Source: Cellulophaga sp. Hel_I_12
GTDB lineage: Bacteria > Bacteroidota > Bacteroidia > Flavobacteriales > Flavobacteriaceae
DNA: 64,000 nucleotides
NCBI RefSeq assembly: GCF_000799565.1
Contig: NZ_JUHB01000001.1
Span: forward strand, 1,925,501-1,989,500
Reading direction: 5' to 3'
Part shown: one piece after another, positions 1 to 64,000 of the stretch
How positions within the stretch are numbered: position 1 is the first letter of the stretch
Layout: each line of letters opens with the position of its first letter
Notes under the pieces: generated by a model
Database searches by the model: none
Told to the model about the DNA's origin: nothing
What the model saw: only the letters and a program-made list of their open reading frames with translations
Position numbers and translations under genes: made by a program

Positions 1-1261
1 CAGCAATAAAACCACTGGTCCACGCATTTTGAAAATTGAACCCGCCGGTAATGGCATCAATATTAACTATTTCTCCGGCGAAAAATAGGTTTTTTTGTAC
101 TTTACTCTCGAAGGTTTTAAAGTTGATTTCTTTTAAATCGATGCCACCAGCGGTCACAAATTCTTCTTTAAACGTGCTTTTACCCTCCACTTGAAATTCT
201 CCAGCCGTAATTTGCTGTGCTAAAGATTGCAATTGACTTTTCGTTACTTCCGCCCATTTGGTAGTCTCCGAAATATCAGAAGCCTTCACCAAATTTAGCC
301 ATAATCGTTTTGGAATGTCTACTGCATTTGTTCGTAATACGGTCTTTTTAGCTTCTACCTCTTTTATTTGTAGCAATAACTGTAATAAGCCTTCTTCTTG
401 ATACTCCGGCAACCAGTTTACGCGTATTTTAAATGTATAATCCCAGTTGTTTAGCTCACGCGCGCCCCAAGCTGACAGTTTTAAAATAGCTGGTCCGCTC
501 ATACCCCAATGCGTAATTAACAATGGCCCTTCCGATGCCAAAACAGCTTTAGGGCTTACCTTGCTTTTTAATGGTATAGTTACTTTATGAGGCACACTTT
601 TTTCAAGAACCTCAACATTAACAAACGTACTTACTCCAGGAATACCATCAATTCTAGCATCTTTTATATTAAACGTAAATAAGGAAGGAACTGGATTCAC
701 TATGCTGTGCCCTAATTTTTCGATCATCTTCCAAATTTTAGGATTGCTCCCTGTGGCCACTAAAATTTTTTTAGCATAGTATTTTTTTTGAATCGATGCA
801 ACCATCCACCCATCGCTAGGCTTGTCTTTAGACTTTTTTATGGCTTCTATGGCGATGACAGAACTGTTGCGCAATAATTGAACGCCCAGGCGTTCTGCTT
901 CGTTTACAAAACAATCGATTATAGTTTTAGAGCTATTGCTTTCTGGGAACATTCTGCCATCTTCCTCTATTTTTAAAGGAATCCCTCTTTTCTCAAAAAA
1001 AGCGATCGTATCTCCGCTGCAATAGGTATGGAACGGGCCTTTTAGTTCTTTTTCTCCTCTTGGGTAATTTAATACCAATTCGTTAGGATCAAATTCTGCG
1101 TGCGTCACATTACAGCGACCCCCGCCTGAAACTTTAACTTTAGTGAGCACTTCTTTACCGCGTTCTAAAATAAGGATTTTTAGCTTCGGGTTTGCTTCAG
1201 CAATGTGTATGGCTGCGTAATACCCCGCAGCACCACCACCAATTATGATAACATCCTCCAT
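1..1261 (-). CDS. HI0933/BaiN-type FAD-dependent oxidoreductase, C-terminus cut by window edge
   Basis: The open frame runs from an ATG whose last bases overlap the stop codon of the upstream glycerophosphodiesterase (TAATG-type overlap) to the window start without a stop, giving 420 visible codons. The N-terminus has the FAD dinucleotide-binding loop (IIGGGAAGYYAA, residues about 6-17), followed by the family signature VSGGGRCNVTHAE near residue 45. The last visible residues, GGFNFQNAWTSGFIA, match the conserved C-terminal flavin-contact segment, so only a few residues should be missing. This is the HI0933-like (aminoacetone oxidase/BaiN-related) flavoprotein family, cytoplasmic, with no settled physiological substrate. 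Translational coupling to the preceding gene is likely. The family call is secure; the reaction is not known. Confidence 0.9.
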   Translation of the reverse strand, partial: MEDVIIIGGGAAGYYAAIHIAEANPKLKILILERGKEVLTKVKVSGGGRCNVTHAEFDPNELVLNYPRGEKELKGPFHTYCSGDTIAFFEKRGIPLKIEEDGRMFPESNSSKTIIDCFVNEAERLGVQLLRNSSVIAIEAIKKSKDKPSDGWMVASIQKKYYAKKILVATGSNPKIWKMIEKLGHSIVNPVPSLFTFNIKDARIDGIPGVSTFVNVEVLEKSVPHKVTIPLKSKVSPKAVLASEGPLLITHWGMSGPAILKLSAWGARELNNWDYTFKIRVNWLPEYQEEGLLQLLLQIKEVEAKKTVLRTNAVDIPKRLWLNLVKASDISETTKWAEVTKSQLQSLAQQITAGEFQVEGKSTFKEEFVTAGGIDLKEINFKTFESKVQKNLFFAGEIVNIDAITGGFNFQNAWTSGFIA

Positions 1262-2010
1262 TATTCTACGCGTTCTGGATAGTTTGTAAAGACACCATCA
1301 ACTCCTAAGGTTTTCATTTTTAATATAGCCTGCGGTTCATTGACCGTCCATGGATATATTTTAAATCCTGCCTCTCGGATTTTTTGGGCGATTTCAGCAT
1401 CTAATTTTTCGTAGTCAGGGTTGATCGCCACTGCCCCAAGCTCATGTGCAATAGCTAAAGCCTCTAGCGGGTTTGCCTCTTCGATTAAAATAGCAATAGC
1501 GACTTTATTGTTAATTTGACGCATCATTTTCAACTCATCCCAATTAAAGCTAGAGATTAAAAAATCATCAAGTGTCCAGTTCTTTTCCTTTATATATTTT
1601 TCAAGAATGACATTAACATCTTTCGCTGTTCCTGCGCCTTTTAACTCAATGTTTAGTGCAACTGTTGCATCAATATGGTCTAAAACCTCAGTTAATAAAG
1701 GGATTTTATGATTGCCTGTAATTACTAACTTTTGTAACTCAAGCCATGTGTAGTCTTCAATATTTCCTGTGCCATTCGTCAATCTTTCTAAGGTATCATC
1801 ATGAAAGACAACAATTTCACCACTGGCTATTTTAAAGACATCAATCTCGATCATATCAACTTTTAGCTCCAAGGCTTTTTGTATAGATGCGATGGTGTTT
1901 TCCGTTTCATGACCCATGGCGCCTCGATGGCCAATAACTTGTAATTTATGTTGGTCCATACAGGAGGTACTGGTGGTTAGCACAATTAAAAAAAGCATGA
2001 ATTTTCGCAT
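1261..2010 (-). CDS. Glycerophosphodiester phosphodiesterase family lipoprotein
   Basis: A 249-residue protein that should hydrolyse glycerophosphodiesters (deacylated phospholipids) to glycerol-3-phosphate and an alcohol. The leader ends in TTSTSC, a lipobox with Cys17, so it is probably an envelope lipoprotein. The GDPD catalytic features are present: VIGHRGAMGHETENT (His/Arg/Glu-Asn, from residue 25), EIDV (metal-binding Glu-x-Asp) and VVFHDDTLERLT (second catalytic His). The length is typical for a GDPD domain with nothing added. Its stop overlaps the start of the flavoprotein gene, so the two are probably co-transcribed. Upstream it faces the repeat array. Substrate specificity cannot be read from the sequence. 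Confidence 0.9.
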   Translation of the reverse strand: MRKFMLFLIVLTTSTSCMDQHKLQVIGHRGAMGHETENTIASIQKALELKVDMIEIDVFKIASGEIVVFHDDTLERLTNGTGNIEDYTWLELQKLVITGNHKIPLLTEVLDHIDATVALNIELKGAGTAKDVNVILEKYIKEKNWTLDDFLISSFNWDELKMMRQINNKVAIAILIEEANPLEALAIAHELGAVAINPDYEKLDAEIAQKIREAGFKIYPWTVNEPQAILKMKTLGVDGVFTNYPERVE

Positions 2011-2106
2011 GTTTTTTGTTTTGATGCAAGTTAGGGTTTTCTAGTTTAAATACATACTGCAATAAAGGCTGAAAGACATTTTTACCAGTCATCGTCAGGA
2101 GTTAAA

Positions 2107-2655
2107 TTTTAAAAATACTACCAAGGTGAAATTTTTTAATTAACCAATCGAAAAATCCAATGCTAGTCTCAGCATGTCGAAGACCAAACGATAATGCTTC
2201 GACAGGCTTGTCCTGAGCTAAGTCGAAGGGCTCAGCAAGACGGTATTCCTGATAAGTGGCATTATAAATATATAAACACTAAAAGGTGAAGTTTTTTAAG
2301 TAACCAATCGAAAAAACGAATGCTAGTCTCAGCATGTCGAAGACCAAACGATAATACTTCGACAGGCTCAGCAGGACAATCTGACTTACTAATTGGCATT
2401 TCAAGATATTTAAAAATACTACTAAGATGAAATTAATTAATTAGCCAATCGAAAAAACCAATGTCAGTCTGAGCTTGTCGAAGACCCAAACGATAATGCT
2501 TCGACAGGCTTGTCCTGAGCTAAGTCGAAGGGCTCAGCAAAACAGTATTACTTGTAAGTGGCATTATCAATGTTTTAAAACACTGAAAAGATGAAATTTT
2601 TTAATTAAACAATCGAAAAAACCAATGTCAGTCTGAGCTTGTCGAAGACCCAATA
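2107..2655. repeat. Array of about 3.4 imperfect direct repeats with internal hairpins
   Basis: The gene-free stretch between the glycerophosphodiesterase and the amylase (about 650 bases) is mostly a direct-repeat array. The landmark CAATCGAAAAA recurs at 2145, 2305, 2446 and 2610, so the unit is about 140-165 bp. Units 1 and 3 are full length, unit 2 is shortened, and unit 4 is truncated at the amylase stop. Inside each unit GTCGAAG and CTTCGAC form inverted repeats (2176-2182 with 2197-2203 in unit 1), followed by CCTGAGCTAAGTCGAAGGGC in units 1 and 3. I see no convincing ORF and no U-tract terminator. It resembles the REP/BIME-like CTTCGAC-GTCGAAG elements seen scattered in other bacterial genomes; that resemblance is from memory. 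Confidence 0.85.
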
Positions 2656-2657
2656 GG

Positions 2658-4529
2658 CTATTTCAATTTAAAAATTAACGACTGCAAAGGCGCTAATGAA
2701 ATTGAAAAATGCCCTACGCCATTTTCATCGAGCTTCATTTGTACTTTAATCGCCTCGTATAATTGGTCTTCTAAAGTATATGTACCTTGTTCTAATTGCC
2801 ATTTTGAAGTAATTTCCTGAGGAACTTTAACCTCTAAGGTATAGTCTTTTTCACTGTCAAAATTACTCAAGATGATCAATTTTTCATTCTCTGACCATCT
2901 TACATAGGAAAAAACGCGATGATCGTAGGTTGCTGTATGTTCTTTATTGTAATAATGAATTTCTTGGTAATCGCCCATTAGGGCTTCACTCTGAATGGTA
3001 AAATTTAATAAGCGCTTATAAAAATCGCGTAGCGCTTTTTCTTCATTGGTGGATTGTCCGCCATCAAATTTTTTATGATTTACCCATCGTTGTAAAGTGG
3101 GCACCCCTATATAATCAAAAATAGATGTTCTACTAGGACTTCCAAATCCTGCTTTTTCAGCGCCAGGCTCCCCTAATTCTTGTCCGAAATAAATCATGGT
3201 TGGCGAGGTGCTGATTGTAGCAGAAATAACCATCGCTGGCATCGCTTTTTTAGGGTCTCCAGCAAACTCAGGACTTGCAATACGTTGTTCGTCGTGGTTT
3301 TCTAAAAAATGAAGCATGTGATGCTCAATATCTTTCAGGCCACGTTGCACGGTTTCAATATGATCTGTCCAACCGTGACCCGCCATGATATGTTTTATAC
3401 TATCATACAATTCTACTTTATCATATAAATAGTCCATTTTCCCTTTGTGGATATACTCTCGATATAAGGCCGGATTATACACTTCCGCCAATAAAAAGGC
3501 TTCTGGATTTTTCATTTTAATGCTAGAATTCATATAACTCCAAAACTCTACAGGTACCATTTCTGCCATATCAAAACGAAAACCATCCACACCCATTGCT
3601 AACCAATACAAGGCAATATCTTTAAACTTTTTCCAAGAACTAGGTACATCTTTATCTCGCCAAAAAGTGTAATGCTCCTTATAATCTTTGGTGTCAAAAT
3701 TTACGGGTAGGGTGTCAAAATCGTAAGACCCATCTGGTTTTACACCATAATTAATTTTCACGGTTTCATACCAATCATTGGCATCAGGTTGTGCCAATCG
3801 GGAACCATTACCCGTCCATCGCGCAGGAATTTCTTTATATTTTCCATCCACCAAACTGGGAGAAGTTCCACCTAAAGGCTGATACCCGTCACGCCATTCA
3901 GGCACTTTAAATTCACTATTCGGTACGTAATAAAAATTATTATCACGTTTGTAAGCTACACTGGGATCGTCTGATACCCCGAAAGGTGCTAAGCCTTCGG
4001 GAGTTGATTTTCCTTCATAATTTCTGGCTACATGATTGGGAACAATATCGATAAGGACATTCATTCCGGCATCGTGAGTTCTCTTTATTAAATTTTTGAA
4101 CTCTGCTAACCGATCTTGAGGATTATCCGCCAAATCAGGATTTACGTTATAATAATCTTTTACCGCATAAGGTGATCCTGCTCTGCCTTTGACAATATCC
4201 GGATCGTCATTTGAAATTCCGAAGGCGGTATAATCTCGAATTACATCATGATGTGGAATTCCAGTATACCAAATATAGGTAACTCCTAAACTTTTAATTT
4301 CTTGAAGTGCCTTTGGGGTAAAATCAGAAAATTTACCCACACCATTTTCTTCTATGGTGCCCCAAGCTTTATTCGTGGTATTTGTATTTCCGAAAAGTCT
4401 TGTAAATACCTGATAAACAACTTCTTTCTTCTTTTTGGGTATGGTTTTATTCATTTTCGATTCCTCTTTAGTCTCTTGTTTACAAGCAACTAAGCTTAGT
4501 ATTAGAATAAGTACGATTTTTATTTTCAT
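2658..4529 (-). CDS. GH13 alpha-amylase-family lipoprotein
   Basis: This 623-residue glycoside hydrolase has a lipobox (LSLVAC, Cys16) and should act on alpha-glucans at the cell envelope. The four GH13 regions are visible: region I VLIDIVPNHV (158-167), region II GFRFDMAE with nucleophile Asp320, region III LLAEVYN with acid/base Glu349, and region IV LENHDEQR with Asp413. Between regions I and II sits an insertion of about 130 residues, as in neopullulanase/cyclodextrinase-like or SusG-like enzymes. A C-terminal beta-sandwich follows from about residue 520. It is the last gene of the minus-strand arm after LacI regulator, phosphoglucomutase and GH65 phosphorylase, which supports maltodextrin degradation. 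A 7-bp-phased repeat lies directly upstream of its start codon. Amylase, neopullulanase and 4-alpha-glucanotransferase activities cannot be told apart here. Confidence 0.93.
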   Translation of the reverse strand: MKIKIVLILILSLVACKQETKEESKMNKTIPKKKKEVVYQVFTRLFGNTNTTNKAWGTIEENGVGKFSDFTPKALQEIKSLGVTYIWYTGIPHHDVIRDYTAFGISNDDPDIVKGRAGSPYAVKDYYNVNPDLADNPQDRLAEFKNLIKRTHDAGMNVLIDIVPNHVARNYEGKSTPEGLAPFGVSDDPSVAYKRDNNFYYVPNSEFKVPEWRDGYQPLGGTSPSLVDGKYKEIPARWTGNGSRLAQPDANDWYETVKINYGVKPDGSYDFDTLPVNFDTKDYKEHYTFWRDKDVPSSWKKFKDIALYWLAMGVDGFRFDMAEMVPVEFWSYMNSSIKMKNPEAFLLAEVYNPALYREYIHKGKMDYLYDKVELYDSIKHIMAGHGWTDHIETVQRGLKDIEHHMLHFLENHDEQRIASPEFAGDPKKAMPAMVISATISTSPTMIYFGQELGEPGAEKAGFGSPSRTSIFDYIGVPTLQRWVNHKKFDGGQSTNEEKALRDFYKRLLNFTIQSEALMGDYQEIHYYNKEHTATYDHRVFSYVRWSENEKLIILSNFDSEKDYTLEVKVPQEITSKWQLEQGTYTLEDQLYEAIKVQMKLDENGVGHFSISLAPLQSLIFKLK

Positions 4530-4546
4530 TTTTAAAATGTCTTACT

Positions 4547-4602
4547 GTCAAGTGTCAAATGTTGAAAGTCGAAAGTCGAAAGTCAAATGTCGAAAGTTCA
4601 CA
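4547..4602. repeat. Degenerate heptanucleotide tandem repeat in the amylase leader
   Basis: Eight consecutive 7-bp units read gtcaagt, gtcaaat, gttgaaa, gtcgaaa, gtcgaaa, gtcaaat, gtcgaaa, gttcaca. The array ends 17 bp upstream of the GH13 start codon on the opposite strand, so it occupies that gene's leader within the 207-bp gap to the GH65 gene. The remaining 4603-4736 is AT-rich without a recognisable feature. Confidence 0.85.
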
Positions 4603-4736
4603 TTTGAAATCCTTAGTTCGGACTAGCTTAGGGACAGCAGTAAAAACATAACACATAGTACTTAGAACTTTCCTTTATTTTGCACTCCGTACTACTAACT
4701 TTCGTGTTTTTTACTTACACCTTTTGGTATTCAACT

Positions 4737-7055
4737 TTAGCTATTCGACTTAATTTTAGTGGGTTGATTAGGGGAAATCACCACTCTTTTTCCGTTTACT
4801 CTAATCGACGTATCTTCATTAGACTCTAACTCAAAAATAGTTTCTTGGTGGGTAATGGTAATTTTAAAAATCCGTTTTCTGAAATTTATTTTAAAAGAAT
4901 AGGCCTTCCATTGTTTTGGAATTCGAGGTATAAAAGACAATTTATCCTCCACAATGCGCATACCGCCGAAACCCTCTACAATACTCATCCAAGTACCTGC
5001 CATGGAAGTGATGTGCAAACCCTCTTCCACTTCTTTATTGTAATCGTCCAAATCTAAGCGAGACGTACGTAAATAGAAGGTATACGCCTGTTCCATTCTA
5101 TTTAATTTAGAAGCCTGAATGCTGTGCACACATGGCGACAATGAGGATTCGTGCACCGTAAAGGGTTCGTAAAAATCAAAATGCTTTTCTAGTTGCTCTA
5201 AGGTAAAATGATCTTCAAAGAGGTAAAACCCTTGTAAAGTATCTGCTTGTTTTATATAAGGTGATCTCAAAATACGATCCCAACTCCATTTTTGATTAAT
5301 AGGCCGTTGTGATTTTGGTAAATCGGCAACCGAAATTAGTTCTTTATCTAAAAAACCATCTTGTTGTAAAAATATATCATGCTCTTTAGAGAACGGAAAA
5401 TACATTTGAGAAGCTACCTTTTCCCATAGCTCTGTTTCATTTTTTGTCAGCTTCGTAACACCTATTATTCTATGGTAGTCCTCTGAATAGCCTTCTTTTA
5501 CTTTCTGAATTTGTGCTAACGTATAATTAATGCACCATTTTGCTAAGTAATTTGTATACCAGTTATTATTTACATTATTTTCATATTCGTTGGGTCCTGT
5601 TACGCCAAGAATTACGTATTTGTTTTTTTGGCTTGAAAACGTAGCACGTTGTTGCCAAAAACGAGCTATTCCGATTAATACCTCCAAGCCCATTTCTGGA
5701 ATATAGGTATAATCGCCCGTGTAGCGGTAATAGTTGTAAATAGCAAAGGCAATAGCCCCGTTTCTATGAATTTCTTCAAAGGTAATTTCCCATTCATTAT
5801 GGCATTCCTCACCATTCATAGTCACCATTGGATATAAGGCTGCTCCGTTCGAAAAACCTAATTTTTGAGCATTTTCAATCGCTTTTTCTAGATGGTTATA
5901 GCGATATTCTAATAGATTGCGAGCCACTTTTTGTTCCTTAGTCGCCATGTAAAATGGAATGCAATAGGCCTCGGTATCCCAATAGGTACTACCCCCATAT
6001 TTTTCTCCCGTAAAACCTTTAGGACCAATATTCAAGGTAGAATCTGTTCCTAAATAGGTCTGATTTAGTTGAAAGATATTAAAACGGATTCCTTGTTGCG
6101 CTTTTATATCACCCTCGATGGTGATATCACTCATCTCCCAAATTTGGGCCCAAGCTTCTTTTTGCTTTTCTAATAAACCCTCAAAATTAAGCTCACTCGC
6201 TTTTTTTAACACCTTTTTTGCGGCAGTGATTAAGTCTGATGGCTTGTGGTTGCGATCTACAGTATACCCGCCAAATTTATGTAGGGCAGCCGTTTCTCCT
6301 TTTTTTAATTTTTGCGTATACGCATGTTTTACCTTAAAATCTGTCTTGGATACCTTGGGCTTTTGTAGTATTTGTTTTTGGTTCAAAAACAATTGCGATT
6401 GCATAAAAGTGCAGGTAGCAAAATTTGTTTTCATTGTATGGGCCTCGATAAACGCTTGGGCTTCGTCCGAGGTAATTGCCGTGGTATTCCAAAATTTATC
6501 ATCCCAATTACTATCCTCATTCGTAATTCCACTATCTAAATAAGGTTCAAAAATGATTTCAATATCCGATTCAACAGCCTTTATTTCATACTGTATAGCC
6601 CCAACTTCATTTACATCTAAACTCAAAAAACGCGTTGCTTTCACCGCTATTTTTACAGCATTAGGCAAAACAGCTATAAAAGAACGCTGGTACCAGCCCT
6701 CTTTCATGTTTAATTCTCGCTTATACTTTGAAACTGATATACATGTGTTTAAATCAAGTACTTCCCCGTTGATAACAACATGAATCCCTATCCAATTGGG
6801 GGCATTTAATACTTTTGCAAAATATTCAGGATAGCCATTTTTCCACCAGCCTACACGCGTTTTATCAGGGTAATAAACGCCTGCAATATAACTTCCTTGA
6901 AAGGTTTCACCAGTATAGGCTTCTTCGAAATTAGCACGTTGCCCCATAGCCCCGTTACCCATACTAAATAAACTCTCAGAAGATTTTACGAGTTCTTTGT
7001 TAAAATCTTCTTCTATGATTGACCATTCAGTGGCCTTTATGTACTCTTGATTCAT
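4737..7055 (-). CDS. GH65 disaccharide phosphorylase (maltose phosphorylase-like)
   Basis: A 772-residue cytoplasmic enzyme with no signal peptide and the length usual for GH65. It should phosphorolyse an alpha-glucosidic disaccharide to glucose and beta-glucose-1-phosphate. Visible features are the N-terminal beta-sandwich with SMGNGAMGQRANFEE (31-45), the (alpha/alpha)6-barrel segment GSTYWDTEAYCIPFYM (355-370), and the catalytic-acid region GEECHNEWEITFEEIHRNG (415-433). The C-terminal ISVADLPKSQRPINQKWSWD and the GTWMSIVEGFGG segment also match the family. It lies 61 bp after the beta-phosphoglucomutase gene, which would consume its product. Maltose is the best guess because of the GH13 neighbour; kojibiose, nigerose or trehalose remain possible. 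Confidence 0.93.
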   Translation of the reverse strand: MNQEYIKATEWSIIEEDFNKELVKSSESLFSMGNGAMGQRANFEEAYTGETFQGSYIAGVYYPDKTRVGWWKNGYPEYFAKVLNAPNWIGIHVVINGEVLDLNTCISVSKYKRELNMKEGWYQRSFIAVLPNAVKIAVKATRFLSLDVNEVGAIQYEIKAVESDIEIIFEPYLDSGITNEDSNWDDKFWNTTAITSDEAQAFIEAHTMKTNFATCTFMQSQLFLNQKQILQKPKVSKTDFKVKHAYTQKLKKGETAALHKFGGYTVDRNHKPSDLITAAKKVLKKASELNFEGLLEKQKEAWAQIWEMSDITIEGDIKAQQGIRFNIFQLNQTYLGTDSTLNIGPKGFTGEKYGGSTYWDTEAYCIPFYMATKEQKVARNLLEYRYNHLEKAIENAQKLGFSNGAALYPMVTMNGEECHNEWEITFEEIHRNGAIAFAIYNYYRYTGDYTYIPEMGLEVLIGIARFWQQRATFSSQKNKYVILGVTGPNEYENNVNNNWYTNYLAKWCINYTLAQIQKVKEGYSEDYHRIIGVTKLTKNETELWEKVASQMYFPFSKEHDIFLQQDGFLDKELISVADLPKSQRPINQKWSWDRILRSPYIKQADTLQGFYLFEDHFTLEQLEKHFDFYEPFTVHESSLSPCVHSIQASKLNRMEQAYTFYLRTSRLDLDDYNKEVEEGLHITSMAGTWMSIVEGFGGMRIVEDKLSFIPRIPKQWKAYSFKINFRKRIFKITITHQETIFELESNEDTSIRVNGKRVVISPNQPTKIKSNS

Positions 7056-7116
7056 TTGTAAAAAATAAAATATTATGTTCGATGATTTTTTTTAGCTTCC
7101 TAAAGAGGAACTAAAA

Positions 7117-7770
7117 TTAAGAAATAAGGGTTTCTAAAAACGATAATTCTATGTGAGTAAAATCTAAAAAATTATACTTTGCCTCTGACAATATTTTGGC
7201 GTCTCCGATACCGATGCTTATCATTTTTGCCGCGTTAGCTGCTTGGATTCCAGCAACGGCATCTTCGAAAACAATGCAATTTTCTGGATTTATTCCTAAC
7301 TGTTCGGCTGCCATCAGAAAAACTTCTGGATTTGGCTTTGCTTTTGTTACATGATTACCATCTACAATAACATCAAAATAAGAAAGTAAATTTACTTTTT
7401 CTAATATTGGTCTCGCATTTTTACTCGCAGAACCTAAAGCAATAGGAATCTTATTAGACTTTAGATAGTTCAATACTTTAGGCACATCAGGTAAAATTTC
7501 AGATGAATCCATAGCTTCGATATACCTCAGATAATCTTCATTTTTTTCAATCATCCAAGTATCAAATTGTTTTTGTGTGGCAATGACTCCTCCAATATCT
7601 AATAAAATTTCTAAACATCGTTTTCTGCTAACCCCCTTAAAAAGTTCATTTTGGTCGATGGTAAACTCAAATCCCAATTGATTGGCTAATTTTTTCCAAG
7701 CCAAATAATGATACTTTGCCGTGTCAACGACAACACCATCTAAATCAAAAATAAATCCTGTATGCTTCAT
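7117..7770 (-). CDS. pgmB: Beta-phosphoglucomutase
   Basis: This HAD-superfamily enzyme should convert beta-glucose-1-phosphate to glucose-6-phosphate. I start it at the ATG of MKHTGFIFDLDG (217 residues) rather than at an in-frame ATG 54 bp upstream that lies inside the preceding regulator gene; AGGTG 6 bp before the chosen ATG supports this. Motifs are FDLDGVVVDT with nucleophile Asp9 and acid/base Asp11, the helical cap with WKKLANQLG, motif II LGSAS, motif III Lys in TKAKPNPEVF, and motif IV VFEDAVAGIQAA. It sits 25 bp after the LacI-type gene and upstream of the GH65 phosphorylase, a pairing typical of maltose phosphorylase pathways. Confidence 0.95.
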   Translation of the reverse strand: MKHTGFIFDLDGVVVDTAKYHYLAWKKLANQLGFEFTIDQNELFKGVSRKRCLEILLDIGGVIATQKQFDTWMIEKNEDYLRYIEAMDSSEILPDVPKVLNYLKSNKIPIALGSASKNARPILEKVNLLSYFDVIVDGNHVTKAKPNPEVFLMAAEQLGINPENCIVFEDAVAGIQAANAAKMISIGIGDAKILSEAKYNFLDFTHIELSFLETLIS

Positions 7771-7795
7771 TACTACACCTATAATCTTAACTTCA

Positions 7796-8818
7796 TTAGT
7801 TTTCTGTTGATTCTCTTTCCACAATGGTGGCTTCTAATATTTCTGTTCTAAAGGTTTCTACATCATTTTCACTCTCTACCTTTTCGATGAGCATTTCCGC
7901 TGCTATCTCCCCCATTTTTTCTCCATGCTGCGCTACAGATGTTAATGTAGGGTTTGAAAATTTTGATAAGATACCATCCGTAAATCCTATAAAAGAAATA
8001 TCTTCTGGTATTTTATAGCCCATTTTTTGAGCGATACGCATGCCATGAATAGCATAAATTTCATTCACACATAAAACAGCATCTACTTGCTGATTTTTAA
8101 AAAAGGTTTCCATTTTATCTCCTTCAACACTGCTCATAGATGGTAATTTTAGAATTAAATTTTCATCTATTTCTATGTCAGACTCTTTTAAGGCTTGTAA
8201 ATATCCCATTGTTCTATCTTTACTCACACTCAGATAGTCTTCAGTGGCAATTAAAGCTATTTTTTTTCTTCCATTTGAAAGTAGTTTTTTAACCGCTCTA
8301 TACGCACCATCTTTATCATTGATTAATACCTTATCACAGGCTACTGAATCGGTCACTCGATCAAACAGCACCAATGGTATACCTTGTTCAATTAATTCAT
8401 TTAAATGGTTGTAGTCGTTATTTAGTTGCGTTTCTGCAGATAAAGACATGATAAAGCCATCGACGCTGCCATTCGCGAGAATTTCCATGTTAATTACTTC
8501 CTTATCAAAAGATTCGTCCGAGACACAAACAATAACATTGTAGCCTTTTGCATTCGCGTATTTTTCGATTCCTCTAAAAACTGTGGTGAAAAAATGGTGT
8601 ACGATATCTGGAATAATTACGCCAATATTTTTAGTTCTTTTATTTTTTAAACTAATCGCTATATTATTGGGTTTGTAGTTGTATAATTTAGCGAAAGCTT
8701 GTATTTTTTCCTTGGTGTCTCGACTAATTTCCTCACTATTTTTTAAAGCTTTAGATACCGTTGAAATCGAAACTTCTAATTCTCTTGCGATATGCTTTAA
8801 AGTTATTTTTTGTTTCAT
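7796..8818 (-). CDS. LacI/GalR-family transcriptional regulator
   Basis: A 340-residue regulator. The N-terminus MKQKITLKHIARELEVSIST is the LacI helix-turn-helix, followed by VSKALKNSEEIS and the hinge helix region YKPNNIAISLKNKRTKNIGV. From about residue 62 there is a periplasmic-binding-protein-like sugar-binding domain (IGVIIPDIVHHFFTTVFRGI, then VDGFIMSLS, and TSVAQHGEKMGEIAAEMLIEK near the end). It heads the minus-strand arm with pgmB, GH65 and GH13, and is divergent to SusC. The effector is probably a maltose-related sugar or sugar phosphate, inferred from context. The operator candidate at 9125-9140 is its likely target. Confidence 0.95.
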   Translation of the reverse strand: MKQKITLKHIARELEVSISTVSKALKNSEEISRDTKEKIQAFAKLYNYKPNNIAISLKNKRTKNIGVIIPDIVHHFFTTVFRGIEKYANAKGYNVIVCVSDESFDKEVINMEILANGSVDGFIMSLSAETQLNNDYNHLNELIEQGIPLVLFDRVTDSVACDKVLINDKDGAYRAVKKLLSNGRKKIALIATEDYLSVSKDRTMGYLQALKESDIEIDENLILKLPSMSSVEGDKMETFFKNQQVDAVLCVNEIYAIHGMRIAQKMGYKIPEDISFIGFTDGILSKFSNPTLTSVAQHGEKMGEIAAEMLIEKVESENDVETFRTEILEATIVERESTEN

Positions 8819-9233
8819 TTGCTATTTTTATAATGTAACTTTTAGAGTATCTATGGAATAACCTAATGCCTATTTATACCTTTAACATCTTTACTGTTGC
8901 TCTTTTAAAAAATCAAAATGTTAAATTAGTATTTAATTAGCCAAACTATATGAATTGTTGATTTTTTAACAATTGACCAAATAAAATACAGTGCTACCTA
9001 ATTAAATAAAAATTGTATATTTGGTAAAAAAGGCAAAATTACAATTATAACATCAAAAAATTGAGAATATCGTATTCTTCTATAACTTTTATTACAAGGA
9101 TAACAATTTAAAAAAGTTATCAACACGAAACCGTTTTCGTAAATTTTGAAACACAAAGGAATGAGATTTTAACAAAAAATTTGTATATTTTTAACTTTCG
9201 ATTATAAATTAACTCAACTTAAATTAATTATTT
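8819..9233. other. 415-bp divergent regulatory region between lacI-type gene and susC
   Basis: Very AT-rich with no ORF. It holds one clear LacI-type operator (listed separately), a dyad AATTGTT/AACAATT at 8953-8959 and 8968-8974, and one isolated TATATTTG -7-like box at 9017-9024. I could not find a convincing TTTG -33 element at proper spacing for either gene. The unusual length fits divergent control of both arms of the locus. Confidence 0.6.
9125..9140. promoter_or_regulatory. LacI-family operator candidate
   Basis: The 16-mer ACGAAACCGTTTTCGT is symmetric at 14 of 16 positions around a central CG, the usual LacI-family operator form. It is 93 bp upstream of the SusC start and about 306 bp from the LacI-type gene start. 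With a LacI-type gene as the divergent neighbour, binding by that protein is the simplest reading. Whether it represses or activates cannot be decided because the SusC promoter is unclear. Confidence 0.75.
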
Positions 9234-12227
9234 ATGAAGATTAAGCTATTTAAAAGCTTGTTAATGGCAGGGGCATTTTTATGTTTTGGCTTTATGCAAG
9301 CGCAAGAGGTATCCGGAACAGTTTCCGATGCCAATGGGCCTTTACCTGGCGCTAGCGTTCTTGTAAAAGGAACTACAAACGGTACACAAACCGATTTTGA
9401 TGGGAACTACACATTAAACAATGTAGGCAGCAATGCTATTCTAGTATTTAGTTACATTGGCTTTAGTAGCCAAGAGATTGCTGTTGGCGGAAGGTCAACA
9501 ATTAATGTTACACTTGCGGAAGATGCTCAGGCATTGGAGGAAATTGTAGTAGTTGGTTATGGTAGTTCTACTAAAAAAGAAATTACTTCTGCTGTTACAA
9601 AGGTAGATGAAGAATCTTTTAACAAAGGTACAATCAACTCGGCCTCAGAATTATTACAAGGTAAAGTTGCAGGTTTAAGTATTTACAATAAAGGGGGTAA
9701 CCCAAATGAAGACGCCGTTATTCGTTTAAGAGGTATTTCTTCTGTGGGCGCAAACTCTCAACCTTTAATTGTTATCGATGGTGTAATTGGAGCGTCTTTA
9801 AATAACGTAGATCCAAGCGATATTAAAGAATTAACTGTACTTAAAGATGGTTCCGCTGCTGCTATTTATGGTTCTCGTGGATCTGCAGGGGTTATTATTG
9901 TAACTACTAAAAGCGGTAAATCTGGCGCTAGTGAAGTTACCTATAATGGTTCTGTTGCCGCCTCTTCTATAGCTAGAACTATTGATATTTTATCGGGTGA
10001 AGATTTTGCTGCTGCCGGAGGTACTGATTTAGGAAGTAGAACTGACTGGTTAGATTTAGTAACAAGAGATGCAATCACAAACATTCACAACATTGCTATT
10101 TCTGGAGGTCAAGACAACACTAATTTTAGAGTATCTACAAACTTTAGAGATGCACAAGGTATTTTAGAAAACTCTGGTTTTGATCAATTCAATACTAGAT
10201 TTAATGCTACTACGACTGTTTTAAATGATAAATTAAAAATAGATTTTAATGCATCGTATACGAAGAGAGATTCTGATTTTGGATTTAATGAAGCCCTTCG
10301 TTATGCCATTCTTTATAACCCAACAGCACCTGTATTCGGTGTAGATTCACCTTTTCCATTTAATGCCGATCCTTATGGTGGCTATTTTGAGACTTTAGGT
10401 TTGTTTGATAGCTTTAACCCAGTTTCAATCATTAATCAAAACACCAATAAAGGAAGTCGTAATGAATTTACTTACAGTGCTAACTTTAAGTATTTAGTTA
10501 CTAACGATTTTACCGTTAATGCCATGTATTCAGAGCAAAACTCAAAATACACAAATAGTGAATACTATAGAACCACCTCTTTATTTAGAGGGGCTGCTAC
10601 TAGCCCAACACGAAAAGGACTAGCTAGACTTTCTTCTGGAGAAAATAGATTTAAATTATTTGAAATGTATGGGGATTATAACTTAGACCCTACAGAAAAA
10701 TTAAATTTAAAAATTACTGGTGGTTATTCTTGGCAACAAGAAAATTTTAATAACTACTTTTTAGCTGCAGGTGATTTTCCAAATGACAACTTATCCTATA
10801 TAGACGCATTAGAGTGGTCTCAAGATAGAATTAACGCAGGTTTTATTGATATCAACAGCGACCGTTCTCCAGACCAAAAAATTATCGCAATGTTCGGAAG
10901 AATCAGCGGTACTTTTGATGATGCTATCTACTTTAACGCATCGGTACGTAGAGAAGGTTCTACTAAATTAGGAGATAACAACAAATGGGGTGTTTTCCCT
11001 GCTTTTGGTTTAGGAGCTGATTTAAACAAATACCTAAACTTAGACCAAGTAGACTTATTTAAAGTACGTTTAGGATACGGGGTTACAGGTTCTTTACCTG
11101 GACAATATGGTCTGGCTAGGGATCAATACAACCCAACGGGTAATTTATTATCTAGTGTTTTGGTACGTAACGCGAACCCAGATTTAAAATGGGAGCAAAA
11201 GGCAGAAACCAATTTAGGTTTTGAATTTAACAGAGGTCGTTTATCTACTACATTAGATTTATATACCCGTAAAGTATCTGATTTCATTCTAGAAAGAGCC
11301 GTTGATGTTGCTCTTTACCCATCAGGAAGTAGAGTTGAAAATGGCGGAGACTTATCTACCAATGGTCTTGAATTGGCTGTAAATTATGACATCGTTAAAC
11401 AAGATGACTTTACGTATAATGCTGGTTTAATTTTTTCTACCTACAAAACTACTTTAGATTCTTTTGACCAAACGGCTTTAAGAGGTAATTTAGGAGCTCC
11501 AGGTCAGAATGATACGAATGTAATTTTAGTTCAAGAAGGTCAAGAGATTGGACAAATTTACGGCGCATTGTGGACAGGTGATATTGTAGACGGTAGACAA
11601 ACCTTTGTAGATGTAAATGGTGATGGTAATACAGATGCTGCTCAAACTTCACAGGTAATTGGAAATCTTATTGATGCAGACGAGGACGGTGTTCAAGACG
11701 GAGATTTGACGAGATTAGGAAAAGGTATTCCTGATTTTGAATTAAGCTGGTCTAACGTTTTCAGATACAAAAACTGGGATGCTCAAGTATTTTTTAGAGG
11801 TGCTTTTGGTCACAGTTTAGTAAATAACTTTAGAGTTTTTTATGAGCCTAGAGTAGGAAGCCAAAGTTCTTATAACTTTGTGAATACAGAATTAGCAGAA
11901 CCAACCATTACAAATGCTCAATTTAGTTCTTTGTATGTTGAAAAAGCTGATTTTATTAAATTAGACAACATGTCGGTTGGCTATACCTTTAACATGGCAG
12001 ATAATAAGTATATTAAAGGGCTAAGATTATCGTTAGCAGGTCAAAATCTATTCGTGATTACAGGCTACACAGGAGCAGATCCAGAGCCATCACTACAAGA
12101 TAGGGGTGCTGTCGATAATGGCAATTTCCTAGGTTTAGGTTCTGATCCATTAGTACCAGGTATCGATAGAAGGTATAATTATTTTGCAGCTAGAACTTTT
12201 ACTTTAGGTGTAAATGTTAATTTTTAA
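9234..12227 (+). CDS. SusC-like TonB-dependent outer-membrane transporter
   Basis: A 997-residue SusC/RagA-family receptor that should import oligosaccharides with TonB energy. It starts with a signal peptide ending MQAQ (residue 24). Next come the carboxypeptidase-regulatory-like domain (GTVSDANGPLPGASVLVKGT, about 27-100), the SusC-type linker EEIVVVGYG (102-110), the plug with VAGLSIYNKGGNPNEDAVIR and GSAAAIYGSRGSAGVIIVTT (about 145-225), and a 22-strand barrel ending in aromatic FTLGVNVNF. The SusD gene follows after 11 bp. Position opposite LacI, GH65 and GH13 implies a starch, glycogen or maltodextrin-type ligand; this is inferred from neighbours, not from the barrel sequence. Confidence 0.96.
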   Translation: MKIKLFKSLLMAGAFLCFGFMQAQEVSGTVSDANGPLPGASVLVKGTTNGTQTDFDGNYTLNNVGSNAILVFSYIGFSSQEIAVGGRSTINVTLAEDAQALEEIVVVGYGSSTKKEITSAVTKVDEESFNKGTINSASELLQGKVAGLSIYNKGGNPNEDAVIRLRGISSVGANSQPLIVIDGVIGASLNNVDPSDIKELTVLKDGSAAAIYGSRGSAGVIIVTTKSGKSGASEVTYNGSVAASSIARTIDILSGEDFAAAGGTDLGSRTDWLDLVTRDAITNIHNIAISGGQDNTNFRVSTNFRDAQGILENSGFDQFNTRFNATTTVLNDKLKIDFNASYTKRDSDFGFNEALRYAILYNPTAPVFGVDSPFPFNADPYGGYFETLGLFDSFNPVSIINQNTNKGSRNEFTYSANFKYLVTNDFTVNAMYSEQNSKYTNSEYYRTTSLFRGAATSPTRKGLARLSSGENRFKLFEMYGDYNLDPTEKLNLKITGGYSWQQENFNNYFLAAGDFPNDNLSYIDALEWSQDRINAGFIDINSDRSPDQKIIAMFGRISGTFDDAIYFNASVRREGSTKLGDNNKWGVFPAFGLGADLNKYLNLDQVDLFKVRLGYGVTGSLPGQYGLARDQYNPTGNLLSSVLVRNANPDLKWEQKAETNLGFEFNRGRLSTTLDLYTRKVSDFILERAVDVALYPSGSRVENGGDLSTNGLELAVNYDIVKQDDFTYNAGLIFSTYKTTLDSFDQTALRGNLGAPGQNDTNVILVQEGQEIGQIYGALWTGDIVDGRQTFVDVNGDGNTDAAQTSQVIGNLIDADEDGVQDGDLTRLGKGIPDFELSWSNVFRYKNWDAQVFFRGAFGHSLVNNFRVFYEPRVGSQSSYNFVNTELAEPTITNAQFSSLYVEKADFIKLDNMSVGYTFNMADNKYIKGLRLSLAGQNLFVITGYTGADPEPSLQDRGAVDNGNFLGLGSDPLVPGIDRRYNYFAARTFTLGVNVNF

Positions 12228-12238
12228 AAAAAAAAGCA

Positions 12239-13852
12239 ATGAAAAATATATATAAATCAATTTTAATGTGTTCTGCACTCGTTAGTTTTAGTGCGTGTAC
12301 AGACTTAGAAGAGAATTTGGTAGGTGAAATACAAACCGAATTTAATGGATCAGAGCCTAGTTTTGGAAATTTTGATGGTGGCGGGGGAGGCCCTAGTGAT
12401 GCTGTAAGTTCGGCATATGCCCAATTAAGAGAATCTGGAACAGCAAACCATGGTGGTTATTGGTCCGTACAATCCGTTTCATCGGATGAAATGGCCGTAA
12501 CTCAAAAAGGGGGTGACTGGTTTGACGGTGGTATCTGGATTGATATGCACAGGCATACGTATCCGCCATCAAACGGACCTATTAATGGTGCTTGGACGGG
12601 ACAATATGCTGCTATTGGAGCTTGTAATACTGCTCTGGCTTCTGGTGATTTAGATGAAAATCAAACAGCACAAGTAAGAGCCTTACGTGCATTTTTCTAC
12701 TATCGTTTAGTAGATTTATTTGGACGTGTGAAAATAGTTACTACTCCTGGGGTTGATGCTCCGCAAGCTACAAGAGTTCAGGTGTACAATTTTATTGAAG
12801 CTGAATTATTAGCTACTTTAGGAATAACTGCTGTATCTCCTACTATGGACTTATCAAACAGCCCATTAACAACTGAAGTTAATCCGTATAGAATTAACCA
12901 ATATGCTGCTTTAGGCTTATTAGCTAAATTGTATTTAAATGCAGAAGTTTTTGCTGGTACTCCCAAATATTCAGAGGCAGCAATTGCGGCAAGTTATGTT
13001 ATTGACAATGGTAGTTATATTCTTTGTGATACTGGATGTTCAGTGCCAAATCCTGCTCAAAGACCGAGTGTAGAATCTGATCCAGATGAATTAGAAGGAT
13101 ATGCTGCTGTATTTGCACCCAACAACCAAGATAATCCAGAAATCATCTGGTCAGTTGCTTATGATAATGTTACAGGTGCCAACATGAATTTTGCACAGAT
13201 GACATTACATTATTCTAGCCAATTTACTTGGAATATTCAAAACCAACCTTGGAATGGCTATTCTGCTTTAGAAGAATTTTATAATTCTTATGATGATACC
13301 GATAAGCGTAAAGAGAATAACTTTTTAGTAGGTCCTCAATTAGATTATGAAGGTTCTGTTATTTTAGATTATGCTGCTCCTATTGATGAATTAGAATTAA
13401 ATTACTCAACAGACATAAATGAATTAGAGCCAGATGCTTCTAGAAAAGGTGGGGCTCGTATGAGTAAATTTAGCTTTAGACAAGGGCAAAGAGATAACAT
13501 GGATAATGATTACCCTATTATTCGTCTAGGTGATTTATACCTAATTAGAGCTGAAGGTTTAGCTCGCGCTGCTGGGAATTGGTCATTAGCTTTGCCAGAT
13601 GTAAACACCATCAGAGCAAGAGCAGGTTTAACAACAGCATTAGGTTCTTTAACTGCAGATGAATTTTTAGCAGAAAGAGGAAGAGAAATGTTTATGGAAG
13701 TGACAAGACGTCAAGATTTAATACGTTTTGGCAAGTTCAATGATGCATGGTGGGAAAAGCCAGCTTCTGCCCCTTTCAGAAATTTATTTCCAATACCACA
13801 AGAGCAAATTTCAGCTCCAGGAAGTGGCTTAACGCAAAACCCTGGTTACTAG
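12239..13852 (+). CDS. SusD-like surface glycan-binding lipoprotein
   Basis: This 537-residue RagB/SusD-family lipoprotein (lipobox VSFSAC, Cys20) should form the lid of the SusC transporter. Family features are QVRALRAFFYYRLVDLFG (about 142-160, the first TPR-like helix pair), YRINQYAALGLLAKLYLNAE, and the C-terminal IIRLGDLYLIRAEGLARAAG with FLAERGREMFMEVTRRQDLI. The last residues FPIPQEQISAPGSGLTQNPGY are the usual SusD ending. A Gly-rich stretch (GGGGGPSD, about 45-52) follows the lipid-anchored linker. It is co-transcribed with SusC (11-bp gap) and followed at once by a terminator-like hairpin. Confidence 0.96.
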   Translation: MKNIYKSILMCSALVSFSACTDLEENLVGEIQTEFNGSEPSFGNFDGGGGGPSDAVSSAYAQLRESGTANHGGYWSVQSVSSDEMAVTQKGGDWFDGGIWIDMHRHTYPPSNGPINGAWTGQYAAIGACNTALASGDLDENQTAQVRALRAFFYYRLVDLFGRVKIVTTPGVDAPQATRVQVYNFIEAELLATLGITAVSPTMDLSNSPLTTEVNPYRINQYAALGLLAKLYLNAEVFAGTPKYSEAAIAASYVIDNGSYILCDTGCSVPNPAQRPSVESDPDELEGYAAVFAPNNQDNPEIIWSVAYDNVTGANMNFAQMTLHYSSQFTWNIQNQPWNGYSALEEFYNSYDDTDKRKENNFLVGPQLDYEGSVILDYAAPIDELELNYSTDINELEPDASRKGGARMSKFSFRQGQRDNMDNDYPIIRLGDLYLIRAEGLARAAGNWSLALPDVNTIRARAGLTTALGSLTADEFLAERGREMFMEVTRRQDLIRFGKFNDAWWEKPASAPFRNLFPIPQEQISAPGSGLTQNPGY

Positions 13853-13883
13853 TTTATAATTAGTAACGTTTGAATAAATAAAC

Positions 13884-13917
13884 AAAAAGGGATACTTTTA
13901 TAAAGTATCCCTTTTTT
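13884..13917 (+). terminator. Rho-independent-type hairpin after SusD
   Basis: A 10-bp perfect stem GGGATACTTT/AAAGTATCCC with a 3-nt loop is flanked by AAAAA and TTTTTT, which extends pairing. It lies between SusD and the first repeat-protein gene, only 28 bp before that gene's ATG. It may set a high SusCD to low downstream transcript ratio rather than fully stop transcription. Confidence 0.85.
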
Positions 13918-13944
13918 ATTAATGTATTTAATTTCTGCCTGTAA

Positions 13945-16900
13945 ATGAAATACGTACTACTGATTGTTATATTAAGTACCCTATTCTTTTCCTGTGATTC
14001 AAAAAAAAGTGAATCTACCTTATACCTCTTAAAAGATAACTCAACTGGCATTGAGTTTGAAAATACACTAGTGTATACCGAGCAATTAAACCCCTATACC
14101 TATAGAAATTTCTATAACGGAGGTGGTGTAGCTCTAGGTGATATTAACAACGATGGACTATTAGATATTTATTTTACCGGAAATTTAGTCAACAATAAAT
14201 TATACCTCAACAAAGGAAATTTTAAGTTTGAAGATATCACGAGTAAGGCAGGTGTTGCCTGTGATAACGTGTGGTCTTCAGGAGCAACTTTTGTCGATAT
14301 TAATAATGATGGTTTACTTGATATCTATGTATGCAAGGCCGGGCCACCTAGCGATAGCCCAAATAGGTCAAACGAATTATTTATAAATAATGGTGACTTA
14401 ACCTTTACTGAACAATCTAAAAAGTATGGCTTAAATATTACAGGTTTATCTGTACAAGCTGCATTTTTTGATTTTGACAAAGACGGAGATTTAGATTGCT
14501 ATTTATTAAATAATTCTATTCGCTCCGTTGGCGGTTACGATTTAATAAAAGATCAAAGAGATAAAGCAACAGCATCAGGAAATAAACTATTCAAGAATGA
14601 AAATGGATTTTTTATAGATGCATCTAAAGAAAATAATATCTACACAAGTGCTATAGGCTTCGGTTTAGGCATAACTTTAAGTGACTTTAATCAAGATAAT
14701 TGGACAGACATTTATATTTCTAATGATTTTTTTGAAAAAGATTATTTATACCTGAATAACAACGGATTAAATTTTGAAGAAAGTGTTGAAGAAAAATTTA
14801 ATGCTATTCCCATGGGTTCCATGGGGGCTGATGCCGCAGACTTAGATAACGATTTACTACCAGATATGATGGTCACAGAAATGTTGCCTCAAACCTTAGA
14901 ACGCCAAAAATCAAAAGCAACCTACGAATCTTGGGATAAATATTCATTAGCTGTAAAAAACGGTTATTTTTACCAATTTCCCAGAAATGCATTACAGCGT
15001 AATTTAGGAGCATCAGGTTTTATGGAAATTAGCCGATTTTCTGGGGTTGATGCCACAGAATGGAGCTGGGGAACCTTATTATTTGATATGAATAACGATG
15101 GTTTAAAAGATATTTTTGTGAGCAACGGTATTTATAAAGACCTTCTCGATAGAGACTATCTTAACTATATGGCCAACGAAGCTCAAATTAGAAATATGAT
15201 GAGTAATGACAAAAACATCATTACAAAATTAATAGATTTGATGCCTTCTAAAGCCATCCCCAACGCTGCCTATTTAAATTTAGGCGACTTTTCCTTTAAA
15301 GAAGCAAATGAAGAATTGGGCTTAAATACACCAAGCTTTAGTAACGGCAGCGCTTACGGGGATTTAGACAATGATGGAGATTTAGACCTGGTGGTGAATA
15401 ACGTAAACATGGCTTCTTTTGTCTATGAAAACACCACAGATACCACTAAAAACAAATTTATAAAAATTCGTTTTAAAGGAAAAGGAAATAATACAAGTGC
15501 TATTGGTACTAAAATTATTGCTTACTTTGACAAGGGAAAGAATAGCATGTTTGAAAATTACCCTTCCAAAGGATTTCAAAGTTCCGTGGCACCCGAAATT
15601 TTAATGGGATTTGGAAATATTTCTACCGTAGATAGTTTAGTGGTAATTTGGCCAGACCAGGCTATAAGGGTTTTGAAAAACCTTACAGTCAATAAAACCA
15701 TTACTATTGAACAACAAAACAGCTCAACTAAAAAATATAGTCCTCCAAAGAAAATAGCAGCCTTTGGTATCGAAAAAATAGCACCCTTTTTTAGCTTTAA
15801 ACACGAAGAAAATAATTACATCGACTTTAAAAGAGAACAACTACTGGATAGGATGACTAATAATGAAGGTCCAGCCATGGCGACAGCTGACTTGAATGGT
15901 GATGGATTTGTAGACTTTTATTTAGGTGGGGCTAAAAACCAAAAGAGTCAATTATTTATGTCGAACAAAGATGGCTCTTACGCCACTATCGACAAGCCTT
16001 TTGAATTCGATAAAAATGCAGAAGACACAGATGCAATCTTTTTCGACAGTGATTTAGATGGTGATTTAGACCTTTATGTTTGTAGCGGTGGCAAAGCCTT
16101 TTCTAAATACGACTCTAATTTAGAAGACCGGCTCTATATTAATACGAACAATACCTTTATAAAAAGCACCTCACCCCTTCCCTTTCCTAAAAGAATTAGC
16201 AGCGCAAGCGTTGAGGCTTTCGATTATGATTTAGATGGTGATTTAGACTTATTCGTAGGAGAAAGGTATAACCCACAAGTTTATGGAGAGCCTAGTTCAG
16301 GATTCCTTTTAAAAAATGAAGGCAATAATAAATTTAGCCTAGACCAACAGGGTACATTTGAAAGTATTGGTATGATTACTAAAGTAGTTAGCGCTGACTT
16401 AAATAATGATAATTGGCCTGATTTAGTCATTGGCGGTGAATGGATGCCGATTTCGATATTTATCAACAAAAATGGACAGTTTATTAATGAGACGAATTCA
16501 TTTCAACTAAACAAAAGTGTTGGTATATGGTCTACATTAGCGATAAACGATATCGATGATGATGGTGATTTTGATATTATTGCTGGCAATATAGGCCAAA
16601 ATAACTTTTACAAAAAAGGAACAACGATTTTCGTATATGATTTTGATAACAATGGTACTACAGAACAAATTATTTGTCAAAAAACAAATGGAAAATATTA
16701 TCCTATCGCGGATCGAGACGAGTTAATTTCACAAATACCTTCCTTGAAAAAGAAATTATTATATTATAAAGATTATGCCATAGCTGATATGGAGACTATG
16801 TTTACTGCAGAAACGCTAAAAGCTTCCGTAAAATTAACACTCGATACCAGTGCATCTGCACTTTTTATAAATCATAACAATACATTTGAAAGCCTAATTT

Positions 16901-17208
16901 TACCCCCAGAGATTCAGTATTCACAGAACTATGCCATACAAGTTTATGATATTACTAAAGATGGTGTTAAAGATATTTTTTTTGGTGGCAATCAAGACTT
17001 AATAAAGCCAAGATTTGGTAAATTAGATGCCTCAAAAGGTTGGCTTTTAACGGGAACAAAAATTAACGGGCAGTATCGTTTTAATGAAGTAAGCCCTCTA
17101 AATATATCAGGACAAATTAGGGGCTTTAAAATTATTCAATACAATCAAAGAACAATACTCACCACCAGTATAAATAATGATATTTTAAATTTTTATGAAA
17201 TCAAATAA
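13945..17208 (+). CDS. FG-GAP/VCBS-repeat ASPIC/UnbV lipoprotein, copy 1
   Basis: A 1,087-residue surface or periplasmic lipoprotein (lipobox LFFSC, Cys17). It has at least seven FG-GAP/VCBS-type blades between residues 58 and 490, each with a DxNNDGxxD calcium-loop motif (DINNDGLLDIY at 66-76, DFDKDGDLDCY, DLDNDGDLDLV at 473-483). An ASPIC/UnbV-type segment follows (about 515-590: NTSAIGTKI, SKGFQSS, VIWPDQAIRVL), then a second repeat set from about 640 (DLNGDGFVDFY, DSDLDGDLDLY). This implies a pair of calcium-stabilised beta-propellers. No enzyme motif is visible. It is the first of three paralogues after SusCD. Binding or scaffolding of glycan is an inference. Confidence 0.9.
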   Translation: MKYVLLIVILSTLFFSCDSKKSESTLYLLKDNSTGIEFENTLVYTEQLNPYTYRNFYNGGGVALGDINNDGLLDIYFTGNLVNNKLYLNKGNFKFEDITSKAGVACDNVWSSGATFVDINNDGLLDIYVCKAGPPSDSPNRSNELFINNGDLTFTEQSKKYGLNITGLSVQAAFFDFDKDGDLDCYLLNNSIRSVGGYDLIKDQRDKATASGNKLFKNENGFFIDASKENNIYTSAIGFGLGITLSDFNQDNWTDIYISNDFFEKDYLYLNNNGLNFEESVEEKFNAIPMGSMGADAADLDNDLLPDMMVTEMLPQTLERQKSKATYESWDKYSLAVKNGYFYQFPRNALQRNLGASGFMEISRFSGVDATEWSWGTLLFDMNNDGLKDIFVSNGIYKDLLDRDYLNYMANEAQIRNMMSNDKNIITKLIDLMPSKAIPNAAYLNLGDFSFKEANEELGLNTPSFSNGSAYGDLDNDGDLDLVVNNVNMASFVYENTTDTTKNKFIKIRFKGKGNNTSAIGTKIIAYFDKGKNSMFENYPSKGFQSSVAPEILMGFGNISTVDSLVVIWPDQAIRVLKNLTVNKTITIEQQNSSTKKYSPPKKIAAFGIEKIAPFFSFKHEENNYIDFKREQLLDRMTNNEGPAMATADLNGDGFVDFYLGGAKNQKSQLFMSNKDGSYATIDKPFEFDKNAEDTDAIFFDSDLDGDLDLYVCSGGKAFSKYDSNLEDRLYINTNNTFIKSTSPLPFPKRISSASVEAFDYDLDGDLDLFVGERYNPQVYGEPSSGFLLKNEGNNKFSLDQQGTFESIGMITKVVSADLNNDNWPDLVIGGEWMPISIFINKNGQFINETNSFQLNKSVGIWSTLAINDIDDDGDFDIIAGNIGQNNFYKKGTTIFVYDFDNNGTTEQIICQKTNGKYYPIADRDELISQIPSLKKKLLYYKDYAIADMETMFTAETLKASVKLTLDTSASALFINHNNTFESLILPPEIQYSQNYAIQVYDITKDGVKDIFFGGNQDLIKPRFGKLDASKGWLLTGTKINGQYRFNEVSPLNISGQIRGFKIIQYNQRTILTTSINNDILNFYEIK

Positions 17209-17800
17209 TCTAAAACAGCTTTTGCTATTCTTATTCGTATTTTTAACAGTTTTAACGGCTTGCCAGTCTGATTACACTAAGTTGGTGACCAAAGAAATGA
17301 ACAGTGGAATTGTCCATGATTCAATCCTATTTGGCTTAAAATTCGGAGATTCAAGGAATAAATTTTTTGAGCGCTGTATGGAGTTAAACAAAAAAAAATT
17401 AGTTTCTCAAGGACCTAATAATAATTATGTTCAGTACAGACTTCCTATTCATAAAAACGCCGATGTAAATGGCAATATTGACATGATGTTTTATGCGAAA
17501 TTTACTGAACTTGATAAAATTAAAGCTATGGATTTAAAGTTCAATTATGCGAGCTGGTCCCCTTGGAACGAAAACCAACATGCAAAAAAACTTACTCCCG
17601 TTGTCATTGATACGATTCTAAAATGGTATCCAGGAAATAAATTCATTGAGGTAGTGAAAAAAGACGAAACAAAAGTTTTAGTAAAAGTTGATGGCAATAG
17701 ACAAATAACCTTATTTCCTGAAGAAAACACAAAAGATGTTTCAGTACTTATCGAAGATTTAAGAATTAAAATGAAAATGAAAATGAAAAATAGCAAATAA
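17195..17800 (+). CDS. Unrecognised 201-residue lipoprotein inside the repeat-protein cassette
   Basis: I do not recognise a family. The first 23 residues form a lipoprotein leader (VFLTVLTAC, lipobox Cys at 23), and the mature part is about 178 residues, mixed alpha/beta in appearance with no repeats or catalytic motif. Features are IVHDSILFGLKFGDSRNKFFERC in two parts around residues 39-62, a Trp-rich YASWSPWNE, and a basic tail of repeated Lys-Met encoded by an ATGAAA microrepeat near 17771-17790. It overlaps the first repeat-protein gene by 14 bp and ends 1 bp before the second, so it is translated as part of the cassette and is probably a small partner subunit. Confidence 0.75.
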   Translation: MKSNNLKQLLLFLFVFLTVLTACQSDYTKLVTKEMNSGIVHDSILFGLKFGDSRNKFFERCMELNKKKLVSQGPNNNYVQYRLPIHKNADVNGNIDMMFYAKFTELDKIKAMDLKFNYASWSPWNENQHAKKLTPVVIDTILKWYPGNKFIEVVKKDETKVLVKVDGNRQITLFPEENTKDVSVLIEDLRIKMKMKMKNSK

Positions 17801-17801
17801 C

Positions 17802-20800
17802 ATGTATAAAGCTAAATACTTTGTTGTCTTCTTAATGTATATTTTACTCTTTTCTTGTACAAATGAAGAAGTGAAAAAAGAAACGCTTTTTGAATTGGTA
17901 AGTGCTAATGAATCGGGTATCTCATTTACAAACCAACTCAGCTTTTCACAAGACTTTAATGTCTATAAATATCGCAATTTTTATAATGGAGGTGGTGTTG
18001 CCATAGGTGATATCAATAATGACGGTTTAGTTGATATCTACTTAACTGCAAACCAAGCCACAAATAAACTATTTTTAAATAAGGGAAATTTCAAGTTTGA
18101 AGATATTACCGATAAAGCTAAAGTTGGGGGAACCAAGGCCTGGTCCACAGGAGTCACCATGGTCGATATCAATGGCGACGGATTTTTAGATATTTATGTG
18201 TGTAATTCGGGTGATGTTGTTGGAGATAACAAACAAAACGAATTATTTATAAATAATGGCGATAGTACTTTTACCGATCAAGCAGAAGTCTATGGCCTTG
18301 ACGACAAAGGTTTTTCCACACATGCCTCATTTTTTGATTTTGATAAAGATGGTGATTTAGATGTGTACCTCTTAAACAATTCGTATCAAGCAATAGGTAG
18401 TTTTAACTTACAACGAAATGAGCGTCCTAAACGCGATATTCTAGGTGGTGATAAGTTATTAGAAAATGTAGATGGCAAGTTTGTTGACATCAGTGAAAAA
18501 GCAGGAATTTATGGCAGTGTTATAGGCTTTGGTTTAGGAGTTACTATTGGTGATACCAACAATGATGGATGGGAAGATATTTTTGTTTCAAATGATTTTT
18601 TTGAGCGCGACTATTTATATATCAATCAAAAAAATGGCACTTTTAAAGAAGCCCTGACAAATCAAATGAAATCGATAAGTGGTGCATCTATGGGTGCAGA
18701 TATGGCTGATATTAATAACGATGGCTTTAATGACATCTTTGTAACCGAAATGTTACCCTCTGAATATAAGAGACTAAAAACAGTAACTACTTTTGAAGAT
18801 TGGAATAAATACCAATACAATGTAAAAAATGGGTACTATCATCAATTTACCAGAAACACCCTTCAATTGAATAATGGAAATGAAACCTTCAGCGAAATTG
18901 GCCGTTTAGGAGGCGTTCAAGCATCTGATTGGAGTTGGGGAGCCTTACTTTTTGACATGGACAATGATGGTTTAAAAGATTTATTTATAGCCAACGGTAT
19001 TTATAAAGATTTAACAAATCAAGATTATTTGCAGTATATTTCTAATGAAGAAGTTATTAAAGGTATTGTTAAAAATCAAGAAATAGACTTTAATAAATTA
19101 ATTGAAATTATTCCATCTAATGAAATTGAAAATCAGTCTTATAAAAACTTAGGTAAGCTTGAATTTAAATTGTTTGAAGATTCTGGATTGCAACAAAAAA
19201 GCTTTTCAAATGGTTCCGCTTATGGGGATTTTGATAATGATGGCGATTTAGACCTTGTGGTCAATAATGTAAACATGCCGTTTTTTTTATACAGAAACAC
19301 CTCAGATACCAAAAAAAATAATAATTATTTAAAACTAATTTTAAAGGGCGAGGGTAAAAACACGAACGCTATCGGAGCCCAAATACGCATAGAAACTGCC
19401 ACAGATAGCTTTTATATGGAACAACAGCCTATTAGAGGGTTTCAATCGAGTATGGATTTAAGACCAAACGTGGGTATTGGCAAAGCGGTTAAAGCCACTG
19501 TAAAAATTACTTGGCCAAATGGTAAAGTTTCTATTTTAAAAGATCAAGATGCAAACCAAAGTATTATTTTATATCAGAAGGATGCCTTAAACCCAGTGCC
19601 AGTTGATCCGAGTGATGCTTCTTCCCTTTTTGCGAAAAGTGATACTCCCTTAAACTATTTACATATTGAAAGTAGGTTTATAGATTTCAACAGAGATCGA
19701 CTTCTTAATCACATGCTCAGCACAGAGGGCCCTAAATTAGCTTTAGGCGATGTAAATAATGACGGGATTACCGATGTTTTTATTGGAGGCGCAAAAGGAC
19801 AAGCCTCTAGTTTATATTTAGGAACAAAAACAGGATTCACTTTAAGCAAAAACTTAGACTTCGATAAAAATGCTATCAGCGAAGATACTGCAAGTGTGTT
19901 TTTTGATGCCGATAATGATGGTGATTTAGATTTATATGTTTGTAGTGGTGGTGTTGAATTTTCTCCTTTTTCTCCTAATTATTACGATCATTTATACCTA
20001 AACAACGGTACAGGTAAATTTATCGATTCTAATCAAAAACTACCGCTAATTGATGTTTATAAAAGCACAAGTACAGTACAACCTATAGATTTTGATGCCG
20101 ATGGCGATCTAGACTTATTTGTTGGCGAGAGAAGCGTTCCAGGTAGATATGGTGTTAAAGGTTCTGGCTTTCTCCTAGAAAATGACGGAAAAGGTAATTT
20201 TAAAGATGTTACTAGTAGAGTAGCACCACAACTTTTAAATATTGGTATGATTACCGATGCATTAGTTGCCGATCTAAACAATGATAAACTCCCTGATCTT
20301 GTTGTTATTGGGGAGTTTATGGATATTCAGATTTTTGCATCTAAAAATGGAACATTAGAAAAATCAACTGCAAATAATGCTGAAGTAATCTCTGGTTGGT
20401 GGAATACAGTAAAAGCAGCGGATTTAGATAATGACGGAGACCTTGATTTAATTATAGGAAACCACGGTTTAAACAGTCAATTTAAAGCTTCAAAAGAACA
20501 TCCAATACGCTTATACGCTAAAGATTTTGATAAAAATGGTTATATAGATCCCATTCTAACTTTTAATGCCCCGAACGGAAAGGATTATCCGTATGCTTTG
20601 CGGCATGATTTAATAGACCAAATTAAAAGTCTGAAAAAGAAATTTCCAAATTATGCTTCTTTTGAAGATGCCACGATTCAAGATATGTTTGATGCTGAAG
20701 ATTTAAAAGATGTTATTCCATTAGAGGCTAACACCATGGAAACCATACTATTAATTAATGAAGGTAACTTTAAGTTCAAAAAACAAAAATTACCTGTGGC

Positions 20801-21104
20801 CGCGCAATTAGCACCAATTTATGCTATTGAAACCTATGATTTTGATGGTGATAATGATATTGATATTCTCATGGGTGGCAACCTCTTTAATGTAAAACCA
20901 CAAGTAGGTAGGTATGACGCCAGCTACGGTGTTTATCTTGAGAATAAAGGAAATTTAAATTTTGAGACCTCCAATAAAAATAACGGATTCACACTATTTG
21001 GGGAAATAAGAGATATAAAAATAGATGCTAAAAAAGAGCAATTCTATGTAACGAGAAATAATGATTCAATCGCAACCTTTACGTTTAAAAATAATGATAA
21101 ATAA
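17802..21104 (+). CDS. FG-GAP/VCBS-repeat ASPIC/UnbV lipoprotein, copy 2
   Basis: A 1,100-residue paralogue of the preceding repeat protein, with lipobox LLFSC (Cys19). It shares the NFYNGGGVAIGDINNDGL opening blade, YVCNSGD, the acidic DFDKDGDLDVY and DFDNDGDLDLVVNNVN blades, and the conserved SDWSWGALLFDMDNDGLKD stretch. The ASPIC/UnbV segment (NTNAIGAQIRI, IRGFQSSMD, ITWPNGKVSIL, about 515-590) is followed by a second propeller-like set (DVNNDGITDVFIGGAKG, DADNDGDLDLYVCSGG, DFDADGDLDLFVGERSVPG). It starts 1 bp after the small lipoprotein gene and overlaps the third copy by 11 bp. No catalytic residues are recognised; structural or ligand-binding use is inferred. Confidence 0.9.
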   Translation: MYKAKYFVVFLMYILLFSCTNEEVKKETLFELVSANESGISFTNQLSFSQDFNVYKYRNFYNGGGVAIGDINNDGLVDIYLTANQATNKLFLNKGNFKFEDITDKAKVGGTKAWSTGVTMVDINGDGFLDIYVCNSGDVVGDNKQNELFINNGDSTFTDQAEVYGLDDKGFSTHASFFDFDKDGDLDVYLLNNSYQAIGSFNLQRNERPKRDILGGDKLLENVDGKFVDISEKAGIYGSVIGFGLGVTIGDTNNDGWEDIFVSNDFFERDYLYINQKNGTFKEALTNQMKSISGASMGADMADINNDGFNDIFVTEMLPSEYKRLKTVTTFEDWNKYQYNVKNGYYHQFTRNTLQLNNGNETFSEIGRLGGVQASDWSWGALLFDMDNDGLKDLFIANGIYKDLTNQDYLQYISNEEVIKGIVKNQEIDFNKLIEIIPSNEIENQSYKNLGKLEFKLFEDSGLQQKSFSNGSAYGDFDNDGDLDLVVNNVNMPFFLYRNTSDTKKNNNYLKLILKGEGKNTNAIGAQIRIETATDSFYMEQQPIRGFQSSMDLRPNVGIGKAVKATVKITWPNGKVSILKDQDANQSIILYQKDALNPVPVDPSDASSLFAKSDTPLNYLHIESRFIDFNRDRLLNHMLSTEGPKLALGDVNNDGITDVFIGGAKGQASSLYLGTKTGFTLSKNLDFDKNAISEDTASVFFDADNDGDLDLYVCSGGVEFSPFSPNYYDHLYLNNGTGKFIDSNQKLPLIDVYKSTSTVQPIDFDADGDLDLFVGERSVPGRYGVKGSGFLLENDGKGNFKDVTSRVAPQLLNIGMITDALVADLNNDKLPDLVVIGEFMDIQIFASKNGTLEKSTANNAEVISGWWNTVKAADLDNDGDLDLIIGNHGLNSQFKASKEHPIRLYAKDFDKNGYIDPILTFNAPNGKDYPYALRHDLIDQIKSLKKKFPNYASFEDATIQDMFDAEDLKDVIPLEANTMETILLINEGNFKFKKQKLPVAAQLAPIYAIETYDFDGDNDIDILMGGNLFNVKPQVGRYDASYGVYLENKGNLNFETSNKNNGFTLFGEIRDIKIDAKKEQFYVTRNNDSIATFTFKNNDK

Positions 21105-24100
21105 GCACTATGTTTTTTTACTAGTTGCTACACTATGCTTAGGGTACTCATGTAAGGATAAAAATATTAAAAATGAAGCGACTGAGGGCACTCCCCTTTT
21201 TAAGGCCGTGCCTAAGGATAGTAGTGGACTTTCATTTGTAAATCAACTAACGTATAAAGAAGATTTAAATATTATAGATTATTTGTATTACTATAACGGC
21301 GGCGGTGTTGCTATTGGTGATATAAATAATGATGGTTTAGAAGATATCTACTTCACCGCAAATCAAAGTTCTGATAAGTTATTTTTGAACTTAGGCAACT
21401 TAAAATTTAAAGACATTACTAAAAGTGCGGGAATTTTAATGGATAGCACATGGTCTACTGGTGTTACCATGGAAGATTTAAATAACGATGGACTCTTAGA
21501 TATTTATGTTTCTAAAGTTGGTGTTTTTAAAAATTTAGAAACCCATAATAAGGCCTATATTAATCAAGGAAATTTAACTTTTAAAGAAGAAGCTACTACA
21601 TTGGGTATCGACTTCGCTGGCTATAGTACGCAAGCAGCATTTTTTGATTATGATAATGATGGTGATATGGACATGTACTTATTAAATCACTCCATTCATA
21701 CACCAAGAAGTTATGGAACTGCACAAAAAAGAAATGAAAATGATAGCCTTTCAGGGGACCGTTTCTATGAAAATAAACTGAACGAAGGCATTTTTAAATT
21801 TGATGATGTTACCCAAGATAGCGGTATTTTCTCTAGCGCCCTAGGGTATGGTCTTGGAATCGTTGCTAGTGATATTAATAAGGACGGATTTATAGATGTT
21901 TATGTCACTAATGACTTTCATGAAAATGATTATCTATACCTCAACCAAGGAAATAAGACCTTTAAAGAAGCTTCAAATGAACTATTACAACACACCAGTA
22001 GATTTTCTATGGGTGTTGATATTGCCGATATTAATAATGATTTACTTCCCGATATTTTCACCTTAGATATGATGCCTTATGATCATCAAATATTCTTAAA
22101 ATCTGGTGGTGAAGATTCTGATAAGGTCACTGAGATTAAGAAAAAATTCGGTTTTAATCCACAATCGACAAGAAATAGTTTTCAATTAAATAACGGTGAC
22201 AACTCGTTTACAGACATAGCCTTACTAACAAACACCTATGCTACCGACTGGAGTTGGTCGACGTTGATCCAAGATTTCGATAATGATGGGCTAAATGACA
22301 TTTTCATCACAAATGGTATTTTCAAAAGACCGAACGATTTAGATTATATTAATTATTTGAGTTCTGTAAATTTTGCGGACTATTCACAAAATGAACAAAC
22401 GGATTTAGAAAAAAAATTAATCGAACAAATGCCATCGCTTAAAATTCCGAATGTACTTTTTAAAAATGAAGGGGATTTAAAGTTCAAAAAACTATCTAAA
22501 GAAGTAGGTTTATCCGATTCCTACTCCAACGGGGCGGCTTATGCCGATTTAGATAATGATGGTGATTTAGATATCGTTATTAATAATATTAACGAAAACA
22601 TTACTTTATTAGAAAATAGTACTGCTAAAAATGAACGTCACAATTACGTAGAAATCCGTTTAAAAAACAACGATTTAAACAAAAACTCAAATGGAGTTAA
22701 AGTTATCTTGTATGCCGATCATCAATCTTTTGAAAAACAAGTGAGCCCCACTCGAGGTTTTCAGTCATCTTCTACAAGAAATCTTCATTTTGGAATTGGT
22801 GCAATTTCTAAAATTGATTCGGCTCAGATAATTTGGAAAGATAATTTAATACAATCTGAAACTGCTATAAAAATAAATGGCAGTACTAGTATTGCAAAAA
22901 AGAATAATCTCAAAAGCGTATCCTTACCTTATCAAAATAACAATGTTGATTACACGTATTTTCCATACCAACATATTGAAAACCCTTATCAAGATTATTC
23001 AAGAGAACCTTTAATTCCAGAAAAATTATCTCATGAAGGGCCAGCTGTGATTTATGAGGATTTTAATGGTGATGGTTTAAAGGACTTATATCTAGGTGGC
23101 GCAAGAAATCAAAAACCTAGCTTTTTTGTGCAAACACAAAACAAGGACTTTAAATTAATGCAGATTTTAGCTTTTAACAAAGATGAAGCCTACGAGGATG
23201 TGGCTATTGGTGCCTTTGATTTAGAAAAAGATGGGGATTTGGACTTATACGTAGTTAGCGGCGGAAATGATTTGGATCAAGGCGATCCCAATTTGCAAGA
23301 TCGAATATATGTCAATGATGGGAAAGGCAATTTTGAACGCTTAGAAGCTCAACTACCAGCAACGAATGGAGGTAGTATTGCCGTCGGAGATTTCAATTCT
23401 GATGGGTATGATGATATATTTGTAGGAGGCAGGTCTGTACCTGGCGTTTATGGGCTATCACCAGTAAGCTTAATTTTAAAAAATACCACTAAGGGTAATT
23501 TTGAAGTAGTTGCTCAAGATAAATTAGGCATGATAACCGATAGTCGATGGATTGATATTAATAACGACACCCATCAAGACCTGATCCTAGTGGGCGATTG
23601 GATGCCGATAACCATTTTAATGAATAACGGCCAAGGAAAGTTCACCGATGAAACTAAAAACCTTGGTTTAAATGAAACCCAGGGTATGTGGAACACCCTA
23701 GCATTTTCGGATTTAGATGAAAATGGGAAGGTAGATATTATTGCCGGCAATGTGGGTACAAACTTTAAATGGAAAGCGAGTTCATCAAATCCTGTTCGCT
23801 TATATCTAGACGATTTTGATAAAAACGAACAACCAGATCCCATTATTTTTTACGATTTTTTTGGGCATCATGTTCCCTTTGCCTCAAAAGATAAATTAGT
23901 AGCACAACTTCCTTATCTCAAAAAGAAATTTACGAACTATGCTTTATTTTCAAAAATTAAAAATATTGAAGATTTGACAGGAAAAGCTGAAAAAGATATC
24001 GCTATTAAAAAAGAGATAAAAGAGCTAAAATCAATGATGTTTTTAAATGAAGGAGATTCATTTAAAGCAGTCGCTTTGCCTAAAGAAGCTCAATTTAGTG

Positions 24101-24372
24101 CTATTCAACATATTATCGTTGACACGTTTAATACTCAAAAAGCTATTTATTATATAGGAAATAATTTAAGCTATGTTACAGAACTTGGTCAGAGTGATGG
24201 CAATGCAGGTGGTGTTTTAACAGCGTATAAAGATGGCGTTTTTGAAAAAATACTATCTTTGAAACTTCCAAATAAAATCGCTTACAAAAAAATAATTAAA
24301 TTAAATAAAGATCAATTTCTCGTAATAAGCAACAACGAAAAAGCTTACATTATAAGTCCTCAACAAAAATAA
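21094..24372 (+). CDS. FG-GAP/VCBS-repeat ASPIC/UnbV lipoprotein, copy 3
   Basis: I chose the ATG of MINKHYVFLLVATLCLGYSC (1,092 residues) because it begins a lipoprotein leader (Cys20); an ATG 33 bp upstream would add residues that spoil the leader. The gene overlaps the end of copy 2 by 11 bp. Architecture matches the other two: blades with DINNDGLEDIYF, DYDNDGDMDMYLLN and DLDNDGDLDIVINN, an ASPIC/UnbV segment (NSNGVKVILY, TRGFQSSSTRNLHFGIG), then DFNGDGLKDLYLGGARNQ and the conserved late segment EGPAVIYEDFNGDG. It is the most diverged copy (NHSIHTPRSYG loop). The three copies point to old duplication with retained distinct roles. Confidence 0.9.
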   Translation: MINKHYVFLLVATLCLGYSCKDKNIKNEATEGTPLFKAVPKDSSGLSFVNQLTYKEDLNIIDYLYYYNGGGVAIGDINNDGLEDIYFTANQSSDKLFLNLGNLKFKDITKSAGILMDSTWSTGVTMEDLNNDGLLDIYVSKVGVFKNLETHNKAYINQGNLTFKEEATTLGIDFAGYSTQAAFFDYDNDGDMDMYLLNHSIHTPRSYGTAQKRNENDSLSGDRFYENKLNEGIFKFDDVTQDSGIFSSALGYGLGIVASDINKDGFIDVYVTNDFHENDYLYLNQGNKTFKEASNELLQHTSRFSMGVDIADINNDLLPDIFTLDMMPYDHQIFLKSGGEDSDKVTEIKKKFGFNPQSTRNSFQLNNGDNSFTDIALLTNTYATDWSWSTLIQDFDNDGLNDIFITNGIFKRPNDLDYINYLSSVNFADYSQNEQTDLEKKLIEQMPSLKIPNVLFKNEGDLKFKKLSKEVGLSDSYSNGAAYADLDNDGDLDIVINNINENITLLENSTAKNERHNYVEIRLKNNDLNKNSNGVKVILYADHQSFEKQVSPTRGFQSSSTRNLHFGIGAISKIDSAQIIWKDNLIQSETAIKINGSTSIAKKNNLKSVSLPYQNNNVDYTYFPYQHIENPYQDYSREPLIPEKLSHEGPAVIYEDFNGDGLKDLYLGGARNQKPSFFVQTQNKDFKLMQILAFNKDEAYEDVAIGAFDLEKDGDLDLYVVSGGNDLDQGDPNLQDRIYVNDGKGNFERLEAQLPATNGGSIAVGDFNSDGYDDIFVGGRSVPGVYGLSPVSLILKNTTKGNFEVVAQDKLGMITDSRWIDINNDTHQDLILVGDWMPITILMNNGQGKFTDETKNLGLNETQGMWNTLAFSDLDENGKVDIIAGNVGTNFKWKASSSNPVRLYLDDFDKNEQPDPIIFYDFFGHHVPFASKDKLVAQLPYLKKKFTNYALFSKIKNIEDLTGKAEKDIAIKKEIKELKSMMFLNEGDSFKAVALPKEAQFSAIQHIIVDTFNTQKAIYYIGNNLSYVTELGQSDGNAGGVLTAYKDGVFEKILSLKLPNKIAYKKIIKLNKDQFLVISNNEKAYIISPQQK

Positions 24373-24394
24373 AGATCAAAACCTCAAGTATATT

Positions 24395-25720
24395 ATGACA
24401 CTCAAGAACGTTTTTTTTGCTGCCATTCTAGTTTTTTTTGTAAGCTGCAAAGAAAATACAGCATATAAAGAAAAATTGCAAGATCCCGAACTTTTTCAAA
24501 GTTCCATGAAAAAGCTTACAGATGTAATTGTGTATGACATTTTTTCGCCGCCAGTGGCATCTAGAGTTTATATGTACCCGACAATAGCCTCTTACGCTAT
24601 TATGCAAAAAGCACATCCAGGAAAGTACAATACACTAGAAGGCCAAATCAACGATTACACGAATATTCCAGACCCAACAGACGAGAATACCGACATGAAT
24701 CTGGCGGCCATTCATGCTTTTTTAACCATAGGAAGGCAGCTTATTTTCTCGGAAGAAAAAATTAATGAATTTCAAGATAAAACCTATGCTGATTTACAAG
24801 AAGCTGGTTTAACAGATGAGGTCTTAGAAGCTTCAAAAAAATATGGAGAGGTAGTAGCACAACATATTTCAAAATGGGCAGATACTGATATGTATAAACA
24901 AACAAGGACGTATCCAAAATATACGATTCTTGATGAACCACAATACTGGAAGCCTACCCCACCCGATTATATGGATGGTATAGAGCCGTCATGGAATAAA
25001 ATAAGGACATTGGTGTTAGATTCTGCCGGACAATTTCCTCCGATACCGCCTTTACCTTATGATTTAACAGAAGGGAGTCCGTTTCAAACACAATTAATGC
25101 AAGTGTATCACGAAGGCTCTGGAACCGATCAAAATAAAAGAGATATTGCAAGTTTTTGGGATTGTAACCCCTATGTGTCTCACCACCGCGGACACGCCAT
25201 GTTTGCTACAAAAAAAATAACACCAGGAGGCCACTGGATGGGTATTACCGCAATTGCCAGTAGAAAATCGAAGAGTACTTTTGACGAAACGGTAAATGCC
25301 TACACTAATGTAACTACCGCACTTTTTGATGGTTTTATAAGTTGTTGGGACGAAAAGTGGCGAAGCTTGTTGGTTCGACCAGAAACTGTCATTAATGCAA
25401 ACATCGATGAAGAATGGGTACCCCTTCTACAAACACCTCCATTTCCTGAATATACAAGTGGCCATTCTGTAATCTCAAGAGCTGCTGCTGTTACCTTAAC
25501 CAATTTATACGGCCCTAACTTTGCTTTTGATGATACCACTGAAGTAGAATACGGACTACCCGTACGCAGTTTTACCTCTTTTATACATGCGTCTGAAGAA
25601 GCTGCCATATCAAGATTATACGGCGGAATTCATTATATGATGGCTATCGAGGAAGGTGTAAAACAAGGTGAAAAAGTGGGTCAGCACATTACTAAAAACC
25701 TAGTCACCTTAAAAAGGTAA
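24395..25720 (+). CDS. PAP2/vanadium haloperoxidase-superfamily lipoprotein
   Basis: A 441-residue lipoprotein (FFVSC, Cys18) carrying the vanadate/phosphate-binding signature of the PAP2-haloperoxidase superfamily: KWRSLLVRP (Lys321, Arg328), YTSGHS (Ser355-Gly356-His357) and SRLYGGIHY (Arg407, His413). The length and all-helical N-terminal half resemble vanadium-dependent haloperoxidase-type proteins rather than short PAP2 lipid phosphatases. It closes the cassette, 22 bp after the third repeat protein. From sequence alone it may be a haloperoxidase or an acid phosphatase. The lipid anchor places it in the envelope, where hydrogen peroxide and halide, or phosphate esters, are accessible. 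Confidence 0.88.
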   Translation: MTLKNVFFAAILVFFVSCKENTAYKEKLQDPELFQSSMKKLTDVIVYDIFSPPVASRVYMYPTIASYAIMQKAHPGKYNTLEGQINDYTNIPDPTDENTDMNLAAIHAFLTIGRQLIFSEEKINEFQDKTYADLQEAGLTDEVLEASKKYGEVVAQHISKWADTDMYKQTRTYPKYTILDEPQYWKPTPPDYMDGIEPSWNKIRTLVLDSAGQFPPIPPLPYDLTEGSPFQTQLMQVYHEGSGTDQNKRDIASFWDCNPYVSHHRGHAMFATKKITPGGHWMGITAIASRKSKSTFDETVNAYTNVTTALFDGFISCWDEKWRSLLVRPETVINANIDEEWVPLLQTPPFPEYTSGHSVISRAAAVTLTNLYGPNFAFDDTTEVEYGLPVRSFTSFIHASEEAAISRLYGGIHYMMAIEEGVKQGEKVGQHITKNLVTLKR

Positions 25721-25737
25721 CTCGAACAATAGGGTAC

Positions 25738-25788
25738 TGCAAGAAACAAAAAGGAGCTAGTGTAACTAGCTCCTTTTTGTTTCTTGCA
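25738..25788. terminator. Bidirectional terminator with perfect 24-bp stem
   Basis: Arms 25738-25761 and 25765-25788 are perfectly complementary (TGCAAGAAACAAAAAGGAGC... against GCTCCTTTTTGTTTCTTGCA) around a 3-nt loop. A-rich and T-rich parts within the stem supply the U-tract in both directions. It separates the convergent haloperoxidase-like and symporter genes. Confidence 0.93.
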
Positions 25789-25799
25789 TTCTTGTAAAA

Positions 25800-27389
25800 C
25801 TACCGTGCAAAATAAACATAAATTGCAATCACCACAATGCATATCCCTATGCCTACTTGGTGTACATACTTATAAGGCGTAATAGATACTTGATTTGTAT
25901 ATTCTAAAACATACGGTTCTTTTCTGGGATAATACTTACCAATAAGCAACATAATTATACTATTCGTAACAAACAAAATAGCCATAATATGCAAGAAGTG
26001 CGGATAATTTTCTTCTCCAAACACATATGGTTTTAATACAAATTGACTTAAAATATATAAAATAGATCCAGAAATAATTCCGATTTTTGCCGCAATGGCT
26101 GGAACTCTTTTCGTTAAATACCCTACCACTATAATACTAAAAATGGGAATACTGTAAATTCCGTTTATTTCTTGTAAATAGTCGAATAAACTCCCGGCAT
26201 TTGCTATTAATGGCGCAATGAACATGGCCGCTAAAGCCAAACATACACCAAATATTTTACCATACTTTACGACCATATTTTCAGGAGCTTCTTTATTAAT
26301 GTGTTGCTTGTAAATATCAATCCCAAATAAGGTCACCGAACTATTTAAAACACTATTAAAAGAACTTAAAATAGCTCCAAATAAAACAGCTGCAAAAAAA
26401 CCAACTAAAGGTTTGGGCAATACAGCTCGTACCAATTCTGGATATGCCATATCACTTGATGCTAAACCATTATCAAAATAATGGTAGGCTATCATTCCGG
26501 GTAATACCAAAATTAAGGGTCCTAAAATCTTTAAAAAAGCAGCCAACATTAAACCCTTTTGACCTTCTGCCAAGTTCTTAGCTCCTAAAGCTCTTTGAAT
26601 GATCTGTTGATTGGTGCCCCAATAAAACAATTGCACCAACATCATACCTGTAAAAATAGTAGCAAATGGCACTTCTTGACCAGGGTTTCCAGTAGAATCA
26701 AAGCGCTCTGGATTAGCAGAAACTAAAATATCTATTCCCGATAGTACACTTCCATCACCAATGGCCATTAAACCAAATACTGGAATAAGTAAACCTCCTA
26801 TAAGTAACCCGATAGCATTTATAGAATCAGAAACCGCAACAGCTTTAAGCCCCCCAAAAACGGCATAAATAGAACCTATAAGCCCAATACCCCAAATACA
26901 AATCACTAAAGCTGTGTCATCAGAAACTCCTAAAAGTGTAGGCACATCAAACATACCGCTAATAGCAACAGAACCTGAATACAAAATAACAGGTAACAAA
27001 ACCACGACATAGCCTGTTAAAAATAACGCTGAAGTAATCGTTTTTGTAGTGGTATCAAAGCGTTTTTCTAAAAATCCTGGGATGGTAGTTAATCCTCCTT
27101 TTAAATATCTAGGCAATAAAAAAATTGCCGTTACTACAATGGCAATCGCTGCTAAGGTTTCCCAGGCCATCACCGATAATCCATCTTTATACGCGCTACC
27201 ATTTAAACCCACAATTTGCTCTGTAGATAAATTGGTTAATAACAAAGAGCCTGCAATTACGCCAGCTGTTAAACTTCTGCCTCCTAAAAAATAGCCATCA
27301 GATGATTTTTCATCGGTTTTTCTTGTGGCCAAATAGGCGATAATAGCCACTAAAGCCGTAAAGCCTATAAAAGATAGTATTCCTAGCAT
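25800..27389 (-). CDS. Sodium:solute symporter family (SSS/SGLT-like) transporter
   Basis: A 529-residue inner-membrane protein with about 13-14 hydrophobic segments. SSS hallmarks are the N-terminal DGYFLGGRSLTAGVIAGSLL and NLSTEQIVGLNGSAYKDGL (sodium-site region as in vSGLT-like proteins), AVFGGLKAVAVSDSINAIGL, and the MMLVQLFYWGTNQQIIQRAL segment, which is typical of the sugar-transporting SGLT subgroup. Substrate is therefore likely a sugar or polyol taken up with sodium. It lies convergent to the glycan-linked cassette beyond a strong terminator, so a link to glucose or maltose uptake is reasonable but not shown. Confidence 0.92.
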   Translation of the reverse strand: MLGILSFIGFTALVAIIAYLATRKTDEKSSDGYFLGGRSLTAGVIAGSLLLTNLSTEQIVGLNGSAYKDGLSVMAWETLAAIAIVVTAIFLLPRYLKGGLTTIPGFLEKRFDTTTKTITSALFLTGYVVVLLPVILYSGSVAISGMFDVPTLLGVSDDTALVICIWGIGLIGSIYAVFGGLKAVAVSDSINAIGLLIGGLLIPVFGLMAIGDGSVLSGIDILVSANPERFDSTGNPGQEVPFATIFTGMMLVQLFYWGTNQQIIQRALGAKNLAEGQKGLMLAAFLKILGPLILVLPGMIAYHYFDNGLASSDMAYPELVRAVLPKPLVGFFAAVLFGAILSSFNSVLNSSVTLFGIDIYKQHINKEAPENMVVKYGKIFGVCLALAAMFIAPLIANAGSLFDYLQEINGIYSIPIFSIIVVGYLTKRVPAIAAKIGIISGSILYILSQFVLKPYVFGEENYPHFLHIMAILFVTNSIIMLLIGKYYPRKEPYVLEYTNQVSITPYKYVHQVGIGICIVVIAIYVYFAR

Positions 27390-27628
27390 GTTCTTATCCT
27401 TAATTTGATTATATGGGTTAAATATATATGAATATTTAGAAAGAACTCAATTTAGGCGGCAATAAAACCAACTATTCTTTTTTTTTACTTCAATAAGGGT
27501 ACTACAACGTTTTCATAAACCATTAAATTATTTTTAACAGGGTTTTAATTGTTTTAAAAAAGGTATTTTGTTGCTTTGTACCCTAAAGCATGTCTTTTAG
27601 TGTTATTTATTTTTACTCCATTCTAAAA

Positions 27629-28480
27629 ATGAAATATCTTAGCCTTGTATTGTTTTTATTTTTACTTTCAGCCTGTGCAAATTATGGGCAGTTGACTGTT
27701 ATCACCAAATTACCTAAAAGTTTAAAGGAGAATTCCGGTATCGCTTATTACAAAGATGACAAGGTTTGGACCATTGAAGACCACGGCAACAAGGATGTCA
27801 TTTATCAGGTAGATTTTAAAGGAAATATTACACGTGAATTTAAAGTTAAAAATGCTAAAAACGAAGATTGGGAAGATCTTACTACAGATAAAAGGGGTAA
27901 TTTATATGTAGCCGATATAGGCAATAACGATAACGACCGAAAAGATTTAGTAATTTACAAACTTCCCAACCCTGAAAGGGAATCAGACGATAAAATTAGC
28001 GCTGTAAAAATTGAATTTAGCTATCCAGAACAGGCTGAATATCCACCCAAAAATGCCGATTTATTATTCGATGCTGAAGCCATATTTCATCTTGGGAACC
28101 ATTTGTTTATTATTACAAAAAATAGAGCTACCCCTTTTAATGGAAAAACCTTAATTTATAAAATACCTGATACGGAAGGAAATCACTCTGCTCAATTTAT
28201 AGATCAGTTCGTAACCTGTGAAAATGAAGCGGTTTGTAAAATAACTTCCGCAGCTGTTTCTCCAAGCGGAAAAAAAGTTGTGCTACTCAGCTATGGATTT
28301 TTATGGGTATATTCTGATTTCAGCGGTGATAAATTTTTAGAAGGAAATTTAAAAAAAATTGATCTTGGGGTAAGAACACAATTGGAGGCGGTTTGCTTTA
28401 AAGACGAAAATACCCTATTGTTATCTGATGAAGAACGCGCTCAAACAGGACAAAACTTGTATTCGTTTAAACTAGAGTAA
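27629..28480 (+). CDS. SdiA-regulated/NHL-like beta-propeller lipoprotein
   Basis: I start at MKYLSLVLFLFLLSACANYG (283 residues, lipobox LLSAC), 39 bp inside the longest frame, because it opens a clean lipoprotein leader. The mature part has propeller-like strands: ENSGIAYYKDDKVWTIEDHG, NEDWEDLTTDKRGNLYVADI, GNNDNDRKDLVIYKLP, LEAVCFKDENTLLLSDEE. These resemble SdiA-regulated or esterase-like phytase-type propellers common in Bacteroidota. The WED-LT and DIGNND motifs are the most conserved I can see. No enzymatic residues are assigned. It is divergent to the symporter (200-bp AT-rich gap without a clear promoter) and convergent with the next gene. Confidence 0.75.
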   Translation: MKYLSLVLFLFLLSACANYGQLTVITKLPKSLKENSGIAYYKDDKVWTIEDHGNKDVIYQVDFKGNITREFKVKNAKNEDWEDLTTDKRGNLYVADIGNNDNDRKDLVIYKLPNPERESDDKISAVKIEFSYPEQAEYPPKNADLLFDAEAIFHLGNHLFIITKNRATPFNGKTLIYKIPDTEGNHSAQFIDQFVTCENEAVCKITSAAVSPSGKKVVLLSYGFLWVYSDFSGDKFLEGNLKKIDLGVRTQLEAVCFKDENTLLLSDEERAQTGQNLYSFKLE

Positions 28481-28503
28481 GCAGCCATCCACCAATTTTC
28501 AAC

Positions 28504-31500
28504 TTAAAATCTAAATCCTAAACCAAAAGTAAATCTTGCGCCATCTTCACTATTGAAAATCGCTAAATTTACAGACAATAAATCGGCTGCGTTAAGAAAA
28601 AATCCACCACCGTAAGACGTATGCCAAGTGTTTGAGTCTATGTTGGGGAACCATACTCTACCATAATCAAATCCTGTAAAAAAACCTGTGGCTATGGGTA
28701 AAATACTTGTTCTTTTTTTTCCCAAACTAAAACGTAGATCTGTATTTTGATAATAGGCTGATTTTCCAATAAACCGCTGGTTCCTATACCCCCTAAGGCC
28801 ATCGTCACCCCCTATGCTTGCTGCTTGATAAAATTCAAAATCTTCTCCTGTATTAAAATGTGCTTTCCATTTTGTGGCCAAAACAAGGTTTCCACTTGGT
28901 ATTAATTTATAGTCAAATGACACGCTGGGAATTACATAGGCAAAACCATTTTGATCTTCCCCTATTTGTTTTTTATAACCTACTTGAAGCGATGTAGCCA
29001 TACCCATGGTGGGGAATGCATTATTATCTTTATTTTCATAGGAATAAGATAGCTCAGATCCTAGGAAACTTTTTCTTGTTTCTTCATTGTTTCTTTGGTA
29101 AAAATCATTGATAAACCTATCTGTTGTTTCTTCCACCTCAATAGATTCTATGAATAAGCCAGCACTGAATTTAGCACCCATTCTACCCCTCCAAACCATG
29201 GAAGGAGTGAAATTTATAGTTTCTAGTCGCACCCTATTAAAATCAAAACCTAGTTCGTCATCAAAATTATCTGTATCATTCCCAAATCCAAAAAAATTGG
29301 TAGCGAAATTTGGACTAGTAAAACGCATGGCTAACTCTAGATTCCAGTTTTCAAGGATGTGCGCAAACTCACCAACGTATGAAAAATTATAGCCACTTGT
29401 TGCAAAATAATAAGAAGCACTAACCACATGCTGCGCTTTAAAAGGGTTTTGCCTAAACCCATTTTGGGTATAGGTATTTATAAATCCAACTCGGATTCCG
29501 TCATCAGGATTAAAACCTATCGTAGGTAAAATTTGGTTAAGATTTCTTCGCATCTTAAAAGGATGATAGGTGTTTACATCATAATCATCAACTAATTTAA
29601 CTTTTACACCTTTTACATTTTTTAGTGTATTTTTTTTACTCTTGTAATCGTAAATACTAATTTTTTTGGAGGCACTAATATCATATCTATCGTTGTTTTG
29701 GCCTCCAATCAATCTTACTTTTATACCGTTATTTTGATGTCCTTTTACTTCAAATACATCATCATCATCTAAACCATAAACCCATATTTCTTTCGTCGTA
29801 TTTTTATGAAATGTTTTATCGAAAAAAAGCTTCTTTTTTTTGTCTTTCAGATTTCGATAAGCTTTTATATTAATTTCATTATTATTTAAAGGCTCGATCA
29901 CAAACCAATCATCTTTATCCGTTCCTGTAACCACGGCAAACTTGTTCAAAATAAAATAATATTCTTTGGCAGTATTCACTATACCAGCTAAACGCGCTAG
30001 TAGGTTTTTTTTAATAAGCGCCATGGTTTCATCCCTCACCTCTTCAGGAAAAGCCAAAAGTGCTTTGTCAATTATTTCTGGTGTGATATTCTCTTGGAGA
30101 TATTCAGCCTGGCGTATCCATTCTTTCTCGGTTGATTCTGGAAGTAGCGCCATATCTAAAACATAGGTTTTTGGCGAAGAATTTAAGCCCTTTACGCTTC
30201 TAATCTTTGGATTAAAACCTTCCATAAGCTTTAAACCAGGAACCGTTCTCGTAGCCATTCCCATCAACAGACCATCTCCCATGTTAGAAAACACCTGATC
30301 TCTGTCTCTAGGCACCGGCCTGTAGCTTACTTTATCGGAGCTTTTATCTTTAAATTCGGCCCAGCGCCATTGGTCGGTATGCCTATCCCAATCGCCAATG
30401 ATCATATCAAAAAGTCGTGCTCTTATATACAGCTTGGTATCTACACTGTATTTTTCATCATCACGTAAATCCTCGAGCATGGAATCTGTACTTTTTAATT
30501 CGTTCGCATAACCAAAACTTTTTAAGTCCCCATGATTATCCCCGGCATGTTCTTCAATCATATATAATTCATCTCCGAAGCTTTCATTATATTGCATTAA
30601 AGCTGTTTGTTTGGGTATATAATATAATACGGGATTGGTGTGATAAATACCAACAGCATCTGACAATACCCCTACGGTAAATGGTGCGTAAGGATGTGCC
30701 CCTGTATAAAAATCTTCTAATAAACGTTCCGCATAAGTGTCTTTTAAGTCGTCAATAACATACTGATCTGGAAAAACCATCGATTGGAGGTACAGTTCTG
30801 CACTTTTTCTCAAAGCACGCATAACGTATTCTTTACCACTTTTATCTTGTAGTCTTAAGGATTTTGATTGATGACCTCCTCCCATTTTCACGGGTATTAA
30901 ACCTCCAAAAAGGGTATCCAAATCTACTGTAGGAGCACTTACTTGGGTGGCGTAATATTTACGGTATTTCTCTCCCCATACTATTTTATGAAACTTAGAT
31001 TTATCTACCTCTTCTTTAGTGTATATGGATGCCGTAACAGTGGCAGGAAATGTATCACTATACTTTTCTGGATCTAAAACGCTAAGAGCGGGTAAAACTT
31101 CCGAGCCAAACAAAAATAAATCTTCCTCTTTATCATCTAAACCAAAATATCGAACTTTTGAGGAACCATCCGTATAAATTTCTAAGGTAGCATACCCCAT
31201 TTGTCCTGTTGAAAACTGGCTACCGTTGATGAGTCTGGTAACCCCTTTTTTTGCTCCAGAACCACTGACAATTTGCGGGGTATTTTTTTCTACAATATAT
31301 TGTAGGGTATGTTCATGACCTGAAACAAAAATTACCTTGTCTGAAAATTGGGCTAAGGTGGTCATACGGTCGCTTAACTCTCGGTAAAGCTTATTCTGCG
31401 TATCTGCTATTGAAGGCCCCGCAGTTTTACGCAAGATATTGGCAATACTACCAAACACAGGTAATGGCACAGTTTTATTACTAGGAAATAATTGTTGTTT

Positions 31501-32217
31501 TAAAGAAAATTGGCCTCCATGTGGACCATAGGTAAACATAGGATGATGCAACGCAATTAGTGTTGTACGCTCTCTATTTTCTTTGATAATATCTTCTATT
31601 TCCACCAAAAAATTTTCTCTACTTTTTATATCACAATCATCATTTATTCCTGGACGTTTGTCCCAATTTGTTAAATACCACTCTGAATCCACAAGGACAA
31701 GTACAATATCTTCTTCTATTTTTATCGTTTCAATAGGACAGCCATTTTTGGGAAAAAAAACTTGATCACTACTTAATTTTTCTTCAATATACTCTTGCTC
31801 TCTTTTGAGACCAACAAGACCCTCGGTATACCAGTCATGATTTCCTGGAATAAAGAATTTATTGCCTTTAAAATTTTCCAAAGTAGCTATTTGAGCGTCT
31901 AAATGACTTGAAGCCATTCTAAATGCTTTCGTTGAGTCTACTGGATCTGGTAAACCTGCAGGATAAATGTTATCGCCTAGAAAAATTGCAGTACTATTGC
32001 TATTCGCTCTATTTAATTTTTCTTTAAATATTTTTAGCGCAGGGTTCATTGCTCCGTAAGGAGATAGCCCTGCATCTCCAATCAAATAAAAGGTATGCAG
32101 AATTTCTTTATCGGTCATTTCATCTATTTTTAGCGCTGGATTTTTGTATTTAGCTTTGTAGGTAGCACACCCAGAAAAAAATAGAAGAATTAATAGAAGC
32201 GTTAAATGTTTGCGCAT
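28504..32217 (-). CDS. Metallophosphoesterase / kinase-like / outer-membrane barrel fusion lipoprotein
   Basis: A 1,237-residue protein with three parts. First, a lipobox (FFSGC, Cys17) and a calcineurin-type metallophosphoesterase (about 42-345): LIGDAG (45-50), FLGDNIYP (79-86), IPGNHDWY (123-130), ALHHP (222-226), VSGHEHT (298-304). Second, a segment from about 440 to 700 with GGHQSKSLRL, EYVMRALRK, IIGDWDRHTDQWRW (607-619) and VPRDRDQ (635-641), which looks like the catalytic loop and second Asp of FAM20/CotH/HipA-type atypical kinases. Third, from about 900, an outer-membrane barrel of the surface-antigen (BamA/Omp85-like) kind with GLRGYRNQRFIGKSAYYQNT and an aromatic C-terminal FTFGLGFRF. 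Phosphoesterase and barrel calls are good; the kinase reading is an inference. Confidence 0.85.
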   Translation of the reverse strand: MRKHLTLLLILLFFSGCATYKAKYKNPALKIDEMTDKEILHTFYLIGDAGLSPYGAMNPALKIFKEKLNRANSNSTAIFLGDNIYPAGLPDPVDSTKAFRMASSHLDAQIATLENFKGNKFFIPGNHDWYTEGLVGLKREQEYIEEKLSSDQVFFPKNGCPIETIKIEEDIVLVLVDSEWYLTNWDKRPGINDDCDIKSRENFLVEIEDIIKENRERTTLIALHHPMFTYGPHGGQFSLKQQLFPSNKTVPLPVFGSIANILRKTAGPSIADTQNKLYRELSDRMTTLAQFSDKVIFVSGHEHTLQYIVEKNTPQIVSGSGAKKGVTRLINGSQFSTGQMGYATLEIYTDGSSKVRYFGLDDKEEDLFLFGSEVLPALSVLDPEKYSDTFPATVTASIYTKEEVDKSKFHKIVWGEKYRKYYATQVSAPTVDLDTLFGGLIPVKMGGGHQSKSLRLQDKSGKEYVMRALRKSAELYLQSMVFPDQYVIDDLKDTYAERLLEDFYTGAHPYAPFTVGVLSDAVGIYHTNPVLYYIPKQTALMQYNESFGDELYMIEEHAGDNHGDLKSFGYANELKSTDSMLEDLRDDEKYSVDTKLYIRARLFDMIIGDWDRHTDQWRWAEFKDKSSDKVSYRPVPRDRDQVFSNMGDGLLMGMATRTVPGLKLMEGFNPKIRSVKGLNSSPKTYVLDMALLPESTEKEWIRQAEYLQENITPEIIDKALLAFPEEVRDETMALIKKNLLARLAGIVNTAKEYYFILNKFAVVTGTDKDDWFVIEPLNNNEINIKAYRNLKDKKKKLFFDKTFHKNTTKEIWVYGLDDDDVFEVKGHQNNGIKVRLIGGQNNDRYDISASKKISIYDYKSKKNTLKNVKGVKVKLVDDYDVNTYHPFKMRRNLNQILPTIGFNPDDGIRVGFINTYTQNGFRQNPFKAQHVVSASYYFATSGYNFSYVGEFAHILENWNLELAMRFTSPNFATNFFGFGNDTDNFDDELGFDFNRVRLETINFTPSMVWRGRMGAKFSAGLFIESIEVEETTDRFINDFYQRNNEETRKSFLGSELSYSYENKDNNAFPTMGMATSLQVGYKKQIGEDQNGFAYVIPSVSFDYKLIPSGNLVLATKWKAHFNTGEDFEFYQAASIGGDDGLRGYRNQRFIGKSAYYQNTDLRFSLGKKRTSILPIATGFFTGFDYGRVWFPNIDSNTWHTSYGGGFFLNAADLLSVNLAIFNSEDGARFTFGLGFRF

Positions 32218-32272
32218 AGTGGCAATTAAAGTGTTTTAAAATTTGTAATTTGGACCATGTAACTTTATTCTC

Positions 32273-33475
32273 ATGACGGACATTATATCCAAAACTGAAG
32301 CTTATGTAAATGAGCTACTTAGCGAAAAACTCGACAAGGCATACCTATATCACAATCTGAGACATACACAAAGAGTCGTTAAAAGTACTAAAGAATTACT
32401 AAACTTTTACGCCTTAGCAAAAGAAGAAAATATTGCTATTCTTACAGCTGCATGGCTTCACGATGTGGGTTATACCTTAAGTAAAACAGATCATGAAACA
32501 CATAGTGCTGTCATTGCTCAAGAATTTTTAGCAAAAATAGGATGTGATGATGATTTTATAGCGCAGGTAAGTGCTTTAATTTTAGCTACAAAAATGGGTC
32601 ATGACCCGAAAAGTTTGGCTGAGGAAATCATCAAGGATGCAGACTGCTCTCATTTTGCACAAAACAGTTATCTGCAAACTACAGAGCTATTACGTTTAGA
32701 ACTCGATTATTTAGATATTGCAAAATTTACAACAAAAGAATGGCGCCTTAAAAATATTGAGCTATTCCGGACGGAGCATCGATTTTTTACAGATTATGCC
32801 TTAAAAAACTGGCAAACTATTAAGGATGAAAATTTAGCAGTTCTTCTCAAAAAAGAAGAAAAAAATAGCAAGCTTATTAAAAAAGAAAAGTTAAAAGTAA
32901 GTCTTAAAAATAAAAGTCCTGAAAGAGGTATACAAACCATGTTTAGGGTCACCATGCGCAATCACTTAAAATTAAGTGATATTGCAGACACAAAGGCTAA
33001 TATTCTACTGTCTGTAAACGCGATAATCATATCCTTAATTTTAGCCAATTTAATTCCTAAATTAGACAATCCTAGCAATGATTATCTCATAGTACCCGCA
33101 GCCATTTTTGTGGTTTTTAGTGTTATTTCGATGATCATGTCTATCCTGGCTACACGACCAAATGTAACCAGCGGAGAATTTACCAAAGAAGATGTAAAAA
33201 ATAAGAAGGTAAATCTTTTATTTTTTGGAAATTTTCATAAAATGAAATTACAAGATTACGAGTGGGCTATTCAAGAACTTATTAAAGATCAAGAATATGT
33301 ATATACTTCATTAACAAAAGATCTATACTTTCTAGGCTTAGTGCTTAATAAAAAATACAAATTACTACGCTGGACCTATACCATTTTTATGATCGGAATG
33401 ATATTATCTGTTATTGCCTTTTTTGTGGCCTTAAAATTTTATGGCCCAGAACGTATTATCCAATTACCAAACTAA
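32273..33475 (+). CDS. HD-domain phosphohydrolase fused to a Pycsar-effector-type (DUF5706) membrane domain
   Basis: A 400-residue protein. The N-terminal half is an HD domain with His27/His31 (YHNLRH), the HD pair at 63-64 (AAWLHDVGYT) and Asp122 (KDADCSHF), which is the complete metal set of a nucleotide phosphohydrolase. From about residue 220 comes MRNHLKLSDIADTKANILLS, then three hydrophobic segments (about 245-262, 270-292, 365-390), as in the PycTM/DUF5706 membrane effector domain of pyrimidine-cyclase defence systems. No cyclase gene is adjacent. In Bacteroidota such HD-DUF5706 proteins may be chromosomal and not strictly anti-phage. It is convergent with the GAF protein gene (15-bp gap). 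Confidence 0.85.
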   Translation: MTDIISKTEAYVNELLSEKLDKAYLYHNLRHTQRVVKSTKELLNFYALAKEENIAILTAAWLHDVGYTLSKTDHETHSAVIAQEFLAKIGCDDDFIAQVSALILATKMGHDPKSLAEEIIKDADCSHFAQNSYLQTTELLRLELDYLDIAKFTTKEWRLKNIELFRTEHRFFTDYALKNWQTIKDENLAVLLKKEEKNSKLIKKEKLKVSLKNKSPERGIQTMFRVTMRNHLKLSDIADTKANILLSVNAIIISLILANLIPKLDNPSNDYLIVPAAIFVVFSVISMIMSILATRPNVTSGEFTKEDVKNKKVNLLFFGNFHKMKLQDYEWAIQELIKDQEYVYTSLTKDLYFLGLVLNKKYKLLRWTYTIFMIGMILSVIAFFVALKFYGPERIIQLPN

Positions 33476-33490
33476 TAGGTATGTGAGATT

Positions 33491-35872
33491 TTAATTATTA
33501 ATCTCAGCCATAAGATCTTCATAGGTATATTTCTTTTCGGGCGAAAGGCTATTTGCGTATTTTATATCAACACGTATCGCTTTTAGACCAGTAACGCCTT
33601 GAAGACCTTCTAGTTCTAAAATTTCTATTTTACCTCCAAAACATCCTTTGGATTTTAAAAATTTTATCGCTCTTAAATATTCTAATTCATCACTTTTTTG
33701 AGCGTAGACTACCACCATTTTACCTAGTATCGTTAAACGAAGATTAGTGCCTTTAATAAATGACTTATCAATCCTTTTTTTAATAATTTCATACCTCGCA
33801 TTATAGGTTCCGTCCACGTCAAAACGCTTTTCATCCATTCTGAATCTAATGGATAAAGAGGTATTATACACCAGAATAAGTGATGCCACGTCTAATGGAA
33901 CTGTAAGTTCTGGCTTTAAGTGGTAGTGCTCGTTTTCCATTTCGCACATCACCTGTAACTGCCATAACCTTAAGTTTCTTAAATACAACATATGGAATGG
34001 TTGGTCTTCCGCTATAGTAGCACCAATATACATGTTATGCTCTACGCCGTCTGTTTTATACCGTTCAAAATAATGAGGAAACATTTCTTGAGCCTCTTTT
34101 TGTCTTCCGTCAATAATTGATGAAAGTTTTTTGTTGATTAACATGACGCTCTGATCATAATTTCTACGATGATCGTAATATGATTTTGTTTGGGGGTCTA
34201 TTTTAGATTCGTAGGCGGTAATCAAATCAAATAATCCTTGATCTGCATATTGGCCTTTTAAGAAGCTAAAGATGGGTACTATTTCTTTTTGAATAAATTT
34301 AAAAATAGCCTGTTCACTATTGGTATGCAAAACATCTTTGACCTCTTGAATATACTCTTGAACTCTAAATAGTAATTCTTCTAAAATCGGTAATTTTTTA
34401 ACTTTTAGCGCAAAATTTATAACTCCCTTAATTTCAGAAAGCTGAATCATTAGATCGCGTTGAATCCCAATATTTCGTGCCAAAGAGGAATCTTTAATGT
34501 CTGTTTGACCGTATAATGGATAGACATCGTTAAACACAATTTCTTTAAAAGAAACTTGTTTATTTTCCATTCCATCAATCATAAATTGTCTTGCTTCTTC
34601 CTTAAACTTCCAGTATACAGCGCTATGTACAGAAGTACATTCGTTTTGAATAATAGCATCGATTCTATTTACCTCTTCGTTCATGGAGCGTAATACGCCA
34701 CTAACAATAAAAGGCATAATATCTTCTAATTTATTAGCATTTACACTGTTCAGTGCATTTTTTTTCATGGACACAAGTTCTAGAACGCCAAGCAGTTCTC
34801 CTTCGTTCGCTATTGGAGCGAATATCGCGCTTTTAATCCCTTGTTCTTTTAAATTCTTAAAGGGCCTAGCGCCTCCTGATCGCTCATATAGCGCAGCCAC
34901 ATCTGAAATCGAAAAATAAGTATTTTCATTGATTAGTTTATGATATGAAGACTTGCAGAGCGCTTCATCACAAGGTTCTAATTCATTATCTTGAAGTAAA
35001 AAGCTTTCAATACCAACCCCGAAAACTTTTTCAAATTGACTTTTTTTAGAATTATAGGTCACAAAACCAACTTTAATGTCTGAAACACTAAAGAAAGATC
35101 TAAAGGTTTGCATTAAATTCTTCATAAAACCTTCACTACCCCTTTTGCCCTTTGCAATTAAACTCGATTTTATTTCTGAAATGGCATGTTCATTAGTCAC
35201 ATCAAACATCGACGAGATCACAAAACCCTTACAAATAAAACTCTTTGGTGGAATTTTTTCTTTCCATAAGGCTAAATCATCAAAATTCTCTAGAAGTTCG
35301 TTGAAATCTTTTTTAGTTAGATTTTTTGACTTATCCGTCGGTAAAATTTCCATAAAATCTGCATTGTACAAAATTCTATAATGCCGCATAACGCCATTTT
35401 TATCAGGAATGTCATAAAAAAATGGTCGCTTAAAATCTAACTGATACTTGTAATGTGTACTTAAAACAATAGTACACGCTAGAATGTAAAGGTGATGCTC
35501 CGGCAAGTTCCGTAAATGTGGAGAAAATTCGTTATCCACGGCATCAGCATCTTCTAATATTTTTTTGAATCGTTCAGAAACATTAAAAATCACATTATCA
35601 TAAGGCAAAGAAGCTGCTTTAATTTCGTTGTTAGTCAATACTCCTGAAAAAGTGTCTTGTAAAATTATTTCAATAATATCTTTATGTTTTTCCAGCAAGC
35701 TAATATCCGTAAACCCTTCTCTTAATTCGGGATACGGTGCTTGAGCATCAAGAATATACCTTGCTTTTTGTGCGATAAAACTATTTTCGCTTTGCGCTAA
35801 AACATCATATTGTTCTAATAATTTATTAAAACTAATAATTTGATCTAGTGGAGATTGTAGTTTGCTATCCAT
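33491..35872 (-). CDS. Large GAF-domain protein
   Basis: A 793-residue soluble protein with no signal peptide or membrane segment. The central part (about 255-395) is GAF-like: KVGFVTYNSKKSQFEKVFGV, then SAIFAPIANEGELLGVLELV, a typical last-strand pair. The N-terminal 250 residues and the C-terminal 400 are mainly helical; the C-terminal part contains long helices (VNRIDAIIQNECTSVHSAVY, QFMIDGMENKQ) and an ending KYTYEDLMAEINN. No histidine kinase, cyclase or phosphodiesterase motif is visible, so it may be a ligand-sensing regulator or scaffold. It is divergent from the metallophosphoesterase (113-bp shared promoter space) and convergent with the HD-DUF5706 gene. Confidence 0.75.
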   Translation of the reverse strand: MDSKLQSPLDQIISFNKLLEQYDVLAQSENSFIAQKARYILDAQAPYPELREGFTDISLLEKHKDIIEIILQDTFSGVLTNNEIKAASLPYDNVIFNVSERFKKILEDADAVDNEFSPHLRNLPEHHLYILACTIVLSTHYKYQLDFKRPFFYDIPDKNGVMRHYRILYNADFMEILPTDKSKNLTKKDFNELLENFDDLALWKEKIPPKSFICKGFVISSMFDVTNEHAISEIKSSLIAKGKRGSEGFMKNLMQTFRSFFSVSDIKVGFVTYNSKKSQFEKVFGVGIESFLLQDNELEPCDEALCKSSYHKLINENTYFSISDVAALYERSGGARPFKNLKEQGIKSAIFAPIANEGELLGVLELVSMKKNALNSVNANKLEDIMPFIVSGVLRSMNEEVNRIDAIIQNECTSVHSAVYWKFKEEARQFMIDGMENKQVSFKEIVFNDVYPLYGQTDIKDSSLARNIGIQRDLMIQLSEIKGVINFALKVKKLPILEELLFRVQEYIQEVKDVLHTNSEQAIFKFIQKEIVPIFSFLKGQYADQGLFDLITAYESKIDPQTKSYYDHRRNYDQSVMLINKKLSSIIDGRQKEAQEMFPHYFERYKTDGVEHNMYIGATIAEDQPFHMLYLRNLRLWQLQVMCEMENEHYHLKPELTVPLDVASLILVYNTSLSIRFRMDEKRFDVDGTYNARYEIIKKRIDKSFIKGTNLRLTILGKMVVVYAQKSDELEYLRAIKFLKSKGCFGGKIEILELEGLQGVTGLKAIRVDIKYANSLSPEKKYTYEDLMAEINN

Positions 35873-35985
35873 AATAGTATTGGTCGTTTCTTAATATATA
35901 AAATTACGCAAGAAAAACAGTATTTTTAATTCGTAATAAACTGCAATAACCAAAGTTTTTTTGGAGTTTTATAAAAATTTATCGG

Positions 35986-36891
35986 ATGTCTTCAAAATAC
36001 AGATTATCAAGAGCCTATAAAAATGCAAAGATCCTAGCTTTTGACAATACTTCAAAATTTATTCTATTTAGCGATTGCCATAGGGGAGACAACAGCTTTG
36101 CCGATGATTTTGCCAACAACAGAAACATTTATTTTCACGCCCTAAAATTCTACTTGAACGAAGGTTTTTCGTACATAGAACTAGGTGATGGTGATGAATT
36201 ATGGGAGAATACTAGTTTTGAATCCGTTTTTAATGCGCATAAAAATGTATATTTTTTACTCCAAGAATTCTTTAAAAAAGATAGGTTGCACATGATTTGG
36301 GGAAATCATGATATGGTGTATAAGGATTCTAAATTAGTAGCGCAGAATTTAGATACTTATTTTGACCCTGTTGAAGGTTGCACTAAAGCCTTACTCCCAA
36401 ACTTACCTTACCATGAGGCTCTAATTTTAAAACATAAAGATACCCGTCAAGAGCTATTTTTAACACATGGCCATCAAGCAGATTGGTGGAACTACACGTT
36501 TTGGAGATGGGGTCGCTTTTTAGTTCGAGTGCTTTGGAAACCTTTACAAGTATGGGGCATTGCAGATCCGACCAGCCCAGCCAAAAACTATAAAGAACTT
36601 ATAAAAATAGAACGAAGAATTAAAAAATGGATTGTAGAAAACAAGTATTTATTGACTATTGTTGGCCACACGCATAGGCCAAGGTTTCCACAACCAAGTG
36701 AAATTCCTTTTTTTAATGACGGTAGCTGTGTACACCCACGGAGCATTACCGGTATAGAAATAGAACACGGAGCTATTAGCTTGATTAAATGGAATATTGA
36801 AACCACGGACGACGGCGTCTTAAGAGTTGTAAGAGTATTATTGGAAGGGCCTAAAAAATTAAGTGATTATCAAAAAATGAATACTGTTTAA
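35986..36891 (+). CDS. Calcineurin-like metallophosphoesterase
   Basis: A 301-residue cytoplasmic phosphoesterase with the full metal-ligand series: FSDCHRGD (Asp/His, about 29-36), LGDGDELWE (66-74), WGNHDM (105-110), THGHQADWW and VGHTHRPRF near the C-terminal third. The Trp-rich loop after GHQADWW (NYTFWRWGRFLVRVLW) is a membrane-association-like patch that recalls UDP-2,3-diacylglucosamine hydrolase (LpxH/LpxG-like) members. The aberrant GDGD in place of GDxxD... motif wording is as read: ELGDGDELW. Substrate is not assigned. It is divergent to the GAF gene and stands alone. Confidence 0.85.
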   Translation: MSSKYRLSRAYKNAKILAFDNTSKFILFSDCHRGDNSFADDFANNRNIYFHALKFYLNEGFSYIELGDGDELWENTSFESVFNAHKNVYFLLQEFFKKDRLHMIWGNHDMVYKDSKLVAQNLDTYFDPVEGCTKALLPNLPYHEALILKHKDTRQELFLTHGHQADWWNYTFWRWGRFLVRVLWKPLQVWGIADPTSPAKNYKELIKIERRIKKWIVENKYLLTIVGHTHRPRFPQPSEIPFFNDGSCVHPRSITGIEIEHGAISLIKWNIETTDDGVLRVVRVLLEGPKKLSDYQKMNTV

Positions 36892-37172
36892 CACAAAAAG
36901 TGCCGGTTTTAATTTAATAAAAGTGATGCGCTGCGCACGGGCCGGTATCATTCATAGTACTGAGTAACTTTAGGTAGCCCTTGTGAGGCTAAAAAAATAG
37001 AAGAAAAAATTATAGTGCTGGTCAATTAAAAAAAATCTCAACTAATCTTTTGTGGTTTTGTAACGAAAAGAATCGCATAGCGATGCGTACTTTCTTTATT
37101 TTAACATCAATTTAAAACACATTGGCAGGGTATTTGTTAAATTTACAGTGACTTAAGTTTATTTAAATACCT
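36892..37172. other. Gene-free spacer with small palindromes
   Basis: About 280 bases with no ORF. It contains the odd palindrome TGCGCTGCGCA (36927-36937) and a short dyad CGCAT-AGCG-ATGCG (37074-37087), neither with a U-tract. The part nearest the next gene is AT-rich and probably its promoter, but no clean TTTG/TAnnTTTG pair is seen. Confidence 0.5.
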
Positions 37173-37829
37173 ATGCGATTTCTTAGTTTGTTATACTTTC
37201 TGTTACTTTTTCAAGGTGTTTTTGCGCAAGAAATACCTAAAACTACGGTAATCAAAATCGAAAGCAAAACCAATACTAATGAAAAGATTGACTTAAAGTT
37301 ACTTCCTGAAAAAAAGAATCAATTATCTTTAAAGATGCCTGATTTATTAGGCAGAACTACGGAAGCGGATATGAAAGGTGATAATAAACCTAAAGTATCC
37401 ATGCTACCCAATACCGATTTAAAACAAGCAGGGTACGACTTGGTATTAGATCCTAAAATAAGGGAAAAAAGGGATTCCAAATCTGGTGGTTATTTTCCAA
37501 ATATGTATTTAGGTGACATAAAAAATAACGGTAAATTTATCGGTATCGTTTGTCGTGATCATGAATACGTTGATGGAGATTTAGTTAAGATTACCGTAAA
37601 TGGTGTTGAAGTTGAACCAAAACTATTTTTAACTGGTGCTTTTAAGGGGGTCAATGTTGATCTACAACAAGGTTTTAATCGCATAGAATTTGAAGCATTA
37701 AACGAAGGTTCTTCAAGCCCTAATACGGCACAGGTCAATGTCTATGATGATGTTGGAAAACTCATTTATGCCAACCAATGGAATTTATCAACGGGATCAA
37801 AAGCTACTTTTGTTGTCGTGAAAGAATAA
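37173..37829 (+). CDS. Secreted protein of unknown function
   Basis: A 218-residue protein with a cleavable signal peptide (MRFLSLLYFLLLFQGVFAQ, predicted cut after Gln19 or just before). No family is recognised. The first 70 mature residues are Lys/Thr-rich and likely flexible; from about residue 105 there is a beta-sandwich-like pattern (GKFIGIVCRDHEYVDGDLVK, ITVNGVEVEPKLFL, NRIEFEALNEG, TAQVNVYDD). The single Cys and lack of repeats give no further clue. It is followed by a 7-bp-phased repeat and the convergent acylase gene. Similar proteins are probably restricted to flavobacteria, but that needs a search. Confidence 0.75.
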   Translation: MRFLSLLYFLLLFQGVFAQEIPKTTVIKIESKTNTNEKIDLKLLPEKKNQLSLKMPDLLGRTTEADMKGDNKPKVSMLPNTDLKQAGYDLVLDPKIREKRDSKSGGYFPNMYLGDIKNNGKFIGIVCRDHEYVDGDLVKITVNGVEVEPKLFLTGAFKGVNVDLQQGFNRIEFEALNEGSSSPNTAQVNVYDDVGKLIYANQWNLSTGSKATFVVVKE

Positions 37830-37835
37830 TGTTGA

Positions 37836-37926
37836 CAATTAGTAATGACCAGACAACAATTAGCAATTAACCGGCATCAGTTAGCAATAAAGAATTATCA
37901 GTTAATGCTAATCAGCTAATTAATTG
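37836..37926. repeat. Degenerate heptanucleotide-phased repeat
   Basis: Thirteen 7-bp units fill most of the gap between convergent genes. CAATTAG occurs at 37836 and 37857, CAATTAA at 37864, CAGTTAG at 37878, CAGTTAA at 37899 and CAGCTAA at 37913; all offsets are multiples of 7. No terminator hairpin with a U-tract is seen in this gap. Confidence 0.75.
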
Positions 37927-37954
37927 TTGAAGAAATTAGGAGCTTTTTTAATTT

Positions 37955-40150
37955 TTATTCCGCATAACGTTCCCCAGGTCGATAAGTTTCTTTAGCGCGT
38001 TTTAAAACATCTTCTTTATAAAAAGGTACGTCTTTAAACTGCATATCGGCATATTTCTGAATTTGATCATCAAAATGTGGCGATTTTGGATCACCACTTT
38101 GTCCTCCGGCTAGGATGCTTTTTGCTTTTACTTTAGCTCCAAATTCTACCACCGCAACAAAGCTATTACCTCTTGTTCCATATATTTTTTTGGTGTTGTT
38201 AGTATAATTAACGCCATAGGCTGCTAATGCGCCCCACCTACCCGATGCAAACCCAATAGGAATACTTGGCAAACTATCATTAAAAGCCTGTTCAATTGCT
38301 CCATTTAAGCGTTGGTACCTATTGACCTCACCCCAGGGCATTTCCCAAGTGCCAAAATCAGCTGTTAGCCTCTCAATGACAGCCTCAAAAACTTGTAAAC
38401 GTTCCGTGCTTGGGGATACCGTGCCAAAATAGTTCATACGCTCCATATCACTTAGCCCTCTGGGTGCGCTGCCCATTTGCCCATACATCGTTCCGTAATA
38501 GTGGGCTAAAGTCATACCAATTGCTTCCTTTGATGTTTTTAAATCCCATTGTTTTAATACCGCAATCGGCTCAGCAAGCTTCGTATTTTTTACCGCACTA
38601 GCTTCATAGGCTTGTACTAAACCTGGAATTAATTTTTCAAAAGCGGGCAAATACGGGTCATGTGCTAGTGCAATTAAACCATCTAATGTAAATCCAGACT
38701 TGCCCTTTAATAATTGAATGGCATGAATACCTCTAAAATTTTCCTGGTCTTTCGACATGTAATAAGGATAGTCTTCTTTTTTGGGACTAAATTCTAAAGC
38801 CGCTGTAAAAGGTGTAGAATTACAATTTTGAAACCATCCATTTTCAGGATTCAGCAGTAAAATATTTTCATCCACCGTATGTAAACCTTGCCAATCGGTC
38901 TTGGGGTTACTACCATCCACAGGCATTGAATAATCAAAACTCACATCGCGTTTAGGAACAAAATTTCCATGAAAATAAGCGATATTTCCTTCTGCGTCGG
39001 CGTACACCGTGTTATTTGAAGAATTGGTACGAATATCCATCATCTCCTTAAATCCTTTATAGCCGGTCTGTTTTGTTCGTACAAATGATTGTTCTAAAGC
39101 TTTTACTGGTTCCCACATCATGGCAGAAGCTGTCCATTGCCCATCAACGCTATGGGTAATTGGACCGTGGTGGGTGCTATACCTTGGAAATTTTTTCTCT
39201 TTAATACTATCGCCTTCTTTGTATTTTAAAACAACTTCGCCCACTGTAACAGGTCGTAATTCTTCTCCGTATTGGTACACAATTTTATCTTCAAGTTGTG
39301 TGATGGTTTCTTTAAACTCGTCCATAACATCAGTATAGGTAGACGTATGCATCCATCCTGTTTTTTCATTAAAGCCCTGATAAACAAAAAATTGTCCCCA
39401 AGTTACTGCGCCATAGGCATTTAAGCCTTCTTCACTAACCACGTGTACTTCGGGTCTAAAAAAGAACGAGGTGTGTGGGTTAATCAATAAGAGTGGATTA
39501 CCAGATTCGGTCAATTTTCCAGAAATAGCAATTCCATTAGAGCCTTGTGGCTCTAATGTTGCTGCTTCTTTTTCTATAGCAAGGATCTCGGCTTTTGGTA
39601 TCTCTATTCCGTTTTCATAAAAAGCCTTGAGTTTATTGGTTGAAATACGTTCAATATCCCCACCAATAGAGCCCTCACTAAAATACATGGGCATCCAAGG
39701 CTCAAATTGAGTGAGTAATTTAGGTTGTACTTCAGGGTGCGTTTTTAAGTAATAATTGATGCCATCTGCAAAAGCATCACATAATTTTTTTAACCATTCA
39801 GGGCTATTTTCGTAATTCGCTTTAGCTTCTTCCTCGGTCATAAAAAGTTTTGCACGTAAATCACTATATAAAGCTTCTTCACCTTCAACCTCTGCCAACC
39901 TGCCTGTTGCCCAGATATAATTCTGTTCTACTCGGTTAAAATCGTCTTCGCATTGTGCGTATAATAATCCAAAAACAGCATCTGCATCCGTTTTTCCATA
40001 AATATGGGGAACACCAAAATCATCTCTAATAATTTCAACATGGTCGGTATAGGCTTTGTATTTGTCACTTTCCAAGGCAGACCCTGGTTCTGTTTTACAA
40101 GAAGTTAACAAAAGAAAGGTAATCAAGATAGATTTCAGAAGTGTTTGCAT
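37955..40150 (-). CDS. Penicillin acylase-family (Ntn-hydrolase) lipoprotein
   Basis: I start at the second of two adjacent ATGs, MQTLLKSILITFLLLTSC, giving a 731-residue lipoprotein precursor. A longer frame upstream is unlikely, since a TACTTTGC promoter-like box sits just before it. The family hallmark is the autoprocessing point QGSNGIAISG: the Ser (residue 204 in this numbering) becomes the N-terminal nucleophile of the beta chain. NPHTSFFFRPEVHVV, GRWGALAAYG and RGNSFVAVVEFG agree with the acylase beta chain. The family includes penicillin, acyl-homoserine lactone and aculeacin acylases, so the amide substrate is open; quorum-signal or N-acyl amino-acid hydrolysis in the envelope is possible. 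Confidence 0.88.
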   Translation of the reverse strand: MQTLLKSILITFLLLTSCKTEPGSALESDKYKAYTDHVEIIRDDFGVPHIYGKTDADAVFGLLYAQCEDDFNRVEQNYIWATGRLAEVEGEEALYSDLRAKLFMTEEEAKANYENSPEWLKKLCDAFADGINYYLKTHPEVQPKLLTQFEPWMPMYFSEGSIGGDIERISTNKLKAFYENGIEIPKAEILAIEKEAATLEPQGSNGIAISGKLTESGNPLLLINPHTSFFFRPEVHVVSEEGLNAYGAVTWGQFFVYQGFNEKTGWMHTSTYTDVMDEFKETITQLEDKIVYQYGEELRPVTVGEVVLKYKEGDSIKEKKFPRYSTHHGPITHSVDGQWTASAMMWEPVKALEQSFVRTKQTGYKGFKEMMDIRTNSSNNTVYADAEGNIAYFHGNFVPKRDVSFDYSMPVDGSNPKTDWQGLHTVDENILLLNPENGWFQNCNSTPFTAALEFSPKKEDYPYYMSKDQENFRGIHAIQLLKGKSGFTLDGLIALAHDPYLPAFEKLIPGLVQAYEASAVKNTKLAEPIAVLKQWDLKTSKEAIGMTLAHYYGTMYGQMGSAPRGLSDMERMNYFGTVSPSTERLQVFEAVIERLTADFGTWEMPWGEVNRYQRLNGAIEQAFNDSLPSIPIGFASGRWGALAAYGVNYTNNTKKIYGTRGNSFVAVVEFGAKVKAKSILAGGQSGDPKSPHFDDQIQKYADMQFKDVPFYKEDVLKRAKETYRPGERYAE

Positions 40151-40231
40151 CATATTGAATTTATCCATGCAAAGTACAAATAAATTACTACTAAGTAAAT
40201 TGAAATAAAGCGCTATTATTAAAAATTGATA

Positions 40232-40239
40232 TAGTTTTG
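40232..40239 (+). promoter_or_regulatory. Bacteroidota-type -7 box upstream of the ABC exporter
   Basis: TAGTTTTG fits TAnnTTTG and lies 32 bp before the ABC exporter ATG. No TTTG at 17-23 bp spacing upstream is seen, so this is a weak call. Confidence 0.4.
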
Positions 40240-40271
40240 CCATAACTTGCGACTAAATTGAAAAAAGTAGC

Positions 40272-42008
40272 ATGTCGGAAAAAAAAGTTACCATTCTTAC
40301 GGCCTTCAAAACCATCATTTGGCCTCGTAGGAACCTTGTTTTCTTAGGTCTTGTCTTGATTGTAATTAGCAAAGCAGCTAGTTTTGTCGCGCCTTTGTCT
40401 CTCAAATATTTAATGGACGATATTATCCCCAATAAGGATGTCGATTTTCTAAAACTATTAGTGGGTGCGGTTGCTTTTGCAATTTTCGTACAAGCGATTA
40501 CTTCGTTTTTGCTAACAAAAATATTAAGTGTACAGGCTCAATATTTAATCTCTGAACTTAGAGCTCAGGTTCAAAAAAAGGTATTATCGCTGCCCATCCG
40601 CTTTTTTGACAATGCTAAATCTGGCGCTTTAGTTTCAAGAATCATGACCGATGTTGAGGGGGTTCGAAACCTTATAGGAACGGGTCTTGTACAATTGGTT
40701 GGGGGCTCTATTACGGCGGTAGTTTCTTTGATATTGCTGTTAAGAATTAGTTGGACCATGACGGTTTTTACACTCATTCCCTTAGCCATTTTTGCGCTTA
40801 TTGCTTTAAAAGCTTTTAAATTTATTCGCCCTATTTTTAGAAATAGAGGTAAAATAAATGCCGAAGTAACCGGACGATTAACCGAAACATTAGGTGGGGT
40901 TCGGGTTATCAAAGGATTTAATGCTGAAGCGCAAGAAAACAAAATTTTCGAAGAAGGTGTAGAACGCCTATTCTTAAATGTAAAAAAGAGTTTAACAGCA
41001 ACGGCTTTTATGACTAGTTCTGCTACTTTTTTATTAGGCATTGCCACCACTGGAATTATGGGGATTGGTGGTTATAAAATTATGATGGATGAGTTGACCA
41101 TCGGAGAGTTTTTGACCTTTACCTTTCTTTTAGGATTGATGGTTGCCCCGATTGTACAAATGAGTAATATTGGGAGTCAATTAACCGAAGCTTTAGCCGG
41201 CTTAGATCGTACCGAAGAATTGATGAATATGACTCCTGAGTCTGACCAAGAAAATAGAACCACAGTTTTAGAGAATATCAAAGGATCTATTGTTTTTAAT
41301 GAGGTGTCTTTTGCCTATGAAGAAGATAAAGAAGTACTCCACAACATTAATTTTGAGGCTAATTCGGGCGATGTTATCGCTTTGGTAGGGAGTTCTGGCT
41401 CTGGAAAATCGACTATTGCTGGTTTAGCAGCTACTTTTTTGAATCCTCTTTCAGGTACTATTTTTATTGATGGTCATGATTTATCTAAAGTAGACTTGAA
41501 TAGCTACCGAAAAAATTTAGGGGTAGTTTTACAAGATGAATTTCTATTTGAAGGCTCGATTAGAAATAATATTTTATTCCCTAGACCAAATGCCACCGAA
41601 GCTGAAGTACAAGCTGCAGTAAAAGCGGCATATGTAAATGAATTTACTGATAGGTTCGAAAACGGTTTAGAAACGCTTATCGGCGAACGAGGCGTGAAAC
41701 TATCGGGAGGGCAACGCCAGAGAATAGCCATTGCTAGAGCTATTTTAGCCAATCCAAAAATATTAATTTTAGATGAAGCAACATCCAATTTAGATACCGA
41801 AAGTGAGGCGTTAATACAAAAAAGTTTGGCCACTTTAACCGAAGGTAGAACCACTTTTGTTATCGCCCACCGTTTAAGCACCATTAGAAAAGCGAATCAG
41901 ATTTTAGTGATTGAAGATGGTCGTATCGCTGAGCAAGGAACGCATGACGAATTGATTGCCAAAGAAGGACGCTATTTTAACTTGTTTACCTACCAAGCTA
42001 GAATTTAG
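40272..42008 (+). CDS. MsbA-like ABC exporter (fused membrane and ATPase domains)
   Basis: A 578-residue half-transporter that should work as a homodimer. Residues 15-310 contain six hydrophobic segments of the type I exporter fold (for example VFLGLVLIVISKAASFVAP and FLLGIATTGIMGIGGYKIMM). The ATPase has Walker A VGSSGSGKST, signature LSGGQRQRIAIARAIL, Walker B ILILDEATSNLD and the H-loop IAHRLSTI. The EFLFEGSIRNNILFPRP Q-loop region is intact. The fold fits lipid, lipopolysaccharide or peptide export. It is divergent from the acylase gene and ends at a strong bidirectional terminator. Confidence 0.95.
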   Translation: MSEKKVTILTAFKTIIWPRRNLVFLGLVLIVISKAASFVAPLSLKYLMDDIIPNKDVDFLKLLVGAVAFAIFVQAITSFLLTKILSVQAQYLISELRAQVQKKVLSLPIRFFDNAKSGALVSRIMTDVEGVRNLIGTGLVQLVGGSITAVVSLILLLRISWTMTVFTLIPLAIFALIALKAFKFIRPIFRNRGKINAEVTGRLTETLGGVRVIKGFNAEAQENKIFEEGVERLFLNVKKSLTATAFMTSSATFLLGIATTGIMGIGGYKIMMDELTIGEFLTFTFLLGLMVAPIVQMSNIGSQLTEALAGLDRTEELMNMTPESDQENRTTVLENIKGSIVFNEVSFAYEEDKEVLHNINFEANSGDVIALVGSSGSGKSTIAGLAATFLNPLSGTIFIDGHDLSKVDLNSYRKNLGVVLQDEFLFEGSIRNNILFPRPNATEAEVQAAVKAAYVNEFTDRFENGLETLIGERGVKLSGGQRQRIAIARAILANPKILILDEATSNLDTESEALIQKSLATLTEGRTTFVIAHRLSTIRKANQILVIEDGRIAEQGTHDELIAKEGRYFNLFTYQARI

Positions 42009-42039
42009 GGCGTACTTCCTTGATTAGTTTCTATAAGCC

Positions 42040-42075
42040 ACAAAAAATGCGAGTATATATACTCGCATTTTTTGT
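42040..42075. terminator. Bidirectional terminator, 36-bp perfect palindrome
   Basis: The arms ACAAAAAATGCGAGTATA and TATACTCGCATTTTTTGT are exact complements, with A6 and T6 tracts at the stem base. It separates the convergent ABC exporter and small barrel genes and can serve both. Confidence 0.93.
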
Positions 42076-42088
42076 AATCTTTTAAATT

Positions 42089-42685
42089 TTAAAATCGCCA
42101 TCCAAAATTGAGACCTCCCCTTAATTGTACTTCAATAACATCTCTAAATTGATCATCCTTCACGAATCCTAAGTTTCTTCCCACGCCAACACCTAAATCA
42201 ACCAGAAAACCACTATCACTTACCCATTTCCAGCCTATCCCAGCACCTATAGCCGTTTCAAAAGCAGTTTCTTCAGAAGAAGTTGTGCCACCTGGGCCTT
42301 CATTTATTTGTATACCATCAAAAGTGTAAAACTTCACAAAACCTTCTGCATAAAAACCCTTAGCACCGTAATCTTCTTTTGAAAAGAAATACTGACGATA
42401 GTAAGGCGTTAATGAAAATTTTTCATAATCAGAAAAATCTAAATCATCGTCTTCCAAAGAAATAAATAAATCAGCTCCAACACCTGAATATCTTCCCAAA
42501 ATATATTCGTAGCGAGGACTAAATGCTGGTATCGCCAAAATGGATGTAATATCAAGACTTACTTCATGTTTATTGCTAGTTGCAAATGTCTCCATACGCT
42601 TTTGCGAGTCCGTACGGTCATCATCTTGTGCGATAAGATTTACAGTAGCCAATAGAGCTAGAACGCTTAACAGTAATTGCTTCAT
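42089..42685 (-). CDS. Small outer-membrane beta-barrel-like protein
   Basis: A 198-residue secreted protein with signal peptide MKQLLLSVLALLATVNLIAQ and alternating amphipathic strands (EVSLDITSILAIP, SPRYEYILGRYSGVGADLFI, SLTPYYRQYFF, GFYAEGFVKFYTFDG, VDLGVGVGRNLGF, VQLRGGLNFGWRF). The C-terminal aromatic residue is typical of outer-membrane barrels with eight to ten strands. It resembles DUF3575-like barrels that Bacteroidota place beside diverse envelope genes. Function unknown. It stands as a single gene between two terminator-bounded neighbours; the 167 bp upstream is AT-rich with no promoter I can name. Confidence 0.8.
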   Translation of the reverse strand: MKQLLLSVLALLATVNLIAQDDDRTDSQKRMETFATSNKHEVSLDITSILAIPAFSPRYEYILGRYSGVGADLFISLEDDDLDFSDYEKFSLTPYYRQYFFSKEDYGAKGFYAEGFVKFYTFDGIQINEGPGGTTSSEETAFETAIGAGIGWKWVSDSGFLVDLGVGVGRNLGFVKDDQFRDVIEVQLRGGLNFGWRF

Positions 42686-42852
42686 GATTCTTTATTTTTA
42701 ATAACTTATGATGAAGATAGCGCAATTATTTAAAGTATTTTGTTTTAAAAAGTATTTTCTACTTTAAGTAGTTGTATTTTTTATGGTGTAGATACAATCC
42801 TAATTTTTAAGAAATTAGAAAAATAATTTCAGAACAAAGAAATTATTCAAAA

Positions 42853-43179
42853 TTATGATTCCGGAGCCAACTCAATTTCCAAGCCTTCAATGTCTTCGGT
42901 GAGGTGAATTTGACAGCCTAATCGGCTATTGTCTTTGACGTAGAATGCTTCGGATAACATAGCATCTTCATCATCGGATTTTTCAGGAAGGGCTACATCA
43001 TTTAGTACATAACATTGGCAAGAAGCACACATGGCCATACCACCACAAACACCGATAGTACCTTCTGGGGCCAGTTCGTAGGCACGCACCAGTTCCATGA
43101 TATTCATATTCATATCGGTTGGAGCATCAACTTCGTGAGTTACACCTTCCCGGTCGGTGATTTTTATTTTTATATCCAT
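42853..43179 (-). CDS. 2Fe-2S ferredoxin, adrenodoxin-like
   Basis: A 108-residue electron carrier. The 2Fe-2S ligands are Cys45, Cys51, Cys54 and Cys89 (CGGMAMCASC, then RLGCQ), the vertebrate/bacterial adrenodoxin-type spacing, and an extra Cys56 sits next to the cluster. It is cytoplasmic. The gene is separated from the ferredoxin-NADP reductase gene by a four-helix-bundle ORF with repeats, which looks like an insertion; I expect the two redox genes to be functional partners. Confidence 0.93.
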   Translation of the reverse strand: MDIKIKITDREGVTHEVDAPTDMNMNIMELVRAYELAPEGTIGVCGGMAMCASCQCYVLNDVALPEKSDDEDAMLSEAFYVKDNSRLGCQIHLTEDIEGLEIELAPES

Positions 43180-43184
43180 AAATA

Positions 43185-43219
43185 AGTAGTTAGTGGTTAG
43201 GAATTAGTAGTTAGCTATT
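43185..43219. repeat. Heptanucleotide repeat, left flank of four-helix-bundle gene
   Basis: Five 7-bp units read agtagtt, agtggtt, aggaatt, agtagtt, agctatt. They overlap the end of the four-helix-bundle gene by a few bases and are the reverse complement in style of the array at 43592-43633. Confidence 0.75.
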
Positions 43220-43571
43220 CTTTTTTACTAATCGATTTAATAAAACCAAATAACACTTTTGAGATTTCATTAGTTTTATCAATTAAATCTGAAGCTTTTT
43301 CCTTAGAGATAAAGTTAAGTTTTACAGATAAATATAACATGGAACGAACTTCACTGTTTGATGCTGAAGCAAAATATAAAAATCGAACAAAATCAGAATT
43401 AGAACTCCTTTCAAAGCCCTCCGCAATATTGTTAGAAATAGAAACCGATGCCCTTGTGATTTGCTCACGAAATCCGTAATCTCTGAGACTTCCAAAATTT
43501 TCATATATCTCTACGGCAAGTGCTTGTGCTCTTTGCCAAACTAAAATATCCTCAAATTTTTTAATTGCCAT
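43215..43571 (-). CDS. Four-helix-bundle protein (S23/23S rRNA-IVS family)
   Basis: A 118-residue protein with the family pattern FEDILVWQRAQALAVEIYEN, ITRASVSISNNIAEGFERSS and DFVRFLYFASASNSEVRSML, which gives four amphipathic helices. The family is best known from intervening sequences in 23S rRNA genes and resembles the avd subunit of diversity-generating retroelements. Here it is a free gene placed between ferredoxin-NADP reductase and ferredoxin. Complementary heptamer repeats flank it on both sides. Those flanks suggest it moves as a small unit, which is an inference; no reverse transcriptase is visible. RNA-binding or assembly roles have been suggested for the family, none proven here. 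Confidence 0.88.
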   Translation of the reverse strand: MAIKKFEDILVWQRAQALAVEIYENFGSLRDYGFREQITRASVSISNNIAEGFERSSNSDFVRFLYFASASNSEVRSMLYLSVKLNFISKEKASDLIDKTNEISKVLFGFIKSISKKE

Positions 43572-43591
43572 TATAAATTTAACTTACAATA

Positions 43592-43633
43592 AATCACTAA
43601 CTCCTAACCCCTAATTACTAGCTACTACTAATT
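43592..43633. repeat. Heptanucleotide repeat, right flank of four-helix-bundle gene
   Basis: Six 7-bp units read aatcact, aactcct, aacccct, aattact, agctact, actaatt. They run into the stop of the reductase gene and are inverted relative to 43185-43219, so the four-helix-bundle gene is enclosed by inverted repeats. Confidence 0.75.
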
Positions 43634-44686
43634 TATTGATTTCACAACAGCTTTTGGCGCTTCTTTTTTACTACCATCAAAACCATTAATTCCGCCAACG
43701 GTAGTGTATTTTAATACGTATTTTTTATCTGGAAAAATCCGTTGATAAGCACTTTGACACATTAGCGTAGCTTCATGAAAGCCACATAAAATAAGTTTCA
43801 ATTTTCCTGGGTATGTATTTACATCTCCAATAGCATATATTCCTGGGATATTGGTTTGATAATCAAAGGTGTTTACTTTAATCGCATTTTTTTCAATCTC
43901 TAAGCCCCAATCGCCTATGGGTCCTAATTTAGGAGATAAACCAAAAAGGGGAATAAAATTATCGACTTCTAAATCGATATTTTGGGCTGCATCTGTATGT
44001 TTGGTAATCGTGACTGACTTTAAAGCACCATTACCGTTCACAGCTACAATTTCCGCAGGAGTAATGAGATTAATTTTACCCTCGTTCTTTAATTTTTGTA
44101 CTTTTTCAACAGAATCTAATGCACCTCTAAATTCATTTCTTCGGTGTACTAAAGACACTTCTGATGCTACATCTGATAAAAAAATACTCCAATCTAAAGC
44201 AGAATCGCCACCACCAGCAATAACCACTTTTTTATTGCGATACATTTCAGGGTCTTTTACAAAGTAATTGATCCCTTTATCTTCAAAACTTTCGATATTC
44301 TCTAAGAGTGGTTTTCTAGGTTCAAAACTTCCTAAACCGCCAGCAATAGCGACTACTGGAGCGTTATGTTTCGTACCTTTATTGGTCGTAACGATAAATG
44401 ACCCATCTTCCAAAGTTTCAATTGTTTCTGCGCGCTCCCCTAAAGTGAAACCGGGTTGAAAAGGCTTTATTTGTTCCATGAGGTTATCCACCAAATCGCC
44501 CGCTAAAACTTCAGGAAATCCTGGGATATCGTATATGGGTTTTTTTGGATACAATTCAGAACACTGTCCGCCAGCTTGCGGCAATGCATCAATTAAATGG
44601 CATTTTAACTGTAGTAAACCTGCTTCGAAAACAGCAAAAAGACCCGTAGGTCCTGCGCCAATGATAAGTATGTCTGTTTTAATCAT
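43628..44686 (-). CDS. Ferredoxin-NADP reductase, thioredoxin reductase-like type
   Basis: A 352-residue flavoenzyme that should pass electrons between NADPH and ferredoxin. It has the FAD loop IIGAGPTGLFAVFEAG (8-23), the segment ALPQAGGQCSELYPKKPIYD, the NADPH loop VIAGGGDSALDWSI (about 151-164) and the C-terminal GIYAIGDVNTYPGKLKLILCG. It lacks the redox CxxC of true thioredoxin reductases (ALPQAGGQ... only), which supports the FNR subtype. The ferredoxin gene lies downstream, beyond the four-helix-bundle insertion. Upstream is a 196-bp gap with a short dyad CCTGATA/TATCAGG (44742-44757). Confidence 0.93.
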   Translation of the reverse strand: MIKTDILIIGAGPTGLFAVFEAGLLQLKCHLIDALPQAGGQCSELYPKKPIYDIPGFPEVLAGDLVDNLMEQIKPFQPGFTLGERAETIETLEDGSFIVTTNKGTKHNAPVVAIAGGLGSFEPRKPLLENIESFEDKGINYFVKDPEMYRNKKVVIAGGGDSALDWSIFLSDVASEVSLVHRRNEFRGALDSVEKVQKLKNEGKINLITPAEIVAVNGNGALKSVTITKHTDAAQNIDLEVDNFIPLFGLSPKLGPIGDWGLEIEKNAIKVNTFDYQTNIPGIYAIGDVNTYPGKLKLILCGFHEATLMCQSAYQRIFPDKKYVLKYTTVGGINGFDGSKKEAPKAVVKSIN

Positions 44687-44882
44687 TAAAAATAATCTTT
44701 AAAAATGCTAGGTAAAATTACAGCTTAGTTTTAAATGAAAACCTGATATTTATCAGGCCTCTAAGAAAGCTTTAAACCAGCTGTTCACTTCACAATTCAT
44801 GAAAGCCCATAATGGCTATTTAATTAAATAATGGCAAGACCAACCGATATGAATCAGCGCATAGCAGCTCGTTTGCTAATTT

Positions 44883-45128
44883 TTATAGTCCCGAAATATT
44901 GATGACTTCTTGTATTTGGGGAGCGTATTTTTTAATCGTCATTTCTACTCCACTTTTTAGGGTCATCTGATTTACGGAACACCCTACGCAAGCCCCCTCT
45001 AACCGTACTTTTACCGAAGAATCGTTATCTATAGAAATCAACGAAATATCACCCCCATCACTTTGTAAAAACGGACGAATTTCGTCTAGGGCTTTTTCGA
45101 TATTTAATCTTAATTCTTCTGTGTTCAT
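44883..45128 (-). CDS. NifU C-terminal-domain iron-sulfur scaffold protein
   Basis: An 81-residue NifU/NFU domain. The CxxC iron-sulfur site is CVGC (Cys47, Cys50) in the context EGACVGCSVNQMTLKSGVEM, followed by IKKYAPQIQEV, which is the NFU consensus. It should assemble or carry an iron-sulfur cluster for delivery to client enzymes. It begins 2 bp after the Mrp ATPase stop, and the pair precedes the reductase gene, so an iron-sulfur theme runs through this cluster. Confidence 0.93.
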   Translation of the reverse strand: MNTEELRLNIEKALDEIRPFLQSDGGDISLISIDNDSSVKVRLEGACVGCSVNQMTLKSGVEMTIKKYAPQIQEVINISGL

Positions 45129-45130
45129 AA

Positions 45131-46273
45131 TTATTTCTTTTTAACAGCAGAACAACCTGCCATTGTTGTTATTTTAACCGCCTCTGTTGGTGGCAAACTA
45201 TCGTTTCTATTCACGACTTGTTGTACCACATTGCGCGTCAATTCTTCAAAAGCAGCCTCTGTCGCTGTTCCCGTTTGCATCGCTGCTGGTCTACCTACAT
45301 CACCTGCTTCTCTAATGCTTTGTACCAAAGGAATTTCACCTAAAAAGGGTATTTTTAAATCTTCTGCTAAGTTTTTAGCACCTTCTTTACCGAATATATA
45401 GTATTTGTTATCAGGCAGCTCTTCTGGAGTAAAATAGGCCATGTTCTCTACAATTCCTAAAACAGGAACGTTGATAGAATCTTGTTGAAACATCGCCACT
45501 CCTTTACGCGCATCAGCTAAAGCGACTTCTTGTGGTGTGCTAACCACAACCGCACCTGTTATGGGCATTGCTTGCACTATACTTAAATGAATATCGCCTG
45601 TTCCCGGAGGTAAATCGATCAACATAAAGTCTATTTCTCCCCAATGAGCATCAAAAATCATCTGATTTAATGCTTTAGAGGCCATAGGTCCTCTCCAAAT
45701 TACCGCTTGGTTGGGTTGGGTGAAAAATCCGATAGACAATAATTTAACGCCGTAACTTTCTACAGGCTTCATTTTAGATTTTCCTTCGATATTTACCGCT
45801 AAAGGCTTTTCATTCGCAACATCAAACATGATAGGCATCGATGGGCCATAAATATCAGCATCTAACAAGCCTACTTTGAATCCCATCTTAGCCAATGTAA
45901 CAGCTAAATTTGCCGTAACGGTAGATTTACCCACACCGCCTTTACCAGAAGCTACAGCTATAATATTCTTGATACCTGGTATTGGTTTACCTTTAATTTC
46001 ATTCGTTTTTGGCTTCGTTGAAGGTGCATCAACTTTTACATTAATTTTTATTTTTGCCTTCTCGTAAACCTCTTTATGAATGATCTTAAGGATCTCAACT
46101 TCGGTTTTTTTACGTGCTTGAAGACTTGGATTTTTTATAGTAATATCTAATTCAACCTCATCACCGAAAATTTGAATGTTGGTCACTGCTCCACTTTCTA
46201 CCATATTCATACCCTCGCCAGGTACTGTAATATTTTCTAAAGCTTTCAGGATATCTTTTTTCTCTAACTTCAT
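45131..46273 (-). CDS. Mrp/NBP35-family iron-sulfur carrier P-loop ATPase
   Basis: I start at the second ATG (MKLEKKDILKALEN, 380 residues); an ATG 6 bp upstream is equally in frame. After an N-terminal MIP18-like domain (about 1-85) come the deviant Walker A GKGGVGKST (about 110-118), LDADIYGPSMP, the WRGPMASKAL segment, Walker B MLIDLPPGTGDIHL and VSTPQEVALADARKG. This family carries 4Fe-4S clusters with ATP-driven dimer changes. The missing CxxC of other members is partly replaced by a C-terminal TMAGCSAVKKK. It is co-transcribed with the NifU-like gene. Confidence 0.93.
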   Translation of the reverse strand: MKLEKKDILKALENITVPGEGMNMVESGAVTNIQIFGDEVELDITIKNPSLQARKKTEVEILKIIHKEVYEKAKIKINVKVDAPSTKPKTNEIKGKPIPGIKNIIAVASGKGGVGKSTVTANLAVTLAKMGFKVGLLDADIYGPSMPIMFDVANEKPLAVNIEGKSKMKPVESYGVKLLSIGFFTQPNQAVIWRGPMASKALNQMIFDAHWGEIDFMLIDLPPGTGDIHLSIVQAMPITGAVVVSTPQEVALADARKGVAMFQQDSINVPVLGIVENMAYFTPEELPDNKYYIFGKEGAKNLAEDLKIPFLGEIPLVQSIREAGDVGRPAAMQTGTATEAAFEELTRNVVQQVVNRNDSLPPTEAVKITTMAGCSAVKKK

Positions 46274-46417
46274 TGTCAATTTTTTACAGTCTTTATTAAA
46301 ACTGATTCTAAATTACAAAGATACAGTTTAGAACCGATATTTTGAAAGGATAAAATTGAAATATCGAATGGTTCTATAAGAATGGTTGATATGCTACAGC
46401 TTAATTCATCAGGTTAC

Positions 46418-46756
46418 TTAAGCACCCAACTCTTTATAGGGATCCCAAAAAAGTTTTTCGAAATCTTGAATTTGAAAAGCGACAACTTTAATGCCCTCGT
46501 TTTCTAACAATTGCTGCATTAAATTGGTGCCTGCAAAATGATGTTTACCCGTTAACAAGCCTTTTTTGTTGACTACTCTATGCGCTGGAATATCGTCCAT
46601 TGCATGTGATGCATTCATTGCCCAGCCTACCATACGCGCACCACGAGTGGCTCCTAAATGTTTCGCAATAGCACCATAGGAAGTTACCCGACCATAAGGA
46701 ATTTGCCTTGCAATTTCATAGACTCTCTCAAAAAAATTTTGATGATCAGGCTTCAT
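46418..46756 (-). CDS. Alkyltransferase-like (ATL) MGMT-family DNA-binding protein
   Basis: I start at MKPDHQNFFERVYEIARQ (112 residues), 1 bp after the LysE-type stop; the upstream ATG lies inside the neighbour. The fold matches the DNA-binding domain of O6-alkylguanine transferases (IPYGRVTSYGAIAKHLGATR, then RMVGWAMNAS). The active-site motif PCHR reads PAHR (57-60), so the alkyl-accepting Cys is absent. That makes it an ATL protein, which binds alkylated bases and marks them for nucleotide excision repair instead of repairing directly. Confidence 0.9.
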   Translation of the reverse strand: MKPDHQNFFERVYEIARQIPYGRVTSYGAIAKHLGATRGARMVGWAMNASHAMDDIPAHRVVNKKGLLTGKHHFAGTNLMQQLLENEGIKVVAFQIQDFEKLFWDPYKELGA

Positions 46757-46757
46757 T

Positions 46758-47387
46758 TTATTGATTAAAAATACGAACAGTGGTGATGACAAAAAGGATC
46801 AACATTAAGGCACTTAAAATGTAATTAGAGTTCCTTGAAAACGAATTGTTTTTTGTTTCTAACTTATAAAAGTAGATCGTGTACAAATACAAAACGGTAA
46901 ATGTTCCTAAGCCAGCAGCTACCACAAAAGTTAAAACATCAGTAATTTCAAAATTGATCCAGCCAGAGGTCTTCCACATGGCGTTTAAACCGCTATAGTA
47001 AGGAATGGTCAATAGGTTTAAGGCTGCTAATAATATTCCCTTAAAATAACTGTTTTTTTTACTTAAATTAAGTGCTTTTTCTTTTTGAATGGTATTTTTT
47101 TTGGCTAAAACAAAAAAATAAATGGTAAAAAAAGCAAATACCACTAGGGCTATTTTTAATAAAACAGCCACTACCTCTGGATTATTATGTAAGTATTTTG
47201 AAATAAGTACGGCAATATAGGCCTGTACCATGATCATGGTCGAGACTCCAAGACTAAACATAATTCCGTTTAATTTGCCTTTTTCTACGCTGGTTTTTGC
47301 GGCATTCATATTCAATAATCCTGGAGGAACTGTGGCCATAAAAGCTGCAGAAAAGGTGACAAAAAAAAGAATTAATACATGCGTCAT
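46758..47387 (-). CDS. LysE/RhtB-family exporter
   Basis: A 209-residue inner-membrane protein with six hydrophobic segments. The N-terminal VPPGLLNMNAAKTSVEKGKL is the LysE family loop (PGP-type motif in the form PPG), and the third and fourth helices carry YYSGLNAMW. The family exports amino acids or metabolites; substrate unknown here. It is packed between TrmB (3-bp gap) and the ATL gene (1-bp gap), so it belongs to one transcript without an obvious common function. Confidence 0.85.
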   Translation of the reverse strand: MTHVLILFFVTFSAAFMATVPPGLLNMNAAKTSVEKGKLNGIMFSLGVSTMIMVQAYIAVLISKYLHNNPEVVAVLLKIALVVFAFFTIYFFVLAKKNTIQKEKALNLSKKNSYFKGILLAALNLLTIPYYSGLNAMWKTSGWINFEITDVLTFVVAAGLGTFTVLYLYTIYFYKLETKNNSFSRNSNYILSALMLILFVITTVRIFNQ

Positions 47388-47390
47388 TGG

Positions 47391-48089
47391 TTATTTGACT
47401 TTAAATTGAATAAAGGTGATTGGTTTTCCTTTCTCAAGATACTGCTTTTCGTAGAAAGTTTGAATATTCATTACTTCTTTTGGACTTCCTTCATTTTTGT
47501 ACACATCATGATTAGCGTAAAGTACTTCTAATCCAGAGCCATGTAATAAACCTAAAGTATACCCATGCATAAATTCACTATCGGTTTTTAAATTAACAAC
47601 ACCGGCATCGTTTAAAATAAATCGGTATTTATCTAAAAATAGTTGATTGGTTAGTCTGTGTTTTGTTCGTTTATATTTTATTTGAGGATCTGGAAAAGTA
47701 ATCCAGATTTCTGAAATTTCGTTTTCAGCAAAGAGCAAATCTATTAATTCGATTTGGGTTCTTAAAAAAGCCACATTGGTTAAATGATCTTCAATTGCTG
47801 TTTTTGCACCGCGCCAAAATCGAGCCCCCTTAATATCGACCCCTATAAAATTTTTATTCTTATTTTGTTTGGCTAGCCCAATCGTATATTCGCCTTTACC
47901 ACAGCCCAATTCCAAAACAATAGGATTATCATTTTTGAAAAAGGAATTCCAATTGCCTTTTAAATGCACCAAACCCTTTTGAACATCATCTCTATCTGGT
48001 TGAAGAACATTTTCAAAAGTTGCGTTTTCGTTAAATCGTCTTAGTTTATTTTTACTTCCCACTTTTTTGTACTGTTTTAAAAAAGGCAA
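47391..48089 (-). CDS. trmB: tRNA (guanine-N7-)-methyltransferase TrmB
   Basis: A 232-residue SAM-dependent methyltransferase for m7G46 in tRNA. Motif I is LELGCGKGEYTIGLA (about 78-92); NFIGVDIKGARFWRGA, WITFPDPQIKYKRTKHRLTN with the conserved PDP, and GVVNLKTDSEF complete the TrmB signature. The length fits the family. It sits downstream of the two-component genes, separated by 93 bp that hold nothing I can identify, and leads into LysE and ATL genes. Confidence 0.94.
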   Translation of the reverse strand: MPFLKQYKKVGSKNKLRRFNENATFENVLQPDRDDVQKGLVHLKGNWNSFFKNDNPIVLELGCGKGEYTIGLAKQNKNKNFIGVDIKGARFWRGAKTAIEDHLTNVAFLRTQIELIDLLFAENEISEIWITFPDPQIKYKRTKHRLTNQLFLDKYRFILNDAGVVNLKTDSEFMHGYTLGLLHGSGLEVLYANHDVYKNEGSPKEVMNIQTFYEKQYLEKGKPITFIQFKVK

Positions 48090-48182
48090 AGCTAAATAAA
48101 AAATTTCTTGTACGTGATGATCTCCGAGGAAGTACCGTAGGATGCTTATTGATGCCTAGAAACAACCTAGCCAGGAGCAAGT

Positions 48183-49247
48183 TTATACGTCGTTTTTGAT
48201 AGATTCTGCTTTTTCTAAGGTAAATGAAAATTCAGAACCAACACCGAGAACACTTTCCACATAAATTTTTTCATTATGCGCTTCAATAATATGTTTTACA
48301 ATGGCTAGCCCCAGCCCTGAACCACCTTCTTCTCTACTTCCACTCTTATCAACCCGATAGAAACGTTCAAAGAGTCTAGGAATAAATTGCTTGGCGATAC
48401 CTTCCCCATTATCGGTAACTCTGACTATAACTTTGTTTTTTATCAAGTTTTCAACGCTAACTTCTGTGGTGCCATTTGCATGACCATATTTTATAGAATT
48501 CACTAGAAGATTAGTAATTACTTGCTGTATTTTTTCTTTATCGCCTTTTACTAAAATTGGCTTTAGGTATTTCATATCAAAAGCAAGCGTTATTTTCTTC
48601 TTAGAAGCCTTCATTTCTAATAAGTCAAATATATTTTGAATAAGCTCTACAATGTTAAATTCACTGACTTCTAAGTTTAAATCGCCAACTTCTAACTTGG
48701 TGATTAAATCAAGGTCTTTTACAATATAGATAAGTCTATCAACACCTTTACTAGCACGTTGTAAATACTTTTTACGCAGCACTTTATTCTCTGCAGCACC
48801 GTCTAATAAGGTTAAAATATAGCCTTGAACCGTAAATAGGGGTGTTTTAAGTTCGTGTGATACGTTACCTAAAAAGTCTTTACGATACTCTTCTCTGATT
48901 TTTAAGGTGTCGATTTCAATTTTTTTATCCTTGGCGAACTTTTCTATTTCTGCCGTTAAGGTTCCCATATCGGTAGTGACCGTTCTAGAGCTTAAGCTTG
49001 AAGATTCTAGTAGAGAAACATCATCGTAGATACGTTTAATTCTTTTGTAAATAAATTTTTCAACGCGCAACTGAATTACAAAGAAGCAAACAGCAAAAGA
49101 AACTAAAGCTGTAACAATTAAAAGTAGCACATTTAATTCTTCTTGAAATACTAAAAAAAGAAACAGCAACAATAATGATAAAATAGCGGTTATATAAATC
49201 GCTGAACGTAAAGCAAATTTGTACGATTTTTTAAATAATATCGCCAT
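48183..49247 (-). CDS. PhoR-like sensor histidine kinase
   Basis: A 354-residue inner-membrane kinase with two hydrophobic segments close together (about 15-34 and 38-58), so almost no periplasmic sensing domain. The H-box NVSHELKTPLFTVQGY carries His131, followed by N-box VITNLLVNSIKYG, G1 VTDNGEGIA, F-box LFERFYRV and G2 GGSGLGLAIV. The small sensor and no HAMP domain match the flavobacterial PhoR type used in phosphate control, where the Pst/PhoU system relays the signal. Its start overlaps the regulator stop by 1 bp. Naming as PhoR is likely, not proven. Confidence 0.9.
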   Translation of the reverse strand: MAILFKKSYKFALRSAIYITAILSLLLLFLFLVFQEELNVLLLIVTALVSFAVCFFVIQLRVEKFIYKRIKRIYDDVSLLESSSLSSRTVTTDMGTLTAEIEKFAKDKKIEIDTLKIREEYRKDFLGNVSHELKTPLFTVQGYILTLLDGAAENKVLRKKYLQRASKGVDRLIYIVKDLDLITKLEVGDLNLEVSEFNIVELIQNIFDLLEMKASKKKITLAFDMKYLKPILVKGDKEKIQQVITNLLVNSIKYGHANGTTEVSVENLIKNKVIVRVTDNGEGIAKQFIPRLFERFYRVDKSGSREEGGSGLGLAIVKHIIEAHNEKIYVESVLGVGSEFSFTLEKAESIKNDV

Positions 49248-49933
49248 TATAAAATAAACTTATAGCCTACCCCTTTTACCGTTTTAAAATGATCATCACC
49301 AATTTTCTCACGGAGTTTTCGAATATGCACATCAATAGTACGCCCCCCTACCACAACTTCATTGCCCCAAACTTTATCTAAAATATCTTCTCTTTTAAAA
49401 ACTTTATTGGGTTTTGAGGTCAAAAGGGCTAGCAACTCAAATTCTTTTCTAGGTAAGGTTAATTCTTCCCCATTATTAATAATCTTATATTCTTCGCGAT
49501 TAATAACAATATTACCCACTTTTACAATATCATCGGTATTTTCACCTTCTTCTTTTAACCTCCTTAAAAGTGCTTTTACTTTACTAACTAAAACTTTAGG
49601 CTTTATAGGTTTCGTAATATAATCATCAGCACCTGCATCAAAACCAGCCACTTGAGAATAATCTTCGCTACGAGCGGTTAAAAAAGTAATTAATGTATGT
49701 TCTAAACCACTCGTGTTTCTGATAATTTCACAAGCTTCAATGCCATCCATTTCTGGCATCATAACATCTAAAATTATTAAATGCGGCTGTTTTTTCTTTG
49801 CTTTTGATACAGCTTCAACACCGTTTTTAGCGGTAAAAACATCGTAACCCTCTTGGGATAAATTGTAATTCAGAATTTCTAAGATATCTGGTTCATCATC
49901 TACCAGAAGTATTCTAATGTCTTTCTTTTTCAT
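49247..49933 (-). CDS. PhoB-like OmpR-family response regulator
   Basis: A 228-residue regulator. The receiver has DDEPD (12-16), phospho-acceptor Asp56 in LIILDVMMPEMDG, and Thr/Lys in FLTARSEDYSQVAG and DYITKPIKP. The winged-helix output domain ends with NEVVVGGRTIDVHIRKLREK and IGDDHFKTVKGVGYKFIL. A -7 promoter box lies 48 bp upstream. With the kinase overlapping its stop, this is a standard two-component operon. The neighbour across the divergent region is a TonB receptor that may be its target. Confidence 0.93.
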   Translation of the reverse strand: MKKKDIRILLVDDEPDILEILNYNLSQEGYDVFTAKNGVEAVSKAKKKQPHLIILDVMMPEMDGIEACEIIRNTSGLEHTLITFLTARSEDYSQVAGFDAGADDYITKPIKPKVLVSKVKALLRRLKEEGENTDDIVKVGNIVINREEYKIINNGEELTLPRKEFELLALLTSKPNKVFKREDILDKVWGNEVVVGGRTIDVHIRKLREKIGDDHFKTVKGVGYKFIL

Positions 49934-49980
49934 CTGTCACTATTGTTTTTTGAAGGCTGCTTCACTTTTATTCTATCACT

Positions 49981-49988
49981 CAAAAGTA
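49981..49988 (-). promoter_or_regulatory. -7 box for the two-component operon
   Basis: Read on the minus strand the sequence is TACTTTTG, matching TAnnTTTG, about 48 bp before the response-regulator ATG. Confidence 0.5.
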
Positions 49989-50013
49989 AAGATAATACTA
50001 ATATTACTAAGGG

Positions 50014-50053
50014 CTTAACTATAATTTAATATGATAACCTTAAGGTAACGTTA
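50014..50053 (+). promoter_or_regulatory. Candidate PhoB-type direct-repeat box upstream of the TonB receptor
   Basis: Two pairs of 7-bp sequences with 4-bp spacers and 11-bp phase are visible: CTTAACT-ATAA-TTTAATA (50014-50031) and AACCTTA-AGGT-AACGTTA (50036-50053). The 7-4-7 layout is that of PhoB boxes, though the bases differ from the enterobacterial consensus. It is a guess until tested. Confidence 0.35.
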
Positions 50054-50139
50054 TAAAAATAGATGTTTAACATACAGCTAACACCACTTTTACAAAGGCT
50101 AGGTTTCTTTGCATCATGAAATTTGAACAGCTACATAAA

Positions 50140-52962
50140 ATGAAATACGCTTTACTATTTTTTGTTTTTTTGATCACTAGTGCAGCTACATCCCAAGATG
50201 TTGGGAGTATTGTTGGAAAAATTACAGACAAAGAATTTAATAACGATCCATTGGCTTTTGCTAATGTTTTGATTAAAGGTACTACTAAAGGAACAACTTC
50301 TGATTTTGACGGCCTTTTTGAAATTACGAATGTGGAACCGGGCACGTATACTATTGTTTTTAGTTATTTAGGCTATCAAACCGTTGAAATACCAAACGTA
50401 GTGGTAGAGGCGGGAAAAGTGACTACCATAGATACACCAATGTCAGCTAGTGAAGGAATGTCTTTAGATGAAGTAGTAGTAACTACATCAGCCCGAAAAG
50501 ATTCTGAAATAGCACTTTTATTACAGCAGAAAAATGCACTAACCATGCAAGAAGCTATAAGTGCTGAGGCTTTAACCTTAAAAGGGATTGATGATGCTGC
50601 TGCCGCTGTTGCTCAAATTTCTGGAATTTCGAAACAACAAGGTTCAAGTAATGTTTATGTTAGAGGTCTTGGCGACAGGTATCAAAATACAACGATGAAT
50701 GGCTTATCACTTCCTTCTAATGATGTCAATAAAAAGAATATTAATCTTGATTTATTTTCATCAAGTATCATAGAAAATGTTTCAGTAAGCAAGGCGTATA
50801 CACCACTTTTTTATGGAGATTTTGCGGCAGGAAATGTGAATGTAAAATCTAAAGAGTACACCGGTAATGGATACTTAGAAGTTGCTCTCGGAAGCGGGGT
50901 TAACTCGAACGCAGCGGGTGAGGCTTTTGTGAGAAGTGAAGGCCCTAGTGATTTTGGTTTTTACAATAGATATAGCAATGATCCCTTCGCAATTATTTTA
51001 TCGCATGGTGTTGACCCTATATCATCATGGGAGCCTATAAACATCTCGGCAGCCGTTGAAGGTGGATATTCATTTAATTTTAACGGTGATAAGTCTAGAT
51101 TAAGCTTTTTTGGTGCAGCTAGCTTTAATAATGGATACACCATTTTAGAAGGTCCTGCTAGAGATTTTACAAATGTTCTAAAAGTAGACTTTCCAAGTGT
51201 TAGAGAGTTCTCATATAGCACAAACACTACCGCTTTGGGTAATATTACGTATAAAATTGACAGCAATAATAAAATTAACTATAGTTCGCTTTTTATAAAT
51301 AGCTCAACCGATGCAGTAGGCTACTATGGCGTAGATGGAAATGGTTTTAACAGAGATGCCATTGCAAGTGATACAGGATTTTATGTAATGAATGTGCAGT
51401 TTAACCAAGACATGATTTTTGTAAATCAGCTGACTGGACAGCATATTTTTGATGATAAACTAAGTTTAGATTGGGGTACTGGTTTTAATAAAGTATTCTC
51501 AGATGAACCAGACAGAAAAAGAATAACCTTAGAGGATTATCAATTTTCTTTAGATAATGATCCTACTACAAATCCTATTTTTTATACCAATATTCCTTTT
51601 GATAACCAACGATTTTTCCAAAGTATTGAAGACGATGAGCTAAATAGTTTTTTGAATTTAGGTTATGAAGTTTCTGAAAAAGTAAAGTTGAATATCGGTT
51701 ATAATGGAAGAAGAAAAGAACGAAGATTTAACAGTATACGTTATGGATATGACATTCAAGACAGAGACGCTACCCCTATTACCGATGTAAATAATTTTGA
51801 CGCTATATTTAGCGTTGACAATATTAATATCCCCAACGGAGAAGGTATTTATAATACTTTAGTTTTAAATGCTATCAATAACGAGGTCGGCAATATTAAC
51901 CGACCTGGCTTACCTGAAAATACCTACCAAGGAAATTTAGAGGTACATGCCGGTTTTTTATCTGCTGAAATTGCTGCTAATAAATGGAGTTTTGTTCCTG
52001 GCATTAGAGTGGAGTCTTTTAGTCAAAAAGTAGCCTATAACGTTATTAATATTCGTCAGGACGATCCAGGCTTTAGATCGGTCTATGAAAATTTATATTT
52101 ACCTAGTTTAAATATAAAATACGGTTTAACTGAAAACGCTAACCTACGCCTTGCCTTTAGTCAAACAGCTTCTTTCTCTGAATTTAAAGAAGCAGCACCT
52201 TTTGTATATGAATCGGTAACTCAAAGAGTTGGGGGTAATCCAGATTTACTCGGTGGCCTAAACGGTACAAGTGCTACCTACTCTGATGTTTTTAACTACG
52301 ACTTAAAATATGAATGGTTCTTAGAACGTGGTGAAATTTTTTCTTTGGCAGCCTTTGCTAAAACTATTAAAAATCCAGTAAATAGAGTTGTTGCTGCCGA
52401 CGCTACTGGAACCCAGCGTTATTTTAGAACTGGTAAGCAAGCAGATATCATTGGAGCAGAAATAGAAATTAGAAAAAATCTACTTTTAGATGCAGAAGAT
52501 AGACCTGTATTTTCATTAGGATTAAATGCAGCATATACACGCACGCAACAAGATTTACAAGACATTCCTGCGGGAGAACTTAACACTTTCGGAACTTCTT
52601 TTGATAGAGATTCGGACCAACTAGAAGGGGCTTCACCACTTATCATTAACACAGACTTAAACTATAGTCCAACTTTCGGCGACTACAAGCCTAAAGCAAC
52701 CTTAGCCTTCACTTATTTTTCAGATAGAATATTTTCTATTGGGGCAGGTAGCTTGGGTAATATTGTAGAAAAAGGAGTACCCACATTAAACTTTGTCTGG
52801 AAAAATTCTTTTGGAAAGCATTTTGAAGCAAACCTTTCAATAAAAAATATACTAGATCCTAATATTTCTTTTATTCGAGAAAATACAGGAAATGGAGACA
52901 TTGTAATTCGTGAATTCACACTTGGCGTAAACGCGGGCTTGACCCTTAATTATAAATTTTAA
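50140..52962 (+). CDS. TonB-dependent outer-membrane receptor
   Basis: I place the start at MKYALLFFVFLITSAATSQD, since the ATG 24 bp upstream would prefix the signal peptide with eight polar residues. The 940-residue protein has a carboxypeptidase-regulatory-like domain (GSIVGKITDKEFNNDPLAFA, about 23-105), the link LDEVVVTTSARKDSE, and a plug (GIDDAAAAVAQISGISKQQG, SSNVYVRGLGDRYQ). The barrel ends NAGLTLNYKF. It is not a SusC-type member, since no SusD follows. It is divergent to the PhoB/PhoR operon, and the next gene, 30 bp on, encodes its probable partner lipoprotein. Phosphate or phosphoester uptake is plausible from context only. Confidence 0.92.
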   Translation: MKYALLFFVFLITSAATSQDVGSIVGKITDKEFNNDPLAFANVLIKGTTKGTTSDFDGLFEITNVEPGTYTIVFSYLGYQTVEIPNVVVEAGKVTTIDTPMSASEGMSLDEVVVTTSARKDSEIALLLQQKNALTMQEAISAEALTLKGIDDAAAAVAQISGISKQQGSSNVYVRGLGDRYQNTTMNGLSLPSNDVNKKNINLDLFSSSIIENVSVSKAYTPLFYGDFAAGNVNVKSKEYTGNGYLEVALGSGVNSNAAGEAFVRSEGPSDFGFYNRYSNDPFAIILSHGVDPISSWEPINISAAVEGGYSFNFNGDKSRLSFFGAASFNNGYTILEGPARDFTNVLKVDFPSVREFSYSTNTTALGNITYKIDSNNKINYSSLFINSSTDAVGYYGVDGNGFNRDAIASDTGFYVMNVQFNQDMIFVNQLTGQHIFDDKLSLDWGTGFNKVFSDEPDRKRITLEDYQFSLDNDPTTNPIFYTNIPFDNQRFFQSIEDDELNSFLNLGYEVSEKVKLNIGYNGRRKERRFNSIRYGYDIQDRDATPITDVNNFDAIFSVDNINIPNGEGIYNTLVLNAINNEVGNINRPGLPENTYQGNLEVHAGFLSAEIAANKWSFVPGIRVESFSQKVAYNVINIRQDDPGFRSVYENLYLPSLNIKYGLTENANLRLAFSQTASFSEFKEAAPFVYESVTQRVGGNPDLLGGLNGTSATYSDVFNYDLKYEWFLERGEIFSLAAFAKTIKNPVNRVVAADATGTQRYFRTGKQADIIGAEIEIRKNLLLDAEDRPVFSLGLNAAYTRTQQDLQDIPAGELNTFGTSFDRDSDQLEGASPLIINTDLNYSPTFGDYKPKATLAFTYFSDRIFSIGAGSLGNIVEKGVPTLNFVWKNSFGKHFEANLSIKNILDPNISFIRENTGNGDIVIREFTLGVNAGLTLNYKF

Positions 52963-52992
52963 TATATCAATTCTATTTTAAACTCAAACAAA

Positions 52993-54186
52993 ATGAAAAA
53001 CAAGTTTTTACTTTTAAGTTTAACTGCAACTATCTTTATATCCTGTGAGAGTGATGATACTGCAGATATCATTATTAACGATAACAGTGTTACAACGGTT
53101 AATAATACAACCACTACTGGAGAAAATCCGGCAACAACAGTGAATTTAAATGGGTTATATTCTGCCGATTTAACACTTGACCCGAATATCGAATATATCA
53201 TTACAGGCCCTGTATTAATGGCTAGTGGTACCACATTAACCATCCCTGCTGGCATGACTGTTAATGCTCAGCCCATTGGTGTAAACGCTTACATTGCTAT
53301 TCAACAAGGTGCTAAAATCAATGCTAATGGTACCGCAGCAAATCCGATAATATTCACTTCTAATGCAACAGCTCCTTCGTCAGGAAATTGGGGTGGATTA
53401 GTACTTTTAGGGAGAGCACCTATTAACTCTACTGCCGATGGTTCTACTGAAATTGCAACTTCAGAAGTTGGTGCTTTGGCGTATGGTGGTAATAGTTCTG
53501 ATGATGACTCAGGAATTTTAAGATATGTGCGTATAGAATATGCTGGAGGTGCTATAGATGGCAATGCAGAGTTAAACGGATTATCGGTTTACGCTGTAGG
53601 TACCGGAACAACCATAGATTACGTTCAAATTTTTGAAGGATCTGATGACGGGTTTGAATTTTTTGGAGGAACTGTAAATGCTAGCCACTTGGTAGTAGTG
53701 AATGCTGAAGACGATTCTATTGACTGGACAGAAGGCTTTACAGGTACCTTAACAGATGTATATGTTCAACAAGATGCAGGAAAACCTCACGACAGTGGTT
53801 TCGAATGTGATGGTTTTAATACTGATTTCTCACTTGTTGGTTCATCAGTTTCAAAACCGACCATCAATAACGTGACGGCTATTGGTGATGGCGATAGTGG
53901 TAGAGCATTTAGATTACGCGCTGGAACACAAGGTATTTTTACAAATGTGGTAGTGACTAATTTCCAAAGAGGTTTTGTCATCGAAGACGATGTAAATAAC
54001 TTACCTACAAGTGCGGGTGTAACTTCTGGTGATTTAACTGCTACTAATGTTTCTTTTGCGGCTAGTGTAACGACACCATATACAGGCACCGCACCACAAG
54101 CAGATTTTATAAAAGGTGACGCTTCTGCCGCTACTGGAACAGCTATTGGTACTTGGGGTGCTGGATGGACCAGAGGTATTCAATAA
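52993..54186 (+). CDS. Beta-helix-like lipoprotein partner of the TonB receptor
   Basis: A 397-residue lipoprotein (TIFISC, Cys16) with an Asn/Thr-rich linker (residues about 28-45). The rest resembles a right-handed parallel beta-helix: many short strands with Gly/Asn turns such as MASGTTLTIPAGMTVNAQPI, GAKINANGTAANPIIFTSNA and GNWGGLVLLGRAPINST. The late motif GSDDGFEFFGGTVNASHLVV is a hallmark of a secreted family that is common in marine bacteria. No catalytic residues are assigned. It lies 30 bp after the receptor and precedes a terminator, so the pair is one operon and the protein may be a surface binding subunit. Confidence 0.85.
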   Translation: MKNKFLLLSLTATIFISCESDDTADIIINDNSVTTVNNTTTTGENPATTVNLNGLYSADLTLDPNIEYIITGPVLMASGTTLTIPAGMTVNAQPIGVNAYIAIQQGAKINANGTAANPIIFTSNATAPSSGNWGGLVLLGRAPINSTADGSTEIATSEVGALAYGGNSSDDDSGILRYVRIEYAGGAIDGNAELNGLSVYAVGTGTTIDYVQIFEGSDDGFEFFGGTVNASHLVVVNAEDDSIDWTEGFTGTLTDVYVQQDAGKPHDSGFECDGFNTDFSLVGSSVSKPTINNVTAIGDGDSGRAFRLRAGTQGIFTNVVVTNFQRGFVIEDDVNNLPTSAGVTSGDLTATNVSFAASVTTPYTGTAPQADFIKGDASAATGTAIGTWGAGWTRGIQ

Positions 54187-54196
54187 AAAATAAATC

Positions 54197-54236
54197 AAAA
54201 CAAAAAAACCCGCACATGTGCGGGTTTTTTTGTTTT
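54197..54236. terminator. Rho-independent terminator after the TonB/lipoprotein operon
   Basis: A 20-bp stem with the GC core CCCGCACATGTGCGGG and T7 tract (AAAAAAACCCGCACA on the left arm). It ends the TonB-receptor operon; the A-tract means it could also act on the other strand. Confidence 0.93.
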
Positions 54237-54395
54237 TGAAATTGTAAGAAAGTGAGATACACAACTTTAAATTCGTATTTATAGCAGTAATTTGTGCATT
54301 TCATCGAAAATATTTCATTCCATGGGCTAAGGCTGCAACGAACGGTTTTAAATTTTAGTATATTCGCTCTATGCTTTTTTTGCCTTACTAATTGT

Positions 54396-54707
54396 ATGAA
54401 GAAACTTTACATTTTAATCTTATTCTTATCTTTTGCCTCTTTTAGCTATGCTCAAGAGCAAAAAAATATTGGAGATATTGAAGGTTTTAAACTGTATCCT
54501 AACCCAGTAACTACCGGTAAAGTTTACATCAACACCAAATTAAATGCTCCAAAAAAAATAATTATTCTAGACGTTATTGGCAACAAGGTCTTAGAAGCGA
54601 CAATTATAGGTTCAGAGTTAAACCTATCGGATTTGGATGCTGGCATCTATATAATTCGTGTTTTTGAAAAAGACAAAGTGGCTACCCGAAAGCTTATTGT
54701 GAAGTAA
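54396..54707 (+). CDS. Mini T9SS cargo: signal peptide plus sorting domain, copy 1
   Basis: I start at MKKLYILILFLSFASFSYAQ, a clear signal peptide; a longer frame upstream would hide it. The mature part is only about 83 residues: a short linker (EQKNIGDIEG) and a complete type IX secretion sorting domain (FKLYPNPVTTGKVYIN, KKIIILDVIGNKVLEA, LNLSDLDAGIYIIRVF, KVATRKLIVK). There is no separate cargo domain. The protein should be exported by the T9SS and attached to the cell surface. A second such gene lies 222 bp downstream. Role unknown; it could be a structural or competing substrate. Confidence 0.9.
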   Translation: MKKLYILILFLSFASFSYAQEQKNIGDIEGFKLYPNPVTTGKVYINTKLNAPKKIIILDVIGNKVLEATIIGSELNLSDLDAGIYIIRVFEKDKVATRKLIVK

Positions 54708-54929
54708 AAAATAGCGTTTCTTTTTTATTCTCTCTTTTATTTTTAAAACTCTAATTAAGCGGCGTTTAGCTTAAAAAATAAGTAGATTTTTTTTAGAAAA
54801 ACTACATTTAAGTTATTGTAAAATGCAAAAAAATAGGGTTCACCTACAATAATTTGTATTTCACAACAAATAGTACACAATCATTTAAGCTTTGTATATT
54901 TTTACTTCAGTTATCCCAAATGATGAATC

Positions 54930-55250
54930 ATGAAGAAAATCTACTTTCTATTACTTATGGCGTTTGCCTTTACATTATCTGGTCAAGAAAAACTTGATAC
55001 GCAAAAAGATAATCCCGAAATTGTCGGATTCAAATTGTATCCGAACCCTACGTATAATGATATCGTTTACATTACTACAAAAGATAACGCCACTAAAGAT
55101 ATTCTAGTATATGACTTATTTGGAGAAATTGTTCTTAAGGAGCGAACTACTTATAAAGAATTAAACATTGCCATATTAGATGCTGGGGTATATATTGTAC
55201 AAGTAACAGAAAATTCAAAAACTACTTCAAGAAAATTAGTCGTAAAATAA
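54930..55250 (+). CDS. Mini T9SS cargo: signal peptide plus sorting domain, copy 2
   Basis: A 106-residue paralogue of the preceding gene with signal peptide MKKIYFLLLMAFAFTLSGQ and then only linker (EKLDTQKDNPEIV) and sorting domain (GFKLYPNPTYNDIVYI, KDILVYDLFGEIVLKE, LNIAILDAGVYIVQVT, KTTSRKLVVK). The gap between the two genes (54708-54929) is AT-rich, shows no ORF, and holds TTTGTATATTTTTAC near 54891 as a possible promoter. Each gene appears to have its own promoter space, so this is not one tight operon. A terminator follows. Confidence 0.9.
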   Translation: MKKIYFLLLMAFAFTLSGQEKLDTQKDNPEIVGFKLYPNPTYNDIVYITTKDNATKDILVYDLFGEIVLKERTTYKELNIAILDAGVYIVQVTENSKTTSRKLVVK

Positions 55251-55270
55251 AAACCCAACCAACTTTATTT

Positions 55271-55304
55271 AAAAACTCCTTTTCCTAACAGATAAGGAGT
55301 TTTT
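55271..55304 (+). terminator. Terminator after second mini T9SS gene
   Basis: An 11-bp stem AAAAACTCCTT/AAGGAGTTTTT with a 12-nt loop is followed by a T-rich tail, 20 bp after the stop codon. Confidence 0.85.
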
Positions 55305-55390
55305 TTATTTTAGATGGTTGTAGTTTAAAATTTTGTTAGGTGTAGCCAAGAGATTTACATCTTGTTTATAAACTACATGAAAACTATGTT

Positions 55391-55398
55391 TACTTTTG
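55391..55398 (+). promoter_or_regulatory. -7 box for LuxE-like gene
   Basis: TACTTTTG followed by CA matches TAnnTTTG and lies 17 bp before the chosen ATG. It implies a leader of about a dozen bases and rules out the upstream in-frame ATGs as starts. Confidence 0.6.
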
Positions 55399-55415
55399 CA
55401 CCACGATTAGCAACT

Positions 55416-56393
55416 ATGGATTGGTCAAAAATTTTCAAAATAAAATCATATTTAGACTTTGAACGTATTTCACTTGAAGTTTACCAACACCAATATACGA
55501 ACAATACAGTGTATCAAGAGTTTTGTGACTACCTCAACAAAACACCAGATACCGTTCAAAAACTAATGCAAATCCCCTTTTTACCAATCGAATTTTTTAA
55601 AACGAAAAAAGTAGTCTCCACCAATGCTAAGGCTCAAATACTATTTACCAGTAGTGGCACCACTGGAAGCACCACTAGCACACATTATGTGTCTGATGTT
55701 GGGTTGTATGAAGAAAGTTATTTAAGGGGGTTCGATTATTTTTATGGCAACATTCAAGACTATTGTGTATTAGCCCTTTTACCCTCCTATTTAGAACGTG
55801 AAGGTTCTTCCTTGATTTATATGGCCGACGATTTAATCAAAAAAAGTCAACATCCGGAAAGTGGATTTTATCTGAATGATATTGAACTATTAGTTAAAAA
55901 ATTGATTGCCCTAGATCATCAAGGCACTAAAATTATCCTTATCGGTGTATCTTTTGCACTGCTTAATATTGCCGAAAAATATAGCCTCAATTTAAAAAAT
56001 ACGATTATCATGGAAACTGGCGGTATGAAAGGACGAAGAAAAGAAATGATTCGTGAGGAGCTCCATGCCATTCTAAAAAACGGATTTGGCGTACAAAAAA
56101 TTCATTCGGAATACGGCATGACAGAACTTTTATCTCAAGCCTACTCCAAAGGAAACGGAGTTTTTAATACCCCACCTTGGATGCAGGTTTTAGTGCGTGA
56201 TACCGAAGATGCGTTGAGTTACCAAACCAATGGAAAAACTGGTGGGATCAATGTTATTGATCTAGCCAATGTCAACTCTTGCTCCTTTATAGCCACCCAA
56301 GATTTAGGTAAAAAATTCGATGACGGGAGTTTCGAGATTTTAGGCAGGTTCGACCACTCTGACATACGAGGATGCAACTTAATGGTTTTTTAA
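55416..56393 (+). CDS. LuxE-like acyl-protein synthetase
   Basis: A 325-residue cytoplasmic protein of the ANL adenylate-forming superfamily, LuxE branch. I start at MDWSKIFKIKSYLDFE because a -7 promoter box immediately precedes it and the upstream ATGs fall before that box. The P-loop-like motif is LFTSSGTTGSTTSTHYV, and the adenylate motif is SEYGMTELLSQAYS. No other lux genes are visible, so it is not a light-producing operon. In Bacteroidota these genes probably activate a carboxylate, perhaps for surface polysaccharide or lipid work, which is inference. It faces the convergent tyrS gene over about 130 bp. Confidence 0.88.
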   Translation: MDWSKIFKIKSYLDFERISLEVYQHQYTNNTVYQEFCDYLNKTPDTVQKLMQIPFLPIEFFKTKKVVSTNAKAQILFTSSGTTGSTTSTHYVSDVGLYEESYLRGFDYFYGNIQDYCVLALLPSYLEREGSSLIYMADDLIKKSQHPESGFYLNDIELLVKKLIALDHQGTKIILIGVSFALLNIAEKYSLNLKNTIIMETGGMKGRRKEMIREELHAILKNGFGVQKIHSEYGMTELLSQAYSKGNGVFNTPPWMQVLVRDTEDALSYQTNGKTGGINVIDLANVNSCSFIATQDLGKKFDDGSFEILGRFDHSDIRGCNLMVF

Positions 56394-56527
56394 AGTTCCG
56401 GGAACGCTACAGAACTTAAATTTATCTCAAGCTAAAATTCTAATACACTCGTTTACCCTATAGCTGCAGTAGTACACTGCGTTCCACTGAGAATTCATTG
56501 CGTTGGGCTACAAAAAGTCCCGTTCCC

Positions 56528-57823
56528 TTATTTCACCAGAATCACAAAATAGTTTTTCTTTCCCCGTTGCAAAAGCACAAACTTATTATTGATTAAATCT
56601 GCTTTGGTAATTACATAATCTTCCCCAACCTTCTCTTTATTCACCGATATAGAATTTTGTTTTAACTCGCGCCTTGCTTCCCCATTAGATGCTAAAAAGC
56701 CTGTTTTTGCCGCTAAGGCAGCAATCATATCTAAACCTTCTTCCACATCTGCCATGGTCACTTCGGCCTGAGGAACGCCTTCAAAAATATCTAAAAAAGT
56801 TTTCTCGTTTAACTTTTTTAAGCTTGAGGCAGTCGATTTTCCAAATAAAATTTCACTGGCCTCGACCGCATGATCTAAGTCTTCTTGCGAATGTATCATT
56901 ACTGTAATTTCATCTGCTAATCGTTTTTGTAAAATTCGCAAATGGGGTGCTTTTTGATGCTCTAAAACCAGGGCAGCTATTTCTTCCTTCCCTAAAAACG
57001 TAAATATTTTAATGTACTTTTCGGCATCCTCATCCGAGGTATTTAACCAATATTGGTAAAACTTATAGGGTGATGTTCTTTCAGCATCTAACCAAACATT
57101 ACCACCTTCGGTTTTCCCGAATTTAGTACCATCTGCCTTAGTAATTAAAGGACAGGTCAAGGCAAACCCTTTACCACCACCAATTCTACGAATTAATTCA
57201 GTGCCTGTAGTAATATTTCCCCATTGGTCGCTCCCACCCATTTGCAAGGTGCAGTTATGGGTTCTAAACAAATGTAAAAAATCGTAGCCTTGTACCAATT
57301 GATAGGTAAACTCCGTGAACGACATACCCTCTTTAGCCTCTGATGATAAGCGTTTTTTAACCGAGTCTTTAGCCATCATATAATTTACGGTAATGTGCTT
57401 GCCCACATCTCGAATGAATTCTAGAAAAGAAAAATCTTTCATCCAGTCGTAATTATTCACTAAAACTGCCGCATTATTTGCGTCGCTTTCAAAATCCAAA
57501 AATCGTGAAAGTTGATTTTTTAAAGCTTCTTGATTATGACGTAAACTTTTTTCATCTAACAAATTACGCTCGTTCGATTTTCCAGAAGGGTCGCCAATCA
57601 TTCCTGTTGCCCCACCTACTAATACATAAGGTTTATGCCCTGCTAATTGAAAATGCCGCAACATCATTACTGCCACCAAATGTCCAATATGTAAAGAATC
57701 TGCCGTAGGGTCTATACCCACATAAGCCGATTGCATCTCATTCATTAAATGTTCTTCAGTTCCAGGCATGGCATCGTGCAACATCCCCCGCCATTGTAAT
57801 TCTGCTACAAAATTAATTTTCAT
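56528..57823 (-). CDS. tyrS: Tyrosyl-tRNA synthetase
   Basis: A 431-residue class I synthetase, the usual bacterial TyrRS length. The HIGH motif is HIGH in [16 protein letters not shown] (about 36-51); the KMSKS equivalent is [13 protein letters not shown]. The tyrosine pocket [19 protein letters not shown] and [19 protein letters not shown] are intact, and the C-terminal S4-type RNA-binding domain ([20 protein letters not shown]) is complete. A TATATTTG box (57847-57854, minus strand) lies 23 bp upstream. The gene is essential and shows no anomaly. Confidence 0.97.
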
Positions 57824-57846
57824 CAGTGCTGTTTTTTAGCTGAATG

Positions 57847-57854
57847 CAAATATA
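57847..57854 (-). promoter_or_regulatory. -7 box for tyrS
   Basis: On the minus strand the sequence reads TATATTTG, fitting TAnnTTTG, 23 bp before the tyrS ATG. No -33 element is identified. Confidence 0.5.
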
Positions 57855-57922
57855 AAAGAATTGTGTTGTTTAAAGGGGTATAAAAAATGAATAAATACGA
57901 TACTAATGTGTATTTTTAAACC

Positions 57923-58930
57923 ATGATTTTAGTCACAGGTGGAACAGGTTTAGTAGGTGCTCATCTTTTGTTTGAATTAACGAAAAATGGCTCTGCAGTA
58001 AAGGCAATTTGCAGAGCTACAAGTGATGTACAAAAAGTTGAAAAAGTATTCTCCTATTATACAGAAAACTATAAAGAACTGTACCAAAAAATACAATGGA
58101 TTAATGCTGACCTTACGAATATTCCTGACTTAGAAACTGCTTTTGCAGGCGTTACTTATGTATATCATTGTGCAGCGCTTATATCTTTTGATCCTAAAGA
58201 TTATGATCAATTACAAAAGGTAAATTGCGAAGGCACCTCTAATATCGTCAATCTTTGTATTGCAAAAAACATAAAAAAACTCTGTTATGTAAGCTCTATT
58301 GCCACTATAGGTAAAAACCTAAACCATGAAGCTGTAGATGAAGAAACAGAGTGGACTAAAAAAGATGCTAACGTTTATGCTCTTAGCAAATACGATGCTG
58401 AAATGGAGGTTTGGCGTGGCTCGCAGGAAGGGCTAGCGGTAGTGATTTTAAATCCTGGAGTCATTATTGGTCCTGGTTTTTGGGGTACTGGAAGTGGAAA
58501 GTTATACACAACGGTCGCGAAAGAACATAGGTACTACCCCCCAAGCGGAACAGGATTTGTTGCCGTAAACGATGTGGTTCAATTATTGGTAATGGCGATG
58601 AATTCTAATATAGACAAAGAACGTTTTATTACTATTTCAGAGAATTTGAGTTATAAAGATGTACTAGGTTTAATTGCCCTTGAATTAGGCTTAAAACCAC
58701 CTACGAAGGCGCTTGCTTTTTGGCAACTCGAAGTGCTATGGCGATTAGATGCTTTACGCTCTTTTTTATTCAAAGGCGAACGAAAAATAAGCCAAAAAAT
58801 GGTCGCCTCCTTACGAGAAAATAAAGTGTATCGGAATGAAAAAGTAACTAGCACTTTTAATTACAAGTTCCAAGCGCTGCAACCAAGCATTGCTTTTACT
58901 AGTGAAAAATTTAAAAAAGAGAAGCTTTAG
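57923..58930 (+). CDS. NAD-dependent epimerase/dehydratase-family protein
   Basis: A 335-residue short-chain extended dehydrogenase. The nucleotide-binding motif is ILVTGGTGLVGAHLLFELTK (2-21) and the catalytic Tyr-x3-Lys appears as YALSKYDAEMEVW, preceded by the Ser/Thr segment KLCYVSSIATIG. Members act on nucleotide sugars, sterols or dihydroflavonols; the Lys-rich loop VFSYYTENYKELYQ is not family typical. Its last four bases overlap the end of the convergent DUF4296 gene. A basic C-terminus suggests membrane association. Substrate unknown. Confidence 0.85.
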   Translation: MILVTGGTGLVGAHLLFELTKNGSAVKAICRATSDVQKVEKVFSYYTENYKELYQKIQWINADLTNIPDLETAFAGVTYVYHCAALISFDPKDYDQLQKVNCEGTSNIVNLCIAKNIKKLCYVSSIATIGKNLNHEAVDEETEWTKKDANVYALSKYDAEMEVWRGSQEGLAVVILNPGVIIGPGFWGTGSGKLYTTVAKEHRYYPPSGTGFVAVNDVVQLLVMAMNSNIDKERFITISENLSYKDVLGLIALELGLKPPTKALAFWQLEVLWRLDALRSFLFKGERKISQKMVASLRENKVYRNEKVTSTFNYKFQALQPSIAFTSEKFKKEKL

Positions 58931-59340
58931 TTTGTAACTAAACTATCTATGGGTTTTGTTAATTCTTTAACCCGTGCGATACTATCTAATTTTCGTTGTT
59001 CTTTTTTAGCATCATCTAATTCTTTCACTTCTGCTTTTAGTCGCGTTTCCGCTTTTTGATAAATTTCTTTATAGATTAGTGGGTTTGATGCATAATAAAC
59101 ATCGCTTTCTACAAATTGCAGACTATCGATATCATGCTTTAGGTAAATATAATTCATGGTTTCAATACCCTGCGTTACAAGCACTTGCTTATTTGTATTT
59201 TTAGCCGAAGTTACTATGGCTAAATCATAATAAATAGCTGCCATTTTATCTTTTGGTATTAGGTTTTCGGGTTCTTTTATTAATTTCTCCTTACAAGAAA
59301 AAAATAAAATTAAGAATCCCAGAAAGACTATTCTACGCAT
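58927..59340 (-). CDS. DUF4296 lipoprotein
   Basis: A 137-residue lipoprotein (LILFFSC, Cys16) of the DUF4296 family, recognised from PENLIPKDKMAAIYYDLAIV and KHDIDSLQFVESDVYYASNP followed by a long charged coiled-coil-like helix (KAETRLKAEVKELDDAKKEQ). It is Bacteroidota-specific with unknown function. Start lies 3 bp after the dihydroorotase stop, so it is the tail of the GT2-dihydroorotase transcript; its end overlaps the convergent epimerase gene by four bases. Confidence 0.85.
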   Translation of the reverse strand: MRRIVFLGFLILFFSCKEKLIKEPENLIPKDKMAAIYYDLAIVTSAKNTNKQVLVTQGIETMNYIYLKHDIDSLQFVESDVYYASNPLIYKEIYQKAETRLKAEVKELDDAKKEQRKLDSIARVKELTKPIDSLVTN

Positions 59341-59343
59341 GAG

Positions 59344-60678
59344 TTATCGGTTAAACGTTAATCGTTTTGCATTTCTTTTTTCTGAAAAGACACCGTTATC
59401 GTATGCCAAATGTCCGTTGACAAAGGTATGCGATATTTTAGAACGAAAGGTGTTTCCTTCAAAAGGCGACCACCCGCATTTATAGGCGATATTTTCTTTA
59501 CTGACCGTCCATGAATTATCGAGATCTACTACTACTAAATCCGCAAAATAACCTTCACGAATATAGCCTCGTTTTTCTATCTCGAATAAAATAGCAGGAT
59601 TGTGGCACATTTTTTCTACAATTTTTTCCAAGCTAATCACTCCTTCGTGATATTTTTCAAGCATCGCTGGCAGGGCGTGTTGTACTAAAGGGCCCCCAGA
59701 AGGTGCATTGGTATAGGTGTTTTCTTTTTCTTCGATGGTATGTGGGGCGTGGTCGGTAGCCAAAACATCAATACGGTCATCTAAAAAAGCCTTCCATAAT
59801 TGCGCTCTGTCTTCAGCTGTTTTAACCGCAGGATTCCATTTAATTAAGGTTCCTTTAGTTTCGTAATCTGCATCCGAAAACCATAAATGATGCAGGCAAA
59901 CCTCAGCGGTAATTTTCTTATCTTTTAATGGAATATCATTTCTAAACAAACTAGTTTCTATACCTGTAGAGAGATGAAAAACATGAAACCTAGCACCTGT
60001 TTTTTTTGCTAATTCGATGGCCTTGGATGAAGATAAATAACAAGCCTCAGCACTTCTAATTAACGGATGCGCTGCTATAGGAATAGCATCACCGTAGGTT
60101 TCTTTATACGCGGCCATATTGTTACGAATCGTAGTTTCATCCTCACAATGCGCTGAAATGACCATCTCCGTATTTCTGAATATTTTTTCTATCACCTCCT
60201 CATTATCCACCAGCATATTCCCTGTTGAAGAGCCCAGAAATAATTTTATTCCTGAACAGGCATTTTTATCAAGCCGTTTTATTTCTTCAAGATTATCATT
60301 GGTCCCGCCAAATAAAAAGGAATAATTAGCATAAGAGCTCGCTGCACCTAGCGCATGCTTTTCTTCTAGTTTTGCAATGGTCGTGGTTTGTGGATTGGTG
60401 TTGGGCTGCTCCATATAGGTAGTAATTCCACCTGCTATAGCAGCTCTACTTTCGGTAGCAATAGTACCTTTATGCGTTAAACCGGGTTCTCTAAAATGTA
60501 CCTGATCATCAATGATACCTGGTAGTAAATATTTTCCACGCGCATCAATAACCACGGCAGTAGCATCGGAGATATCCTTAGCGATTTTTACAATGCTATC
60601 TTTGTCAATTAAAACATCTCCCTCAATTTGCGAATTCTCATTAACAATTATCGCATTTTTTATTAAAAATCTACTCAT
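59344..60678 (-). CDS. pyrC: Dihydroorotase
   Basis: A 444-residue zinc amidohydrolase for the third step of pyrimidine synthesis. The metal site is DDQVHFREPGLTHKGTIATE; GGITTYMEQPNTNPQTT, VISAHCEDETTI, FHVFHLST and VLATDHAPHTIEEKE give the remaining metal and substrate ligands. It is the class I (AllB/PyrC-like) type, longer than E. coli PyrC. The start overlaps the GT2 stop by four bases (ATGA), so translation is coupled. Dihydropyrimidinase or allantoinase activity is less likely. Confidence 0.93.
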   Translation of the reverse strand: MSRFLIKNAIIVNENSQIEGDVLIDKDSIVKIAKDISDATAVVIDARGKYLLPGIIDDQVHFREPGLTHKGTIATESRAAIAGGITTYMEQPNTNPQTTTIAKLEEKHALGAASSYANYSFLFGGTNDNLEEIKRLDKNACSGIKLFLGSSTGNMLVDNEEVIEKIFRNTEMVISAHCEDETTIRNNMAAYKETYGDAIPIAAHPLIRSAEACYLSSSKAIELAKKTGARFHVFHLSTGIETSLFRNDIPLKDKKITAEVCLHHLWFSDADYETKGTLIKWNPAVKTAEDRAQLWKAFLDDRIDVLATDHAPHTIEEKENTYTNAPSGGPLVQHALPAMLEKYHEGVISLEKIVEKMCHNPAILFEIEKRGYIREGYFADLVVVDLDNSWTVSKENIAYKCGWSPFEGNTFRSKISHTFVNGHLAYDNGVFSEKRNAKRLTFNR

Positions 60679-61409
60679 TCCTTAAAGTTATTTTTTCGAA
60701 AAAAACTCATCCATTTCATTTTTAAGACCCCAAAAACCGCTTCACGAACTATCGATGAATTCATTTTTGATTTTCCCAAAACACGATCTGTAAAAACAAT
60801 AGGCACCTCAACTATTTTGAATTTTCTGAGGTGGGCTCTAAATTTCATCTCAATTTGAAAAGCATAGCCTACAAAATGGATGGCAGATAAATCTATGGTT
60901 TCTAATACGCGTCGTTGGTAACAAATAAACCCTGCGGTTGGGTCATGCACGCGCATGCCGGTAATAATTTTTACGTAAAAGGATGCCCCATACGATAACA
61001 AAACACGGTGCAATGGCCAATTGACGACATTTACCCCTTTTATATAGCGAGAACCAATGGCTACGTCGGCTCCATTCACACAGGCTTGGTATAAACGAAT
61101 TAAATCTGATGGTGTATGCGAAAAATCGGCATCCATTTCAAAAATATAATCGTACTTTTTTTTCATCGCCCAACGAAATCCGTGGATATAGGCGGTACCT
61201 AAACCGGCTTTTTCTTTCCGTACTTCAATAAATAAGCGGTCTTTAAATTCGCTTTGCAAACTTCTTACCTTTGATGCTGTCCCGTCAGGAGAGTTATCAT
61301 CTACAATTAAAACATGAAATTCTTTCTCTAAAACAAAAACCGCACGAACTATCGCCTCTATATTTTCAATCTCGTTGTAGGTAGGAATAATTACTAGACT
61401 ATCGATCAT
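60675..61409 (-). CDS. Polyprenol-monophosphomannose synthase-like GT2 glycosyltransferase
   Basis: I start at MIDSLVIIPTYNEIENIEAI (244 residues); the longer frame has seven extra N-terminal residues before it. The GT2 motifs are IPTYNEIENI, LIVDDNSPDGTAS, EMDADFSHTPSDL (DxD) and GSRYIKGVNVVNWPLHRVLL, which are the DPM1/Ppm1 type. It has no C-terminal membrane domain, so it is the soluble catalytic form. It should make a polyprenyl-phosphate sugar. The GT39 gene, divergent across 205 bp, is a natural user of such a donor. Confidence 0.93.
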   Translation of the reverse strand: MIDSLVIIPTYNEIENIEAIVRAVFVLEKEFHVLIVDDNSPDGTASKVRSLQSEFKDRLFIEVRKEKAGLGTAYIHGFRWAMKKKYDYIFEMDADFSHTPSDLIRLYQACVNGADVAIGSRYIKGVNVVNWPLHRVLLSYGASFYVKIITGMRVHDPTAGFICYQRRVLETIDLSAIHFVGYAFQIEMKFRAHLRKFKIVEVPIVFTDRVLGKSKMNSSIVREAVFGVLKMKWMSFFRKNNFKE

Positions 61410-61427
61410 TAATGTACATCTATAAAA

Positions 61428-61435
61428 CAAAAATA
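61428..61435 (-). promoter_or_regulatory. -7 box for GT2-dihydroorotase operon
   Basis: On the minus strand the sequence reads TATTTTTG, matching TAnnTTTG, 18 bp before the GT2 ATG. Confidence 0.5.
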
Positions 61436-61635
61436 ACTTTTTTTATCCTGCTAAAGAAAACCAGCTTTATGTTTTATGTTTTTTTTACACTATGATGCAT
61501 TTAAATCAGCCTGTGAAACCACTTCATTAAAAGATAAAAAATTACTTAAGGTAGCCTCCAAACACATCATTTAATGATAGGCTATGGGCAATCTATTATA
61601 ATTTGTAATTTTACCGAAATTAAGAAGTAGATGTC

Positions 61636-63303
61636 ATGTTAAAAACCCCTAAGTTATTTAGCTATTTATTAGTAATTATTTTTATTATTAATCTTATACA
61701 GAGCTATTTCACTGATTTAATTTTTGATGAAGCTTATTATTGGCATTATGCCCAAAGTATGGCCTGGGGCTATTTTGATCATCCGCCAATGGTGGCTTTA
61801 ATGGCTAAAATTAGTAGCTTTTTTTTTGATGGCGAACTGGGGGTTAGGTTTGTCAGCTGTATACTTTCTGTAGGTACTTTATTTTTTTTATGGTTGTTAA
61901 TTGATAACCCAAAGAAAAAAAACTACGTGCTGCACTTTTTTGTGCTTACTTTCTCTATGACTTTATTGAATGCTTACGGTTTTTTTACACTACCCGACAC
62001 GCCTTTATTATTCTTTACTGCTGTTTTTTTATACCTCTATAAAAAGTTTATCGCCTCACCTACTCTCTCTATTGCCGTAGTATTAGGACTCAGCATGAGC
62101 GCCTTGATGTATAGTAAATACCATGCCGTTTTAGTGATTATTTTTGTATTGCTATCGAACTTAAAACTAGTCACCAATAAGCTTGCTTGGCTCGCTGTTG
62201 GGGTTGCTTTGCTTGGGTACTTTCCTCATTTTATGTGGTTGTACGAGAATGACTTTGTTTCGATACAATACCATCTTTTTGAACGTCCCAACAGGGGGTA
62301 TGATTTTAATGACTTTACACTAGGTTTTTTTCTAAATCTATTAGCGCTTTTTGGCTTTACTTTCTTTTGGATTTACAAGGCACTATTAAAAACAAAACCT
62401 ACCGATTTATTCCAAAAGGCTTTATTGTTTTTAACCTATGGTACCATCATCTTCTTTTTTATTTCAAGTCTTAACCGGAGAATACAGACCCAATGGATGA
62501 TTGTCATATCAATTTCGTTGGCGGTTATTGCCTTTAATTATATGTTAGAAAATGAAAATGCCAGAAAATGGATTTTTAGAATGGGTGTGTTAAATATTGT
62601 GCTTTTAACATTTGGCCGATTTGCACTTGTTTTTGAAGAAATTTCGCCAATACATTATGAGGCCCATGGGAACCAAGAATGGGCGACAACAATAGCAGAA
62701 AAAGTTGGAAAAACACCTGTGGTTTTTGAAAATTCGTACCGAAACGCACCCATGTATGCTTTTTATAGTGGACACATCGCATTTTCTTTAAATAATGTCA
62801 TGTACCGTCGAAATCAGTATTCTATTGACGATAGTGAAGCTAAAGTTCAACATCAGAAAATAGTATATATTTCAGAATATGCAGAAACCGGTGATATAGC
62901 GGTAGACCTGCCCAAACAAAAACATGGCTTTGGTTCGTATATTGAAAATTTTGAATCGTTCAGAAAACTAAGGGTCCTGGTGGAGCAAAAAGAAGTTTCC
63001 ATAAAAGCAGAAAAAGACATCATGTTTAAGCTTTACAATCCTTATGAAGAAAACATTAGCTTGGAAAAATTAAAATTTACTGTGGCCTATCACAACCAGT
63101 ATAAAAGACCAGAAGAAATAGTAGCGATTGACGTTATACCACAAAATTTAGCCGCCACAGAATTAAAGGCAAAAGATACCCTGTTTTATAGTTTTAAATT
63201 GCCGAAATTTAGCATGAAAAATCCTGGGTATTTTAAGATTGCTATTTCTGAAAATGGCTTGTTCCCTGGTATGAATGGGGACAATATAAAATTAGTAGAT
63301 TAG
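61636..63303 (+). CDS. GT39/ArnT-like membrane glycosyltransferase
   Basis: A 555-residue inner-membrane enzyme with about ten hydrophobic segments in its first 340 residues and a soluble C-terminal domain. The first periplasmic loop has FTDLIFDEAYYWHYAQSMA and YFDHPPMVALMAKI, the catalytic Asp-Glu of GT-C (GT39/ArnT/PMT) enzymes. They use a polyprenyl-phosphate sugar to modify lipid A or protein. The divergent GT2 gene fits as donor maker. The acceptor could be a secreted protein or lipid A, not decidable here. An ATG 5 bp upstream is out of frame. Confidence 0.88.
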   Translation: MLKTPKLFSYLLVIIFIINLIQSYFTDLIFDEAYYWHYAQSMAWGYFDHPPMVALMAKISSFFFDGELGVRFVSCILSVGTLFFLWLLIDNPKKKNYVLHFFVLTFSMTLLNAYGFFTLPDTPLLFFTAVFLYLYKKFIASPTLSIAVVLGLSMSALMYSKYHAVLVIIFVLLSNLKLVTNKLAWLAVGVALLGYFPHFMWLYENDFVSIQYHLFERPNRGYDFNDFTLGFFLNLLALFGFTFFWIYKALLKTKPTDLFQKALLFLTYGTIIFFFISSLNRRIQTQWMIVISISLAVIAFNYMLENENARKWIFRMGVLNIVLLTFGRFALVFEEISPIHYEAHGNQEWATTIAEKVGKTPVVFENSYRNAPMYAFYSGHIAFSLNNVMYRRNQYSIDDSEAKVQHQKIVYISEYAETGDIAVDLPKQKHGFGSYIENFESFRKLRVLVEQKEVSIKAEKDIMFKLYNPYEENISLEKLKFTVAYHNQYKRPEEIVAIDVIPQNLAATELKAKDTLFYSFKLPKFSMKNPGYFKIAISENGLFPGMNGDNIKLVD

Positions 63304-63360
63304 AAAATAGCCTAAAATTATTTCAAGAATACTACTTTTAGCGCTTTAAAATTTTTAAAA

Positions 63361-64000
63361 ATGAATAACGCTGTATTACGAACATTAGAAGATATAGACT
63401 GGATCACCATAATTCTGGGCTGTAGCGTTTTATTTCTAGTGATAGCCAAGCAATTGTTTTATAGCCGTTTTACCAACTTTATGATCCTCCCTTTTAATAA
63501 CAAGTACATTTTTATGTATAATAAAAAAGAGAAATTGTTACATTGGTTTACCATTTTGCTTTCTATTTTTCAAATCTTAAATTTTGCCTTATTTATTTAT
63601 TTGTTAAGTGATATATTTCCGAGCCGTAGTTCTAGCCAAGTGCCCTATTTGTTTTATAGTATTATAGGATTTTTGCTTATTTTTTTTATAAGTAAGGTTT
63701 TATTGCAACTAGCAAATGGTCTCATTTTTAATATAAGTGATATCATTAGCGAATACCTCTTTAAAAAAATATCGTATTTAAACTATAGTGGATTGGTCAT
63801 GTTTATGGCCAACATCTTATTAACTTATGTCTTAAAAGATTCAAAAGCTGTCGTTTACGTAAGTGGATTTTTAATTTTACTCATAAATACGATAGGATTA
63901 GTCATTGTATTACGAAATCATCAAAAATTGATAGCCAATAATTTTTTCTATTTTATTTTGTACCTTTGCACACTCGAAATAACACCCTTGGTGCTAATTG
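63361..64000 (+). CDS. DUF4271 integral membrane protein, C-terminus cut by window edge
   Basis: The open frame from MNNAVLRTLEDIDWITIILG has 213 visible codons and no stop before the window end. It carries about six hydrophobic helices, with ILPFNNKYIFMYNKKEKLLH between helices one and two and LYLCTLEITPLVLI at the end, all typical of the DUF4271 family, so few residues are missing. It starts 57 bp after the GT39 stop. The family is Bacteroidota-specific; I expect the next gene downstream to be uroporphyrinogen-III synthase, as is common, but it is out of view. Confidence 0.85.
   Translation, partial: MNNAVLRTLEDIDWITIILGCSVLFLVIAKQLFYSRFTNFMILPFNNKYIFMYNKKEKLLHWFTILLSIFQILNFALFIYLLSDIFPSRSSSQVPYLFYSIIGFLLIFFISKVLLQLANGLIFNISDIISEYLFKKISYLNYSGLVMFMANILLTYVLKDSKAVVYVSGFLILLINTIGLVIVLRNHQKLIANNFFYFILYLCTLEITPLVLI
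63961..63968 (+). promoter_or_regulatory. -7-like box inside the DUF4271 coding end
   Basis: TACCTTTG followed by CA is an excellent match to TAnnTTTG, located within the last codons of the DUF4271 gene. It may drive the next gene beyond the window. No -33 element at proper spacing. Confidence 0.4.

Follow-up and report, generated by a model that had tools for sequence, protein, structure and literature searches.

What might three large propeller lipoproteins and a haloperoxidase-like lipoprotein be doing behind the SusC/SusD transporter of an apparent alpha-glucan locus? We addressed this question in the window, the whole 64,000-nucleotide stretch of Cellulophaga sp. Hel_I_12 DNA that was analysed, and in related loci from other genomes. 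The features that bear on it are the following.

2658..4529, minus strand: GH13 alpha-amylase-family protein with lipobox, in the divergent operon (PF00128)
4737..7055, minus strand: GH65 protein (PF03632/03636/03633; NF010380 at 1174.7 bits, cut-off 838, and thus presumably maltose-phosphorylase-like)
7117..7824, minus strand: beta-phosphoglucomutase, bPGM (TIGR01990 at 229.8 bits, cut-off 189.4)
7796..8818, minus strand: LacI-family regulator (PF00356, PF00532)
9125..9140: LacI-type operator candidate ACGAAACCGTTTTCGT, 109 bp before the SusC start
9234..12227, plus strand: SusC TonB-dependent transporter (TIGR04056)
12239..13852, plus strand: SusD lipoprotein (PF07980, PF14322; PDB 3jys at 1.6e-20, SusD 3ck7 at 1.4e-19)
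13884..13916, reported on both strands: terminator-like hairpin, candidate attenuator, in the gap between SusD and the cassette
13945..17208, plus strand: gene A, FG-GAP/ASPIC (CRTAC1-like) lipoprotein, third from the enzyme (PF13517 x8, PF07593)
17195..17800, plus strand: small lipoprotein
17802..21104, plus strand: gene B, FG-GAP/ASPIC lipoprotein whose ASPIC domain is flanked on either side by propeller-type repeats
21094..24372, plus strand: gene C, FG-GAP/ASPIC lipoprotein (first ATG at 21061; 21094 is the likelier start)
24395..25720, plus strand: gene V, vanadium iodoperoxidase-like lipoprotein (PDB 4cit at 2e-149, with vanadate-site residues)
25740..25786, plus strand: terminator-like stem of 20 pairs after V

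The original prediction described five tightly packed lipoprotein genes behind SusC/SusD, and the open reading frames, their spacings and the lipobox cysteines agree with it. From A to V the genes are separated by -14, +1, -44 (-11 with the start at 21094) and +22 bp, and the predicted limit of about 22 bp on gaps and overlaps is correct if C starts at 21094. A lipobox cysteine lies at residue 17-23 in all five N-termini, and SusD likewise carries a lipoprotein-type signal. One refinement of the earlier description is that a hairpin in the 92-bp gap sets SusD apart from the cassette. Pfam searches found eight FG-GAP_3 stretches and one mid-protein UnbV_ASPIC domain in each of A, B and C, with 11, 13 and 9 calcium-loop motifs, respectively, as expected of the three large paralogues that had been proposed. 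The small lipoprotein has no Pfam family, and no clear PDB match was found for its model (pLDDT 94). Elsewhere in the organism's own genome (4.03 Mb, one contig) there is one further match to the enzyme, a remote one (31%); the only three ASPIC matches are those of the cassette.

FG-GAP repeats together with an ASPIC domain place the large lipoproteins in the UnbV-ASPIC/CRTAC1 family. An AlphaFold2 model of B (51 sequences; pLDDT 91.3, pTM 0.91) had murine CRTAC1 (9etn) as its top structural match (Foldseek 2.2e-26, TMt 0.70, TMq 0.37), covering about half of B, and phmmer matched the same two proteins at 3.4e-15. In the C-terminal half of B, the model and the motif count indicate beta strands again, with calcium-loop motifs. 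The cassette proteins differ from CRTAC1 in this extra C-terminal set of FG-GAP repeats, in their lipid anchor and in occurring as three ordered paralogues. That order is reflected in a tree of 184 ASPIC proteins (178 distinct) drawn from runs of two or more, on which the position labels required 7 Fitch changes; over 200 shuffles of the labels the minimum was 71-72. A, B and C of the window sit in position-pure clades of 19, 35 and 39 members, with A in the position-3 clade. Type I loci, which have the small lipoprotein, and type II loci, which do not, form separate position-1 clades, and the third position of type II is dispersed among several small clades. Because of these position-specific clades, the ASPIC positions look like old, distinct subunits and not recent duplicates. 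This would fit a hetero-oligomer, and the physical multi-subunit surface complex predicted originally is plausible.

The vanadate site K-x6-RP / SGH / SR-x5-H, claimed for the last gene, was found as K321-x6-R328-P, S355-G-H357 and S-R407-x5-H413. Residues 3-436 of the 441 in V match the vanadium-dependent haloperoxidase 4CIT/4USZ, the vanadium iodoperoxidase VIPO1 of Zobellia galactanivorans (ZgVIPO1), at 2e-149 and 52% identity, and the two enzymes share the same vanadate-site residues (K321, R328, S355, G356, H357, R407 and H413 in V). In an alignment of 145 sequences (141 distinct, with ZgVIPO1 and the window's enzyme included), K321 and R328 occur without exception, and S355, G356, H357, R407 and H413 are conserved in 144, the remaining sequence being truncated at that region. 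The closest enzymes among the matches listed are from Cellulophaga records (90% and 84%). With these residues conserved, the best guess is that V would act as a haloperoxidase, its halide preference being left unsettled by sequence. Vanadate and phosphate sites are alike across the PAP2 superfamily, and PF01569 (PAP2) is the sole Pfam match of V, so an acid phosphatase that dephosphorylates a phosphorylated glycan or glycolipid ahead of uptake deserves mention, as does a large metallophosphatase lipoprotein that recurs downstream in part of the loci. Against the full-length haloperoxidase match and the conserved site, however, we regard a phosphatase as very unlikely. The original prediction had allowed for either halogenation or dephosphorylation; the similarity to 4CIT and the vanadate site favour halide peroxidation.

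The studied Zobellia enzyme may have the same setting. In one locus (L128), three ASPIC genes stand immediately before an enzyme that is 98.4% identical to ZgVIPO1, and in the next stretch upstream (L239), past several inserted genes, lie SusD, SusC, LacI, bPGM, GH65 and GH13. Because of this surrounding gene content, ZgVIPO1 itself is probably part of this locus type. Passages of PMC9296495 name vIPO3 as alga-responsive and do not mention VIPO1 alongside it. No source of H2O2 was found in the locus; GMC-type proteins, which would provide a glucose-oxidase link, have three matches in the organism's own genome and none in the window.

Recurrence of the set was assessed in two samples, with genes in relatives named by their best BLAST hits to proteins of the window and the first loci. 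The first was a scan of species genomes, from which the best 80 of at least 579 confirmed enzyme relatives were taken. The order A, small lipoprotein, B, C, enzyme is present in 25 of these 80 loci (in one, L001, A is split across two frames), or in 27 if L072 and L080, whose outer ASPIC copies score best to B, are added; several of the remaining loci are truncated at the end of a contig. By record title the 27 loci belong to Flavobacteriaceae and to Ekhidna (L045), Cyclobacteriaceae (L056), Imperialibacter (L072) and Haliscomenobacteraceae (L080). The second, less biased sample comprised 149 genomes of the family, the organism's own included, in which the enzyme occurs in 60 (E <= 1e-30), the small lipoprotein in 19 and the ASPIC domain in 114. 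From it 63 enzyme copies were compared, the window's excluded; these include a few remote ones down to 31%, and four of the loci have the same sequences as in the first 80. Directly before the enzyme there are three ASPIC genes in 28 loci, two in 16, one in 8 and none in 11. ASPIC genes occur anywhere in the stretch in 58 of the 63 and both SusC and SusD in 42; SusC-SusD directly precedes the ASPIC run in 31, and the small lipoprotein lies within the run in 11. The gene order is therefore found in many genomes and not in one only, and the conserved order together with the position-specific clades supports the earlier proposal of a co-evolved set.

In 32 of the 63 loci, the gene after the enzyme encodes a protein of about 300 residues that carries a membrane anchor at its N-terminus; the small lipoprotein is missing from the run in all 32. 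The window lacks the anchored protein. One of two members scanned matches the GyrI-like family PF06445, just below the cut-off.

Membership of the set is not strict for the enzyme. In some of the best 80 loci it stands alone, for instance between queG and malic-enzyme/ruvA genes or next to LacI, and in two loci (L118 and L129) XylBA and SSF genes lie between the ASPIC run and the enzyme. Given the stand-alone copies and the 11 of 63 without an adjacent ASPIC gene, the enzyme can, as judged from gene content, do without the ASPIC set. The peroxidase could then serve stress or iodine functions of its own and have no more than the operon in common with SusCD-ASPIC, which would work without it. 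In contrast, in 52 of the 63 loci one to three ASPIC genes immediately precede the enzyme, with overlaps or gaps no larger than 22 bp in 49 of these cases; the window's own genes are spaced no more than 22 bp apart from A to V, and a terminator-like stem comes after V. An unrelated passenger gene thus appears unlikely.

We then compared the surroundings of SusCD. Upstream of SusC in the window, LacI, bPGM, GH65 and GH13 run divergently, so that an adjacent SusC/SusD pair stands alongside one GH13 and one GH65, and no SusE/SusF was present among the matches (E <= 0.001) of the scanned proteins from 1261 to 32217. Among relatives, upstream flanks were taken from 40 of the 42 with SusCD (L162 and L167, whose enzymes are at 46% and 29%, had been left out ahead of the count); one flank was lost to a contig end, leaving 39, three of them shorter than 19.6 kb. 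The controls, 39 stretches each 19.6 kb long, were placed at fixed offsets or positions in 26 of the same genomes. Any of GH65, bPGM, GH13, GH97 or trehalase was present in 20/39 flanks and 2/39 controls (Fisher 8e-6), LacI in 28/39 and 3/39, and GH65 in 18/39 (two of the 18 at only 24-25% identity) and 1/39. Trehalase (1/39 in each) and GH97 (1/39 compared to 0/39) showed no difference. The locus therefore looks like an alpha-glucan PUL, and the predicted tie to an alpha-glucan locus is upheld by the flanking genes relative to controls and by an operator common to part of the loci.

The alpha-glucan genes might instead be neighbours under the same regulator, with SusCD-ASPIC importing another substrate such as a xylose-containing glycan, trehalose or a sucrose-like sugar. 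XylA/XylB genes occur in 10 of the 63 loci, lying between SusD and the ASPIC run in six of the ten, and XylA occurs in one of the 39 control stretches. Among the best 80 loci, trehalase is found in 8 and a sucrose-symporter-like MFS protein, matching below its curated cut-off, in 24. The SusCD of a comparable Muricauda PUL is also high on xylan according to passages of PMC11093988. However, the enrichment of GH65 and LacI in the flanks and the match of the window's SusD to the starch SusD 3ck7 argue against this reading, which seems quite improbable to us.

The candidate operator ACGAAACCGTTTTCGT is a LacI-type imperfect palindrome, identical in seven loci, window included, at 108-112 bp before SusC. 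With up to three mismatches, this motif, taken from the window itself, occurs in 19 of 49 SusC upstream regions compared to 0 of 147 mononucleotide shuffles, and is missing from the other 30. The 19 regions represent 18 places (L108 and L171 are the same), and in four the motif lies 380-399 bp before SusC. At the same threshold it precedes 5 of 21 scored LacI genes of the flanks (7 of the 28 were too short); a single LacI gene among the control stretches has it too, as do 2 of 125 shuffles. Where the enzyme gene stands alone next to LacI (L012, L023, L028, L030, L031 and L040), no match precedes it even when four mismatches are allowed.

In the window, the gap between SusD and A contains a 15-pair hairpin followed by T. 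Such a hairpin was found in 35 of 40 SusD-ASPIC gaps compared to 4 of 200 mononucleotide shuffles, and in 0 of 95 ASPIC-enzyme gaps, of which only 22 exceed 20 bp and are hence testable; only one of 52 SusC-SusD gaps was long enough for the test. The hairpin is absent where the enzyme directly follows SusD (L027, L037 and L060). In five further cases the gap after SusD spans only 10-17 bp, which leaves no room for a hairpin. One control SusD (L228) does have a hairpin behind it. The hairpin is not an ASPIC-specific feature, since the same PUL type with XylB or SSF after SusD has it in 7 of 7 cases. From the layout of operator, SusC-SusD, attenuator, accessory block and terminator, we infer that SusCD would be made in excess. 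In passages of PMC11093988, SusC/SusD of a Muricauda open-SusD PUL are highly abundant and GH13 and GH65 not correspondingly so; this is only compatible with an attenuator, because GH13 and GH65 lie outside the SusCD-ASPIC-V block.

SusC/SusD, a hairpin, up to three CRTAC1-like lipoproteins (with or without the small lipoprotein) and a lipid-anchored iodoperoxidase homologue thus follow one another in many genomes. With a probability of roughly 0.55, we read this as a LacI-linked locus through which marine Bacteroidota take up alpha-glucans of the maltodextrin or glycogen type and in which the CRTAC1-like lipoproteins and the tethered peroxidase form a co-regulated surface module. LacI would govern the block via the operator before SusC, and the hairpin would pass part of the transcription, leaving the transporter in excess over the accessory block. 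The propeller lipoproteins would lie at the cell surface with SusCD as calcium-dependent glycan-binding or scaffold subunits, in place of the SusE/SusF of other alpha-glucan loci. Tethered at the same place, the peroxidase may convert H2O2 and iodide to hypoiodous acid, which could remove peroxide, whether the cell's own or algal, and deter competitors at the feeding site. GH13, GH65 and bPGM would then convert the glucan to glucose 6-phosphate. Several results count against this reading: the enzyme also stands alone, 10 of 63 loci carry XylBA, most SusC upstream regions lack the operator, and the Muricauda SusCD is also high on xylan.

A bolder form of it would couple sugar and iodine handling. 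Amylose is a polyiodide host, and hypoiodous acid or polyiodide made at the transporter could be carried by the glucan and imported with it by SusCD. Iodine uptake by Arenibacter C-21 requires glucose, oxygen and calcium (PMC5064120), which would fit. The Arenibacter C-21 genome encodes 39 SusD proteins and no fewer than five proteins homologous to the Zobellia enzyme. We consider such coupling a long shot.

Sus/utilisome-type systems encode surface lipoproteins behind SusCD, and the window's locus resembles them in this respect. It differs in that no SusE/F match is present and the peroxidase is the only enzyme behind SusD. Passages of PMC6298971 describe reduced alpha-glucan PULs that have a single GH13 and a single GH65 but lack SusE/F. 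With these reduced or 'open-SusD' PULs of marine Flavobacteriia, as passages of PMC6298971 and PMC11093988 present them, the window shares SusC/SusD, one GH13, one GH65 and the lack of SusE/F, the 3ck7 alignment of its SusD leaving the open-site loop region uncovered; unlike them, it continues through the ASPIC genes to the peroxidase. A term search of the main texts of both papers (supplements apart) gave no mention of FG-GAP, ASPIC or peroxidase. A PUL type without SusE/F is therefore already published; for the SusCD-ASPIC-haloperoxidase set, a search of titles and abstract openings (no supplements) found no description, which does not establish its absence from print.

The cassette is a recurring candidate for what stands in for SusE/F in the reduced alpha-glucan PUL of marine Flavobacteriia. 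For the vanadium iodoperoxidase of these bacteria it supplies a genetic setting and a candidate regulator, which makes the enzyme's role in the cell and its contribution to marine iodine chemistry directly testable. The recurrence of the set suggests that, at the cell surface, sugar uptake may be connected with iodide or peroxide chemistry.

Downstream of the window's enzyme, a vanadium iodoperoxidase-like lipoprotein, the following genes were annotated:

27590-28480, plus strand: 296-aa protein adjoining the metallophosphatase-Omp85 gene, with weak likeness to SdiA-regulated propellers
28504-32217, minus strand: 1237-aa lipoprotein-type protein with a metallophosphatase and an Omp85-type end (domain matches, N-terminus)
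32273-33475, plus strand: protein combining an HD domain and the PycTM domain of Pycsar effectors (domain matches)
37955-40243, minus strand: penicillin amidase family protein (domain match)

The metallophosphatase-Omp85 fusion was found again 3' of the enzyme in relatives, and the 296-aa protein also recurs there, in 19 relatives. The HD/PycTM gene is a possible defence or signalling gene.

In 32 of the family-genome loci L115-L159, all of type II, which lacks the small lipoprotein in the ASPIC run, the gene immediately after the enzyme encodes an approximately 300-aa membrane-anchored protein that is possibly GyrI-like. Xylose isomerase and xylulokinase genes lie within ten loci (L118, L119, L124, L129, L131, L134, L135, L138, L143 and L145), and in 6 of these 10 they are placed between SusD and the ASPIC run.

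Other settings were seen among the best 80 of at least 579 enzyme relatives. In L051, L053, L059, L063 and L067, a DUF1501 gene and a PSCyt1 (planctomycete-type cytochrome domain) gene are followed by the enzyme and then SusC, which is a different context. In eleven loci (L012, L016, L022, L023, L024, L028, L030, L036, L039, L040 and L043), the enzyme follows queG without ASPIC genes, with malic enzyme, ruvA and sprA genes next in most and LacI in some; this queG-side position is a recurrent chromosomal site.
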